In this document: positions 1 through 64,000 of the stretch, piece after piece
Numbering within the stretch: the first letter of the stretch is position 1
Layout: every line of letters starts with the position of its first letter
Assembly: GCA_903813345.2 (NCBI GenBank)
Contig: CAIIXF020000006.1
Location: 1,364,001-1,428,000 of the forward strand
Direction: 5' to 3'
From: Owenia fusiformis
Taxonomy: Eukaryota; Annelida; Polychaeta; Sabellida; Oweniidae
DNA: 64,000 bases
Notes under the pieces: model-generated
What the model saw: the letters and a program-made list of their open reading frames with translations, nothing else
Databases searched by the model: none
Told to the model about the DNA's origin: nothing
Program-made: the position numbers and the translations under genes

Positions 1-490
1 TTATTGTCAGTTACACATACAACAGAACAGGATATCAAACTCTACAGAAATTAAGTTGGCAATCTAATTAAATACTGCTTAACCCTAACAAGGCAGATGC
101 AGGAAATATGTGAGAAATGACTGTACCCATGTTTCATTTAATTGATCGGGAGATATGCCAGCCAGATGGAAAAGATTTTGCCTAACAAAACTATTCACTG
201 TAGAGGGTTGATTAAATTGGAATTCAGTGTTCACTAACACAGGTTTTACTGTATAACTTGGAGCATCAACATCAATATTTTCCAAACTAAAACTGTTAGT
301 TCACTTACAAAATACAGGTTTTGCTATCTGATCACAGCCAGTCATTTATTTCCTGTTTTCAAATTGGGGTTAAATAGTCCCACATACTGACATAATGTTA
401 GTTTTATGCTGCAATTGTTGATTACACAAATTCCAACCACCAACCTCAAATATGATTCATGATTGTGTCAAGTTTTGCATTACTTTTCAG

Positions 491-667
491 TGGCAGCCTG
501 GTGACTTCATCATTACAGACAATTTAGCTCTGGGACATGTCGCAGATGAGGCAACCCAGCAAGATCCAAGTGTGGTTGGGCTGAGGATATTACACAGGAC
601 AGTTACCAAAGGAACACATAGACCAGTTTCATGTGCAAGTTCCACAACAAAATGTAAACTTTTATGA
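491..667 (+). CDS. TauD/TfdA-like 2-oxoglutarate dioxygenase, last coding exon (partial gene)
   Basis: Fifty-eight residues and a TGA stop, opening directly after a good acceptor (pyrimidine tract then TTTTCAG at 481-490) in phase 0. The peptide begins WQPGDFIITDNLALGHVA and continues GLRILHRT. This is the C-terminal signature of the TauD/TfdA-like Fe(II)/2-oxoglutarate dioxygenase fold: the His of the LGH motif would be the distal iron ligand, and the Arg residues of GLRILHR lie where the family binds the 2-oxoglutarate carboxylate. The rest of the enzyme lies to the left of the window. Substrate cannot be told from this exon; animal members of this fold are often annotated only as 'taurine catabolism dioxygenase-like'. 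An upstream in-frame ATG at 452 lies in the intron and is not a start. The gene converges on the SLC6 gene. Confidence 0.8.
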   Translation, partial: WQPGDFIITDNLALGHVADEATQQDPSVVGLRILHRTVTKGTHRPVSCASSTTKCKLL

Positions 668-950
668 CCATCATCTTATAAATATTGGTGATACATTAGT
701 TGTAATGCATATGAACAGTGCACTAGTAAGGATGACAATATGGACCTACAAGTTCCAGCCAGAAATGTTTTAAACGGGCAAAACAATGTGAGCTCAAATG
801 AATGGAAATGATAATCTATGATAGTTTAAAACCAATTGGACAGTCAGAATCTTGTAAAATTTACTTTCTTTGCCACATTGTAATTCTTATAGCAACAATT
901 TTTAGAATCTCACTATTTATTTTTAATAAACTAAAAGTGCAATATTAAAC
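668..950 (+). other. 3' UTR of the dioxygenase gene
   Basis: Sequence from the TGA at 665-667 to just past a canonical AATAAA at 925-930. No other coding signal is seen. The cleavage site is inferred to lie about 10-30 nt after the hexamer. Confidence 0.5.
925..930 (+). promoter_or_regulatory. Poly(A) signal AATAAA of the dioxygenase gene
   Basis: Exact AATAAA about 260 nt after the stop codon on the same strand, followed by AT-rich sequence. Confidence 0.55.
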
Positions 951-1924
951 AAAACATCATATTTGGTTCCTCAATCCCAATTTGTACTTCATGTACGTTT
1001 TTTCTTTATTGAAACAACTTATTTACATACGTACATTGTTTCTTGCATTTTAATATTTCATGTCACACAACTTCAACATCATTATGGTTACTATGTCAAC
1101 AGCTGTCCATAGTAACACTATGAGCCCTTAGTTACCAAAAGCGTATGTTACATGCGTACAATCTATGCATGGCGTACAATCAATGCATGGCATACAAATC
1201 AATGCTAAACACAAAATGAGACTATATCTAGTTTCCAAAACTATATATACATAAATGTGATATACATTAACATCATAGCGAATTACTAGGTCCCAGGACA
1301 CATATAAACTCCTATTCTGTATTATTTACACTATATTAGGCCCTGTTGCCTAGTAGCTCCCCTGATGCAAGTCACTATGACAGCTGTTGCTATGGAAACC
1401 ACATATTACTAACAGCAGTAAATGCTTGCTGCCTAGTTTTGGATAAATGAACCTTCGTGGTGGCTAGAGACATGAATAGGCTGGCCTGTTGACCTGTTGA
1501 CAGGTATTGCACAGACACGTTACAGGCCATACAAAATGTCTACATAGCTAATGCTGATGTCACTATGACTTTTACAAAAATAGTATTGTCCTTGTTAACA
1601 ACAATAATAATGTACAATTGGCAAATATTGAGGTATAGTACTTACATGTGATTAAATGTGGAGAAACTGTACATTTACATTTTTTGCAGTTTTCTTGAAA
1701 AAATTACTTGACCATAATCACATATTACAACTTTTGTAATATGAAAAGTAATAATTACAATATATTCCTGATTTGTACTCCCAAACTTTCTGAATACTTT
1801 GTACTGGTAGTAGTACAATTATACATCTCAATAAATAATAATAAAATACTGAAGAAAAGAGTGTGACGGTGTAATTACATAACAAAGGTTATAATAAAGG
1901 CAATACAAATGTACAGTTATAATA

Positions 1925-2080
1925 ATCAGCTGCCAATTGGTATTCAACAACTGCCAATGAAAGTCAACGATTGTCAATGATATTCAACAATTGACAATAA
2001 TATTCAACAACCATCAATGATACTCAACAATTATCATGTGTCAATGATATTTAACAAATGTCAATGATTTTCAATGGCTA
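1925..2080. repeat. Degenerate short tandem repeat (TCAATGATATTCAACAA type)
   Basis: About eight imperfect copies of a roughly 18-20 bp unit built from TCAATGA and TATTCAACAA follow one another. Divergence between copies is considerable. Confidence 0.6.
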
Positions 2081-2530
2081 CACTTCCATCTAATACACAA
2101 CAGCAAAAACACTCCTCTTGATGCAGATGACTGAGGTCTACTATTCTCACATGAAATTGTAAATTATTGAATATCTACTAACAACGCAAGTTTGTTAATA
2201 ATTATGTTTGGAGAGTGTGCACCTATTAATCCCTTGGGCTAATCAAAAGGTTATTTTGCAAGATTTGGTTCGCAAGCTATAAGGTTCTTTTAAAAATGCA
2301 ATATAGTAATTATACTTTTAGCCTCATATTCATTTCAAATACAATCACCCCAGGAACAAGCCCATGGGGTACTATTCTATCACTTGTATTCTTGGATGTT
2401 ACATTACAGCAAGCAAATTTATTATTATGATATACTTAGTTTACACATATTGATAACCAAACCCAGTCATGAAATATCTGTACAGAAAAAACTTTATACA
2501 ATGGTAGTCCCCACCCTTAAATATAGAAAA

Positions 2531-2820
2531 GTACACTAGACACATGTACAGTTACATTGTACAGTACAGTACACAAGATAATGTAAGGATGTACTACAGT
2601 CTACATTACACAATGTAAATGTACAGATACACAGAAATTTACACATTGTAAATGTACAGATGCAAAGTATATCGCGCTGTGTAATGTACAGTTACATAGT
2701 ACAGCATACTATATATCTAAAGTCTTGTCTTACAATACACTAGATAAATGTAGTCATGTACAGTACACAAGGAAAACTGTACAATTACGTAGTACAGTAC
2801 ACTTTAATACTGTACACTCG
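2531..2820. repeat. Cluster of GTACAGT/ACTGTAC palindromic motifs
   Basis: Many occurrences of TGTACAGT, GTACAGTACAGTACAC and their complements within 290 bp, interspersed with TTACATTGTAC. The motif is nearly self-complementary, so the segment could form multiple small hairpins. Probably a decayed minisatellite. Confidence 0.5.
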
Positions 2821-4747
2821 ATAACCTAGTTGTACTAAATGTCACAGGAAATGGCATATGATGAAATTAAACAACAATTGTTAAATGTTTTCATCTTTGA
2901 AAAAGTCATCGACAATAGTGACAAAATAAGTGACAATAGTGACGAAGTAAGTAATATCCCAAGCCATGAAGAGTACTAATTGACTATACAGAATACATAC
3001 AATATCTGAAATAAGTATTATAACTTAAAAACATGAGTTCATTGGAAGACATTTTCCCAAGAATTCGAACATTTGTACCAATTCGAAAAACAAAATGTTT
3101 CAAATGATTGGATCTCTTGGGTCACCTGATTGGCCTAAACCTAATGCTTAACACTATTTTACTCAATACAAATACTTTCTTAATGTTACCTTGAAAATGG
3201 AAATAATGCAATTTCATTTAAAGCTATTTTTATGTGTGTATTAATACATGCAAGTAGTGCTGTCATGGTTACACAGAACACATTTCCTGTCATGTCTTTT
3301 TTCAAATAATTACGAAACATCATCTCAGAGATTAAAATTAATGTTACAATAATAAATATACATAATATATAAAGCTGGGTATATACTAATATATATCACA
3401 TTTCGGTTTAAGCAGCTTTACATAACAGTATATATGTCAATTGAAAATATTTACAGGTCATGAAAATCAGGATCGTAGCTAGGCAGAATGTTTCAGATCT
3501 TATTATTTCTCATGTGAAACTGTGAACCCTTTGGCCTATTTAAGTTTTATATATTTTGGCCTAGTTATGACACTGTATGAGTGAACACATTTCGGATACA
3601 TTGTTTTGAAATATAAACCAGAAACTGAGACCTTATGTATATAGCAATATGAATTGAACATTTGATGGTACAGAACATACTTCAGATTATAGTCCCATTG
3701 AACACTTTTCAGTTAACAGAGTTGCTTCGCTTGTACACGATATATGGATTATAACTAGCACCACGCTGTACATATATTAATACACAAATAGCAGGACAAA
3801 ATAGTATAAAAGCAAAACCTGTCTGACGAAACACTTCTCCCTTCAAAGGAACACCTCCTTATAAAGAGCTGTATTTTAAAGAACCAAGTACTATCGACTT
3901 ACACATTAATGGAACTTTTCTTTAAACAATATCTGCCTACTAGGAAAAAAAATATTGACCAGTATAGAGGGTGTTCCATATATACAGGTTTTACATGTAC
4001 AAGATATTGTCAGTTAGTAGATTAAATGAACAAGATTTACAAAAACACTATCTGGTCAAATAAAGACCAATCATAGCCTAGATGATCGTTCAGAAGTCTA
4101 GTAATGGATCATAAAATTTGGCAATAATATACATACACGACATATGCTTCATATCATCATTTGCAAATGTTGTTACTTCAATGGTCAGTGCATACTTCTT
4201 AGTTAAAATGTAAGTTCAATAAAGTGGTGATTACTGTAGCCTAGGTGAGCATATATACATGATATATGACGGAGAAAATGGTAAAGGAGCAAGGAAAAGC
4301 ATGAAAGAGTGCAATTATAAGCAGTGCGGAGTAGGCATTTTTGTACATGAGATTTACCTCAAAGCAGATTTGTTAATGGACCTCAGTAAATGTTCTTCTT
4401 AAAGTCACGAGAATTCTTCCACTGAAATAACCTTTTTAGAAAATATGATATCGAAATTTGACAATCTCAAAAATACATTGTTTAAAACATGATATGAGCT
4501 TGGAAGGTGCATCAAGTTATCATGAAATATTCATGTAAACTGAAACCACCTTGAGATTCACAATTTGAAATGGTTTATAGGTTTGCTACTTTTTTAGTAG
4601 ATCTAAATAGAAATTTAGCTGCACATTGTAAACTTTCAACATTTAGAGATTCCTAAAACTGAGATTGCAAAGCAAAAGAGTAAGCTGGTAAACAAAGTTG
4701 AATAATATCAGGACAGCTTTTCATTTACAGCAAGGAGAAAAAACAAC

Positions 4748-4845
4748 TGTACACTGCGAGGTATACAATACACTTACAGTACACTGCGAGGTATACAATA
4801 CACTTACAGTACACTGCGAGGTATACAATACACTTACAGTGCACT
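4748..4845. repeat. 30-bp tandem repeat, three copies
   Basis: Three near-identical copies of a 30-bp unit containing ACACTGCGAGGTATACAATA, followed by a diverged fourth copy. Confidence 0.8.
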
Positions 4846-4964
4846 GTAGAGCATAAATTGCACATTTAGTGGATTGCAGTGTATTAAATACCTGTGAGTA
4901 CAGATTTAAGGTATACTACACTAGGCTAACAACAAAAATGAAGATGTTTGCTAAAATACCCATA

Positions 4965-5175
4965 CAGCATATATACTGCAGGGTATAAAATACTCAAACA
5001 GTATGCATACTACAGGGTATAAAATACTCAAACAGTATACATACTACAGGGTATAAAATACTCAAACAGTATATATACTGCAGGGTTTAAATAACTCATA
5101 CAGTATATATACTGCAGGGTACAAAATACTCAAACACTATATACTGATATATACTGCAGGGTATAAAATACCAAC
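4965..5175. repeat. 34-bp tandem repeat, about five or six copies
   Basis: Units carrying CAGGGTATAAAATACTCAAA follow one another with period about 34 bp; the outer copies are diverged. It lies 120 bp from the 30-bp array and shares the GTATA theme. Confidence 0.75.
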
Positions 5176-6098
5176 AAGCAGAGATTTGAGATTACACTAC
5201 ACTAACAAAAACAAAGAAGTTTGCTCACAAGTTATTTCATGGGAAATTCAAAGAGATGTAAAAACATAGAAACTCAAAACCACAGTCACGTTGAAGGCAA
5301 ATCACAACGGAGTGATAAAAGGAAAGGGAAAAACTGATTGAGATTCACTTTAATTTCTGGACATGGTGTACCTTTGTGTTTAAATGCTAAGTAAGGGTGT
5401 ACTAGAATGATATAGCGAGCACTACTACTAGAACTTAGCAGTTGCAGGATGGTGGCTTCAACTGATATATTTCTCACAGTGCCCTGCCTTCATTTCTCTG
5501 AGGTAGAGCACTGTCTTAACAGCATTCACCCGCAACCGTACCCGCCTATATATATATATAACATATATAGAGACCAGAGTCCTCTAGAATTGCCACATTC
5601 AGAAATACCTCCCTATTCAAATGTGACCTTTGCTAAGAACAGAGGATACTCATAGACATGTAAACTTGAAGTATATTATCGAGAAATTCATGACATTTTT
5701 ATCCAGCCAGTGATTTCCATATTAATGTGACCAAGGTTTGGCAGTGGTTGATGTACATATGCCTCTATTCTTATATTTTCCCTTTATAACCCGTGAGCTC
5801 ACTTTAAATAGAGAAGATGCAAAATAAGCATAAAGAAAAGACAGGATAAAGGTTCATATATTCACAAGAGATACATCAAAGCAAGCCATATTTATAGAGC
5901 AGCTGTGAATAATAATTTACAGACACCATTATAAGTGCCCGTGTAATTCAATAATAACATGTTGTGAACATGTTAAGTTGAAACTATGTACAAATCTGAG
6001 GCTGTCTAATCCACAAGAAAAGGCAAGCAACACAAATCTCAGAATTCAAGAATTCTTAAAACACTAACAGGTAATTATAAATGTATATATACCAAAAT

Positions 6099-6122
6099 GT
6101 TTGTTTGTTTGTTTGTTTGTTT
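6099..6122. repeat. (GTTT)n microsatellite
   Basis: Six uninterrupted GTTT units. Confidence 0.9.
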
Positions 6123-6344
6123 CACTGATGGAAGATGTGGACTTAAGCCTCTTAATGTAGATTTGGTGGCCTCAGAAGCTGCCTTTTACCAATCCACAAT
6201 ACTTTGGGATAACATGACTTTAATACGTCCAATAATGAGCAAATTTGTCTAAGTGTGTTTTAATACAATAGAATATTCCCAAATAAATCCCGGAACTAAA
6301 CTTAACTATTTCCTTAATTAACTTTGGTAGCAATTCACTGACTG

Positions 6345-6989
6345 CCAATATAAGTGACTCATTTTATTGTGTTTTCACTTGATATATATATATATATCTA
6401 TGGCAACTGTGTGAGTGGTATCCTACCTACACACTTTTTATATATAACAACACACTCAGTATTGTGTTTTAGGCAGGTACATCACACACTATTGCGTAGT
6501 TTCACATTACAATTGTGAACTACCACACAATTGGTGAACTTCATGTGTGAAAACTGCATATGACCAGAATTGCATTGCGAGTGCTCATAGTTTTTTATAT
6601 TGGAGGCGGATGAGACCAGTTCCGGCCCTAATGGGTCACTGGGCTTTACCTACATAGAAGACCCAACCTTGGACCTAAACAGGCCTAGAAAGGTTTACAT
6701 GGGGGTCTTGTCGGCCATTATGGACTCATTTCAAGGCGTGGAGCCTCCAATCCCTCCATGCTATCCATATCCATCATTTGCAATTCACCCCAAAGCTTAT
6801 TTAAAGGTGTTTGAGATGCATACTAATCCAAAACCGTGGAGAAACGAACCACACTTTCATCCTCCAATGACGCCATTTTGAACATTATGAAGATGAATTG
6901 GGCTGCTAGGATAACATGTGGACCAGTCAAATTGAATTCTTTCACTATAAAACAATTATCCAATATGACTAGTCCAAGGGGCACCGGTG
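6345..6989 (-). other. Probable proximal 3' UTR of the SLC6 gene
   Basis: From the TAA stop at 6990-6992 to a minus-strand AATAAA (TTTATT on the plus strand at 6363-6368), about 620 nt downstream. It contains a plus-strand open frame at 6600-6881 that I do not regard as a gene. Confidence 0.4.
6363..6368 (-). promoter_or_regulatory. Candidate poly(A) signal of the SLC6 gene
   Basis: AATAAA on the minus strand, the closest canonical hexamer I found downstream of the SLC6 stop. More distal hexamers exist. Confidence 0.4.
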
Positions 6990-7223
6990 TTATACTTTAG
7001 CATCATCAATGTCATCAAAATGTTTAGTACTGTTGGTTTTGTTTATAAGCTTTTCTTGCACCGCTATGCTGTCATCCATAAGCATAGAGTCCCCTGTGGT
7101 CGGGGTTTGCTTCAATTCAGGGGAATTAGGAGACAACTGTTCTGAGTCTTCACTGCCATTATCTGATGCCTTGTCACGGTTTTCAAATATAGACTTGTCT
7201 GGTGTTGTCACAAGAATATATTT
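6990..7223 (-). CDS. SLC6 last exon (cytoplasmic C-terminus and stop)
   Basis: 234 bp: 77 residues and TAA. A hydrophilic Ser/Asp/Glu-rich tail ([15 protein letters not shown]) ending FDDIDDAKV. Acceptor GTTTCAG. The opposite strand is also open here (7009-7227), a shadow of this exon. Confidence 0.9.
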   Translation of the reverse strand, partial: KYILVTTPDKSIFENRDKASDNGSEDSEQLSPNSPELKQTPTTGDSMLMDDSIAVQEKLINKTNSTKHFDDIDDAKV

Positions 7224-10200
7224 CTGAAACAGAAAAATCATTCATATTTATTTGATTAAGTTGATTGTTGGATTAATTTTTCATTGAGTCTGGATTATTC
7301 TCATGTAGTGTTTGACCTAGACGCTTAGTTATGGTAATATTCTGAGGGATGGATATCTGAATTTTATTTAGGCCTAACCATACATGTAACGCAAATGATT
7401 AGAATTGAAATGCCACACAAACCTCTTTTAATGTTGGCGCATCAGCCGTAAGCAGTGTGTAGAGAGCAACTACACCAATGGGCACAATAGAGGCCAGGCC
7501 CATACACCAGCCAATGCCATCAGCCCATCCTGGGTAGATGTATTCACCATACTTTGCACCAGAGTACTTTACAAAGCTGAATATCAGGATAGCCTGAAAG
7601 ATTCAAATTGCAAAAATATTTTAATTCAAAAATCAAATTCAAGTTCCAGAATCTTCTTTGTCATAATTAGAAAAACAATAATCCGCGCAATATATCTACT
7701 GCTATACTGAGTAGTTTTGTCCTCAACAAACAAAGTAGTTTTTCCTTCTATTTCCGGGCCACATCGAACTGATAACACTTACATCCAGCTGTAAATCGCT
7801 TTAAACTGAACTTATGATTATATGCATAAGACTGCTAAACAATTCATACACTTACTACAATGACAACAGGAGAGATGACCTTCCAGCAAATCCTCCACCA
7901 CCAACCAGGCTTATCTCCCAACATCTCTTTAATGTTCCCAGCAAACTTCTCATTGCCTGCAAAGAATAACATTTATTGGGACTGATCTTCAGACTGGAAT
8001 ACTGATCCCACACATATTTGACACTTAATAGCAAGATCATTTAGGGAACTCAATGCATTGTTAATCCCATGTTCATTTGAACCTAAGTTTTGTTTGTGTC
8101 GTGTCGTAGCACATAATCTAATAATATTATTAACTTTTGTTGTCAAAATGATTGGAATTCAAATATTTGAAAAGTAAGGGCTACTAATTATTCAAAAATG
8201 TCAAAACAACTTTTCAAGAAATAACAAATGCTAAAAAAATATTCAATCATCTTCGTTATCTTTTTCTGCGCTTACCATAGAACCAGTTGATGATGAGACA
8301 CTCGCAGACAGCCACAACAAGGACGCAGAATCCAGCAGCGTACCAGTCCATGAGCTGCAGAACGTACATGCCTCCCTGAATGCAACAGAGCAGAACATTT
8401 TAAAACACAGTCAATATTTGGCTCAAACTAGGGCTGTGATCCTATGTACAACATCATGTTTGATAAATCAACAAGTCGGCAGTTATTTGAAACTGACTCA
8501 TAAATGTTGACATAGAATCACAGAGCTAGGAATATCCACACCAGGTGCACCTCATTGTTCACTGACAATTTTAATCAAATTGTTTGTATTTTGGAGATGG
8601 CACTGTAAGTCAGGTACTGTCTTACCTTAGTATGAAGATCTGATCACATCTGATCTGATCTGATCTGAAGGTACTGATCACATTATCTGTGTAAAATGCA
8701 AACAGTAATACATCCCATATAAGGAATCCTTAGGTAACATTTATGCACAAATTATATGTTATTACAAATGATAGTTATTCATTGTATAACATGTGTACCC
8801 CTTGTGTTTTTTTGTTCAACAATATTTTTTGCGGACTCTTCACGCTTCACATGACAAGGACTGTTGTAGTCAACAAGGACTTGTAGTCAACAACAAGGAC
8901 CCATGTAGTCAACAACAAAGACTTGTAGTCAAACACTCGCTGCTCCATTGCACTGACAAATATCAGGAATAAACAAAAGAAAAACAAAGAAATCAACCTC
9001 CCACAATTCAAAGATTACCATGGGGATCAAACTGAGAAGAGACCAAAAAATTTCACCAATATAAAACATGACCTTTTCCACCTATTCTGATAGAAATATG
9101 AACATACTTATATAACTAGACTAATAATGAATTGATAAAGGATGAGTTCAAAGCATGGGCAGATGATTGCTGGCATTTTAGGAAGGGGGTTGCAAAATAT
9201 GTTAATGTTGTAAATTATCAGCATGTTTCACAAGGTCACACCATTACAATGAGTAGTGACATACAAAGTGACAAAAACACTGCTAGTAATCTTTAGTATT
9301 TTCGACAACCTTAGCTTTTGCAGATTAATGACATGGAAATGGAATGAGAGATGATATATCAATGATGGTTTATCCAGAAAGTTCTCATTACCTGACAAGC
9401 AAACAATAGGAATGAATGGACTTTTTAGCCATAGTGAATCCATAACTTGACCATTAAATAATAAACAAAAGGTGAATATGGTGCAAGGTGAAATTGATCA
9501 AAAGTGAATGTTTGCTAAATCTCCTCCGTAACCCAACCTTTAATAGAATGAAAAATAAATTGAAAAACCGACAAACAAATCTATGCATGAGCAAATGAGC
9601 GCTTGCAGCAACATGGTGTGAGTGGATGTGAATTAGTAATTCAAAATTTAAACTGTAACCAAATAAGGGGATAATTCAACAATAAGGATTTCCTGAACCC
9701 ATGTACTGGTATATACTTAAACCTAATTGAAATTTATACATGAGACAATGATAATCAAATATACATAATTTCACTGCCTATTTAACAACACAAGGACATT
9801 AAAACACATTAAAATAGCAGATTGCAATCAAATATTGTACATTGAAGTGTAGTTTCTGTGATTTAATTCCATTAAACATTCATGAGACAGTCATCTATTT
9901 TTGTATGTTGAACTATTGAAATAAAATGATGAGAAAACACAAAGGGCAACATTTGAAAATCAGACATCAGGCACTAATTATGGAATAGCTTTAATATTTA
10001 CAAATTCTTGAATAATTTGTTTCGTGTGCATCTGAACAATACATGTACATCATAATAATAAAACATTATATATTTTTACACTTAATACATTCACAATTAC
10101 ATAAAACTACATAACCTACATTTAAATATAAATAAAACAAACACAACTAAATCTATATCTAAAACTAAACAATCTAAAGCTACATTAAATAAAAATGTGT

Positions 10201-13200
10201 GTAGTGCAACATTTGGTGTAAAAGTATGATAGTGCTAGGTAAGTGTAGTGGCAAATGTAAAGTGAGAAGAAACACAGAATAAGGTGCAAAAATACAGTAG
10301 CATGTATAAAATACAGTCTAAAGAGCAATATGATCTTAGATCTTCTTATGACTAATCGAATCTGTGGGTTAAAATTGATACGCTGATATTAGATGGTATA
10401 TTGACCCACCCCAACCAAAATATGGTTCATTATGGTAATCACAGATATTATTTTTGATCCTGTAACCAATGGAGATTTATTTGATATGGTTTAAATAAGT
10501 ATGCAGATTTTTGATCTAAAATACTGTATACAATATAAACTGATAAATCCTATACATTCTATACTGTGCTTTTATTAATTTTGGTGAAACAGTCATTTTA
10601 CAATAATCCAAAAAACCACACCATCATGCACTTATGCAACACATTCCGGTAAATGTATGAATTCTGCAAGGATAAAGGAAGCATAAAGAAAGGTAAAGGG
10701 TAAACTTAAAGACGGCTTCTGAAAAATGTTATCTTATAATTTGGTAAGTTCTTGAAACTCTCCTTATCTCTCAAGAAAAAAAAGGCGTACAGAATCACAA
10801 CAGAGGATCGGGAAGATTTTAGAAAAAGGTCGCGATTTGGAGGTGTTCCTGCATATATTCACATCTCTTTTGGTTAGATGTTTTTTTGGTTAGGCCTCCA
10901 CCTGCAGTATTAATCTGGAATTGTCCGCAAAGCCTTTGAAATCTCAAACTATTTTGAACTCCAAGTCAATCATTGGTACTCTCGTTACATATTTAAAGTC
11001 ACTTGCACAAAAAGACATTACCCTTTCCTTTAACCATTTGCAGTAAAATATGATTCAGATCATTTAGTACAATGACACATGCTAAATATAAGTGTTGATT
11101 CAACAAGTTTTACTGTATTTAGTAAATGTAGTTGCCATAGATATGCAGGTTAGCACTTTCATATTTCATAGCATAAGCTTGGGCGCACTTATGTAAGACA
11201 TTAATATTCTCAACCTGTTTGAAGAGCACAGTGGTGAAGCTCTTGTTATCACAAGTGATAGAAATGATACTGCACTTGTTGAGAACCCAACAAGATCAAT
11301 TTCAAAACCTCAAAGCCCATTTTACAAGGACTCCAAAACCAGTGTATGTCAAAACACTGTCAAAACAAAATGGCATGTTTACTACTAGTCACATATTGTT
11401 GTTTTATCATAACAAATAAATTGATGTAACAATGGGACGCATTGCTAGGCTATTAGAATAAAAATGCAGGACAATGTTATATCACTAATTACGAACAAAC
11501 CTGGAGAATCATATTTTGGACAGTGTGTAATTAATGTACAAGCTGTTTGTCCTCTTTCTGCCATTAGAATAATGTAATTAACTTTGTTTTCCCCAAAACT
11601 AATTTTCCATAAGACAGAATTATCTTTTTCATTAGAATATCGATAACAAGTGTCAGGAAACTATAATTGAGCTATGGTTAATGATGTCAAGCAATTTGAA
11701 GTTCCAATTTAAAAAGAAGTGTTAATATCTATATTATCATCATGACAAATTAGACAATTAAGTACAAGAGGGGAAGGCAGAGGTGTTCTACATCTAAGAA
11801 GCTAAAGACACGCAGGGTTGGGTTAATCACTGATAAGCCAAGCAGTAGGATCATCCACACAACACCAAGCATATCTAACTATATATGCATTCACAAATCT
11901 TTACTCTCCGTGGCCTGGTACCCTTTGAAGAAAATCACCCACTTTGCTTCATCCAATTAGTTTGCTAGTATTTTATAAACAATTGATGTTTCGTCAAATT
12001 AGTAAGATGCCATCGGACAAAATGCAGGCAGAAGCACTGTTGTCTTAAGCATTAATCAGCGGCTGCTATATTAGCTTTTTATTTCATTTAAAATTTAGAA
12101 ACATCAAAAAGTTCATGTGAAAACATAAACTCAAACAATATATAGCTCCAACAGAAATATGCCGCTGACTAGCATTATGGATTAGCGATGTGAGGATATT
12201 TTCCGATACTAAGGCTGTGGGTGAGATGAGATGTGGAGATATGTGGCGTCTTGAATACCTGAGTGACACATGGTATTCCAAAAAGGAAAAGTAGCGTTGC
12301 TACGGCAATGGAGGTCAGCAATCTTCTCTTCCTGAAGATGGGGAACTCATCGCATAGACCCGTAATAACCGTCTCGAAGCCCACCATCTGTAGTGAGCAT
12401 AAATACATTATATGAACATGTGATCTTTATTATTATATGTATGTTATTCACCTGTGTAACGCAGGTCACACCAAAGCAAAAGAAAATGGTGGCGAGGATA
12501 CAGGCAGTGAGGAATCGTCTAAGTGGGGTCTGGTTCAGGACTGGAAATTCGTCACATAGCCCCGTCATTACAGTTTCAAAGTCAACCATCTACAGCAATA
12601 GTGTAAAACACAACATTCAACGAATGAACTGTATACCCACCTGCAGATCCCTCATGTATGGTGTAGTTTTGTTAGCCCCTGTACATACATATACATACAG
12701 AGTGGTTAAAGTGTACATTCTGCCAAACACCGAGAGAAAGAGAGATATACGAATGTGTACATTGATCAACCAATGAGAGCTTTTGCACCATAACCATATT
12801 AGAATGCTATGCAATAGCACATGACATCATTATAACGCATGAAGCCTTATAATGTGTTGAGAATAAAATTTTTAGTAGATGTTATCTCGGCTTTTGGAAA
12901 AATGAATGCTTTAGAATTACTCTGCAGTGAAGTGTATGACAGGTGGTAATGAGTATGAAATGCCAAGTAATAGCATGAACAGACGTGAAGTTCATACTAT
13001 GATATAATCCTTTTCAGATATATCTACGCATTGATTCATTCACAACCACCATGAGAGAAATACAGGGGGTAAAAGACTTATTAGCACATATAAATCACCT
13101 GGGTTGTACAAAAAATTCCTAATAAAAATCCGACGCTGGCTAGAATGCAAACAGTTAGAAATCGGTGTTTTGCAGATCGGCCCAAATACGGGAACTCATC

Positions 13201-16200
13201 AGCTAATCCCGTCACTACAGTCTCAAACTGCACCATCTATAATTTAAGTGACATCATACAATAGTATTAATTTCATTCGAATATTTCTAGTACTATTATA
13301 ATTACCACTAGCCTGAATGTAATTATGTAAATGATTGACAATATTTATAAAAATTGCATTGAAAAATAACATATATAAAAATGTATCAACTTCCGTGTAT
13401 ATTAACATGTGATGTAAACTTAACGCAAGTCAGAAGCCATGTATATTAACATGTAGATTACACATAAATGTATCACCCTGTATATTAATATGCATATCAT
13501 ACACAAGTGGGTCACCATGTATATAAACAGGTAAATTAAATAAAAATGGGTCTCCCTGTAAATTGAGAGTAAGATTATTCAAAGATGGGTCACCCTGTAT
13601 CATATTTACCTGACTTCCAATTCCAAGTAGGAAGAGCATGAAGAAGAAGAGCGCAGACCACATGGGTGCTAGCGGCATCAGACCTAAAGCCTCGGGGTAC
13701 ACAATGAAGGCTAAACCAGGCCCTGAAATCATAAAACATCTTAATCAATCATTATTATTAAGCTCAGCTATTCTTAACTCTTCATCAATCAAATCTTGAT
13801 TACATAAATTGTTTTGTTATTGTAGCTCTGAAGTGTCAAGTGAAACATACCCTAGATGTGCTCAGGTTGTGCTATATCTTTTAAAGCCCCTTGTAAAATT
13901 TGAAAGCCAGAGTGGTTTAAACTTTAATTGGGGCCTTTAAAAACTGCACAGAATGAGGACCATATTATTTTCCAGTTAGATGTTACTTTATAATTGTTTA
14001 CCTGACTTGATGACGTCCTCAACTGCCTGGCCATTCTCATGTGCCATGTAGCCAATCACAGAGAAGACGGCAAATCCAGCGTAGAGACTGGTGAAGAAAC
14101 TGACCAGGTTAATTATAATAGCATCCCTATAAGTAACAAAACATATTGTTATTACTTTTTGTTGATTGACAATACAATGTCAGATATATTCCCCAGACAC
14201 AATATAGACACATATTATAGAGGGGAAATCAAATGATTCAGAAAATGCTAATATCCAATAAAACAATTAATCAAAGTTACATGTACATAAGATGATCAGC
14301 AGTTAAAAATTGTTAAAATATTTTTGATGTAGAACAACAAAAACGAAAAACATTCCTTGGCTCACATAATGTTTCCATATAGGGTTTTTCTATTTTATAT
14401 CATTTAGAATAGACTATAATGAGAGCTACAGCTTCTTGGACTTGCAACAGGTCTTATACAAAAATATTTTTTGTGCTTTGATTAGAGGTAATGAAACAAA
14501 TAAATGACAACAGTCTGAAGCAGAGTCCCCAAAATGAGTTGCCAATTCAACTGATTTTTCAACGACTTGTCATAATTTTGAAGGTTTCCTTTGGCTAAGT
14601 TCCAAGTTTCTAATTACAAGTTTCTAATTACAATTCAAAAAATTAGTTAATGCTGCTGTTAAAAAGCGTGTGAGAATTTTCCTTCCAATAAAGAATGTTA
14701 TCCTAATCAGTGACTCTCCCTTTTTAAGAATCATAAATTTAAGTTTAGGTTATAACTATGGGAAGGGCAGGTACACTGAATGAACCCATAGAAGATATGG
14801 TACAAAGTTAACACCCAAATGCAGTTGTATAATAATAAATGTTAATATGTAATCAATAATGATGGTAGTTTGTAAACGCAGATGGTATAATCAACAATAC
14901 ACTGTATAACATACACAATTTCCTGTACCTCGAGCTAAGTCCGTTACCATGTATATCTTTAACATGTATAACAGATCAGGTGGTCCGCATAATCAAAAAA
15001 CTATTTTACTAATTTGTACTTTGGGGGTGCAGCATGAGACCAGTGGTGAATCATGAGATCTTGAGGGACCTAAAACTTTTTTCAAATATATACGAGGGGT
15101 GATCCAAAAGTCTTGGACGCCCTGCTCTAATTTTGTTGGTTTTTGATAAAATAACTTTAAACTTTCCAATAATACAGACCAACAACTTAACTACTTTGTG
15201 TATTAATTTCATGGTGAAATGATATAGTTTATGTAGTTTTCTCAATAGTTATTAATATAGTGACCCTGCCACCCGGAACGGTATTCGCACATGGCAACTT
15301 TCAGCCTTAAATGTTGCCGCTATTTGACTCGGTTTGCAAGTCTTGACAACTATCTTTCCTTAAATTTTGGATGTTAAACCATATTAGTTTACTCGCTTTG
15401 TTATCAGGCAACCAATTAATTGTGTTTTTATCATAATATTACATATAACAATGACCGTATATGTCAAGTTCTAAAAAATTGTCATCAGAAAATCAACCCT
15501 CATTCTGGTATCATTTTTTCTCCAAGATGGCTGCTGCAAGTCAGAACATGAAAGAAATCAAAGTGGAACAAAGAATACTACATTATATTTTCACTATTAT
15601 TGACCTTGAGCAGCTACCATATGCACAATACAGTCTAGATATGGCTCCATGTGATTTTCTTCCTTTTCTCCTAGTTGAAAGGAGGGTTGAAAGAAAATGT
15701 TTTTTACTCATTGGATGAGGTTTAGAGTGGCACTCCAGCAGCATTTGCATCACTTAAGCCATGGCGGTTTCATAAATGACTTTCATTCCTTGGTAAAGCG
15801 GTATGAATAATGTGTTCAAATTCGTGGAAAATATTTTGAAAAGTAGGTTTTAATATGTGAAGATGATGATAGCAGATGACACTCAGACTGAAAATCGGAA
15901 ATTCTCTCATATCATGACTGGTGCTAGGTTGTGCATCTGCACTTCAAGTATTTGCCATATTAAAACAGCTGTGACGTGATTTGCTATATTTAAATACCGT
16001 TCCGGGTGGGAGGGACCCGGTATCAAAAACTATTTAGAAAAGTAGCTATATTATATTATTTTCTGTTGAAACTTATACACAAAGTTGTTAAGATGTTGAT
16101 CCTTATTATCTGAAAGTTTCATGTAATTATATTAGAAAATAGCAAAGTTAGAGCGGGGCGTCCAAGACTTTTGGATCACCCCTCGTATATTCTGGGCAAG

Positions 16201-19200
16201 TCTGATTCTTGGGGTTTGATAAGATAAAGAAATTTTGGTTAGGTCAAATGATCTAGCCCTTATTCATTAAACCAAACATCAAATGGTCTAGGCCTTTTCA
16301 TTTGACCCAAACATCAAATGGCCTAGGGATTTTTCATTCGACCAAACATCAAATGGTCTAGGCCTTATTCATTCAACCAAACGTCAAATGATCTAGGCCT
16401 TATTCATCCAATTTGTTTTATTTAATGACAAAAAACAATTGTCTATTACAAAGCAGGAGGCAAGCATTTGCAAGCATTTTTACATTTTATCAAAACATAT
16501 TACAATGACAATCTCTCCAAAGTTTATTTTCAAAATTGAAGTTTTTCTATGAAAATGATTCTAAAAAGTTTCCAAAAGCTACATTGTATTTCTGAAGTAA
16601 ATTTTGTATTATATGTCTATTATGAAAATAACTTATTGGTCGAGATTTTCAAATCCATAGTCGATTGAAACACATGCAATAAACAAATGGTACAGTGAGA
16701 AAAAAGTGGCAAAGGTGTAAAGCAAGTGCATTTATAGTGTTAATGTACCTTGTAGAGAATGAAGGACTATTGTTAGTGAAGTCTACAACAACATGCATTT
16801 GACATAGACAAACACAAAACATGAACAACACTAGTTGGATAACAGAAATAATATGTCCAAAGAGCAACATTTTTGTGTGGGGGAGGGGGAGGGTTTATTA
16901 TGTGAACATCGATTTCATTTTCAAGAGGGCAGTTAGTCATGAAAAATCAATTTATTTCTGTGATCCATTTGAAGGAAAAAATCAGAGTTGCCAGTTTCTT
17001 AAGGTAGGTAGAGTAGAATGAAAGTAAGGTTAATTAACTTACATTTTCTACACAAAGTCAGTCTACCCTTACCACCTTAATAAGACACAAATACAGATAA
17101 TAAATAGGATTCCCTTTCCTAAGGAACAGCATCATCAGGTGTTTCATGCTTTACCTGGATAAAGAGATAAACAAGAAAGTAAGGCCTTTTCAATTTAAAT
17201 GTCTGTTTGACAGTGTTTGTCTGCTTTTCCAAAAATCTCAACCTGGTCAAATCTATTTTCTTGCACTTTTATGATATTTCTCTGGTTCAGAAGAACAATT
17301 TTAGAAATGAAGAGAAGGCCTGTTCACTTAGTCTCTGTATATAAAAATATTGACTATACAGACATTAAAACAGTATGGGCCTAAAAGAGAAATGAATCAT
17401 TAGAGAAAAGCCAAAGAATCTACAATCACATTTCAGTGACCATCTACCAACTAAGACCAACTACACAACAGATCTAGACAAAACAAACACTATTTATTTG
17501 TTGGGACATCGATGTGGTGTCAAAACAACAGTGTGTTGGTGCTACGGAAATTGGTGTTTGTTGCTATGGCAATGATACAAAGGTTACCACGGTTACCTGA
17601 AGCAGTTGTGATGGAATGTGTTATAACTGGCCATCGTTAACATACCACCCCAAGCTATGTTAGTGGCATAGAATAATTGGGTGGCAGCCGCAAACCAGAC
17701 CTAACAGATAAATAGAGTTGACACAACATCCATTATAAAGTAATTATACAAATATAACAGTAAAATTATCTATAAAATGTAAATGTGTTGGTGCTGCAGT
17801 GTAGCATGCATCTCTGTAGTGCAGCATGCGTCTTATGGACTGGTGTGAGGTTCCTTATGTCATGGTAAAATATTCTGTGTGTGGATTTATGCCACTCTGT
17901 CAAGTGGGAAATCCTGCATGTGGTGTCCCAAATATCTCTGTGGCATGTCACCTGGATGAAATAATTGTTAAAGAAGACAAGACGTGATTATTCACAGAAG
18001 ACACTTAGATACACAGAATGTACCCACACTTAACTTTGACCTGTTAAAGAGAAACACAAAAACTTAGTAGCCATCCTTGCAAAAGAAGCAGAGCGCCAAC
18101 GGTTTCTAAACATAAGTATGCAACAAAGCAGAACAGCTTTCCCAATAGCAGAAGCCAAATGCTTAAATATGCAGCATAATGGTTTGTTGCTAAGCAATTG
18201 GAGCGGTTGCTATGGTTACCTGTAACAATTGTGATCAAAGGTGTTGTAGCTGGCCATTGTGAGCATGCCACCCCAGGCAATATTTGTCGCATAGAATAAC
18301 TGAGTGGCGGCAGCAAACCACACCTAAAATAGTAGAAATCCCAAACAAGGGCACACAGTTCAACACCCACAGACATTTAAACATGGTGCATTTCAATAAG
18401 CAATTTTGTGAACAAAATAAAATGTTCAATGGCAGTTTTAAGGACATCCCCTGTCCCCAATTATTCAGTACATATATTTTTAGACTAATACATATTTATC
18501 TTTTGTGTTGAGAATGGTCTATTGGAAATTACAAAACTTGTCTTATGCTTTCAGTTTCATGAAGAAATGAAATTGGTAAACATGACATGATAATTTGTAT
18601 TTGATGTGAGCTTTAACTCAATCTTACCTCTGGCGATGCTAATTTACTCCAGACGGGAGTGACGAAATATAAAATTCCATCAGTGGCTCCCTCTAACGTC
18701 ACACCTCGTACTACAAGTACGGTTAACATAAGGTAGGGAAATGTTGCAGTGAAGTACACAACCTACAAGAGATAAATTCAGTTAGCTCATATCTTTATGC
18801 ATGTTACCCTTTAAAGAGTCTGGCTTCATCTGCACTCTCTAAATTACAGATGATTCTTAGCTAGCCAATTAGAATATGCAATATCAGTAAAAATGCTACA
18901 ATATCTGCCAGCACAGGTTCAAAAGCTCCCATTAAAGTATGAGCTCACTTTGATTCGGACTTTATAATCAAAATTGCAGAAAATCATTTGCAACAATTAG
19001 AGGTTAGCATGGCTTCTGTGGGATTCAGGGTATATTCTTGCACGGACACTTATATCAGTACAGGTACATATAATATATTTTATATTCATAACAGTTGCTG
19101 AATATCCTTATACAGAGAGAGCATTTCCATTTATAACAATGAGGATGTTGTGGCGAGATTTCTAAACAACAATAACCTGATACTCAACAAAACAAAACAT

Positions 19201-22200
19201 TAATAAATCACCATTTGGGGAAAAGTAAATGTATTTATAAGCTCCTTTATATAAGAATAATAACCATGTGATGGGTGAAGTACAAATGATTTCCTTGAAT
19301 ACAAAAATTGAAAATTGAGTAATTTAAAAGAAGACAGCTTTAGGAAGAGAGTAAACAGAGTAACATCAAAGGTGTATAGGGTGGACCATTTATCAATGAA
19401 TTCATCATAGCAGGAACCAATCTCAGCTCAGTAACTGTCAACTTTCAACTGACTTGTACCTCAACCTGACCCATGAACCAAATAATCTGAACTTAACTCT
19501 TTCCTGATTCACTTGATGCATGGCCCAAACACAGGGAATCCCTGTGGGCCTAAATAACCCAAATTAATCTGGACTCGATTCACTGTGATTTAATATGTCC
19601 AAGTTTGAGTTATATAAAAGAGTACATACCTTTCCTGAAGATTTGATGCCCTTACATACAATGAGAACCACAAGAATCCAGGCCAGGAGAAGACAGAGGC
19701 AGACATGCCACCTGACATTCCCAATATTGTCAATGCCATGGATGGTCTCATTCACATTCAACAGCTTATACCTGAAAGAAAAATCAAAGAAATGACATTT
19801 GATATCTGTCTCTCTGTGTAAAGGGGAGAAATGTAGAGGGGAGGATTGTGGAGGGGAAAAAAGGGAGGTGCTGATAAGGGTATATGCATGTTAATGAAGT
19901 AACAATGTAAGAAACTGATTGGGATTGAATATAACATATCAATATAATAATCACTAGACAACAGCAACGCCAAAGCGTAGCAAATCCCATCGAACAGCCA
20001 TGGCTAGCATTTTTACAAATAAAGTATAAAGCAAAAATGGCAGTCATTTTTCAAAATGGCCACCTTATGGCCATGCTTATAGTATTCCAAACCAAATATG
20101 AACAAAATCGCTCCACTACTTTTTGAGTTATAGTAAAATACGTTAAATAGCGAGTAAAGGCCGCCATTTTTCAAGATGGCTGCCATGTGCTTCTTTAACA
20201 TCTATATTTCTAGCTTTATTAATGTCCTATATAATTTTTTTACATTTAAAACATATTGCTATTAGAGTTTTACATATTGTACCTAAATTACTGTAAAATC
20301 GGCACTAAAATGGCCACCATTTTTAAATGAGCGGCCGTTTTGAGAATCGGCTTTCAAGCAGAACTTCTACCCCCATAGGCTAACGTACGTAACGTACAGA
20401 CGGAGGCGTTCCCTATATCCCTCCAAAACTTCGTTCGATAGGATAATGAAGATATATAACAGATAATTAATGGCCTGTATTCCCACAATGATAGAATGGT
20501 CAAATATTGAGACAGTGAATTTCACTACGAATGAAGCAAATCCAGAAAAATATCAAAATGATAATAGTTAAACCACCATATGTTCATCATAAAATTACCA
20601 GATATTCTATCAGATTAAGTCTGTTTAATATTGTAAAATTGATTCTTGTCCAACAACAAGCGCATGCGTAACCTATAACTAACACTTCAACACCCACTCA
20701 GGTGAATGTATGGATTTTTCACTTGATGAAGAGAAATAAACATTTCTTTTACTTTCCTTCAAGGAATAACATGTTTATTGGACCAAAGAACTTCACACAG
20801 AATAGATGTGTTTTAATACTATAACTGAGTGGTCAAACTCGTGTGCCAACTACTGAATTTCTAAAAATAATATGTTTATTGAATTAGAAATATTTTCATG
20901 CAATTGCACTTTTAACAGTATGTATATACACTGTAATCTAACATAACACACAACCAAATAATAACAATAGTTCACCCATCCATGTGAGCTAAAAATGTTG
21001 AAATATGTATTATTGTGTACAAAGTCTCTTATCCCAAGTATCACATGGTAAAAGCATGATAAATACAGGTTAAATACTTGTTTTTGGCTTTTCAATGAAA
21101 AATTAATGACAAGTTAAACCAATACAGAATCACCACCTGTATTATGAAATGGGGGTGGAGATATAATCATGACATTATTATCACCCACACATACAAATAA
21201 TCTCTTAATAAGTTAAAGTCAGACTGTATACTGCATGCAGTTCTATGTGCTAGGTTAAAAATCCAATATATCTTGCAAAACACTTAATATTAAATTACAG
21301 CTTTAATAAAGCCAATTATATGTAAACAGCTCAATATTTGACAAATAAAATAATTTAGACATAGGATATAATAAAAATCAGCTTTTTAGAATAATCAAAT
21401 TTTTATGTAAAACAGACAAGTGAAATACATTGAAACAGATGTAAAATTAGCAATGTTAAGAAAACGAGAAAACACACCAAGAGCAAGTTCAGACAACGTG
21501 AGATTTATTGAAGGCCATTATGACAAATGCAGACATTGCTTGTCTGGCTGTAACATGTACAGTTAGTTAATTTATCGCTCCAAAGTCGAATGAAACGACA
21601 TGTATATGTAAAATACATATACACACATACAATACTATAAAAACTGACCCCCTCACTGATACAATACTAGACTAAGTTATAAATCTGAAGACAGTTGTAG
21701 GAAAACCATCTGCATAAACAATTTTCTGAAGTACTTTTATTCCAATTTTCAATATTCTGAGGAGTTGGACCAGGGGGACCCTTCTATAGAAACACATGTG
21801 ACATATAAGTACACATGTAAAGTGACCAGGATTGAACAAATTGAGGGCAGCTAAATCAACTGTAAGTTCAATACAGACAGATATATGGTATATTGATTGT
21901 CAGGGAGAAGTAATTGAGTGCAAACTACTATCAATTACTATACTGTTAAAAGTAAAATCTATTGCCACATCTACAACTTATTCAAACTGAGTCGCTATCA
22001 GAAAGCCATAAAGTCATTTGATTGGTAGACGATTGTTCAAGGTCTCTTAAGAGAACTGTAATGAGATCAAAACATGTTCTGCCTAAACATGTTCTAAACT
22101 TTTGAATGAAGGAAATGTTGTGTATGATTTTATGACACAACATTTAGGTTTGCCACAACATTTTAAACAAATATAGTAATTTCTCTCAAACTGAGGTACA

Positions 22201-25200
22201 AAATCCCCTGACCAAGTGTGTTGTTTTTATTGACAAAAGTTGAAGAGTCAAAAAAGATATATGCATTTCTGGATCTTTGTATTATTCTCTGACATTACCC
22301 TGACCCATATAATTAAATTCTACACCTTAACCATTTTAGCCATTTACAAGAAAATTCTTGAATTTCCTAATTCCAGGTCAAAGACCCAACTTGTCCCTGA
22401 CTCAGCACTGTTTTGAGTGCAAAGCTTTTGCAGACTGAAGTTGTGAACTTTTTTTTGGTACAGAAACAAGCAAACAGAACTTTGAGCTCTGTAACTATAA
22501 AGAAAACAGTCATGACCTCTACAATGTGAATGATACATGTGCACAGAGCATGATTGTATGTAACACCTCAGGAAGAATTCTCAAGATCTCATAAGTGAAA
22601 AAATGTCATCATTATGACTCAACAGTGTACAACCCTAAATATTGAATTGATCTTTATAATCTTTGTTGAATAAATCTACAAAGTTTGAGTGACAGGTAAA
22701 AAATGTAATCTCTTTCTCAAACAATTGAACTGATTTTATTCAAAAATAAATTGATTTATTCAAAAATAAATAAAGATGCAGACTACTGTACATTAAATAA
22801 AGTGAGATATAGCTAATCTGGTAGAAATGCTAATTTCTAAATCAATAAGTGACAGAACTTTTTGAATTGATTATAAAACAAAATAAATTATGAAAATAAT
22901 TCCTTGAACTAGCACGAGTAATAAGTGCAAACTTTAACTTAGCTTGGCAAAAAATTTGTTCATTTTTCTCATTGAATTTGAAAACCTTATAATTTTATAA
23001 CTTGCATTTTCAAATGATTTTATGTTAGACATTCCTAGAATCAAAGTGATGATGCTTTATAATACCTCAACATGCATCGTGGTTTGTTGTAAAAGACCTC
23101 CCACAAGGGAAAAGGTTGGCATTTTGACAAAATGAAAATAGGGCTCAAATTCCCTACCCTGGGAGCAACCTTGTGAGTCAATTTTCCACCCTTGAGAGTG
23201 AATATTAGCTGATAAAATATTATCATTTACTGGGATTACTGGGAATATGCATTTCAAAAGCACCTACTCCAGGGATGAAGTACGATGTAAAAATCCCAAC
23301 CCTGGGATAATACTGTATCTCAAATTCTGTCCCTCTCTTAGTGGTACACAAGTGCTTAACTGTTCCTCTCACTATAGGCTCACAGCATTCTTTTAACTCA
23401 CAGGTATGGACCAATTGAGAATCATATTCAATTTAGTAATTTAATGCATGTTCATCTCCAGACCAAGCATTTAGTTGGGAGATAAAAGAATGAATTATAA
23501 ACCAGAACAACGACAACGCCAAAGCGTAGCGAATCCCATCGAACAGCCATGGATGGCGTTTTTACAAACAAAGTATATAGCAAAAATAGCAGCCGTTTTT
23601 CAAAATGGCCGCCTTCTACCAAAAGTGTCATTAGATCATGTGCCATGCTTATAGTATTCACACACCAAATATGAACAAAATCGCTCCACTACTTTTCAAG
23701 TTATAGTGAAATACGTTAAAATGGCGGCCATTTTTCAATTTTTTTTTCAAAATGGCCGACTTCTACCAAAAGTGTCATAGGACAGTGTGTCATGCTTATA
23801 GTATTCACATACCAAATATGAACAAAATCGCTCCACTACTTTTCGAGTTATAGTGAAATACGTTAAAAACAGCGAGTAAAGGCCGCCATTTTTCAAGATG
23901 GCTGCCATGTGCTTCTTTAATATCTACATTTCTAGCTTTATTAATGTCCTATATAATTTTTTTACATCTAAAACATATTGCTATTATAGTTTTACATATT
24001 GCACCTAAATTACTGTAAATTCGGCACTAAAATGGAAATCGGCTTTCCAGCAGAACTTCTACCCCCATAGGGTATATGTGTACAAAATATGAACAAAATC
24101 GGACCAACGGTATTTGAGTTATTGCCCAGACGTACGTACGGACGGATGTACGGACGGACGTACGTACGTACGGACGGACGGAGGCGTTCCCTATATCCCT
24201 CCGAACTTCGTTCGATGGGATAATAAAAGTAGCTTACTTCCAGTATTCCTCCGTTGGAGATGTTCTTGCAGACTTGTTGAGACTCAGAGCACTTGTCATG
24301 TTGAGGCTTGTCATGTTGTAGTCTCCACTAATGTTATAACTACTTCCTATTCCATTCACATCAACCAAAGTCTGTATAGTAGTTGTAGTACCTTCTACTG
24401 TACTGTTAGAGGTATCTGAAATATAGATATCATATATACATGTAAATTGGTTATATAATTACATTACATTGGATCTACTGCTCTGGAACGTTTTCTGTGA
24501 CAAACAAAGATTCGAAAGAGTTGTGGTTGCAGCACTTAATTATTAGTTGTCATATTCCTTTATAGTCTATTAGAATTATTTCATTTCTTAAATCTTTTAC
24601 CTCTTGGATCATTAAGGATGCAGTACCGGGTCGGTTTTCACGTCTGTTTGCGCAGGTTTGACTTCCGGTTTGAGAAAGCTAGCTCCCAAGAACGTCATTT
24701 TCGCATTTAGTCTTATTCAAAAATTATAGTTTATTTCGATAATGGTGTTTCCAGAAAATAATTAAATTGCAAACATTTTATCAAGCATATTTTATCCCTT
24801 TCACTTTTATGGGAAAACTTGTTCTTGAGTCGCAATTAGTGGATACGAAAACCAGGGTTCGGAAGGTGCCAGCTCTATTGAAAACTCAAAAAGTAAAAAG
24901 ATTCATTTTGGGTGGGTAAAATATTTTTTTTATTTTGTAATTACCGAGCGGTCAATCCTCTTCATATTGCACTTGGATGATGATAACATCATAGTGATAC
25001 ATTGTAAAAAATATGAGCAAAATCTAATGTCTGGAACTTTTTCTACGCTGACCTGGTACTGCATCCTTAAGTCAAACACCATGAAAAGCAGGGACGAGCC
25101 GCTATTGGTGAAATGCTCTAAAACTCAGCTAATCAATTGGACTATTGGGAGGGGGGGGGGTAATGTTTTAACATCTGGTTGAATTCTACTTACTATTTAT

Positions 25201-28200
25201 TCCTATTAGATCCTGCACCACCTTGCTCATACCATGTGCATCCAAGCACATCTCAGTGTTCCACGCATTATTACAATGAGTCCATGGCATGAGTGAAGTG
25301 AATGAACCAAAGAGGTAGTAGAGTGATAGCGCAATGATCACATTATAGTAGATGCAAACAAATGCATTGATAACACAGTAACTGATGCCAACTCCTGGAA
25401 ATAAACAAACAGGTGGATTTGTAGTTTACAATTTCTCTTTAATAATGTCAGTTATGATGTGATGATACTGTGTGAGAAAATTGATTATGGATACTGATTG
25501 TGAAAGCTAGAAATGTTTGAAGATAAAGAGTTTGATTTAAAACATGATTTGCAATTGACCACTAATGCCATGAATTTTTGAACAAGTTCTGCAACGCTGT
25601 GTACCCTTTGAGTTTGTTTTTACAAAACAGTACTCGATAATTTACATGTAAAAGGGAAGGTACTGTATAGCTCTTTATTTTACATTCCCCATGTATGTGT
25701 CACATGGTATTCCATCTTAATTTTGTATGTAATTTTTGATTCAAAGTGCAGTCAGTTAGGTACTCACCTTTGAACAGAGGGCATACTTTCTTATATATAG
25801 TAAGAGAACCAACTCCAAAGTATTGCCCAAAGCTATACTCCATGAACAATAGCGGGAATCCAATGACAACCATCATCAGCATATAAGGCAGTAGGAAGGC
25901 TCCTGAAAGACCATAATATCATGGGAGACGGTCAATTTGAAGGATTTAAGGAAGGTGTGAATGTGCATCATATTCGTAATGAATGTCAGAGCAAGGTTGT
26001 AAATAAGGGAGAAGCTCTAAGAGAAGCAAACTTTTGGAAAGGGGTATGCATCATTGGCATTTCAGAACTTCTAGTCATCATTGAAACAAGTGGTTCAATA
26101 TTCAGGACTTGTGGTATTTACATCATATTCTGGGTCAGAACAACGAGCTGTTTGGAAACTACTATGATAAACCCGCAATCAATTTTCTCAATAACATAAA
26201 AGCTGAATGTTTATGTAAAAAATGTGTCAATGATAAAACATTAGAGGCACAATGCATCATTAGATAACAAAATTCAAACAATAACACAACACTTCCTGAA
26301 AGCTCTCATATAAGGTGACTTAGTTTGAACCAGGGCCCTGGAATAATCAACAGGCACCTGTCTTAGTCACATAGTGGATTCTGAGTCTCTCTCTGAAGAC
26401 AATAATATTCTGTTGATATCAGACCATGTGACATCAAATACTATCCCCAAGCAACAAAGAAAAAACAAACAAGTCCTGATGAAACATCCTGCTTTTATGA
26501 TGCAAAGAGCAACGGATATTACATAATCCTGAGTAATGACTTTTTCGCCTGTGGTCTGGGAAAGTGCTATCAGTAATATGCACTTTAATTAAATCTAATT
26601 TCCGCATCAAACACATAATGGTTGGTCAAAGTGGGTCAGTGGCAGATGGCAGGTTACTTAACTTCTGAATCCAATTCTCTGACTACAACACATGATTTTA
26701 GATTGTGATTTTCCTTGGTGTATTCTAATAAATATACATTTTAGAGGACAGATCTGAAGTCAAACTCTTTCAAAGGGTATGATCCTTCAACTTTGAGCTT
26801 TCATGAAAAGCTAGCAGGAAAAAAGACCTTGGGAAATTAGGGAGTGATGTTATCTTGATATGAGGGAAGTCCATGTTATATTTACAACTGCATATTATTT
26901 CCTCATAGATGATACTATTTGATAGAGGAATGATATGAATCTAATGATCACTTAATCAACAATTGTATTAATTAATGTTTGTTGTGACGTAACAGTTACA
27001 AACACGCAAAATTTCAAAAAGATTTGTGCAATAATTATTTATGATATTAAATTTCTTGAGATATCTTTACCTATAAATCAAGGTAGGTAGGGTCAGATCA
27101 TTACTACCTTGACCATTAATTCTGTTTAAGTATCCACACTATAATAGGAATTTGAATAATGTACATCTCCTCATAAAAGTATCCAACAGACCATAGAATT
27201 TGACATTTGAAGAACGCTTAAATGTCTTGTTGAAGACAAGATACAATATTATGAGAGTGTTCATTTTGACAGCCTAATGTTACTGAAGACAACCTTCCAA
27301 ATTCAAATTCCTATACATGCATTGTTGGCAAAGATTATGAATCAATCAGACAGCTTGACAACTTTAATTATTTAATCTAGTAAGAATGCCAGGGTGCATA
27401 TAAAGACGATTTCGAGGCACAGAGGCTGACCATAACACCTAAAACGATATTTGCCTTTGCTTTTAAATATATTATAAAAAGGATGTTTAAATCATATTCA
27501 AATTTCAGGCTCAGTCTATATTTAAAAATTCCGGTGAATACCCTGATAACAGGATATTTATAGTAGCAGTAAACGTGAAGTTGCTACTGCACTTAAGAGG
27601 AAATTTTAAAAATATTGTTCAAGAGATCACGACCACCAAAATGAAGATGCTCAAGTGGAGGAAAACCTTATCTTCTAATAAGATAGCAGAGACCCTGAAT
27701 CACAATTGGATAATAACACTGCCCTCTGACTATTAAAGATGATTTCAAACCTGATCATAACAATCACAAATGGTCCTTCCATGGCTTTGATATATTATGT
27801 CTGAAATGAATGTTCTGTACTTATAGGCAGAAAATTCAGCATCTAATTTTCAGACTACATTTCTGATTATAAATATTAAGTGCTACTTCAAAAAATTGTG
27901 TCTGATGAACTCTTAAGAGTGTCAAAACAAAGACAAACACTTGCAGAGGGTAAAGACAAGAGGGTTTACCCAAGAGCCAAATAATTCACAAATTTAATAG
28001 AATAAATACAAACATTAAAACAGAATAAATGCTCCCCTCTAGAGGTTCACATCCTCACAAGCTTTTAACCTAGACTGATAATTACTGACAGTTGAACTCT
28101 ATTTTATTTCTTTCTTGGAAAAAGATATTTTCCCAAGGTGAGACTGCCAACACAAGGGTTAAGTTGTGAATAGTGTATAGATATCAAAGTGGCTTAGTTA

Positions 28201-31200
28201 CAAGCGCGAGGTGAGGTATTTTTAGCTGCAACATCTTCTAACATGAAGACGGGGAGAGACAAGATATTTTGGTATCTCTTTCCTGAGATCAAAGGGTGCA
28301 CTAAACTTAAGCAGGCTGGAGGTAAACTATTTAGCTATCACATGTGGCCTGCCAGAGTTGTATACTAACAGAATCTAAGTCTAATATCAATTATCTGTTA
28401 TGATTCCAGTCTCTTCACATGCATAAAAAACATTCTTAGTTAGTCCTGCATACATGTTCAAGTGTCGCCTAAAATACTCCTCAGAAATGGGCTGCTTTCT
28501 CAGCTCTGTTGCAGGACTATAACAGGGAACGTGTAGGGGGAGGCCAGGGAGAGTGGCCCAGTTGGTGCACGACTAACAGACTAACTTCCAGTTTTCATTG
28601 ACATACTAGTAGATACTTGAGTTTTGTATAGTTTTTATTGGGAGTTTTACAGACTTAAATGACGTCAAGCATACTTTCCTTAAAGGCTCCAGTTTTCAAT
28701 ACATAGGCTTGAATTTGATTAATAATAATGTCTTGATATTTAAGTAGACATCAAAACAGCATTGTTTTAAAAAATTCACGTTGCTGACCTTTTAAAGCCC
28801 TGTTTACACTGACCGGTCTTTTTTAATCCCCTGTGTATTTCCAATGGGAGAAAAGACCGATGGTCTTTTGCCGGTCTTGACAGGATTTTTAAGTCGGACT
28901 TCACAGGACTTTTGCCAGTCTTGATCAGTCTTTTTAAAAAATCTGATGGAATGCTGTTGAGTCCGGTGAAGTCTGATGGAGACTGCTACAAAAAGACCAC
29001 CTTTTTTGTGGAATGAGCAGTTTCATTCTTTAACCCGTCTTGATTGGTCTTTTTTGTTAAAATCTGGTCACATGATACTTCCATGGTAACCGAAGCCTTC
29101 ATACATGACGTTACACGTCATGTATTTCCGGGATTTCATAGGACTTGACAGGACTCAACCGGTCTCTAACGGTCTCGACAGGACTCCAAAGGTCTCAGGA
29201 GGACACATTGGGCTATCGTGAAAATATACTTTCGGTCACCAGTCTCTAGAGAACTTAAAAAGTCCAGTGAAAGAGACCTGTCAGTGTAAACGGGGCTAAG
29301 GGACAGACTCTGGTGATCAAAGCCATTAAAATCTAATTAAGGGTCACATTATAGAAAACCCAAATGATTACGAAGATCCTTGTCACCATCCCCTCAATGG
29401 GAGAAGTGGGGGAACATCACAGTTGCTTATTCTGGCCGGATAAAACAAAAATGCCTTGCTGTTGCATATATCTTACAATATGATTGCAGTCCCTTGTAAA
29501 TGAGCCTTTCCTTGGCTCACTGCCAACATACAGCAGACATACACATTGCTAATATTGATTTTCATTCCAGCATCTTTTCCCTGTCAATTGAACATATAAA
29601 ATCCTCTCTAATCATCACAATCGATGAATCAGAACTTACATGTGGTGTCATTTTGTAATGAATGAGTCCAGTACTGAGTATGATTTTTTATGATTTCCAC
29701 ATTATATCAAAATTTGTTGTACCAAAAGGCAGTCATAAAAGCGCAGAGAAACTGAAATAATGGATATCAACTTAATTGACGTCATGGTTAAATCAATACA
29801 TTTTTTAGAAAAATTCACTGAACAATTTGGCATCGGGATAATTTATAAATATAGAGTAATAGTATGAACCTGTTGCCTGCCTAAAATAAATGTTGCCCTT
29901 TAATCATGTGTGGTGCATACTATTATTACTAAAATATACCTTTCTTATCAATTTGTGCCAAAAAGGAAGTTGTTCTCTTATTTTTAGGGGTGGTCTATAC
30001 ATATTAACATGGTTTCAATAGGTTGATAAGAGGGCAATATGAGGAGTTGAACATCCAATACATACATGTATTAAGGGATGTGGGCTCACTTGAACATCAA
30101 CAAGAGTGAAACACATGTACCTATATACACTTACAGTTGTCTCAATATGAAAAACACTCAAACATGGGAGAGCACATCCTGCCAAAACAATTTGAAGGGA
30201 TCACTTCAACTGACCACCTTGTCTGCCTTGTAGACTCTAATTTCACCAATCAAAACATCAAGTTGATGTAATGTCTAGATGTTAAACATCCTAATTTCAG
30301 TCAATCACTATGATCATTACTAGAACAGGATGTATTTGTTTAAGGAGGCTATAATAATATATTTTGTACAGGATAATAACACTGATTATCGCCCTGTGAA
30401 ATTACATGTAAGTTGTGTGATACTACTTTAAAAGTATGAATCATCTCATGAATTTGAGTGAGTGTTAAAACATTCTCAACACACATGATGTTCATGTGAC
30501 TGTTGGTTCTGGCAATGGCTCTTATAATTCCCCTTATAAATATCAGTTTGTGGTGGTCCTAGGAGGTGGTCTTTAGAGGATGTATGATATTTCAGATTAA
30601 AACTGCCGAATGCAACATTCGACTTGTCCACAATGCCAGAGACAATGACAGAGCAATTTCCATCTGAGTACAAATAGGGCATACATGACATACTTGTTTC
30701 CAAATGAACCTCATATTAGTAAAATCTCTTTCAGTAGTCTTACACTTAGCCTCTGGAACTCCTTCCAGAGTTGGGGATATCTGAGAGGGGGGACAAGTGG
30801 CTAGAAAGACTACTCTGTCAGTAAAGAATAGTCACAGCTACTAAGAGAGGATCTGATAGATCAGAATAGAGAGCTTGATGAGTGGGGTGGGGGCAAGTGT
30901 GGGGGTCATGCCAAGGTCAGGTTATAGGAATGTAAAGACATTGAGCTGAGAAGATTCTCTCCAGGAGACAACCAGATATAATAGTTGATGTGGCTACAAA
31001 ATTGTGGCATGACATCAGCATGGCCTGACACCAGCAAACACACTTCAAGTTTCAAAGCTTTTACATTTAGGACAAAACCTTGTATTTTGAAGTCAAAGGG
31101 TCTGGTTATTTTTAATCAATTAAGTATTGAGAAGTAACTTTTAAAAATCAATCTTGAACCATCCTTTAATTGTTTGTTTCTCTCTATCCTAATATAAAAA

Positions 31201-32101
31201 GGTATACGTGAAGACCATCATGGAAAATAGTATCATGACTATTAAATCATTTCTATGTTAATGGAAACATTAAAAGTCAAGGTTGATATAATAAAATGAA
31301 TATTTTAGCAACAATAAAACAGTAACCCAAGTTTTATGTGTAAAACCACAGAACCTCATTATCATAACTGAAGGAGAGATGAAGTTACTTGAGTCATGGG
31401 CTTTCAATAGGGAATGCCCATGCTTGAGTTCTCCATCTTTCTGTCCCATCAAAACAGAATCCCATAAACTGAGGGACAAATACTTATGACAGTGGGGAAG
31501 GAATCATAATAGGAGTAGGAACATGCATACTTTACATGTTTTAAATCATTTTAGAGAATGCACATAAAAGTTGCACAATGCCAAGTCATGCTGAGTCATT
31601 GGAATGAAAATTTGTTGATGTCCTCAAATTCGGCGCATTCACCAAAATGGTAAACATAAAGACAATCTCTTTCTGCGCTTATGCACAATTTTGAAAAAGT
31701 CAATGAACTCATTCAGAGTATAATTATTTTTGCTTTTTGTTTGATTAAATCAATTCAATTAATTTCAATTTTAGTTTTCATTCATTGGTAGAAAAACTAA
31801 TTTACAAGATTAACTCACTCAAAGCTTGATCCTTTCCAATAATCTAGTTTATATTTGAGAATCTGAATTAAAATTTATTCTTACCTCCCCCATTTTTGTA
31901 ACAGAGATATGGAAACCTCCATACGTTTCCCAGGCCTACAGAGTACCCTATACAGGTCAGTAGAAATTCTGTCTGTGATGACCATTGTGCACGGCCTGCA
32001 GGTTCTTTTTCCTTTTTTTCTTTAACTGCTGGTTTTTCGCTACTTCCTATTCCACAGCGTTCTAATATTCCAAACTTCTTTAGAAATGTCGGAACTGGCA
32101 T
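6990..32101 (-). CDS. SLC6-family Na+-coupled transporter, glycine/neutral amino-acid transporter-like, whole coding span
   Basis: Fourteen coding exons join with matching GT-AG sites and phases into 697 residues with twelve predicted membrane segments, the SLC6 norm. Exons: 32101-31885, 25902-25768, 25394-25194, 24415-24238, 19771-19630, 18762-18628, 18323-18220 (or 17700-17597), 14126-14002, 13722-13610, one of 13236-13099/12589-12452/12387-12259, 8375-8276, 7956-7856, 7593-7423, 7223-6990. TM1 reads [15 protein letters not shown] (51-65). Gly56 replaces the Asp of monoamine carriers, which points to an amino-acid substrate. Also seen are the TM3 Tyr pair (CIYYN), a C158/C167 loop disulfide pair, an N-glycosylation-rich EL2, AWGG in TM6 as in glycine transporters, and DEFP at the inner gate. 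Arg37 matches the conserved N-terminal gate Arg. An in-frame TAA lies upstream of the ATG. Substrate is inferred only. Confidence 0.93.
7423..7593 (-). CDS. SLC6 coding exon 13 (TM11 end, TM12)
   Basis: 171 bp, residues 564-620. Contains [19 protein letters not shown] and a hydrophobic TM12 ending [15 protein letters not shown]. Phase 0 at both ends. Confidence 0.92.
7856..7956 (-). CDS. SLC6 coding exon 12 (TM11 start)
   Basis: 101 bp, residues 530-563: [20 protein letters not shown], then [13 protein letters not shown]. The G-P-WW-CW-SP pattern is typical of SLC6 TM11. Donor GTA|GTAAGT. Confidence 0.92.
8276..8375 (-). CDS. SLC6 coding exon 11 (TM10)
   Basis: 100 bp, residues 497-529: [16 protein letters not shown] and the [11 protein letters not shown] end. 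The GG-Y-L-D-Y pattern is the conserved start of TM10. Donor ATG|GTAAGC. Confidence 0.93.
8638..8682. repeat. GATCT-type short repeat and palindrome
   Basis: Four to five CTGAT/GATCT units in a row between two TGATCACAT motifs. Confidence 0.6.
8858..8935. repeat. Short tandem repeat (GTAGTCAACAAGGACT type)
   Basis: About four imperfect copies of a 17-24 bp unit with core GTAGTCAACAA. Confidence 0.65.
12259..12387 (-). CDS. SLC6 exon 10c, third alternative TM8-IL4-TM9 exon
   Basis: 129 bp, 43 codons, phase 0. Starts [16 protein letters not shown], shorter and more basic loop IFRKRR, ends GIPCVTQ. Acceptor CACTACAG, donor TCAG|GTATTC. It is three residues shorter in IL4 than 10a and 10b. Confidence 0.88.
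12452..12589 (-). CDS. SLC6 exon 10b, second alternative TM8-IL4-TM9 exon
   Basis: 138 bp, 46 codons, phase 0. Starts [16 protein letters not shown], loop VLNQTPLRR, ends GVTCVTQ. Acceptor GCTGTAG, donor ACAG|GTGAAT. Only 64 nt separate it from exon 10c. Confidence 0.88.
13099..13236 (-). CDS. SLC6 exon 10a, first of three alternative TM8-IL4-TM9 exons
   Basis: 138 bp, 46 codons, phase 0 at both ends. Starts [16 protein letters not shown] and ends GIFCTTQ. Acceptor AATTATAG, donor CCAG|GTGATT. The DEFP Asp, which forms the cytoplasmic gate in this fold, is kept; the loop after it (YLGRSAKHR) differs from the other copies. Confidence 0.88.
13610..13722 (-). CDS. SLC6 coding exon 9 (EL4, TM8)
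   Basis: 113 bp, residues 413-450: [13 protein letters not shown], then [19 protein letters not shown] and IGSQ at the splice. The Ser of GSQ matches the Na2-site Ser. The downstream junction is phase 0, so any one of the three following alternative exons joins cleanly. Confidence 0.92.
14002..14126 (-). CDS. SLC6 coding exon 8 (TM7)
   Basis: 125 bp, residues 371-412: [18 protein letters not shown], then [12 protein letters not shown] and the EL4 start. Ser384 aligns with the chloride-site Ser372 of SERT. Ser380 sits where most family members have Asn. Confidence 0.92.
15093..16185. mobile_element. Decayed mariner-like element with long terminal inverted repeats
   Basis: Ends are exact inverted copies: CGAGGGGTGATCCAAAAGTC at the left and its complement at the right, flanked by TA on both sides (the mariner target duplication). 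The inverted similarity continues, imperfectly, for about 190 bp to a shared CCACCCGGAACGGTATT (15269-15285 and its complement near 15994-16010). Inside is a broken transposase C-terminus. Confidence 0.85.
15602..15846 (+). pseudogene. Mariner transposase remnant (C-terminal part)
   Basis: One frame reads [17 protein letters not shown], matching the third-catalytic-Asp block (YSPDLAPCDF) of mariner transposases, though the conserved Pro is Leu. Further on, in another frame, comes KRYE, a stop, [11 protein letters not shown] and a stop at 15844-15846, the usual mariner C-terminus. A frameshift and an internal TAA therefore break it. The catalytic N-terminal part is not recognisable. Confidence 0.8.
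16236..16408. repeat. About 35-bp tandem repeat, five copies
   Basis: Repeated CAAACATCAAATGGTCTAGG followed by CCTTATTCATT; copies differ at several positions. Confidence 0.8.
17597..17700 (-). CDS. SLC6 exon 7b, second alternative TM6-IL3 exon
   Basis: 104 bp with intact acceptor (CTGTTAG) and donor (TCAG|GTAACC). The first 29 codons give the same residues as exon 7a despite many synonymous differences; the protein changes only in IL3, where Asp366 becomes His and Tyr370 becomes Phe. Since 104 is not a multiple of three, including both copies would shift the frame, so use must be either/or. The silent divergence argues for an old, selected duplicate rather than a recent assembly artefact. 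Confidence 0.88.
18220..18323 (-). CDS. SLC6 exon 7a, first of two alternative TM6-IL3 exons
   Basis: 104 bp, residues 337-370 plus two bases: [19 protein letters not shown], then [10 protein letters not shown]. It enters in phase 0 and leaves with two bases over, completing Arg371 with the next exon. Acceptor ATTTTAG, donor ACAG|GTAACC. A second copy with the same length and phase lies 519 bp downstream. Confidence 0.92.
18628..18762 (-). CDS. SLC6 coding exon 6 (TM5, EL3)
   Basis: 135 bp, residues 292-336: [20 protein letters not shown], then the EL3 motif [10 protein letters not shown] and [15 protein letters not shown], all typical of SLC6. Phase 0 on both sides. Confidence 0.93.
18763..19629 (-). 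other. SLC6 intron between TM4 and TM5 exons
   Basis: Nothing recognisable seen apart from AT-rich sequence. Confidence 0.5.
19630..19771 (-). CDS. SLC6 coding exon 5 (TM4)
   Basis: 142 bp, residues 244-291. One further sequon (N251-E-T), then [19 protein letters not shown] and KGIKSSGK, the conserved TM4 and its cytoplasmic end. Acceptor CTTTCAG, donor AAAG|GTATGT. Confidence 0.92.
19954..20443 (-). mobile_element. Helitron-like non-autonomous element, copy 1
   Basis: Read on the minus strand it starts A|TCCTATCGAACGAAG (20443 downward) and ends with the stem-loop CGC-TTTG-GCG, ten bases, then CTAG|T (ending at 19954). The 12-mer near the start recurs in inverted orientation at 19984-19995, just before the stem-loop. 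About 490 bp, no coding capacity. The body includes AAAATGGC and CCAAATATGAACAAAATCG segments shared with copy 2. Confidence 0.72.
23502..24220 (-). mobile_element. Helitron-like non-autonomous element, copy 2
   Basis: 719 bp. Minus-strand start A|TCCCATCGAACGAAG; end with stem-loop CGC-TTTG-GCG, eleven bases, CTGG|T. The inverted 12-mer is at 23533-23544. It contains an internal duplication of a segment with CCAAATATGAACAAAATCG and, near its minus-strand 5' end, an ACGG/ACGT microsatellite (24130-24182) that creates the spurious RTDG-rich open frames. Confidence 0.75.
24130..24182. repeat. ACGG/ACGT microsatellite inside Helitron-like copy 2
   Basis: Tetranucleotide run of CGTA and CGGA units; the equivalent place in copy 3 has a CGGA run (39521-39563). 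Confidence 0.85.
24238..24415 (-). CDS. SLC6 coding exon 4 (glycosylated EL2)
   Basis: 178 bp, residues 185-243 plus two bases. Thr/Ser/Asn-rich extracellular loop with N-X-S/T sequons at N185, N188, N212, N218 and N223, and N184 at the preceding junction. It ends EEYW, the conserved lead into TM4. A Helitron-like element ends 18 bp beyond its donor. Confidence 0.9.
24616..25066. mobile_element. MITE with TTAA target duplications (piggyBac-type)
   Basis: 451 bp with inverted ends GGATGCAGTACC...GGTACTGCATCC (17-18 bp with one mismatch), flanked by TTAA at 24612-24615 and 25067-25070. TTAA duplication is the hallmark of piggyBac transposition. It lies in the intron between SLC6 exons 3 and 4 and has no transposase. 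Confidence 0.78.
25194..25394 (-). CDS. SLC6 coding exon 3 (TM3, start of EL2)
   Basis: 201 bp, residues 118-184. TM3 contains CIYYNVII, with the Tyr aligned to the substrate-site Tyr176 of SERT. C158 and C167 have the nine-residue spacing of the EL2 disulfide of animal SLC6 proteins. Acceptor TTTCCAG, donor ATA|GTAAGT. Confidence 0.92.
25768..25902 (-). CDS. SLC6 coding exon 2 (TM2)
   Basis: 135 bp encoding residues 73-117 plus one base: [19 protein letters not shown] then [14 protein letters not shown]. The Gln-Tyr of GQY matches the TM2 Tyr that coordinates chloride in SLC6 carriers. Acceptor CTTTCAG, donor AAAG|GTGAGT. Confidence 0.93.
25903..31884 (-). other. First coding intron of the SLC6 gene
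   Basis: 6 kb, AT-rich. Contains the inverted-repeat element at 28796-29297; otherwise no exon or repeat could be supported. Confidence 0.55.
28796..29297. mobile_element. MITE-like element with GTTTACACTG inverted ends
   Basis: Left end AGCCCTGTTTACACTGACC and right end complement of AGCCCCGTTTACACTGACA. The interior is dominated by direct and inverted copies of GGTCTTTT, AGGACTT and CCGGTCT. I could not define a clear target duplication. Confidence 0.65.
31885..32101 (-). CDS. SLC6 coding exon 1 (N-terminus, TM1)
   Basis: Residues 1-72 plus one base. Lysine- and glutamate-rich cytoplasmic N-terminus (KEKKEKEP), then R37/W40 and TM1 with [10 protein letters not shown]. The donor is GAG|GTAAGA and splits the third Gly of NGGG. 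The ATG has A at -3 and an in-frame TAA ten codons upstream. Confidence 0.93.
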
Positions 32102-32308
32102 TATAAGTATGCAGTTTTCAGTATCACTTTGTAGTTATATAATAGGTCTGAATAGAAGTTTTCTAAATCTACACGCAGGGGAATTTTACAAAATCACTTG
32201 ATGAGTCCAACTGAGTAACAATCGGGTCTTAATGTCTCAAAGTTGTTCTCTATTTGATGAAGACGTAATTTTAATTGCATGGATACTAGCGTCCCTCTAG
32301 GAAGACAT
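32102..32308 (-). other. 5' UTR part of the first coding SLC6 exon
   Basis: The exon appears to extend from the ATG at 32101 back to a good acceptor (TTGTACTTTCAG) ending at 32309 on the minus strand. The UTR has stop codons in all frames. It implies at least one upstream non-coding exon. Confidence 0.55.
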
Positions 32309-35300
32309 CTGAAAGTACAAGTAAAACAAAATATAAGTTCAGTTATTGTAAATATATATCTAATGTGTCATGCTTTGACAATTTTGTTAAAAAAAGAAAT
32401 ATAATCATAATTATGCAAAAAAATTATTCAAATGTAAGTAAATGTTGCCTACACATTCATGTTGCACTATGCTCCTTCCTTTATATTATTATATCCTTCT
32501 ATTATATTTATCCTTTTCCAGTTATAGTAAGAAATAGAAATAGCCTAATAGAGAATCAAAAACATCCATTCTCGGACATTTCAAAAAATATATGCATTTG
32601 GTTTTAATCAGTTCATTTTCAAAGGCATTCAAAGTTGTATATTAATAAAATTGTTGATTTTCCAAAAGAATGTTTTCTTTTAAAGTGTATCATTAAGTTT
32701 TAGACCAAGCTCTCTTTGTTTTGTTTCTTTGATTGCAACAATCTTTGATATGCTTTGCTTCTACTTTGTAACAATAATATATCCATGTCAAAAGCATTTG
32801 TTGAATGCCCCTAACTAATGCTAAATATACACTCAATGACGTAAATCCTCTTTACAGGCTCAACTTGTATTTTGGAATCATAAGTGTAGCCTAATCCCCA
32901 AAACAAACACAAAATATCCAATCTATTGAAATCATGTACATGTACCTTATATGTACAGCATATTAATCTAGCTATAAGATTTACAAAGAGACAAAGTGAT
33001 ATTGCAATATGTGTGAAAAGCTCATTTGCAAGGGTGGGCGGGTTCTTTAAGATACTATAATCAAGTGTTTCTGTGGAGTACTTTGGTAGAGAATATTAAT
33101 TCAAAGGATTTTATATTATACTCTGATTTACCATATTCAAGGACAAGCATACAAATAGTGAAACATTCTTAGGAAAGTATTCAGTCATGTGACAATCATT
33201 ATGACAAATGACAACTCATTCCAAGACATAACGTCATGAGTATCAGAAAAGTAGACCAGTCCCTTGTTATATGTACTTTAAGGAGGACAGTTCCTTTGAG
33301 CCAGTACAGTATGGATAATGCAGTCATTAATAAAAACGTACTTTGCTTTCCCTCTCATTGTAGAAAAATGCTATTTGGGTGATGAGGTTTTAGAATGTCC
33401 CCTGGATACAAATTATTTCACTTTTATGTCATCATGAAATTAACTTGCAGTCTCATCTAAATAATTTCTTTATATTTGTAATTTGAAGTCTATAAACACA
33501 CCTTTTCAACAAAACATTCTGAAAAACCACATATTGTCATCTCATCATTTTCAATTAATATCTTTATCTTATTTTTTTAATAAAAATAACTTTGTTGGTC
33601 GCTTGAACACATTCAAGGTACATTGAGAAATCAGTCCAATAAAGCAAAAAAAAACAAAACAAATACAAATAAGTCAAATTGGCTAAGTTGCTTTGCCAGC
33701 ACACAACCCCAACAATGTAAATTAAAACATTAAAATGCATTTGTTCTCTAAGAACATGATCACCAGTTTCAACAATATGTCAATAACAGTTTGTCCTACG
33801 AATGTTATAGACAATGTCAAAGTAACTTTGGGAATGAAAATGTCTTCAAAGCACGATGACATCTCATGTACATGAGTTTGACATTTAAAAGAGCAATACA
33901 ATGTCATTTTTACAATAAGTGTCAAAAACAAAGAATCTAGATTTGGTATCTTGAAAGTCAAATACAGGTCGGCCAAAAACTGTGTCACATGCAGCATAAA
34001 TTTAAAGACAGATATATTGAAGTAAAAAGTGGCCTACATGATGAAATGAGGTCAATAGATGAAACAGTCATTTTGGCAACATTGTTTGATGCATTATAAT
34101 AAAAAGAAACCCAAGCTCTATCCTTACTTTTTGCTCAGACAATGACTTAGAAATAAGAATTTAAGCTCCTCAAACAATGTGTTATGGGAAATTAAGGCGA
34201 CCAGTATATGTTAAGGTCACCTGAAAAGTAAAATGCCAATATTATTGTACACAGAAATTGTATTTAAAGGCTTCACAAAGCTGTAGGTCATCTAAATTAC
34301 GTCATTAAAGATCAAGGCCAAGGTCACTGCTCACTATTTATAAGTGAAGATACCTAACACTGTCAAATACTCCATAATAAAAATCCTTCATGATTTGTCC
34401 AAAAAGTATAGACTGCCTTGTAAAATTATATCTTGAACCATGATTAGCATGAATACAGATTATCATAAGATCCTCTACCAACTGATGATGACCATAGCTC
34501 TACTAAAACGAAATGAACAATCAAAACCTTATCATCGGCCTTGTCACAGAGATAAATGCAAAGACAACGTCATTGCCCTTCGGCTCTGTTGATTGACATT
34601 TATAGCGGAAACATAAACGACTCAGCCCTCTTTGAAGTACTTAAGCCGAACAAACATTAGTACGAGGGCAAATAAATGTAAAGGTGAATGAAACTGATCA
34701 GAATCAGTTTGATAAGAGAAAGCCACAATTTGGTGAATCTGGTGCTAAAACAATACTTTGGACAGTAATGAGCTGCTACTGTCCATTTATTGTTAGCACA
34801 AATCATCTATTTTCCAATTAATTCAAATTATTTCAAGATAATGTATTTATTGTGCTGTTCTGTAAGACCTCTTGATAGTAGCCACACCATTATCATGTTG
34901 CCTAATGTTAGAACATAAGGAAGCCATTTTTCTATATGCCTAAGCAAGAAGTCATCTTCATAGTGTTGCGAGCAAATGAGGACATTATTTTTTAAGATAT
35001 GTAGAGATATATACTGAATCTTTATCTTTATAATTGGCTATATTTGTGCAGTACTTGTATTGAACTGTAGAATCCTGATGCAGTGCAGCATATTTCTATT
35101 ACAGTCTCTATATGTATTTATAGCTGGGCCAGTGTCTTATATCAACAGACAAGATGGTCAATGTTAATCAACTGCTTTGCTGAACTCAATCAGTATCAAC
35201 TTCTGCATTAATAAAGGGCTTAACCTCATGGATAAAGTTTGCATAATAATACTCTCCTATGAACCATCTGATTCTATCAATCTGTTGATGAAAACATTAG

Positions 35301-37174
35301 ATGCGTGGTCTCTATTTTGACTAACTGCATTCTTCTAGATGCTTGAATCATCAGGGACCATTTCATTCCTTGGAAAGGCAAGATAGTATCATCCATCCAT
35401 TGCAAATATACCTAATGGAAGAAACTGTATAAACATCTCTAATAAAAACTGGAACTTGATTTTCTCATTACAGACACCAACCAAATTGTAGACAAGATAT
35501 GACATCAACTCAATTATAAAATAGTTTCCTGAATATCCTGGTAACTTAATTACATTTTCTTTCATTATTGACACAAAAATCAATCTCTATCAAACAGATG
35601 GGAAGAAATCACAGAAGAAATGACCAGTAAAAGTAAGTCCTATTTAAGTTCCAAACATGTACCTGAACATGAAATTAATATTGATCATTTTAAGTTTTGA
35701 CTGATGATTCTTCCTCCATCTCCACTCAGCATTACTAGAAGCAAGATGTAGCACACATGCTTCATATTATGGTCATTTATACTTAAAACACTATGTGATG
35801 ATCTGCAAAAGGAGGCCAAAGTATCTAGTGAAATGGTCCAGCCAACATAATAAACAATCCAAGTGATAAATCCTTGTCACTGATGAGAGAAAGTACAGAA
35901 GAATGAGCATAGGAGCAGGTATGCTTGAATACATTAATAACAGTGATTCTCTGAATGCCAAACAGGCAACATAGCTCCAAATACATAATCAAGAAAACTT
36001 AAAATTTTGTCAATCAAATCAATTCAGCTGGTGCCTTGGAATAATCTCACACCCGGGCACTTTCCTTGTTTGTACACAGCATTTATCATATAGGAAAAGT
36101 GAAAGAGATTCACTTTTGTGTATCAATAACTGTCCATTATAACCATTCTTTATCTTCATTTACTCCATTATAACTTGGAGGTTCAGTCCAAACAAGGTAT
36201 TCAGATTCTGGAGCTACTGCAATAGAAAATTCACCCACCAAAAATCTCGGACAAAACAGGGGTTTCAGTAGAAATTCTCACAACAGGCTAAATAAAAGAA
36301 AACAACAGGCAAATTTAATGGAAATCATAAATATATCATTGAAAAGTCCCTAAAAACAACAGACAATTTTGTGAAAACAACTGGTGAAAATCGCCTGTTG
36401 CCTGCTGCTAATGAAACCCCTGACAAAATGTGTACTGCTTCAAACTCTCATCTTATGACAGTACATTCAGGTTGACTTGGTGAGAGGATAGTATGAACCA
36501 GTATAAGCTAAATATCTTCATGAAGTTTCTCAGGAAGTTAAGAGTCAAATTACACATCACTCCTCAAATTCATTTGGGATTTAAAAAGTGGAGTTCTTAT
36601 TTTGTTTTACTTAAGTGACAAGCTGTTTTACAAAATGCTTCCTCATTCTTTTTTTACAAAAATCGCATGTATATACTATGTTATTGTCCTTTTGAAATAA
36701 GCTTGGTACTCGGTAGCACCTTAGAGTGCAAGTGGAGGGTGAAGCGCAAGTAGATATTGAAAATTAAAGGTAGAATATATGAGTCATGTTGACTGGATCT
36801 GGTACCTGGTAATCTGGTTTGAAAGTTATTAACTGAGAACTTAAATGAACATGTCAAAAAATGTATAAAATGTAAAAAATAAGTAAAGGTTAAGAATATT
36901 TTCTTTTGATTTATTTGGCTGATGAAATCCAGTTGAACTCAGTTCACAAAATGAGAGCATTTTATCTGACTTTTTAGTGTGAGTGAATGAATGTCATCTA
37001 AAAGTGACCGTACAAGTGAACTCGAAGGTACAGCATTAATCATATATGACATGGAGTGCATCATGTATGAACTGATAGGTAAAAGCTCAGACAAAAATCC
37101 TTGGAATGTTTCTTACATGTTTTAACATAGTTAAAAAATAATATACCACTGCAGTTTATTTAGCTGATGCATTA

Positions 37175-38416
37175 TAGTGGTTGGAAGACTGACTCGTGTA
37201 CTCGAGTTTTACTCGCATTTGTCCTAAAAATCAATTGATCGAGTTGAAAACTTGAACTCACGATTTGAAATTTTTACCAAAAAAATCTTTTTTCACTCGT
37301 TTTCACCTTACCTTGACTCGCGATTCGTCTCTACTATTCACAATTTCCATGCTTATAGTTGTAATGTTCTGCTTAATCTGTATAGAATACAACTTATTTT
37401 CTATTTAATGCCATGTGCGGAGGACAAACATACTTGGATTTTATTCTGCTTTCGTTATTTTTATGCAAAAGTTTCATTTCCGGTTTGATGCATTCTGGGT
37501 AGGGCTGCCATCGAACTCAAATGTCAGTGTCGACAGTCGAACTCTGCTGTCGAAAATATTGTCGACAATCGAACTTTCCAGGGAGAAAAAATCATCGGGA
37601 AAAAAAGAAATCTATCTATTATCTGGTTCATTAACACACTTTATACACTATCGGGGAAAAGCTTCATATAACTTATATTCATATTGGTATGTAATTGCCT
37701 AATATTGTTACTAAATGCCAAGTTAATAGAATATTATAGACGAAAATGGGACAAATACCTGCAATGTTTCGACCGGGATTTATTTCGACTGCTCGGGCGA
37801 AATCTCGTACAACGTCTCGCAAGAGAGAAGAGAAGTCATGAAGGGAACTTCCGGGTGAATTTATTTTTTGAAAATGAAATGAATGTGAACAATATTTCCG
37901 CAGAATACGCGCACATAACACGTTGAAATGTGTATTGAAATGTATTGGGGCCATTTGGATATTTTCAAGTAAGTATTGATATCGTTTGCTGTCGACATGA
38001 CGGGAATTTTGTCGACTTCGTTGTCGAACTTGCATTTTGACTGACAAGTCGACGTTCCGACTAATGATGGCAGCCCTAATTCTGGGAATATCCAACAGCC
38101 GGGAATTTTAAAATTTGTCTACCGCGGTGCATCCTGGAACTTTCTGGATTGACGAAGTTTGTTTTCACTATTTATCCGGTAAGTTTTACTATCTATAGGG
38201 GACTAGGGGTGAACTTTAACGATCTATAGGGATGTGCAATACGATTTAGACAATAAAAAGTATAGAGGCACTTGAAAGACTTTATCAAATTGATGAATTC
38301 TGCCGCTACTTGGGAAACTGAAACCGGAAGTAACTCAACTTAAGTCAAATCGCGAATATAATCATGGTTTTTCATGGCCCACTCGAGTGGAGATTTTCAG
38401 GCGAGTCCGACCACTA
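37175..38416. mobile_element. hAT-like non-autonomous element hosting a second element
   Basis: Ends TAGTGGTTGGA...TCCGACCACTA are inverted copies with further subterminal CTCGAG/ACTCG similarity. Flanks TGATGCATTA (37165-37174) and TGATGCAATA (38417-38426) match at nine of ten bases and look like an aged target duplication. A 579-bp element is inserted inside it. Confidence 0.68.
37500..38078. mobile_element. hAT-type MITE nested in the 37175-38416 element
   Basis: Ends TAGGGCTGCCATC...GATGGCAGCCCTA, a typical hAT inverted terminus, flanked by perfect 8-bp duplications ATTCTGGG at 37492-37499 and 38079-38086. The interior is rich in GTCGAC/TCGAACT motifs. The 138-codon minus-strand open frame overlapping it (37679-38095) has no recognised domain. 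Confidence 0.88.
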
Positions 38417-38836
38417 TGATGCAATACTATCTAATATATATACAGCATGCTTTTTACTGCCAAAATTTTCATTATGTGTTGCTTATGGGTTGCATCATAA
38501 GATGTCACTATGACAGTGCCATAGTAACCCATTGTATCCTGAAGGAGTAAGTAAGTAAGTAATGTGTGTAAATGTGCAGAAGTACTGTTTTCATTTAAGT
38601 AGTGTTTTACAAGGATCAATCAAAATACTATGCACTTGTTTACTGTAAAACCAGACATGACCCTTATATTTATCTGCCCTTCTACAGACACAGACACTGT
38701 CTTCATTAAAATATATTTGAAGAGCAAACAGAGGTAGACAAAACTATAAATTAGTCATAAATATGGTATGTTGTATACAGTGCACTGCATGCTTTCATAC
38801 AGACAGTATACTCCAAGGACTTTAAAGGTGCAACAA

Positions 38837-39603
38837 CTAGATAATGGCAACTCCGCGGAGTAGCAAATCCCAACGAACAAAATATCAATTACCGAATTCC
38901 AATCAATTATACTCATTACTTTGGTTAAAATTGAAAAATTTAGATTTTAGAATTGCGAATTCCTGCAAAGCAGCCATTTTGAATTTTCTGAGGTACAAAT
39001 CTGAAGAATAATACCATAATTGTGATCTACTCCAAAATTCCTTCAATTTGAGTATAATATAGCCATACTTTGAAGGAATCGAAAAATTATTGCGAAATCG
39101 TACATTAGACGGCCATTTTGAATTTTACGAGGCTCGAATCAGAAAAAAGATATAATATTTGCAATCTACTCTTAATTGCCTTTCATTTGAGTATAATAAA
39201 GCTATACTTCAGAAAGATCTAAAAATTAGCGAAAATTACTGTTTTCCTGACCCCCCATACACGGCCCCTGGGGGTCAGGATGAAAAACACGGAATATATG
39301 TGAAATAGATAGATGTTGCAAATATACTACCAAAATTTCAAAAAATAATATTAATTACTTTGATTTAGAATCAAAAATTTATGATTTTTGCGAAAAAGTC
39401 CCGTCATTTTTAAAGCGGCGGCCATCTTGAAAATTTTTTTTTTGCGTACAACTATTCACCAATATACATCTTTCCACTAAATATGAAGAAAATCCGTCAA
39501 CTCGTATTTGAGTTATCTTCCGGACGGACGGACTGACTGACTGACGGACGGACGGACGGACGGAGGGTTTCACTATATCCCTACCGAACTTCGTTCGTTG
39601 GGA
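38837..39603 (-). mobile_element. Helitron-like non-autonomous element, copy 3
   Basis: 767 bp. Minus-strand start A|TCCCAACGAACGAAG; end with the perfect stem CTCCGCGGAG, ten bases, CTAG|T. The inverted internal 12-mer at 38867-38878 reads ATCCCAACGAAC, carrying the same T-to-A change as its own 5' end. The body differs from copies 1 and 2 but has the same layout, including a CGGA microsatellite. Confidence 0.74.
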
Positions 39604-39990
39604 TAATTAGTGCAGGGGGCCATTCAACGATCATCGAACAGTGTAAAAATATATTTCAGTTTGGATATTTCATCAAGACTAACATATATTTTCATTATCT
39701 ACAAAGAAACCACCTGGATGATCATTATTTCAGCTGATATTCCTCTTGAAACATGGTGGGTCTTAAAAATCTATAAGTGGGATTCCCTTTATAGAAGCTT
39801 TGAACTGAATTTACACTTCTCAATGCAGAAATTGATAGTTTATACATACATTTTAAGAAAATAGGTATGTCAAAGAAGGTGGTAAGCCAAATATAGCTCA
39901 GAAAAAATAAATATTTTCGAATTTTCTCTCTACAGTCCTTGTTGCCCCTTTAAGTACTAGATCCATTAGACTGTACATGAACATTTAAAT

Positions 39991-40508
39991 CACTGCCCCC
40001 AGGATTCCGTGTTTGCAGAGCGCGGACGGAATTTGCCTCTGCCCGCGGAATTGCAGAATCAACTATTTTGGTCAATTTCCGCGGAATTTTCCGCAGAATC
40101 CATATATTTTCCAAAAGTTTAAAAAGTCAGTCTTACCTGTAACAATTTGACACGTTTTCAGTCAAATCCCTTGCAGAAATAACCCAAATTATGCGAAGTG
40201 AAAATTCTAAACGCCATCGTTTGATTTCTGCCGTTAGATGGCAGCATGTATCAGCATGTATGTAGTGACTGACTACCTGACTATCACGATATTTTCCCGT
40301 TTACTGGTTCGAAAACCATTAGTTTTTCTTTCGGTTCTCGTCAGAAAGTTAAACAAAGAAATAAATTAATAAAAGTTATTTATATTATATAAAAAAATGC
40401 CACGAATATCCGCGGAATTTCTGCAGAATTAGCCCTTTCTTCTTGCAGAATTCACTAATTTCACTTGCAGAATTGAGCATTTTAACTTGCAGAAAACTGG
40501 GGGGAGTG
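39991..40508. mobile_element. MITE-like element with CACTGCCCCCAG inverted ends
   Basis: Left CACTGCCCCCAGG, right complement CTGGGGGGAGTG, flanked directly by TTAAAT on both sides (39985-39990, 40509-40514). The interior has repeated CGCGGAATT, TTGCAGAATT and their complements. Ends resemble hAT, but the visible duplication is six rather than eight bases. Confidence 0.62.
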
Positions 40509-42310
40509 TTAAATGTTGTTTTTCTGTTTCATATTATTTTTTGGTATTTATTCTCATGATACTGCGGGTACACATTTCTTATCTGTCTATTTTTGTACTC
40601 ATCAAGGTGTCCATTTACCTCTGCAGTCATTTTGGAAATGATTCAAAACTACTAGTGTGTGATGACTGGTCATTCATAAAATCAAATTCATTGATAAAAT
40701 CATTATGCTGGCCTTGTTGACTTGTTTTTATTTATTAAATATCGTCATGTTCCCATTCAGCTATTTACATTATTTGTGCTGTTCCCACAACTGTAAGATG
40801 AGAACTGTAAGATGAGCAAGTAGTAAATTTGAGACTTTTGTTATTAACAATATATAAGCCTGGTATATTAAATTACATATACTAATAATACTTAATACAC
40901 AGCAAATGATTACTTTGCTTTCTTACCTCGTGCTTCTATTTCTGTAATAAATGTGTTTTATTGCAACTGTTATTTTAAGATTATTTTTAATTCATAACTT
41001 GTCTAATCAGTAAATTGGAGAGGTTATATTAACCACATCCTTTTCACAGCAAGGCCATATGGTTTTTAACCCAAATATCTAGTCCCATGCACATTCATTT
41101 CTCTTAGCTTCTCAAAAGATAGCTTCGGCTACACTCTTTGAGATACAAATAATCCTTTAAATTCAACGAGCTAATCAGAGCTTGTCGTTGCCATTGTTAA
41201 CCCGCTGAACTGTAGAATTGTCTTAATTATTCAGAGTTTACTTTTAGCTACCCGCTCAGGGTGAATATCTAAGTACATTGCATGACAGATTCAGTCTTAC
41301 GCCAACTGTTCAAAAAATGTAACAATGTTTTAGATCTTGACCTAGGAATGATGAAAGATACAGATACAGATCAAGATGATTGCATTTTTAAATGTCTGTA
41401 CTGTACTTTTATTGCACTGGTACTATTTCATATTTTGGTCTGTTATCACTGTTTGTGTAAATTTTGGAATGTTTTCTTGGTGGTAATATAATCTGGCTAG
41501 ACAGTTACTAGAGTTATAAATGTTACACATGAACTAGTCAGATGTACTGTTGTACAGTACCTCTAGAAAGTTCTTTTTGCATAGACATTACAATTCACTG
41601 CACCATAAAGTTATAAAGTGTTAACTTACGATTATGATAAATATGTATAACATACCTGAAGTCCCAGTAGCAGCTTCTTATATTCGGAATTCAAATAATA
41701 TTTTAAATTCTACAATCGCCTTGAGAAAGTCTTTTGACACAAAATTTGATCGCCAACTTCACAATAAACAAATTGTTAATAGAGCATTTGTGCCAACTGC
41801 TGAAGACTCTTTGATGGTTGTGCTTTGATAACTCCCAAATGAAGTGACAATCTTTATAAATCTCACAAATTATCAAATAATATTAATAAGAAAGAGGAAA
41901 TATGGGAAGGAGGATGGTGGTCAAACTAAATTAAGCCGGAAAATGGTTGCATTAACTAAAACAGGAAATATGGCAGATGTATACCAATTCTGTATGTGGG
42001 TTGTAGGAAGATAAGTTAATCACTATCTTTATAATTTTTAAAGGCATCACTTCTACTTAAAGCAATTAAAGTAATCCCCCTGATATTTTCCCGTTATAAG
42101 ATGGATTTTACCCTGCGTGCAGAGTCTAGTTAAACTACACTCTGCCTAGTAGAGACCATATTACAGATTAGTAGCCCCACCCCCACGACGGGTTCTGGTG
42201 ACAGTTTGGGTAATAAATCACTTCTGACCTACGCGCTGACCTTTCTTCCACTAATCAGCGAGCTTGAAGAAGCATAGGCCAAATGCGTTCTAATTAAATA
42301 TGCGCATGTC

Positions 42311-42402
42311 ATTGGTCAATTCCGGGCTCAATGATGACGTCAGAAGGAATGACCATATATAGAACGTCGGTCAAATTTGGTCGACTAACACTGATTGGCG
42401 CG
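42311..42402 (+). promoter_or_regulatory. Promoter-like block: CCAAT, CRE, TATA, then exon-donor
   Basis: ATTGGTCAAT (inverted CCAAT) at 42311-42320, a perfect CRE TGACGTCA at 42335-42342, and TATATA at 42356-42361. About 40 bp later there is a GTGAGT donor after CGCG at 42402. Spacing suits a plus-strand start near 42385-42390. No coding frame follows; a non-coding RNA, an unseen gene start or a transposon-borne promoter are all possible. Confidence 0.4.
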
Positions 42403-44028
42403 GTGAGTTCACAGGTTTATTTTCGTTTGAAAGAGTGAAGACGAAGCTCTCTTTTAAGAAGTGAAGTCAAACGAATGCAAAGGATAGATGGATTTAACAA
42501 GTTTGTCTATTGATCTACTTACTAACTTACATTGGAGATTCTCCTAATTCTTTAACAGTATCAATTTAATGATTGTTCACAGCTATTATTTTCCACTTTT
42601 ATTATGAGAAAATTGGAATAAAATTAAATACTAGTAGCTCGCTGTAATTTGCTCTCTAATTTGGGTTTGAATCCCAGCGATGACGATTACTTCTTTATTA
42701 TTTTTCAGTTTTCAATTGGAACAAAATTCTAACTGTTGGTTGTTCTGTTGATTTTTGAATATATCAATGATAATGTGCCCATAACTTGGTCTCCAGATTT
42801 ATAAAGATATTTTATGAGCAATTATATTGGGAGATTACTGATTGTTCAGGGAGAAATCTGGGTGACTGTCCCACTTTAAGAAAAATTGTGAGAAAAAAGG
42901 AAATGGGATGGGTGGCATTCAAATTAACAATCCAAGATAAAAAAGAAACGAAAATTTACAAAAGTAGTGTTTTCATTTGTGTAAAGAGATAAGTCACATC
43001 ATACTTGTAGTTTGAAGAAAAATACGTAAATATCAGTTCTCAAAAGCAATCTTTGAAGGAGGGCCCTCTTAGGACCTATTGGCTAAAAAGTACACACCTT
43101 GCTATTAGTTAAACACACACCTTCCAATAAATTCTAATAATGAATTCCATTGTATGTAATAAATAAATCAGGTTAGGTTGACACAAAATATATGGCATAA
43201 ACATACTTGTTTCATTTCTATTCATTTACTAATAACTTCAAAGTCATTAATGGCATTTCAAAATCTTAACTTTTTTCAAAAATATGAATCTTAACCTCAG
43301 TTGTGGCTAACTTCTCAAAAGAGAACATTTTGGAAATGTTATGTATTGGCTTCTTTCTTTTGCAGTTTGAAGAAATTATCAGCAATAAAACTGATCAAAA
43401 ATGTATCTTAACCTAACAGTAATAAATACATTTTCAAGACTATTGTGGCTATAACCAGTTGAGGCAACAGCCTCAACAAAAATATAATTTCCAAAGATTC
43501 TGAGGGAGCATGTTTTGGTTGCTATGGCCAAGTTTGGGCAAAGACGTTGCTCCCTTCTTTCAAAATTCTGGGTATGGTTCTGTTTTATAGATAACAGATA
43601 TTAGAAGACCACTGTTTCATGCATTGAACCACAAACTGTGAACTGTTAAAAAAATACAAGATGATTCCATCATAAAAGGTTGTATTTCTTGTGTCACTCT
43701 ATATAAAATATGCTAGATGTTTTAATTTGCCCTTGTTTATCAAAATATGGATCTCCCAAGGTCAGACCGTCCATACAGAATGGTTAACCTTGGGCATCTA
43801 TCCCATCTTGAGAAATCATGGCCTCTAACAGCTTCCAGAAATATGATGAGCATGAGCATGAGAAATGGTACTGACAGAACATCCTAGTATCAAATTGTCA
43901 TCTATGATAAAAATTGGTATTGAAATTGAAAGGACAGAACTCCAATGTCATACCACATCACATTCTTTTGCTCTGTAATAAAGAAATAACAAACCAATGA
44001 AATCGAATGCTAGGAAAAAACTACTTAC

Positions 44029-44094
44029 CGAGAGTGTTTTGCTGAACCATAAAGGTTATACTCAGTATTTTCCAATGATTTCCTATGTGGTTTT
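44029..44094 (-). other. Candidate non-coding 5' UTR exon of SLC6
   Basis: 66 bp between a strong acceptor (TCTTTATTTTCAG) and a consensus donor CTCG|GTAAGT on the minus strand. It contains an ATG at 44050-44048; spliced to the exon at 32308 this would make a 14-codon upstream open frame ending in TAG. Linkage to SLC6 is inferred from order and strand. Confidence 0.4.
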
Positions 44095-47000
44095 CTGAAA
44101 ATAAAGATAGTTTTTTAAAGTTATGAATCAAAAAATATATAAAAAGTTTAAATTATTTAAAGAAAAGGATCAATGGCTGAGTATTTTCCAAGGAGATGTG
44201 TCCTGGATGTCCTTTAATGTCATAGTAACCTTCAATGTCATCATAAAATATCAATCCAAGAGTAAATGTGTTTACACATTACAATGTATCTAGTGATGTG
44301 AAAATGAATGTATGAGTTTGAAAATAAAAGTATGCAACTCAAACAACTAAACGTTTTTGCATTAATGTGCTTACAGATAAAGTGTCAATTCTGGTGTGTG
44401 ATAGTATATTATAAGTAATGATTTCTGAACAGTATTTCTCCATTTATTCTATGGATATTAAATATATATATGAGGATAATAACAAGTTAATTTATATTTT
44501 TACACACACTGATTACTCAAGATTTTGTTAATGAAAGTTGGTGTTGGTTAAGATTAAGATGCATATATAGGCAGCAAACACAAATCCATATGATAGATAT
44601 CATATCTTATAATTTCTTCGGCTAGTATTAATTTTATCCACCCCACTTGCTCGCTATGCTCATGGTTGACTCCTGTATAAAATTCATATCCATAAAAAAC
44701 CATGGGATATCATATACTGTAGGAAAACCACTTTAATACATAAATCTTTGCCATTCTTTGGGACAATTGTTCTATCTAATTCATCCGGATTATTTTCCTC
44801 TTTTATATACCACTAATCAAGTTTCAGTTTACATGAAATACCACCACCAAGAATATTTTTGTCCCTCAATGTTTTTTAAAAAAACTGCAGGGGTCCGTGA
44901 CAAATGTGATATGCACTTTAGCAAAATCATTTGTTTACATTCACCTTCAATGCGAGTGATAATTGATTTTTTTTATACTAATGGCAGTCAGCCAAAACTA
45001 TAAGACAACCATCACTAACAACCTTTAATTGTGATTTTTTCAGATACATGTTTGAAGCTATGAATTCAACTAAAAGTTTATATTCACATGATAATATCAA
45101 TGAATGAGCTGACATGTATCCACGTGGTCGTGCACTTTCAATGACCTATATCATGTTGTTATATATTCTGCTTGGATATAAGTGAAACGAAATCACTACT
45201 AGTAAATAATATGCTTCATCACTGAAAGAATGCCTTACCATTTGTGTCCTTATTAACTGAATGAAGTAATCCAGTATATATAAACCATAAAATCCTCATA
45301 GTTCAGATGACTTCTCATATGCCTTCAAGTTTAAGTTTACATATGCCCAAGGACTAAATTGCATATTAGATATTCAGCTTACAACTGTACTAAACCAACG
45401 TGACAACCAACCTTTACAAGATTTCTCCCTTAATCCAGACAAATAAGATTGATCACAGCCTGAAAAAGTAGCACAGTGACTCTTGTTACTATTTATAATG
45501 TTTCTACACAAGATGTGACGTGTTTCAAGACCAGGAAATTGAATAAATAACAGTTTACTCACCCAATTTATTACAGTATGGCGGGAGTTGTTGAACTGCA
45601 ATGTTTATGCACCACGTGACTCAAACATACCATTATATTAGTCTAGTGAGTATTGAATAGGGAAAATAGAGGTGGCCTTTTGAACAGCTCAGTCAATAAT
45701 CCATACAAATATTTCATATAACACATAACCCATTCATTCAGAAAATACCTCTCATTTTAGTGAGGAATTTAGGCTTAAATCTCAATAGTAAGTCCATGCT
45801 TTAATATTCCGTAATTTTTGCACCTAGAGTGACCCATGAGAGTAATAATCCATGGATTTACATGTCTAGCACAATTATAAGCTTGGTTTAGGTTAGGAGG
45901 AATTCTATGAAAAAGAGTGACCAAGGATTGGTGATCTGTAACATGAAACTGTAACAACAAAGTGTAACATGGTATAATTTATCCATATAGACAAGAAGTG
46001 TAAATGAAAGGGATGGCTCTAGACAAGGTCCTTGCATAATTAGCTCAGACTAATATAAAATACGACACATGGTGATCTTCTATAAAATAAAAATTAAAAT
46101 AATTCATAAAATGTTATTAAAAAATAAAAACCTGTTTGATCCATACAGACTGAACAAAGTGTGGGGGCATTAACACATTGAAAATATCATAAAAGATGAA
46201 TCTAATCGATTTAAAATTCCTAGGTGGATAGGGGAAAATCCCAGGAAATATTGTGAGTATTCCTTCCGAAAAATCTCCAATTGTATGATTTTATTATAAT
46301 TTTCATGAAAGTAAATATTTATTGTAGCATTTTCTACACAATAATGAATAACAATGATGAATGTCTACAGACTCTGAACAATGTCTTAAATTGTTTGAAA
46401 AAGAAACATAACTCTTAACGGATTGTAAGGGCAATCTATACCCAATAGTCTGCATGAATTTTCTCTGTCTGGAAATATTGGCAAGCTTCCAATGGCCATA
46501 TAAACAAAAACCACGTGACAACGAAATGAGTTATTACAATCTCCTGCAATCTATAGCTGCACATCAATATTGAATACTATCACGATCAACACGTCATCTT
46601 CAGTATTGCGTCAGCAACATATACAATTGTAATTGTTAGATGGTGAGTATTGGTATTGAAAAAATCTGTTTAGAAAAGCAATGCAATTTTGTAGAAAAAT
46701 GATCAATCCCTAAATTATCGAATTGATTGATTGATTGAATATGATGTTTTGATAACAATATCTAGACTGAAAAACTTGACAGTGTTTTCCAAATGAACTG
46801 ATAAACAAAGTTCATACATTTCACTTAAAAATAGCCATCAATATCTACTGATAATACACCAAAATAAAGCTGACCTTTACCCATCTTTTCAAAAACACAG
46901 ACTTATCAATCACTCTACAGCAGCTAAATTACAGTTGCCATGGTAATTGAAGGTACTGAATGCTGAACACTTAAAATAGCAATGGAGGCTAAATAGGGGA

Positions 47001-47172
47001 AATATGTTTTTTTGTAAATCCAAAGTAAAAAGCAAGGTTGCGAGGCAATTTATTAATAATATACAACAGACACACCTTTCTAAAATACAGATGCAAATGA
47101 AATTGAAGATATCCAGTGCAACATTTGAACCAAACAAAAATCTGGCTCCCAATTATTGACCTACATAATGAA

Positions 47173-47376
47173 TAGGGATGTCGCGGGACAAAAATATTTC
47201 GGGACGGGAATTATCCATTTCGGGGCGGGACATAACCAATAAAATAGTTAAGAAGTTTAAAACAGTTTATCCTGAACATGGACTGAAATCTTCGGTACAC
47301 GAGGGTTGTCCCATCCTGTCCCGAGACCAAAGTCCTGAGGGACACCTGACAATATCGGGAAACTGTGACATCCCTA
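47173..47376. mobile_element. hAT-type MITE, 204 bp
   Basis: Ends TAGGGATGTCGCGGGA and complement of TAGGGATGTCACAGTTT, flanked by perfect 8-bp duplications ATAATGAA (47165-47172 and 47377-47384). The interior is rich in CGGGAC. Confidence 0.88.
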
Positions 47377-48039
47377 ATAATGAACAACCCCCAGACCCAG
47401 TTTTTTAAAGATTTACAGATTTTTGAAATTGGGCTGTTTTGCCTATATTATTTGACTGACCACTAATGAAGATGTTTTGTTCTTCCGGATGATGTGCAAT
47501 GATCCAAATATGAGCAGTTCCAAAAGGGCACAAAAAGGAACCATCAACTTTAGGCTTCAAAATACAGGTAATGCGAATGCTTGACTTGATACAAGCTCTA
47601 TCTAACACAACTCAATGGTCAGTTTAGGGTAATGACAACCCAAAAGAAGTGACTCTGTTTCTCAAAGACATTGTCGTTGGCAGATGCCATGGGATAAGAA
47701 TTCAACTGATTGGCTTAGCAAATTCAGGGATGTGGAGTGCGAGAGTAAATTACTCTTTAAAAGGGTCTGCACTGACAGGATGGGAGATAGACATTGTGTG
47801 TGACTGTAATATATATCTAGAGGCTGGGTAAACCCATAAAGCCAGACACATCACATCAATCTAACCTACATCATATATATTCAAAGGTTTAAAGGGAAAA
47901 GTACTGCAAAAAGATTTTGTGAATGTGAGAAGCTATGCAGACTTGATTATATATATAGTTAGTCAAGCTTCATGAGGAGACCATAAAAGTGACCCTTCTA
48001 AAAATATTACATGTAGAACTTACAGTTGTCACCCACATC

Positions 48040-48209
48040 CAGGCCCGTAGTCAGGGGGGTTCAATGAATTCGAACAAACTGGCCAAAAATTCTTTCAAAA
48101 TCATGCAGTTTTTCAGTTTTTGAGTGCTATGGCCATTTTTGGACCCAAAATAGTCAAAAGTGACCCCCTGGAATTTTTCAAAAAGTAAACCCCCCTTGGC
48201 TACAGCCTG
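48040..48209. mobile_element. Short inverted-repeat element (CAGGCCCGTAG type)
   Basis: 170 bp. Left CAGGCCCGTAGTCAGGGGGG; right is its imperfect complement, ending TACAGCCTG. ACATC borders both ends (48035-48039, 48210-48214), a plausible 5-bp duplication. Confidence 0.6.
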
Positions 48210-48707
48210 ACATCTCATATGTTAGATCCATCTATATGTACAATAACCTTCATACATACTGAATAAAAAATGTTAAATTTTAACCAGTTCATCCCATATT
48301 TTTTACTTTTTGTCTGGGTCATAAAAAGGCAATCCCAAATTGGGTAAAGGTGTTATAAACCAACAAGTGGCAATATATATGTCCATTTAATAGTCTCAAA
48401 CTATTTACAGTACTTGCATACGTCATAATTTTACCAGACACTACCACACTTATGATAACTGCTACTGAAAACTTAGCCTTGTTCCATAAGTCCCATGCTA
48501 TGTTCTGAATTTTTATACCTCTTCCAAGTACCATTAAATGAGACAATGTCTGGCATTTGTCCCATTAACTGTCTTTTCTCTTTTGGCATTTGTGCTTATA
48601 TCATTGTCTAAGAGTACATGAATTATTTGCAAATATTCTCAAAATCATGTCCAGCATTTCCCATAACAGGAGTTCCACATGTGGAACTGAAGGAATAAAA
48701 CTAATAG

Positions 48708-49232
48708 TACAGCAATTACACTGGTAGAACTATAGGAATTACACTGTCCAGGAATTACAATGAGAGAACTGTTGGAATTACACTGTCCAGGAATTACAAT
48801 GAGAGCACTGTTGGAATTACACTGTCCAGGAATTACAATGAGAGAACTGTCGGAATTACACTGTCCAGGAATTACAATGAGAGAACTGTCGGAATTACAC
48901 TGTCCAGGAATTACAATGAGAGAACTGTTGGAATTACACTGTCCAGGAATTACAATGAGAGAACTGTTGGAATTACACTGTCCAGGAATTACAATGAGAG
49001 AACTGTTGGAATTACACTGTCCAGGAATTACAATGAGAGAACTGTTGGAATTACACTGTCCAGGAATTACAATGAGAGAACTGTTGGAATTACACTGTCC
49101 AGGAATTACAATGAGAGAACTGTTGGAATTACACTGTCCAGGAATTACAATGAGAGAACTGTGGGAATTACACTGTCCAGGAATTACAATGAGAGAACTG
49201 TTGGAATTACACTGTCCAGGAATTGGGAAGTA
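48708..49232. repeat. 39-bp minisatellite, about 12-13 copies
   Basis: Near-identical units containing AATTACACTGTCCAGGAATT and ACAATGAGAGAACTGTTGG. Since 39 is a multiple of three and the unit has no stop in one frame, a 216-codon open frame (MRELLELHCPGIT repeated) results. I do not regard it as a gene. Confidence 0.95.
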
Positions 49233-49400
49233 TATACTGATGAAAACTGTGGGAATTACACTGTGGAACTATTGGAATTACACTGTGGAACTATTGGAAT
49301 TACAATGTGGAACTATTGGAATTATACTGATGAAAACTGTGGGAATTACACTGGTTGAACTGGAGAAATCATACTGCTGGAACTGTTGTATTAACCTGAG
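49233..49400. repeat. Variant satellite units beside the 39-bp array
   Basis: Units around TGGAACTATTGGAATTACACTG (about 21-23 bp), and two copies of CTGATGAAAACTGTGGGAAT. They share GGAATTACACTG with the 39-bp unit and look like its shorter precursor or offshoot. Confidence 0.75.
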
Positions 49401-49546
49401 AGAACTTTAGAAATTACAATGTGGACCCTTTAAGGCCTTAGGAATAACATTCGGAGAACTCATCATGGTTGGTTCTGGATGAAGTGAAAAAGAAAGATTA
49501 TCACATATTATTATGGTCGGTAAACAGGAGAAGTATTGGCACATTA

Positions 49547-50005
49547 TCACTGTCTGGTTAAAAAATTGACAACATCAGTAGTTATTATTTCCCAGCTTAT
49601 TTTAAATTCCCCAGCCTTGTCTATACAACGTACATGTAGCATCAATTCCCTGTATGAGCTTCTCATTGCATTCACATAGGTTGACAAAGATATAGCCATA
49701 GTCTTATATATGCCCCTGGGTTGCCATCCCCTATCCAAAGTATCTGAGGCAGGGAAATAAGGGGTAGGGACTACTAAGACACCAAATACAAGACTATCTG
49801 TGAAATATTCTTTCTTTGAACCGATCTGCTGAATAAAAAGGGAAATTAATATGATGATTTCATTAGTGCCAGGCATCTTCTTAATGAATATTTTCTTCCT
49901 GAAATCAAATATGGATATAGGGTGCTTGTTATTGGCATCCTTGAAGCACTTACTTGGAAAACATTTCATAATATACAAATCAACTTTGGGATTGACATTG
50001 AACAC
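49547..50005 (-). CDS. Unrecognised 152-codon open frame
   Basis: ATG to stop, 152 codons, the longest open frame in the window that is neither a known exon nor satellite. No family recognised. It is of mixed composition with a basic stretch (FRKKIFIKKMPG) and no obvious signal peptide or membrane segment. In DNA this AT-rich, a frame of this length is somewhat unlikely by chance but not decisive. It may be a lineage-specific gene, a repeat fragment or chance. Confidence 0.15.
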   Translation of the reverse strand: MFNVNPKVDLYIMKCFPSKCFKDANNKHPISIFDFRKKIFIKKMPGTNEIIILISLFIQQIGSKKEYFTDSLVFGVLVVPTPYFPASDTLDRGWQPRGIYKTMAISLSTYVNAMRSSYRELMLHVRCIDKAGEFKISWEIITTDVVNFLTRQ

Positions 50006-51037
50006 AGGCTAATAAATCCTTCAAGTGGATTATATTGAATTCTTTCCTCAAAATCCATTTAACAATATAAAATATGTGCATCATATCTTAAGATTGAGTA
50101 TGATTTTCATTCCATAGCACACCATGGAGTCAGGAATGTAAAGTTGATCATTCAATTCTTGTATTTAATCTTATTCCTATTCGGGTAAAATCCCTAAATG
50201 CAACTTTGCCACATATGTTCGATCTTTTATGACAAAGCAATCTGATTTAGACTCAATAAGTTGAATCTTGGCACTGTGCCAGATTGCACAAGATCGTTAT
50301 ATGAAGGAATTGTTCTGTAAGGTTTACTAACAACTGCGTATGGAGTTAAATCTGTTTAAAAAGCTATATTTCTCCCAAAAAGTCAAGATAACATACAGAT
50401 ATTTATAAAACTCTTTTGACGCAATTGCATTTAGTTATCTGTGATAAGAATATGATTTACAATTAGCTACAATATGTTCAGGAGTGTTACATCCAATCTT
50501 GGCTCATGTAGTTTATATGTCAAGGTTGTTTGTTATCGTTTGTTATTCACCTATTACCACGTGTAGGAACAGAATATTTGTCAGCTATGGATGATATGAT
50601 TGAGCAAGCTACTTTTCTTATATCAAAAACCATACAATATTTATTTTAACTCAAAATTTTGGTACAATTTTGGTAGAAGAAATTAACGAACTCCATGTAA
50701 TGGGTTAATAGGATTTGATTAATAATGTTCTTCTAAATTGAAAGACTTCTAATTTACAAGTACTCCTGGTGTTTCTAAAAAAATTTGCAAACAAATCTCC
50801 CATTCACATGATAAAATGATGACATTTTGTCCAAGTTATTGATTTCTGAGAGATATTCATTTAGATTCTAATTGAAAAATCATTAAATGCTCTTTTGAAT
50901 ATGTTAAGTTTGTCTTGTAAAATAGTTTAAAAAGGTTATATTATTCCTATATGTAGTCTTACTTTATAGTTTATTTTATCCTTGTATTCTCATAGTTTAT
51001 AGTTTGTTCCTATTTAGATTAGTTCCTTAGTTTGTAC

Positions 51038-51484
51038 TAGTGGTGCAACTCGCAAGAAAAATGCTACTTGAGTAGAAAGTGTGAAAATGCCACTGTAATC
51101 GAGTACCACTCACAAAAATGAGGGAAAAATTTAAAAAAATAAAAAACTCACCTAGTCGACTGTTTGAAGACCAAATAGATACAATTTCTTCGTTTCTTCT
51201 ATATGTTATTGATGTTATATATGGTTTGTATCAATTTAGTGAGAATAAATGTAGTTATTCATGCCATAATTGTGTTTGTTTGTTTGTTTTTAAATATTTT
51301 CATTTTGTTTCCGGAATCGATACTTTGTTTCGTTCAGTGCCTCCAAAAATGATCATTCCCGGGGTATGAGATCGTTGTTTGGGAATTCAATGCCTACTCG
51401 AGTTTGAAAAAACGTACTCGAGTAACTATCTTGGACAGGTTCAACAAGTGAGTGGCGAGTACTGGCATTCGAGTTGCACCACTA
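51038..51484. mobile_element. hAT-type MITE, 447 bp
   Basis: Ends TAGTGGTGCAACTCG...CGAGTTGCACCACTA, perfect inverted repeats, flanked by exact 8-bp duplications GTTTGTAC (51030-51037 and 51485-51492). Subterminal ACTCGAG motifs resemble those in the 37175-38416 element, so the two may belong to one group. Confidence 0.9.
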
Positions 51485-51510
51485 GTTTGTACTTAGACTA
51501 ATGTGTTATA

Positions 51511-51838
51511 TTGTTGTATTGTATTTTGTTTACCACCAATGAAGGTGAGCAATACCTCTTGGGTATGTCCCGTATATATACGGTCGTAATTTACGTAATT
51601 AACCTGGAAGATAGACCCAGAAACCCCTTCTTGAAGGAGCCCTGTGTTCTTTTATGTGCACCTATACATAGACATACAAGTACACACCACAGCCTTTTGT
51701 ACGAGTTGCGGACCACTCAGTCAAACACCCTGAAGTACTTAACGCAAACAAGCAAATTTAGTCTTGCCTGAACCGGGGATCGAATCCGGGACCTATTGCG
51801 TAAGAGGTACCTGCGCTACCGCTGAGCTACACGGGTGG
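51511..51838 (-). mobile_element. tRNA-derived SINE
   Basis: At its minus-strand 5' end (51838 down to about 51765) it carries a tRNA-like head: GTGTAGCTCAGCGGTAGCGC (A box and D arm) and GGATTCGATCC (B box), with a possible TAC anticodon loop. The roughly 250 bp that follow are unrelated to tRNA and include the palindrome CCGTATATATACGG. The downstream limit is uncertain, and no clear target duplication was found. It lacks a good acceptor stem, so it is not a functional tRNA gene. Confidence 0.7.
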
Positions 51839-52059
51839 ACTTTTGATGACAACACATTCAAAACAGAAAATTATATAAATATTTCACAAAAAATATTCCA
51901 AAGGTTATCTAATTTCAATGAAGCCATTTTACAAAAATTGGGATATCAATTCTAAGAGAAGATTTTATAAATTCTTTTCATTTGAATAGTGATATATCTT
52001 GAAATGATACACTGACGGGTATAATCTGAAAAAATCCTTTAGATTAGGAACATTTTACT

Positions 52060-52660
52060 AAGTAAGAAATTTTGAAATTCAGCTGCAATCTTGAAAATTT
52101 CTTCTTGAGCAGAGGTTCTTTGTCCCTGGGCATCAGCATATAAAATTTGAAATCCATCCACTGGTACTGGTATGTTTAATTATCTAAGATAACATTTTTT
52201 ACAAAAATTTAGCTGTCATCTTAAGTCCCATCTTTGTCCCTAGGCATAGCATTTAAAATTTGAACAAAATCTGTCTACTGGTATATGTGTTGTTAAAGAT
52301 TAAAAGTTTTGCAAAAAACGGTGGCCATTTTGAAGTTCAATGGCCATCCCTTTGTCCATAAGCATTAGCATATTAAATTTGAACCAAATCCTTCAACTAG
52401 TATTTGACTCGAGTAAACCAAAGTTAACATTTTTTACAAAAAATGGTGGCCATTTTGAATTAAGTGGCCATTTTGAAAATTCCCTCTTTAGAAGAAATCC
52501 TATGTCCAGAAGGCTATAAAACTTGAATGAAATAAGTTATAACAGGTATTTGAATTTATCGCTTGGATGCACAAACAAAGAATGAACAAATGGACAAACG
52601 TATGGACAGACAGCTCCTCTATATTCCCTGGAGCTTCAAAGTAAGATAATTCAATGGGTA
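52060..52660. repeat. Degenerate dispersed repeat with GGCCATTTTGAA motifs
   Basis: About four diverged internal copies of a segment with TTTGTCC, AAATTTGAA and GTGGCCATTTTGAA, ending in CTATATTCCCTGGAGCTTC. The layout resembles the Helitron-like elements, but I could not define termini. Confidence 0.45.
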
Positions 52661-53776
52661 TCAATATTTAAACATATGTCTGAATGTTAATCTAAATCAA
52701 ATAATATATGCATTTATCAAACAGAGCAGTCATTTTATTCTAAAAAGAAATATGAAACCTTAGAGTTTAAATTAACACGAATGAAGGTTTATGAGTATAA
52801 GCAAATATGAAGCAATGGATTTCATTGTCATAACCATTTTACAAAATCTTTGTCATTTTGCTTAGACTCTTAAGTTAAAAAAACACTGATCAACAGATTC
52901 TTTGTAAAGTATTTTTAAATCAGTGGTTGTAACCATGGGTATTCCATTGTTTTCTTATTATGTCATTTTTCCTATGGTGACAATTGATATGTGATTTTCG
53001 TATTATGAAAGCCTCTGGTGATGACCTGGTGAATGTTAATGCAATATCACTCTGTGTTTCTAGTATTGCCATTTGTGCACTTGTAATCAACGTTTGATAA
53101 TTCTTAATCAATCTGGTTTTTGGTTTATAAATTGAAAATATATTGAAAATTTTTTCACCTCATTAGGTTCATTTACTGTTATTCATTTCTGCAGAAATGT
53201 TTTTACTCCGTTTTATCAGATGAAATTGGTATAGTAGACTGAAAATATGCATTACTCTCATTTTTTGGAAATGTTTATATGAAGATGCTGAACCACACAA
53301 CTTTACACATCCTTTTTGAAAAGGATGCATTTTTCTACTATCATTTCAATCATTTATCCAAATCATTTATCTCATTAATTCTGGTTCTAAAATAGCAGTT
53401 ATTTTTACAGTGCCATACACTTGTGTAAAACTGTTCAACATATGTAATTTTAAATGTGCAATTACCGTAATCGCCTTAATAAGGACCCACCCCTAATAAG
53501 CGCCTACCCCGCTTCACAGAGATCAAGAAATATCGAGGAATGACCAAGTATTGACGAATATATCAGAAAAAATCAAATTTCCAAAGAAATATAGTGGGCG
53601 ATAATAGAGTACTTACACTAAAATGCAAAAAACATGATGCATTTTGTAATTCGATGCAGAGTTTTGTTTCAACATTTTAGTAACTAGCGACTGTCAAGGT
53701 CATGTCAAGGTCGTAAACCTTCTTGTTTCTTATCAAGTTTTCTCGACTTTTACACTAAAAATGGTGATCTGTCATC

Positions 53777-53793
53777 AAAAAAAAAAAAAAAAA
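53777..53793. repeat. Poly(A) run
   Basis: About 17 consecutive A; no retroposon body recognised beside it. Confidence 0.8.
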
Positions 53794-55618
53794 GGTATAA
53801 CTTTAGATCAATATCTAACAGTCAATAGCGGAAATATTGAAGATAATTGCAAAAAACAATTCCTTCACCTCGAGGGCCTCTGCTTGGGAGTTCTTCAATC
53901 ACTGTCAATATAGTTAGATTCTTGCTTTCTATGTTGTGATCTTTACCGTATTCTTCTAAATAACGATACATATCATTATTGTAAAAATATGCTGTCACTT
54001 TCGTTACAAATAAGGCATTTTTGGCAAGAAAAATTCCCATACATAAAATTCCCAGGGATTTTTGACTTCTCTCATATATGGGCGCTCTTTGTAATGGGTT
54101 ACAATGGGAATTTCAATTCCCAAAGTGCCCTGGGCGCTTTTTACGGCGAATATTGTATGATGTTGTAGTCGGGTTTGGGGAATTCACTGTATTATATTGC
54201 ATTCTGTACAGTTTGAGCACCAATAGAGGTGAAAAAGCGGTTATGGTTAAAATATCTCCTGCATTGTAACTGACCGTCATTATTTACCCTGCCCCACTAT
54301 ATACAAACAAATTGGTCTCTTGAATTTGAATGTATTGGCAATATACTAACCTTTATCAAAGGCAATCTTCTCCTTTTAGATATAGAAACGTCAGCTGATT
54401 TACACCCTTCTCAAGCACTAAATTAGCCAATCTAGAAAGAAATAACATTTTAACATTAATTAGTAACTCACAAATTCAAATGTAGTCAGTGACTTGTAGT
54501 CTTGAGCAATAATGGAAAATTCCTTAGTAGTAATACTAAATTTTTATAATAGTGTGTGACAATGACAGATCACCTACTGGTGCCATTCATAAGAAATGTA
54601 CTAGAAAGCCCTTTAACCTATGACCTATAGCTACTACCTGATAAAAGTCTTAAGCTGAAAGCAGATCTCATCCTTCTTCAAAATACTTCATTTATGCTTA
54701 AATTCAATTATATACTTGTAAAATACCCTTGCAGCAAGGATGACGGATCTCCAATTTTTGAAACTCTTAGTTATTCAAATATGATCACATTGATCTTGGT
54801 TGGAAAAATTGAAACGGCACAAGAAAAAAATCAGAATCTGAGATGAGGGAAACATCAGAAATTTGTAGCACGTCAAGTAATCAATGAGGGTTATGTGTTA
54901 ATATTACGGGAGTTTGGACTGTGGAGAGGCTCCAATGAAAAAGAGTACAAAGAAAGCCATTTCAAAGAAGATGCTGGAAGGGAGGATCTGCCAGAAAGGT
55001 TAATGTGGATAGGGGTTACTCTATTATGGTATCATATGGCCCCTCAAATAAAAAATAAACACAGACAGACAAAATGCTCTTATCTTATTTTTAAATAACA
55101 GTAGATTATGGCAGATTGATTGCGTTTAGTTGATTGTAGTAACTGAGCTGATTGTGCTGTAGAATTTCTCCCTTGTAACCCTCAGTCACTTCAAGCTCCA
55201 TGCCAGTCTACACAGAATATGGCTCATTTATGGGATTTGTGTGTGGTATGCATACAAAAAGTCAGGTATAGTGAAGTCTATTTACTTTAATGTCTTTCAT
55301 ATTTGCTGTATTCGTTTTTTTGTCAGCTAATACAAATTCTCAGACATTTTACTTCAATGTTTTTATGTCATTCAATTGTCAGTTTTGCCACCCTGTCTGA
55401 AATGCCAAATGCAGCAGGTGAATTGAAGAACTAGGTTAGTTTTCACTTTTCAGCATATTTGTATTTTTAGCTATTGAACCCCTAAGTTCTTTTTGCCTGT
55501 GTTCAGACGAAGGCCACACAGTGCACTTTTATTGTCTGCATTTCCGGGGCACCTTAACCTCGTAAATTTTTGAACAAAAAAATGTCAAATGCCTGGTTAA
55601 CACGCAGATAGTAGTGCA

Positions 55619-56115
55619 CAGTAAAACCTGTCTAATCCAAACGCCATTACGTAATTGGGACAGGCTTCAAGCGTTCAGATTAGAAGGTGTTCACATTTCG
55701 AGGTTTTAGCATTCGCGAGATTCCCGATTCTGAAGAAATGTGAATACATTATCGGTACATATTTAAAGTTCATTTGACCACCTAATAGCTTAATGGCATT
55801 TCAGAAATTTGAAAATTCAATTCAAATGAATCTAATCATGCTGGAAAGCCATTTTATAATAATTTTTCCCAAATTTTTGATATCATAACAATATTTGAGC
55901 AATTTTGAATGAAACATGTGAAATTTTATGAAAAGTGTTCAGATTAGACAGGTTAATTTTTCAAATATGACTGTTCACTGTTCAACTTGAGAGGTATTTA
56001 CATTTTAAGTTTTTTTAACATGGGAATCAATGGGAGGAAAAAATGGGAAGGAAAAAGGGGTTCAGCTTTGGAGTTGTTCGGATAAGCCAGGTGTTCAGAA
56101 AAACAGGTTCTACTG
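55619..56115. mobile_element. pogo/Tigger-like MITE
   Basis: Left end CAGTAAAACCTGTCTAATCC; right end complement of CAGTAGAACCTGTTTTTC, followed by TA (left flank CA). The interior has repeated GTTCAGATTAG/GTTCGGATAAG motifs at both ends. The CAGTARAACCTG terminus is characteristic of pogo/Tigger elements. Confidence 0.75.
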
Positions 56116-57763
56116 TACTGTACTATTGAATTGTTAAAAGTGTTTTCCCAGAGTTTGTCCTTATAGGGTATAAATTGCTGTTGTTGTTATTGTTGCCCTT
56201 GCTATTTTGAATAACAAGCCCGAATTCAAGTTCAAATTCAAAATGTTTTTTCAATTGCAAGGTTATTTTAAATGCTCAACTTGATGGAGCGACTATAGGT
56301 TGCTTAATTTGCTTCAATCTCAGAGTCAAGGAATATAATGTATGTTTGTCATTCTTTGACTTTGTCGAAGATAAATAGTTTACAAACTTTTTAAAGAATA
56401 ATGGGATCATTTTTAAATTGGCTTTTCTAAATAGGTGTGTCATATCGACCAATCAAAAAGTAGGTGTGTCAGACTCTGAGTTTCATTAACCAATCAAAAT
56501 GTTTATTTCATCCACTTCGGGACAAAAAATACATAAGTAACAAATGCGAACATTGGTGCCATTATGATTCCATCATATATATATTATTTACCCGGTAGTC
56601 AAAGATGATGTCATCACCATCATTTGTTTACATTGATTCCTCGATACACAAATGAACTGTGGAGCTAATTAGCACAAAGTCGTTATTGCACAATCGCTGT
56701 TATACATATATAATGTATATGCTTTGTGAATAAAAAATCAAATATTTCTCTGCAAAATCTGGAATATTTTGGTTCGATGATAGAACTACTTCAATAATAT
56801 CGACCCAACCAGTTTGTGTCATCTTGAATTCCTGCATCTAGTGTGGTAGATGATTCAGACAATCTTTTACCCTACCCTTTGCATTTGTTGATTGTTCAAC
56901 TTCTCTTCTTAAAAGAGAGATTCATCTTCCTAACTAAATGCACAGGGTAGTTTTACATGAGTCAAGAATGAGTGGTAAAAAGGTTCTTTGCTTTAAGTTC
57001 AAAAACATCTGACAGACCGTGCCATTCTTACAATACTATTGCTATGAAAATTCATACTTCATGACACCAACGTCAATAAAAATACTCAATAAAGATATTT
57101 TGCAAAGTCAAGGACATCACGACTTTATCACCTTTCGATTTCATGAATTTCTAATGTAAGGACTAGGCTAGACTATAGTTAATAAAGTTTGTAGACTATT
57201 CACCTATCACAAACACTCAGACGTCCATTCATCCATTCATATAAAACTGATAAATAAAAAATATTGTCAAAATGCATGATCTGATAGTAAATAAAGCGTC
57301 ACGTGACCAAACAAACTGTCTCTCAGTGCCGTGTGCAAAACCCATTCATGGAATCGTGACCTTTGCAAAGTTCAACTCTAACTTGACTTTTTTAATGACC
57401 TTTTGCCCTGGAGGCTCAAGAACACATCATCAATGCCATCTCAACGTTTCACATATACATATATCTAATATTTGACTGTCGAAAAGAAAACATATTTCAA
57501 CTGACATTCCGTAAAAAATAACGTATATCCAATTACAATCTTGGGAATTTGCCAACATTTTGTCTAGCCTCGCTGTCTGAAATGGTTCCACTTTACCATC
57601 ATTTTTCTCGACAAATATGACATTGAGAATCACTTTACATGTGATGAATGTATACTTTAATACTTCATATATGATATCGTCATAAATTTCAAGTGTTTAG
57701 ATATAAGATAACACTGCAATCATTGGTATTCAATTCATAACATAAACATAAATTTCTACTTAC

Positions 57764-57830
57764 GCAGTCTCACGATGTTGTATATTTTACGCGGGAGTTT
57801 TCGCGCCATCTATATGAATGAATTCAGGTC
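57764..57830 (-). promoter_or_regulatory. Candidate first exon/promoter on the minus strand
   Basis: Minus strand: ATAGATGGCGCGAAAACTCC, with an E2F-like GGCGCGAAAA, then CCCGCG, ending in a consensus donor CTGC|GTAAGT at 57764. GC content is higher than the surroundings. It lies on the same strand as SLC6 and beyond the end of the prenylcysteine oxidase gene, so it could be the SLC6 transcription start. Not proven. Confidence 0.3.
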
Positions 57831-58670
57831 TAGATAGTAAATAATTTTCTAATAAATTCTGAATTCTATTTCTTTTAAATATGATTTCTAAGTCACTCTA
57901 GTAAAGACATTGTACACCGAACTATAATCTTAAGATGTGAAAATTATATTTAAGCTTCTGATTAAAAGTTCTGAACTAAAACCTTTTGTGATGTTATCAA
58001 TACAATAAATTACCGAAGACCTTTCTTCATTCAATTAATGCGCTCTTCCTATTGGTAAAAAATTACGTGGGCGGAGCAAAGTCAAGCAAGCAGGGAAGGG
58101 ATTGATCAATTTGCAACACTAAAAATATCATATCATTACTAATATTCAATTTCCAGGGATTCATTCGTGGTCCATGATTTGATGGATAGCTGAGTTCACA
58201 GGTCCAGAAACAAGATTTAAATCCCCTCTGTATACTGTAAGAAAAGTATTTTTTACCTAATACATAATGAGTGGGAGGGGGGGGGGTTGGCTCTTGTTCC
58301 TGTATCTTTAATCTATTTTCATCTGTAAATCTCTTAATACTGTTTTAATTCGAGCTTACACTATTTTTAGTGGCTTGCAGTAGACTTGAAATTCATTTTT
58401 GCATATTTTGCATATTCGGATCAAGTTAATTATTAAAGAGAAAGTTAATCATAGCGTGCAACAAATTATAACCCCCTTCCTATACATCCAACACCCATTA
58501 ACAAATATTCAATAGGCACTTCAGTTCATAAAAATTCACAAAACAAATCAGATTTGTTTCCACTGATTCATATCCAGTAAAATTTAAAATGTTTGGAACT
58601 ACTTTGAATTAAAAAAATAAGCAATCAAACGACTATATTGCAACAGTATTATAAACAAGAACACAAATGT
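57831..58670. other. Intergenic sequence
   Basis: Nothing recognisable except a poly(G) run near 58277. Confidence 0.4.
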
Positions 58671-60026
58671 GTACAAAATGTCTCCACCAATGGGTGAATG
58701 TGTACAAAATGTCTCCACCAATGGGTGATCCCATCGAATGATTATCCTGAAAATAAGTAGATAAGACTTTACCGACACAATTTGAGGACGGAAAATCCAA
58801 AGTGGCCACCTTAAAATTTACCCAGAATGCCCCGAAATTAGTTAGTTCTAGATTTTCATACTAAGAACCACCCCTGAAAATTTGAAATTCATCCATCAAA
58901 CAGTTAACCAGAATACATGTAAACAAAACTTTACAGACAAGATTTTAGAATGGAAAATACAAAATGGCTGCCTTGACATTTACCCAGAATGTCAAAAAAC
59001 TTATCAGTTCAAGATTTTAATACTAAGAATCATCCTTGAAAATTTGAAATTGATCTACCAAACGGTTCACCTAAAAACGCGTAGACAAGACTTTACAGGC
59101 AAGATTTTAAGACGGAAAATCCAAAATGGCTGCCTTAACATTTATCCAGAATGCAAAAAACTAGTCAGATCTAGATTTTCATTTTAAGAATCATCCCTGA
59201 AAATTTGAAATTGATCTTCCAAAGGGTTCACCTGGAAATGCATAGACAAGACTTCACAAGTTCACAGACAAGATTTTTAAGACGGAAAATCCAAAATGGC
59301 TGCCTTGACATTTACCCAGAACACCCAAAAACTAATCAGATCTAGATTTTCATACTGAGAATCATCCCTGAAAATATGAAATTGATCTACCAAATGATTC
59401 ACCTGAAAACGCGTAGACAAGACTTTACAGACAAGAGTTTAGGACGGAAAAATCCAAAATGGCCGACAATAAAAAAGTGATTATGAGTTTTTGCTGACTT
59501 CCTTTTACAAAATTGTCACATATAACCACTGTTAACAATAACATAGGCTTTTACAACAAAGTACACCTGAAATTATTTATAAAGCTACTAAATAGTTAAA
59601 GTATGAAAACTCAAAAACACCATTCAATATGATACAAAGTATTATTGCACGCTAACTTTTCTTAAGACATTCAAAATAGCTGACATGATTGAGCTAACAG
59701 GTCCAAAACCTAATCAGATGTAGAATGAAGAAAGCTGAACAAGATATTAAAGATTTAAAAGCAACCGTGAAGCCGTTTGCAGACAAGGATTTTAGCATTT
59801 GACTTCAAAATGGCCGACAGGAAGTAGGTATCGAGTTAAATCTTTTTCATCCACATCTGTAAGCACTTATAAGTAATCCCTGAAAATTTGAAGCTGATAT
59901 CTGTAGCGGTTTTGTAGAAAACTGCCGGATGTACGGACGGACAGACAGACAAACAGACGGACGGACGGAGGGACTGACGGACGCACCTAGGCCGACAATA
60001 TGGCCCCACACTATGTGGTGGGGACA
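58671..60026. mobile_element. Helitron-like or related dispersed element with internal tandem repeats
   Basis: Left ATGTCTCCACCA (in a 32-bp duplicated segment, 58666-58724) and right TGGTGGGGACAT (60014-60026) are inverted. Near the right end there is a GACG microsatellite (59934-59985). The body, 58755-59470, has about four copies of a 160-170 bp unit with CTGAAAATTTGAAATTGAT and ATCCAAAATGGC. The layout mirrors the three Helitron-like copies, but the termini differ and no CTRR end was found. Confidence 0.5.
58755..59470. repeat. 160-170 bp tandem repeat, about four copies
   Basis: Units share GGAAAATCCAAAATGGC, ACATTTACCCAGAATG, AGATCTAGATTTTCAT and CTGAAAATTTGAAATTGAT in the same order. 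Confidence 0.8.
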
Positions 60027-61154
60027 TAAAAAGTAAAAACATATACACTTGTCCTGTATATTTCAGATAGTTATGTATAATGTGCAGTAAAGCTGTGGCC
60101 TTTTGTTATTTAGGGAGTTTCAGCCATGTTAATTTTTCCGAAAAATAACATGGCAGAGAATCATCAAAATATAAGAGGCCAGAGATGTGATTGCTAAACT
60201 ACAAAACAAACTAAAATATACAAAAGTTAAGACATGTATAAATGTTTCTATTTTTACATTTACCGTTTCAATATGGTCCTTTGATTGCTTATTTTTTAAA
60301 TTCAAAGTAGTTCCAAACATTTAAAATTTTACTGTATATTACATTTTAATACAAAACATTTACTACATTATACATTTAATGTATTGAGCTTTAGAAAGCC
60401 CATGGCAAATATAAATTGAACATTTTGAATATATATAAGAAAGTAAAACTAAATAGTTCTAAATAAGACTATACACAAAAATGCCTGGTGGTTCATTTCA
60501 ATTGATAATGATCCTCATAGCTGTGAAAGTCACAAAGTCACATACATATGTACATGTATATGTACCAAGCAATTTTTAATTAGAATTTCATATAAATTAT
60601 GGCAAAAAATGCATTTACAAATACATACATTGTAGATACTACAAGTACATAATGTAAATAAACTAGTTTTTATATAAAAATACAAGTACAAAATAATGTA
60701 CAAATTGTAAAAATAGCAAAAGTAAGTAGCAGGACCAAATTCAGGAGCATTAAGAAAATACAGGATATGAGCCTTTCTGATTTATCAGAGTGGCCCTTTA
60801 TCTATTGCTTGAGAGGGATGGCACTAGTACTCCAAATCCAACAGATAGCGCTGCAGGGATGGATCTGAAAATCAAGAGGGGGGAGCGGTTAAAAAATGTA
60901 AGGCCCCATTTTTGAAAATTTGGGCTTGAAATCTGAAAAGTTGGGCCCAATTTCTTCAAATAAGCCTGAAATAAAATAATGCCCAGTAATCAGGTAATGC
61001 AAGTTTGTTACCTAAATTGTGGGCAGAAGCAGATTTTGGGCACTAAATTGGGCCTCAATCTTTTTGGGGCCCACCAAAGATTCACTTATGTACTGTAGCT
61101 CTTTGATGCATATAAGATGTATAAAACAATATTTGAATGTACATTGCTCTTGCC
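60027..61154. other. Probable 3' UTR and flank of the prenylcysteine oxidase gene
   Basis: AT-rich sequence after the stop at 61155. Minus-strand ATTAAA hexamers occur at 60575-60580 and 60375-60380; no canonical AATAAA was found. The block at 60860-61080 has several GGGCCCAA/TTGGGC motifs of unknown meaning. Confidence 0.4.
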
Positions 61155-61945
61155 TTACAACTCTGTTTTGTCATGTTTAACATGTACTTCTTGGTCAATA
61201 TTACCATGTAGCCCCATCCATTGGTTATAGGCTAACAGGGCTACATTTTTACCCCCTATTACAGAAGTCTCCATCGCTGACGCTGCCCATTCAATACCAT
61301 TCACATAATACAATCTCTGAGCAAGTTGAAATGGTGGGATGTTGTCTGTTGATCCATATTTGGGATAGGCACGCCAATCCACCATGGTTGTTTGATCATA
61401 GGACAGAAATAAATCATCAAACTCAGATTCAGTCAATGGTTCCTCTGAAAATACTTTCCAAACTGATGGAAGAAAAGCTTTTCCATCTCCTCCCCAATTC
61501 ACCGGAAATTGTTTTCCAATACTACGGTAATACAATTCACGATTGGCTGTAAGAAGCATTGTGGGAAAATCATTCAAATTATCGAATCCAAATTTTGTTA
61601 TATTTGGTGTTCCATGTACAAAATTTGCAACAGTTCGTTTGTATTCCCCTGGAAAATAAGAAACTGGTTTTGGGAAACCATTGAATTTTATATCAGATAT
61701 CTTATCGTGTAGAGGTGTCGCAATTATAACTATATCATACATGTCCTTAAATGGCACATTATCTCTGTTAACTCCCTCTAGAATGTACCTAGGACTTTGC
61801 GAGTTTGTTGATGTGAGGGTGACAGACTGAACTTTTGCATGTATGTGGTTGATAGAGGCATGCTTCACGAGTTGTTTGAAGACAAGATTGTTACCACCAT
61901 GGACTTCCCACAGACCAGGCATTGCTCCAGCAAGGGATACAGAAC
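61155..61945 (-). CDS. PCYOX1: Prenylcysteine oxidase last exon
   Basis: 791 bp: two bases completing a Cys codon, 262 residues and the stop. Acceptor TTATTTCAG. The first ATG of the open frame (61922) is internal to the conserved LAGAMPGLW segment and is not a start. Confidence 0.9.
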
Positions 61946-64000
61946 CTGAAATAAAAGAAAAGTTAAAAAATATGGACTAAGTACTATTATGAGATATAGA
62001 TAAAGTAATATTTAATTATTGTTTGGTTAAATAAATCTCATTTCAAAATAGAAGGCACACAATTTATGTACAGGTTTAGCCTGACAATACATGTACAACA
62101 GCAACCACATACAACACATGTACAATAGCAGCAACATATGTACAATAGCAGCCACATAGTACATGTACAATAGCAGCCTCGCAATACATGTACAACAGCA
62201 GCCACACAACACATGTACAATAGCAGCAACATATGTACAATAGCAGCAACATACATGTACAATAGCAGCCTCGCAATACATGTACAACAGCAGCCACACA
62301 ACACATGTACAATAGCCGCAACACATGTTCAATAGCAGCAACATGTACATGTAGTACATGTACAATAGCAGCCTCGCAATCAACAGCAGCCACACAACAC
62401 ATGTATAACAGGAACCACACAATACATGCACAAAAGCAACCACACAATACATGTATAACAGGAACCACACAATACATGTACAACAGCAACCACACAATAC
62501 AGGTATAACAGGAACCACACAATACATGTACAACAGCAACCACACAATACATTTATAACAGGAACCACACAATACATGTACAACAGCAACCACACAATAC
62601 ATGTATAACAGCAACCACACAATACATGTACAACAGCAGCCTCACAATACATGTACAAGAGCAGCCACACAATACATGTACAACAGTAGCCACACGATAC
62701 AGGTATAACAGGAACCACACAATACAAGTACAACAGCAACCACACAATACATGTATAACAGCAACCACACAATACATGTACAACAGCAACCACACAATAC
62801 ATGTACAACAGCAGCCTCACAATACATGTACAAGAGCAGCCACACAATACATGTACAACAGCAGCCAAATAATACATGTACAACAGCAACCACACCTTGT
62901 ACATGTACAACAGCAACCACACAATACATGTACAACAGCAGCCTCACAATACATGTACAAGAGCAGCCACACAATACATGTACAACAGCAGCCAAATAAT
63001 ACATGTACAACAGCAGCCTCACAATATATGTACAAGAGCAGCCTCACAATACATGTACAACAGCAACCACACAATACATGTATAACAGCAACCACACAAT
63101 ACATGTACAACAGCAGCCTCACAATACATGTACAACAGCAGCCACACAATACATGTACAACAGCAGCCACACAATACATGAACAACAGCAGCCACACAAT
63201 ACATGTACAACAGCAGCCACACAATACATGTACAACAGCAGCCACACAATACATGTACAACAGCAGCCACACAATACATGTACAACAGCAACCACACAAT
63301 ACATGTACAACAGCAGCCACACAATACATGTACAACAGCAACCACACAATACATGTACAAAAGCAACCACACAATACATGTATAACTGATAACAGGAACC
63401 ACACAATACATATACAACAGCAACCACACAATACAGGTATAACAGGAACCACACAATACATGTACAACAGCAACCACACAATACATTTATAACAGGAACT
63501 ACACAATACAGATGCGAGTAGAAATAATCTTGATTTACGTCATTAAAAACTCACAATTCAGTCAAACTGATCTCATATTTGGAATTTACATGTAAAATTA
63601 CATTTAGAAATGTGGTTTTGAAAAGAGTTTATCAACTTTTAAAATTTAATTTTCTTTGAAAATGTGACTTCTAGGTCGGGGAGATTCCCCATAGACCCCA
63701 TGTTGTAAAACCACAAAAAGTGAAATATCTTTTCTTGTGTTGGGCAGATAATATTTTCTTTTACTGGACATATTTTAATTTGTATAACTATCAGATACAT
63801 AAGAGTAATATGAAAAGTGAATCACTAAAACTGATGCATATTCAAGTTTAACGGAATTTTGTAATACCCTGCCATGTTAATTCCCCCGAATCAGCCACCT
63901 GGTGGCGAAACTGGTAACTACCTACTCGCATCTGAGTAATTATACTTACAAACAAATGCCTGGATGTCTGTACTCTGGCCATAGTTGTTTCTCAATGCAC
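61155..64000 (-). CDS. PCYOX1: Prenylcysteine oxidase-like, C-terminal part (gene continues off the right edge)
   Basis: Two exons, 64000-63950 and 61945-61155, join in phase across one intron. The joined peptide reads ALRNNYGQSTDIQAFV, then C, then SVSLAGAMPGLWEVHGGNN, which is the conserved core of prenylcysteine oxidases, followed by about 240 residues of the prenylcysteine lyase domain. It includes YDIVIIATPLHD, a Rossmann-like strand, and the end NGIEWAASAMETSVIGGKN, resembling a C-terminal FAD-contact motif. The family is an FAD thioether oxidase that frees cysteine and an isoprenoid aldehyde from prenylcysteine, acting in lysosome or secretory compartments. The N-terminal FAD domain and signal peptide lie outside the window. 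A sequon (NIT) is present, and the protein ends KTEL. Confidence 0.9.
62086..63510. repeat. 25-bp minisatellite filling the last PCYOX1 intron
   Basis: More than fifty copies of a 25-bp unit around ACAATACATGTACAACAGCA then GCCAC. Variants include CAACC/CAGCC, GCCTC for GCCAC, and TATAACAGGAACC. The intron is 2004 bp and the array takes up about 1.4 kb. As 25 is not a multiple of three and the unit has no stop in several frames on both strands, it creates a dozen long overlapping open frames. Confidence 0.97.
63950..64000 (-). CDS. PCYOX1: Prenylcysteine oxidase penultimate exon (partial, window edge)
   Basis: 51 bp visible, ending in donor TTTGTTT|GTAAGT. It encodes ALRNNYGQSTDIQAFV, matching the family block immediately before the AVSLAG segment. 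Confidence 0.85.

What the first reader, a model, noticed from the sequence alone, without database searches (positions are those of the whole stretch)
12259..13236. Three tandem alternative exons for the TM8-IL4-TM9 segment of one SLC6 transporter
Three homologous exons (46, 46 and 43 codons), each with its own acceptor and donor and all phase 0, lie in a row. All keep the start MVxFETVxTGL, the gate motif DEFP and the end TQ, but the loop after DEFP and much of TM9 differ. Each protein can use only one TM9, so mutually exclusive splicing is the natural reading. Exons 10b and 10c are only 64 nt apart, short enough that steric hindrance could prevent their joining. I do not know of a described SLC6 gene with this arrangement.
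Basis: partly seen in the sequence, partly recalled or inferred. Interest (0 to 1): 0.9.

Follow-up and report, generated by a model that had tools for sequence, protein, structure and literature searches.

The report
Transporter gene with three swappable exons
One animal gene for a sodium-coupled small-molecule transporter carries three interchangeable copies of the piece that forms part of its binding pocket, so splicing could make transporters with different substrate preferences from a single gene.

Summary
Confirmed: three intact homologous exons (138, 138, 129 nt; phase 0) lie on the minus strand of a complete SLC6 gene (681-684 codons; nearest solved relative GlyT1). They encode the end of TM8, IL4 and TM9 and form one clade, so they arose inside this gene. 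The b-c gap (64 nt) is the shortest of 148 intervals measured in SLC6 genes here (next 130), so joining b to c is probably blocked; for a-b and a-c I have no mechanism.

New: (1) the gene has a second tandem pair, the TM6b exon (104 nt, 33/35 residues identical), where using both or neither truncates the protein; six isoforms are possible. (2) Three other SLC6 genes of this genome have intact tandem copies of other exons: TM8 x5, TM7 x4, TM2 x2. (3) The three exons put Gln, Asp or Gly at residue 440, the position of LeuT Ile359 and TauT Glu406, known to affect substrate choice.

Best reading: mutually exclusive exons that retune the substrate pocket. No transcripts were available, so splicing is inferred; exons a and b also fit the family profile less well than most. 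Tandem exon swapping is a known kind; my paper searches showed no SLC6 case.

The parts
31885..32101 (-). Exon with start codon, N-terminus and TM1 (217 nt)
   Evidence: Open frame, donor GAG|gtaaga; gene model
25768..25902 (-). TM2 exon (135 nt)
25233..25394 (-). TM3 exon (162 nt)
24238..24415 (-). EL2 exon (178 nt), with several N-x-T/S motifs
19630..19771 (-). TM4 exon (142 nt)
18628..18762 (-). TM5 exon (135 nt), ends in phase 0
18220..18323 (-). TM6b alternative exon, copy 1 (104 nt, not a multiple of 3)
   Evidence: 33 of 35 residues as copy 2, 19 of 22 differences at third positions; splice sites; both or none gives an early stop
17597..17700 (-). TM6b alternative exon, copy 2 (104 nt)
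14002..14126 (-). TM7 exon (125 nt)
13610..13722 (-).
13099..13236 (-). Alternative exon 10a: end of TM8, IL4, TM9; pocket residue Gln440
12452..12589 (-). Alternative exon 10b; pocket residue Asp440
12388..12451 (-). 64-nt gap between 10b and 10c, shortest of 148 intervals in the sampled SLC6 genes
12259..12387 (-). Alternative exon 10c (129 nt); pocket residue Gly440; of the three the most like the single-copy exons of other genes
8276..8375 (-).
7856..7956 (-). TM11 exon (101 nt)
7423..7593 (-). TM12 exon (171 nt)
6990..7223 (-). C-terminal exon with stop codon (234 nt)

Best explanation
Shown: a complete SLC6 (Na+-coupled neurotransmitter/amino-acid symporter) gene holds three intact tandem copies of its TM8-end/IL4/TM9 exon and two of its TM6b exon. 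Inferred: each mRNA takes one copy from each cluster (mutually exclusive splicing). The b-c pair is kept apart by the 64-nt gap; the a-b and a-c pairs by unknown regulation and by failure of a protein with an extra TM9. Inferred with less certainty: the choice changes the transporter's central pocket, because the copies place Gln, Asp or Gly at residue 440, the LeuT Ile359 / TauT Glu406 position, together with different IL4 and TM9 sequences. The copies would then be substrate-tuning cassettes, 10c being closest to the ancestral form. The confidence given (0.8) is for exclusive alternative exons; for the substrate step it is about 0.42, as in the novel case.
For: One open reading frame of 681 or 684 codons results with any of the 2x3 choices. 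Pfam SNF E 3e-208 (isoform 1c); best solved relative GlyT1, E 2e-172. Splice sites of all five alternative copies are good. Differences concentrate at third positions (29/57, 30/60, 30/48; TM6b 19/22). Fully neutral divergence reproduced the observed identity in 0 of 20,000 trials for each of the three tested cases. a, b, c are monophyletic among 40 exon-10 sequences (support 0.98; a+b 0.88), so they arose in this gene. For TM6b, both or none stops at codon 373 or 329. Intact tandem exons recur in three other SLC6 genes. b-c gap 64 nt against 130 for the next of 148; a 5'ss-to-branch-point threshold of about 50 nt is cited in work on vertebrate exclusive exons (PMC7969005, passages). The LeuT 359 column holds Q/D/G; counting along the ungapped alignment, TauT 406 is in the same column. 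In print: I359Q lets LeuT carry tryptophan (PMC9599917, passages); [quoted passage not shown]
Against: No RNA evidence. Using none, two or three of the triplet keeps the frame, so the frame does not enforce exclusivity there. Copies a and b match a profile of the single-copy exons (41.5 and 32.7 bits) less well than most of the 37 single-copy exons do (27.4-76.1, median 58.5; c 52.7); b would rank second lowest, so faster, partly relaxed evolution is possible. Pairing between introns was no better than shuffles (six comparisons, z -0.7 to 0.7). The two TM6b copies are alike in the pocket, so that cluster does not suggest a substrate switch. The pocket claim rests on sequence alignment, not on a model or an assay.
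Confidence: 0.8

Rival explanations
1. One copy (most likely 10c) is the working exon; 10a and 10b are old duplicates, seldom or never spliced in, on the way to decay.
For: 10a and 10b score lower against the exon profile (41.5 and 32.7 bits; c 52.7; single-copy median 58.5). In the same call, 10% neutral decay of c gives 32.1 bits on average, the score of b, so a short neutral spell is compatible with b. Partial exon copies are common in SLC6 introns of this genome.
Against: No stop or broken splice site in any copy; third-position excess; fully neutral divergence gives the observed identity in 0 of 20,000 trials (this does not model one constrained and one free lineage). All keep the DEFP motif and the G..T end.
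Confidence: 0.12
2. The copies are alternative but not exclusive: two may be joined to make longer proteins or non-productive mRNAs used for dosage control.
For: All three are phase 0, so joined forms stay open (a+b 730, b+c 727, a+b+c 773 residues); the a-b gap of 509 nt is of ordinary length (median of 148 intervals 496.5).
Against: A second TM9 would break the LeuT-fold topology (established knowledge of the family, not tested); the b-c gap is probably too short to splice; in the same gene the TM6b pair cannot be joined in frame.
Confidence: 0.08
3. A variant of the best reading: the exons are mutually exclusive, but the choice serves expression, trafficking or regulation through IL4/TM9 rather than substrate choice.
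For: The loop after DEFP and TM9 vary more than the TM8 end; the TM6b pair, alike in its pocket, shows that tandem exons can be kept here without an evident pocket change.
Against: The first variable residue of the exon is the pocket position, and it differs in kind in all three (Q, D, G), D occurring in none of 36 other SLC6 cores aligned from this genome.
Confidence: 0.35

Closest known systems
SLC12A1 (NKCC2), three mutually exclusive copies of one exon
   Same: A cotransporter gene with three tandem homologous exons, one used per mRNA. PMC9741552 (passages only) mentions a third mutually exclusive exon in SLC12A1; that the exons lie in a transmembrane region and tune ion affinity is my recall.
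   Different: A different carrier family. Here there are two clusters in one gene, and the swapped segment is TM8 end/IL4/TM9 with a substrate-contact position.
NALCN channel, alternative selectivity-filter exons (exon 15 or 31)
   Same: Alternative exons swap a decisive selectivity residue within one gene; reported in the pond snail among other animals (PMC3557258, abstract read).
   Different: An ion channel with a selectivity filter (EEEE, EKEE or EEKE); here a LeuT-fold symporter and its substrate pocket.
SLC6 glycine transporter GlyT1 (SLC6A9)
   Same: Best-scoring solved relative (E 2e-172); same family and motifs.
   Different: The window gene has Ala335 and Ser367 where GlyT1 has Ser and Asn at the LeuT T254 and N286 positions, and tandem alternative exons.
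Human tandem duplicated exon substitution events (236 events in 214 genes)
   Same: Same general arrangement: neighbouring homologous exons that replace each other; ion transport genes are prominent (PMC9741552, passages).
   Different: 'SLC6' does not occur in that paper's main text (supplements not seen).

Membership tests
SLC6 / SNF family (Pfam PF00209) | Full-length match to the family profile | tested here: met
   Isoform 1c: E 3.1e-208, 693 bits against a cut-off of 27, profile positions 1-523 of 524
SLC6 transporters with a canonical Na1/Cl- site (a subset; not needed for family membership) | Ser/Thr at LeuT T254 and Asn at LeuT N286 | tested here: not met
   Ala335 and Ser367. Among 35 full-length TM6b exons counted, Ala occurs in 2, the two window copies; among 38 TM7 exons Ser occurs in 1, the window's. 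It is a divergent SLC6 member, not claimed to be a canonical Na+/Cl- one
Mutually exclusive tandem exons | Neighbouring homologous exons of the same phase and similar length with intact splice sites | tested here: met
Mutually exclusive tandem exons | Copies under protein-level constraint, no stops | tested here: met
   weaker for 10b
Mutually exclusive tandem exons | Transcripts contain exactly one copy | not testable with these tools
   No RNA data
Mutually exclusive tandem exons | A mechanism that enforces exclusivity: frame (TM6b pair) | tested here: met
   104 nt; both or none stops early
Mutually exclusive tandem exons | A mechanism that enforces exclusivity: steric gap or RNA pairing (triplet) | tested here: inconclusive
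   b-c gap 64 nt, shortest of 148; no pairing signal; nothing found for a-b
Substrate-switching cassette | Copies differ at a known substrate-contact residue | tested here: met
   LeuT 359 position = Q/D/G
Substrate-switching cassette | Isoforms differ in uptake | not testable with these tools
   Needs expression and an uptake assay

The most novel reading that the evidence does not exclude
A single SLC6 gene uses splicing to choose its substrate: three exclusive exons put Gln, Asp or Gly at the LeuT-359 position of the central pocket, combined with two TM6b exons (six isoforms). The SLC6 family of this animal has evolved such cassettes repeatedly, for TM2, TM6b, TM7, TM8 and TM8-TM9 in four genes, as an alternative to gene duplication for broadening its uptake spectrum.
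Probability: 0.42. Interest if true: 0.82.

Novelty: new variant of a known kind. Interest (0 to 1): 0.66.

Why it matters
SLC6 transporters clear neurotransmitters and take up amino acids, and how their substrate choice evolves is usually studied between genes. Here nature may have built the pocket-residue swap into one gene, with most of the protein held constant, so the effect of the TM8 position (LeuT 359) could be measured on natural isoforms. The recurrence in three further paralogs, each with a different exon multiplied, suggests that this gene family is prone to exon-cassette evolution in this lineage.

Tried and rejected
Decayed copies: set aside because open frames, splice sites and third-position excess are kept; a short neutral spell in 10b is not excluded.

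Assembly or haplotype artefact: rejected for the triplet, whose copies are only 53-63% identical at DNA level.

Two neighbouring genes instead of one: rejected, since the other exons used as queries have one strong match each in the window and the model is continuous.

Docking/selector RNA pairing: no signal in six comparisons of four stretches (three whole introns or gaps and the first 400 nt of the intron after 10c), 30 shuffles each; a weak test with one genome.

One phage search gave nothing.

An IQ-TREE run timed out, and an earlier script failed on its thread setting; FastTree was used. dS was undefined (saturated) in the NG86 estimate for all three triplet pairs, so no dN/dS ratio is quoted for them.

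Papers that did not help: the CreaT model paper (PMC7148354, passages) says nothing on this residue in the passages seen; the burying-beetle paper (PMC12599511, passages) counts 9 of 23 SNF loci as alternatively spliced without naming the event type there, so alternative splicing in SLC6 genes as such is not new.

Corrections made on checking: my notebook gave 107 nt for the TM6b exon, the exact model gives 104; it gave 12 copies for the TM5 minisatellite, searches show 10 partial copies and the full exon. The median of the 148 intervals is 496.5 (489 was over 151).
Full report
On the minus strand three homologous exons follow one another: 10a 13236-13099, 10b 12589-12452 and 10c 12387-12259, of 46, 46 and 43 codons, all phase 0, each with its own acceptor and donor. 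They align with 22 invariant columns, among them F-E-T, T-G-L, D-E-F-P and the final T-Q. The gaps are 373 nt (exon 9 to a), 509 nt (a to b), 64 nt (b to c) and 3883 nt (c to the TM10 exon).

The gene is complete. Seventeen exons were placed, five of them alternative copies. Joined by their splice sites they give 681 codons with 10c and 684 with 10a or 10b, no internal stop, from 32101 to 6990. The 10c isoform (1c) matches Pfam SNF over nearly the whole profile (E 3e-208), and its best-scoring solved relative is the glycine transporter GlyT1. The window lies in a 498-Mb genome. Its taxon was not tested.

A second cluster sits in the same gene and is not in the finding. The TM6b exon occurs twice, at 18323-18220 and 17700-17597, 104 nt each; 33 of 35 residues agree, while 19 of the 22 DNA differences are at third positions. 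Because 104 is not a multiple of 3, using both copies or none gives a stop at codon 373 or 329. For this pair the reading frame demands exactly one copy. For the triplet it does not: none, two or three copies keep the frame.

Are the copies functional? Differences between exon 10 copies sit mostly at third positions (29 of 57, 30 of 60 and 30 of 48; binomial P 0.005, 0.006 and 3e-5). If all divergence were neutral, the observed amino-acid identity was reached in 0 of 20,000 trials for each of three tests (a from b, c from b, TM6b copy from copy). That simulation does not model one constrained and one free lineage. Against my reading: scored against a profile built only from the 37 single-copy exons of other loci, 10c gives 52.7 bits, 10a 41.5 and 10b 32.7; leave-one-out scores of the 37 range from 27.4 to 76.1 with median 58.5. 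So 10c is ordinary, while 10a and 10b have changed faster, and a short spell of relaxed selection in 10b cannot be excluded. In a FastTree tree of 40 exon 10 sequences, rooted on L038, a, b and c form a clade (support 0.98) with a+b inside it (0.88), so the duplications happened within this gene. Copies a and b share a loop three codons longer than that of c.

The 64-nt gap is unusual. Among 154 neighbouring pairs of full SLC6 exons in L001-L040 and the window, six are fused exons; of the other 148 intervals the b-c gap is the shortest, the next is 130 nt and the median is 496.5. Only this family was sampled, so the genome's shortest introns are unknown. Any branch point at least 15 nt from the acceptor would lie within 49 nt of the donor. 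A threshold near 50 nt is cited in work on vertebrate exclusive exons (PMC7969005, passages); whether it applies in this animal is inference. No intron pairing better than shuffled sequence was found.

Other SLC6 genes of the genome. Searches with the family and with window exons led me to fetch 40 stretches covering the TM6b-TM10 part; two pairs belong together, so 38 other loci, some partial and some near-identical to each other. The search lists are lower bounds, so there may be more SLC6 genes. Scanned with five exon profiles, only the window gene has more than one full exon 10: 37 other loci have one and one locus (L026) has none. Intact tandem copies of other exons occur in L001 (TM8 exon, five copies), L003 (TM7 exon, four copies) and L037 (TM10 exon, two copies, 94% identical in DNA, probably recent, in a partial locus). 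Two further searches led to L041-L043; L041 holds two intact TM2 exons, by position and order those of the gene that continues in L034. In the window gene the TM7 and TM8 exons are 125 and 113 nt, not multiples of 3; the copies in L003 and L001 keep the same splice phases, so there too the frame favours one copy. The first TM8 copy of L001 has a GC donor. TM1-TM5 were surveyed only through search hits, and TM11-TM12 of the other genes were not surveyed.

What the exon swap changes. Aligned with LeuT, the exon begins two residues after Ser355; the column of Ile359 holds Gln (a), Asp (b) and Gly (c), residue 440 of the isoforms. In 36 other SLC6 cores of this genome the column holds M 11, G 10, L 4, V 3, I 2, T 2, Q 2, F 1, W 1, and never D; some of these rows are near-duplicates, and in the partial locus L037 the residue may be misread. 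Counting along the ungapped alignment, the same column is residue 406 of the taurine transporter. In print this position matters: I359Q makes tryptophan a transported substrate of LeuT, and the position is described as important for specificity in other transporters (PMC9599917, passages); I359 lines the pocket in a LeuT-Phe structure (PMC7035281, passages); [quoted passage not shown] Hence the proposal that the exons retune the substrate pocket; it is an inference from sequence.

The gene is a divergent SLC6. LeuT T254 and N286, ligands of Na1 (PMC7035281), correspond to Ala335 and Ser367, where GlyT1 has Ser and Asn. Among 35 full-length TM6b exons the position is S 32, A 2 (both window copies), T 1; among 38 TM7 exons N 34, D 2, S 1 (the window's), T 1. 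Its ion coupling may therefore be unusual.

Comparison with what is known. Exclusive tandem exons are a known kind. PMC9741552 (passages) counts 236 human events in 214 genes, mentions a third exclusive exon in SLC12A1 and does not contain 'SLC6' in its main text. NALCN swaps selectivity-filter residues by alternative exons (PMC3557258, abstract). Searches for exclusive or duplicated exons with SLC6, glycine transporter, neurotransmitter symporter or mollusc gave no SLC6 case that I could recognise in the listings (one search looked for SLC6 expansion in bivalves). Only the held open-access library was searched, and most listed papers were not read. One of them reports alternative splicing at 9 of 23 beetle SNF loci without naming the event type in the passages seen (PMC12599511). 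I therefore file the finding as a new variant of a known kind.

Verdict. Alternative exons of one gene: very likely. Exactly one copy per mRNA: likely, unproven. Choice of substrate by splicing: plausible, a little under even odds. Transcripts, sister genomes and an uptake assay are the missing evidence.

Noticed in passing
window 18323-18220 and 17700-17597 (minus): A second tandem alternative exon pair (TM6b) in the same gene; each 104 nt, so exactly one must be used to keep the frame.
   Followed up: yes
L001 3791-9630 (+): An SLC6 gene with five tandem intact copies of the TM8 exon; the first has a GC donor, and copies 3-5 are alike (DNA 89-96% identical).
   Followed up: partly
L003 3131-6078 (+): An SLC6 gene with four tandem intact copies of the TM7 exon (74-90% amino-acid identity; NG86 dS 1.0-1.7 in five of six pairs, undefined in one).
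   Followed up: partly
L041 467-598 and 876-1007 (+): Two intact tandem TM2 exons, by position those of the SLC6 gene that continues in L034.
   Followed up: partly
L037 2059-2160 and 2357-2458 (+): Two TM10 exon copies, 94% identical in DNA, in a partial SLC6 locus of a gene cluster on C5.
   Followed up: no
L032 3440-1737, L031 5461-4331 and 3049-2647, L043 (10 partial copies, 124-nt period), L004 7799-8291, L008 1711-1424, L020 42-233, L021 8604-8681: Pieces of SLC6 exons (about 7-36 codons, often an exon edge) multiplied into minisatellites inside introns, e.g. about 20 copies of the start of a TM7 exon, mostly at 61-nt period. This may show how tandem exons arise in this genome.
   Followed up: partly
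window, codons 335 and 367 of the SLC6 gene (TM6b and TM7 exons): The LeuT T254 and N286 positions (Na1 ligands) are Ala and Ser, unlike the other SLC6 exons counted in this genome; ion coupling may be unusual.
   Followed up: partly
window 62047-63511, 48707-49425, 58737-59474, 4952-5174: Tandem repeat arrays seen in the self-comparison (whose output was cut).
   Followed up: no
window 20072-20313 and 23791-24035: Two 94.7% identical stretches in introns of the SLC6 gene, perhaps copies of one mobile element.
   Followed up: no
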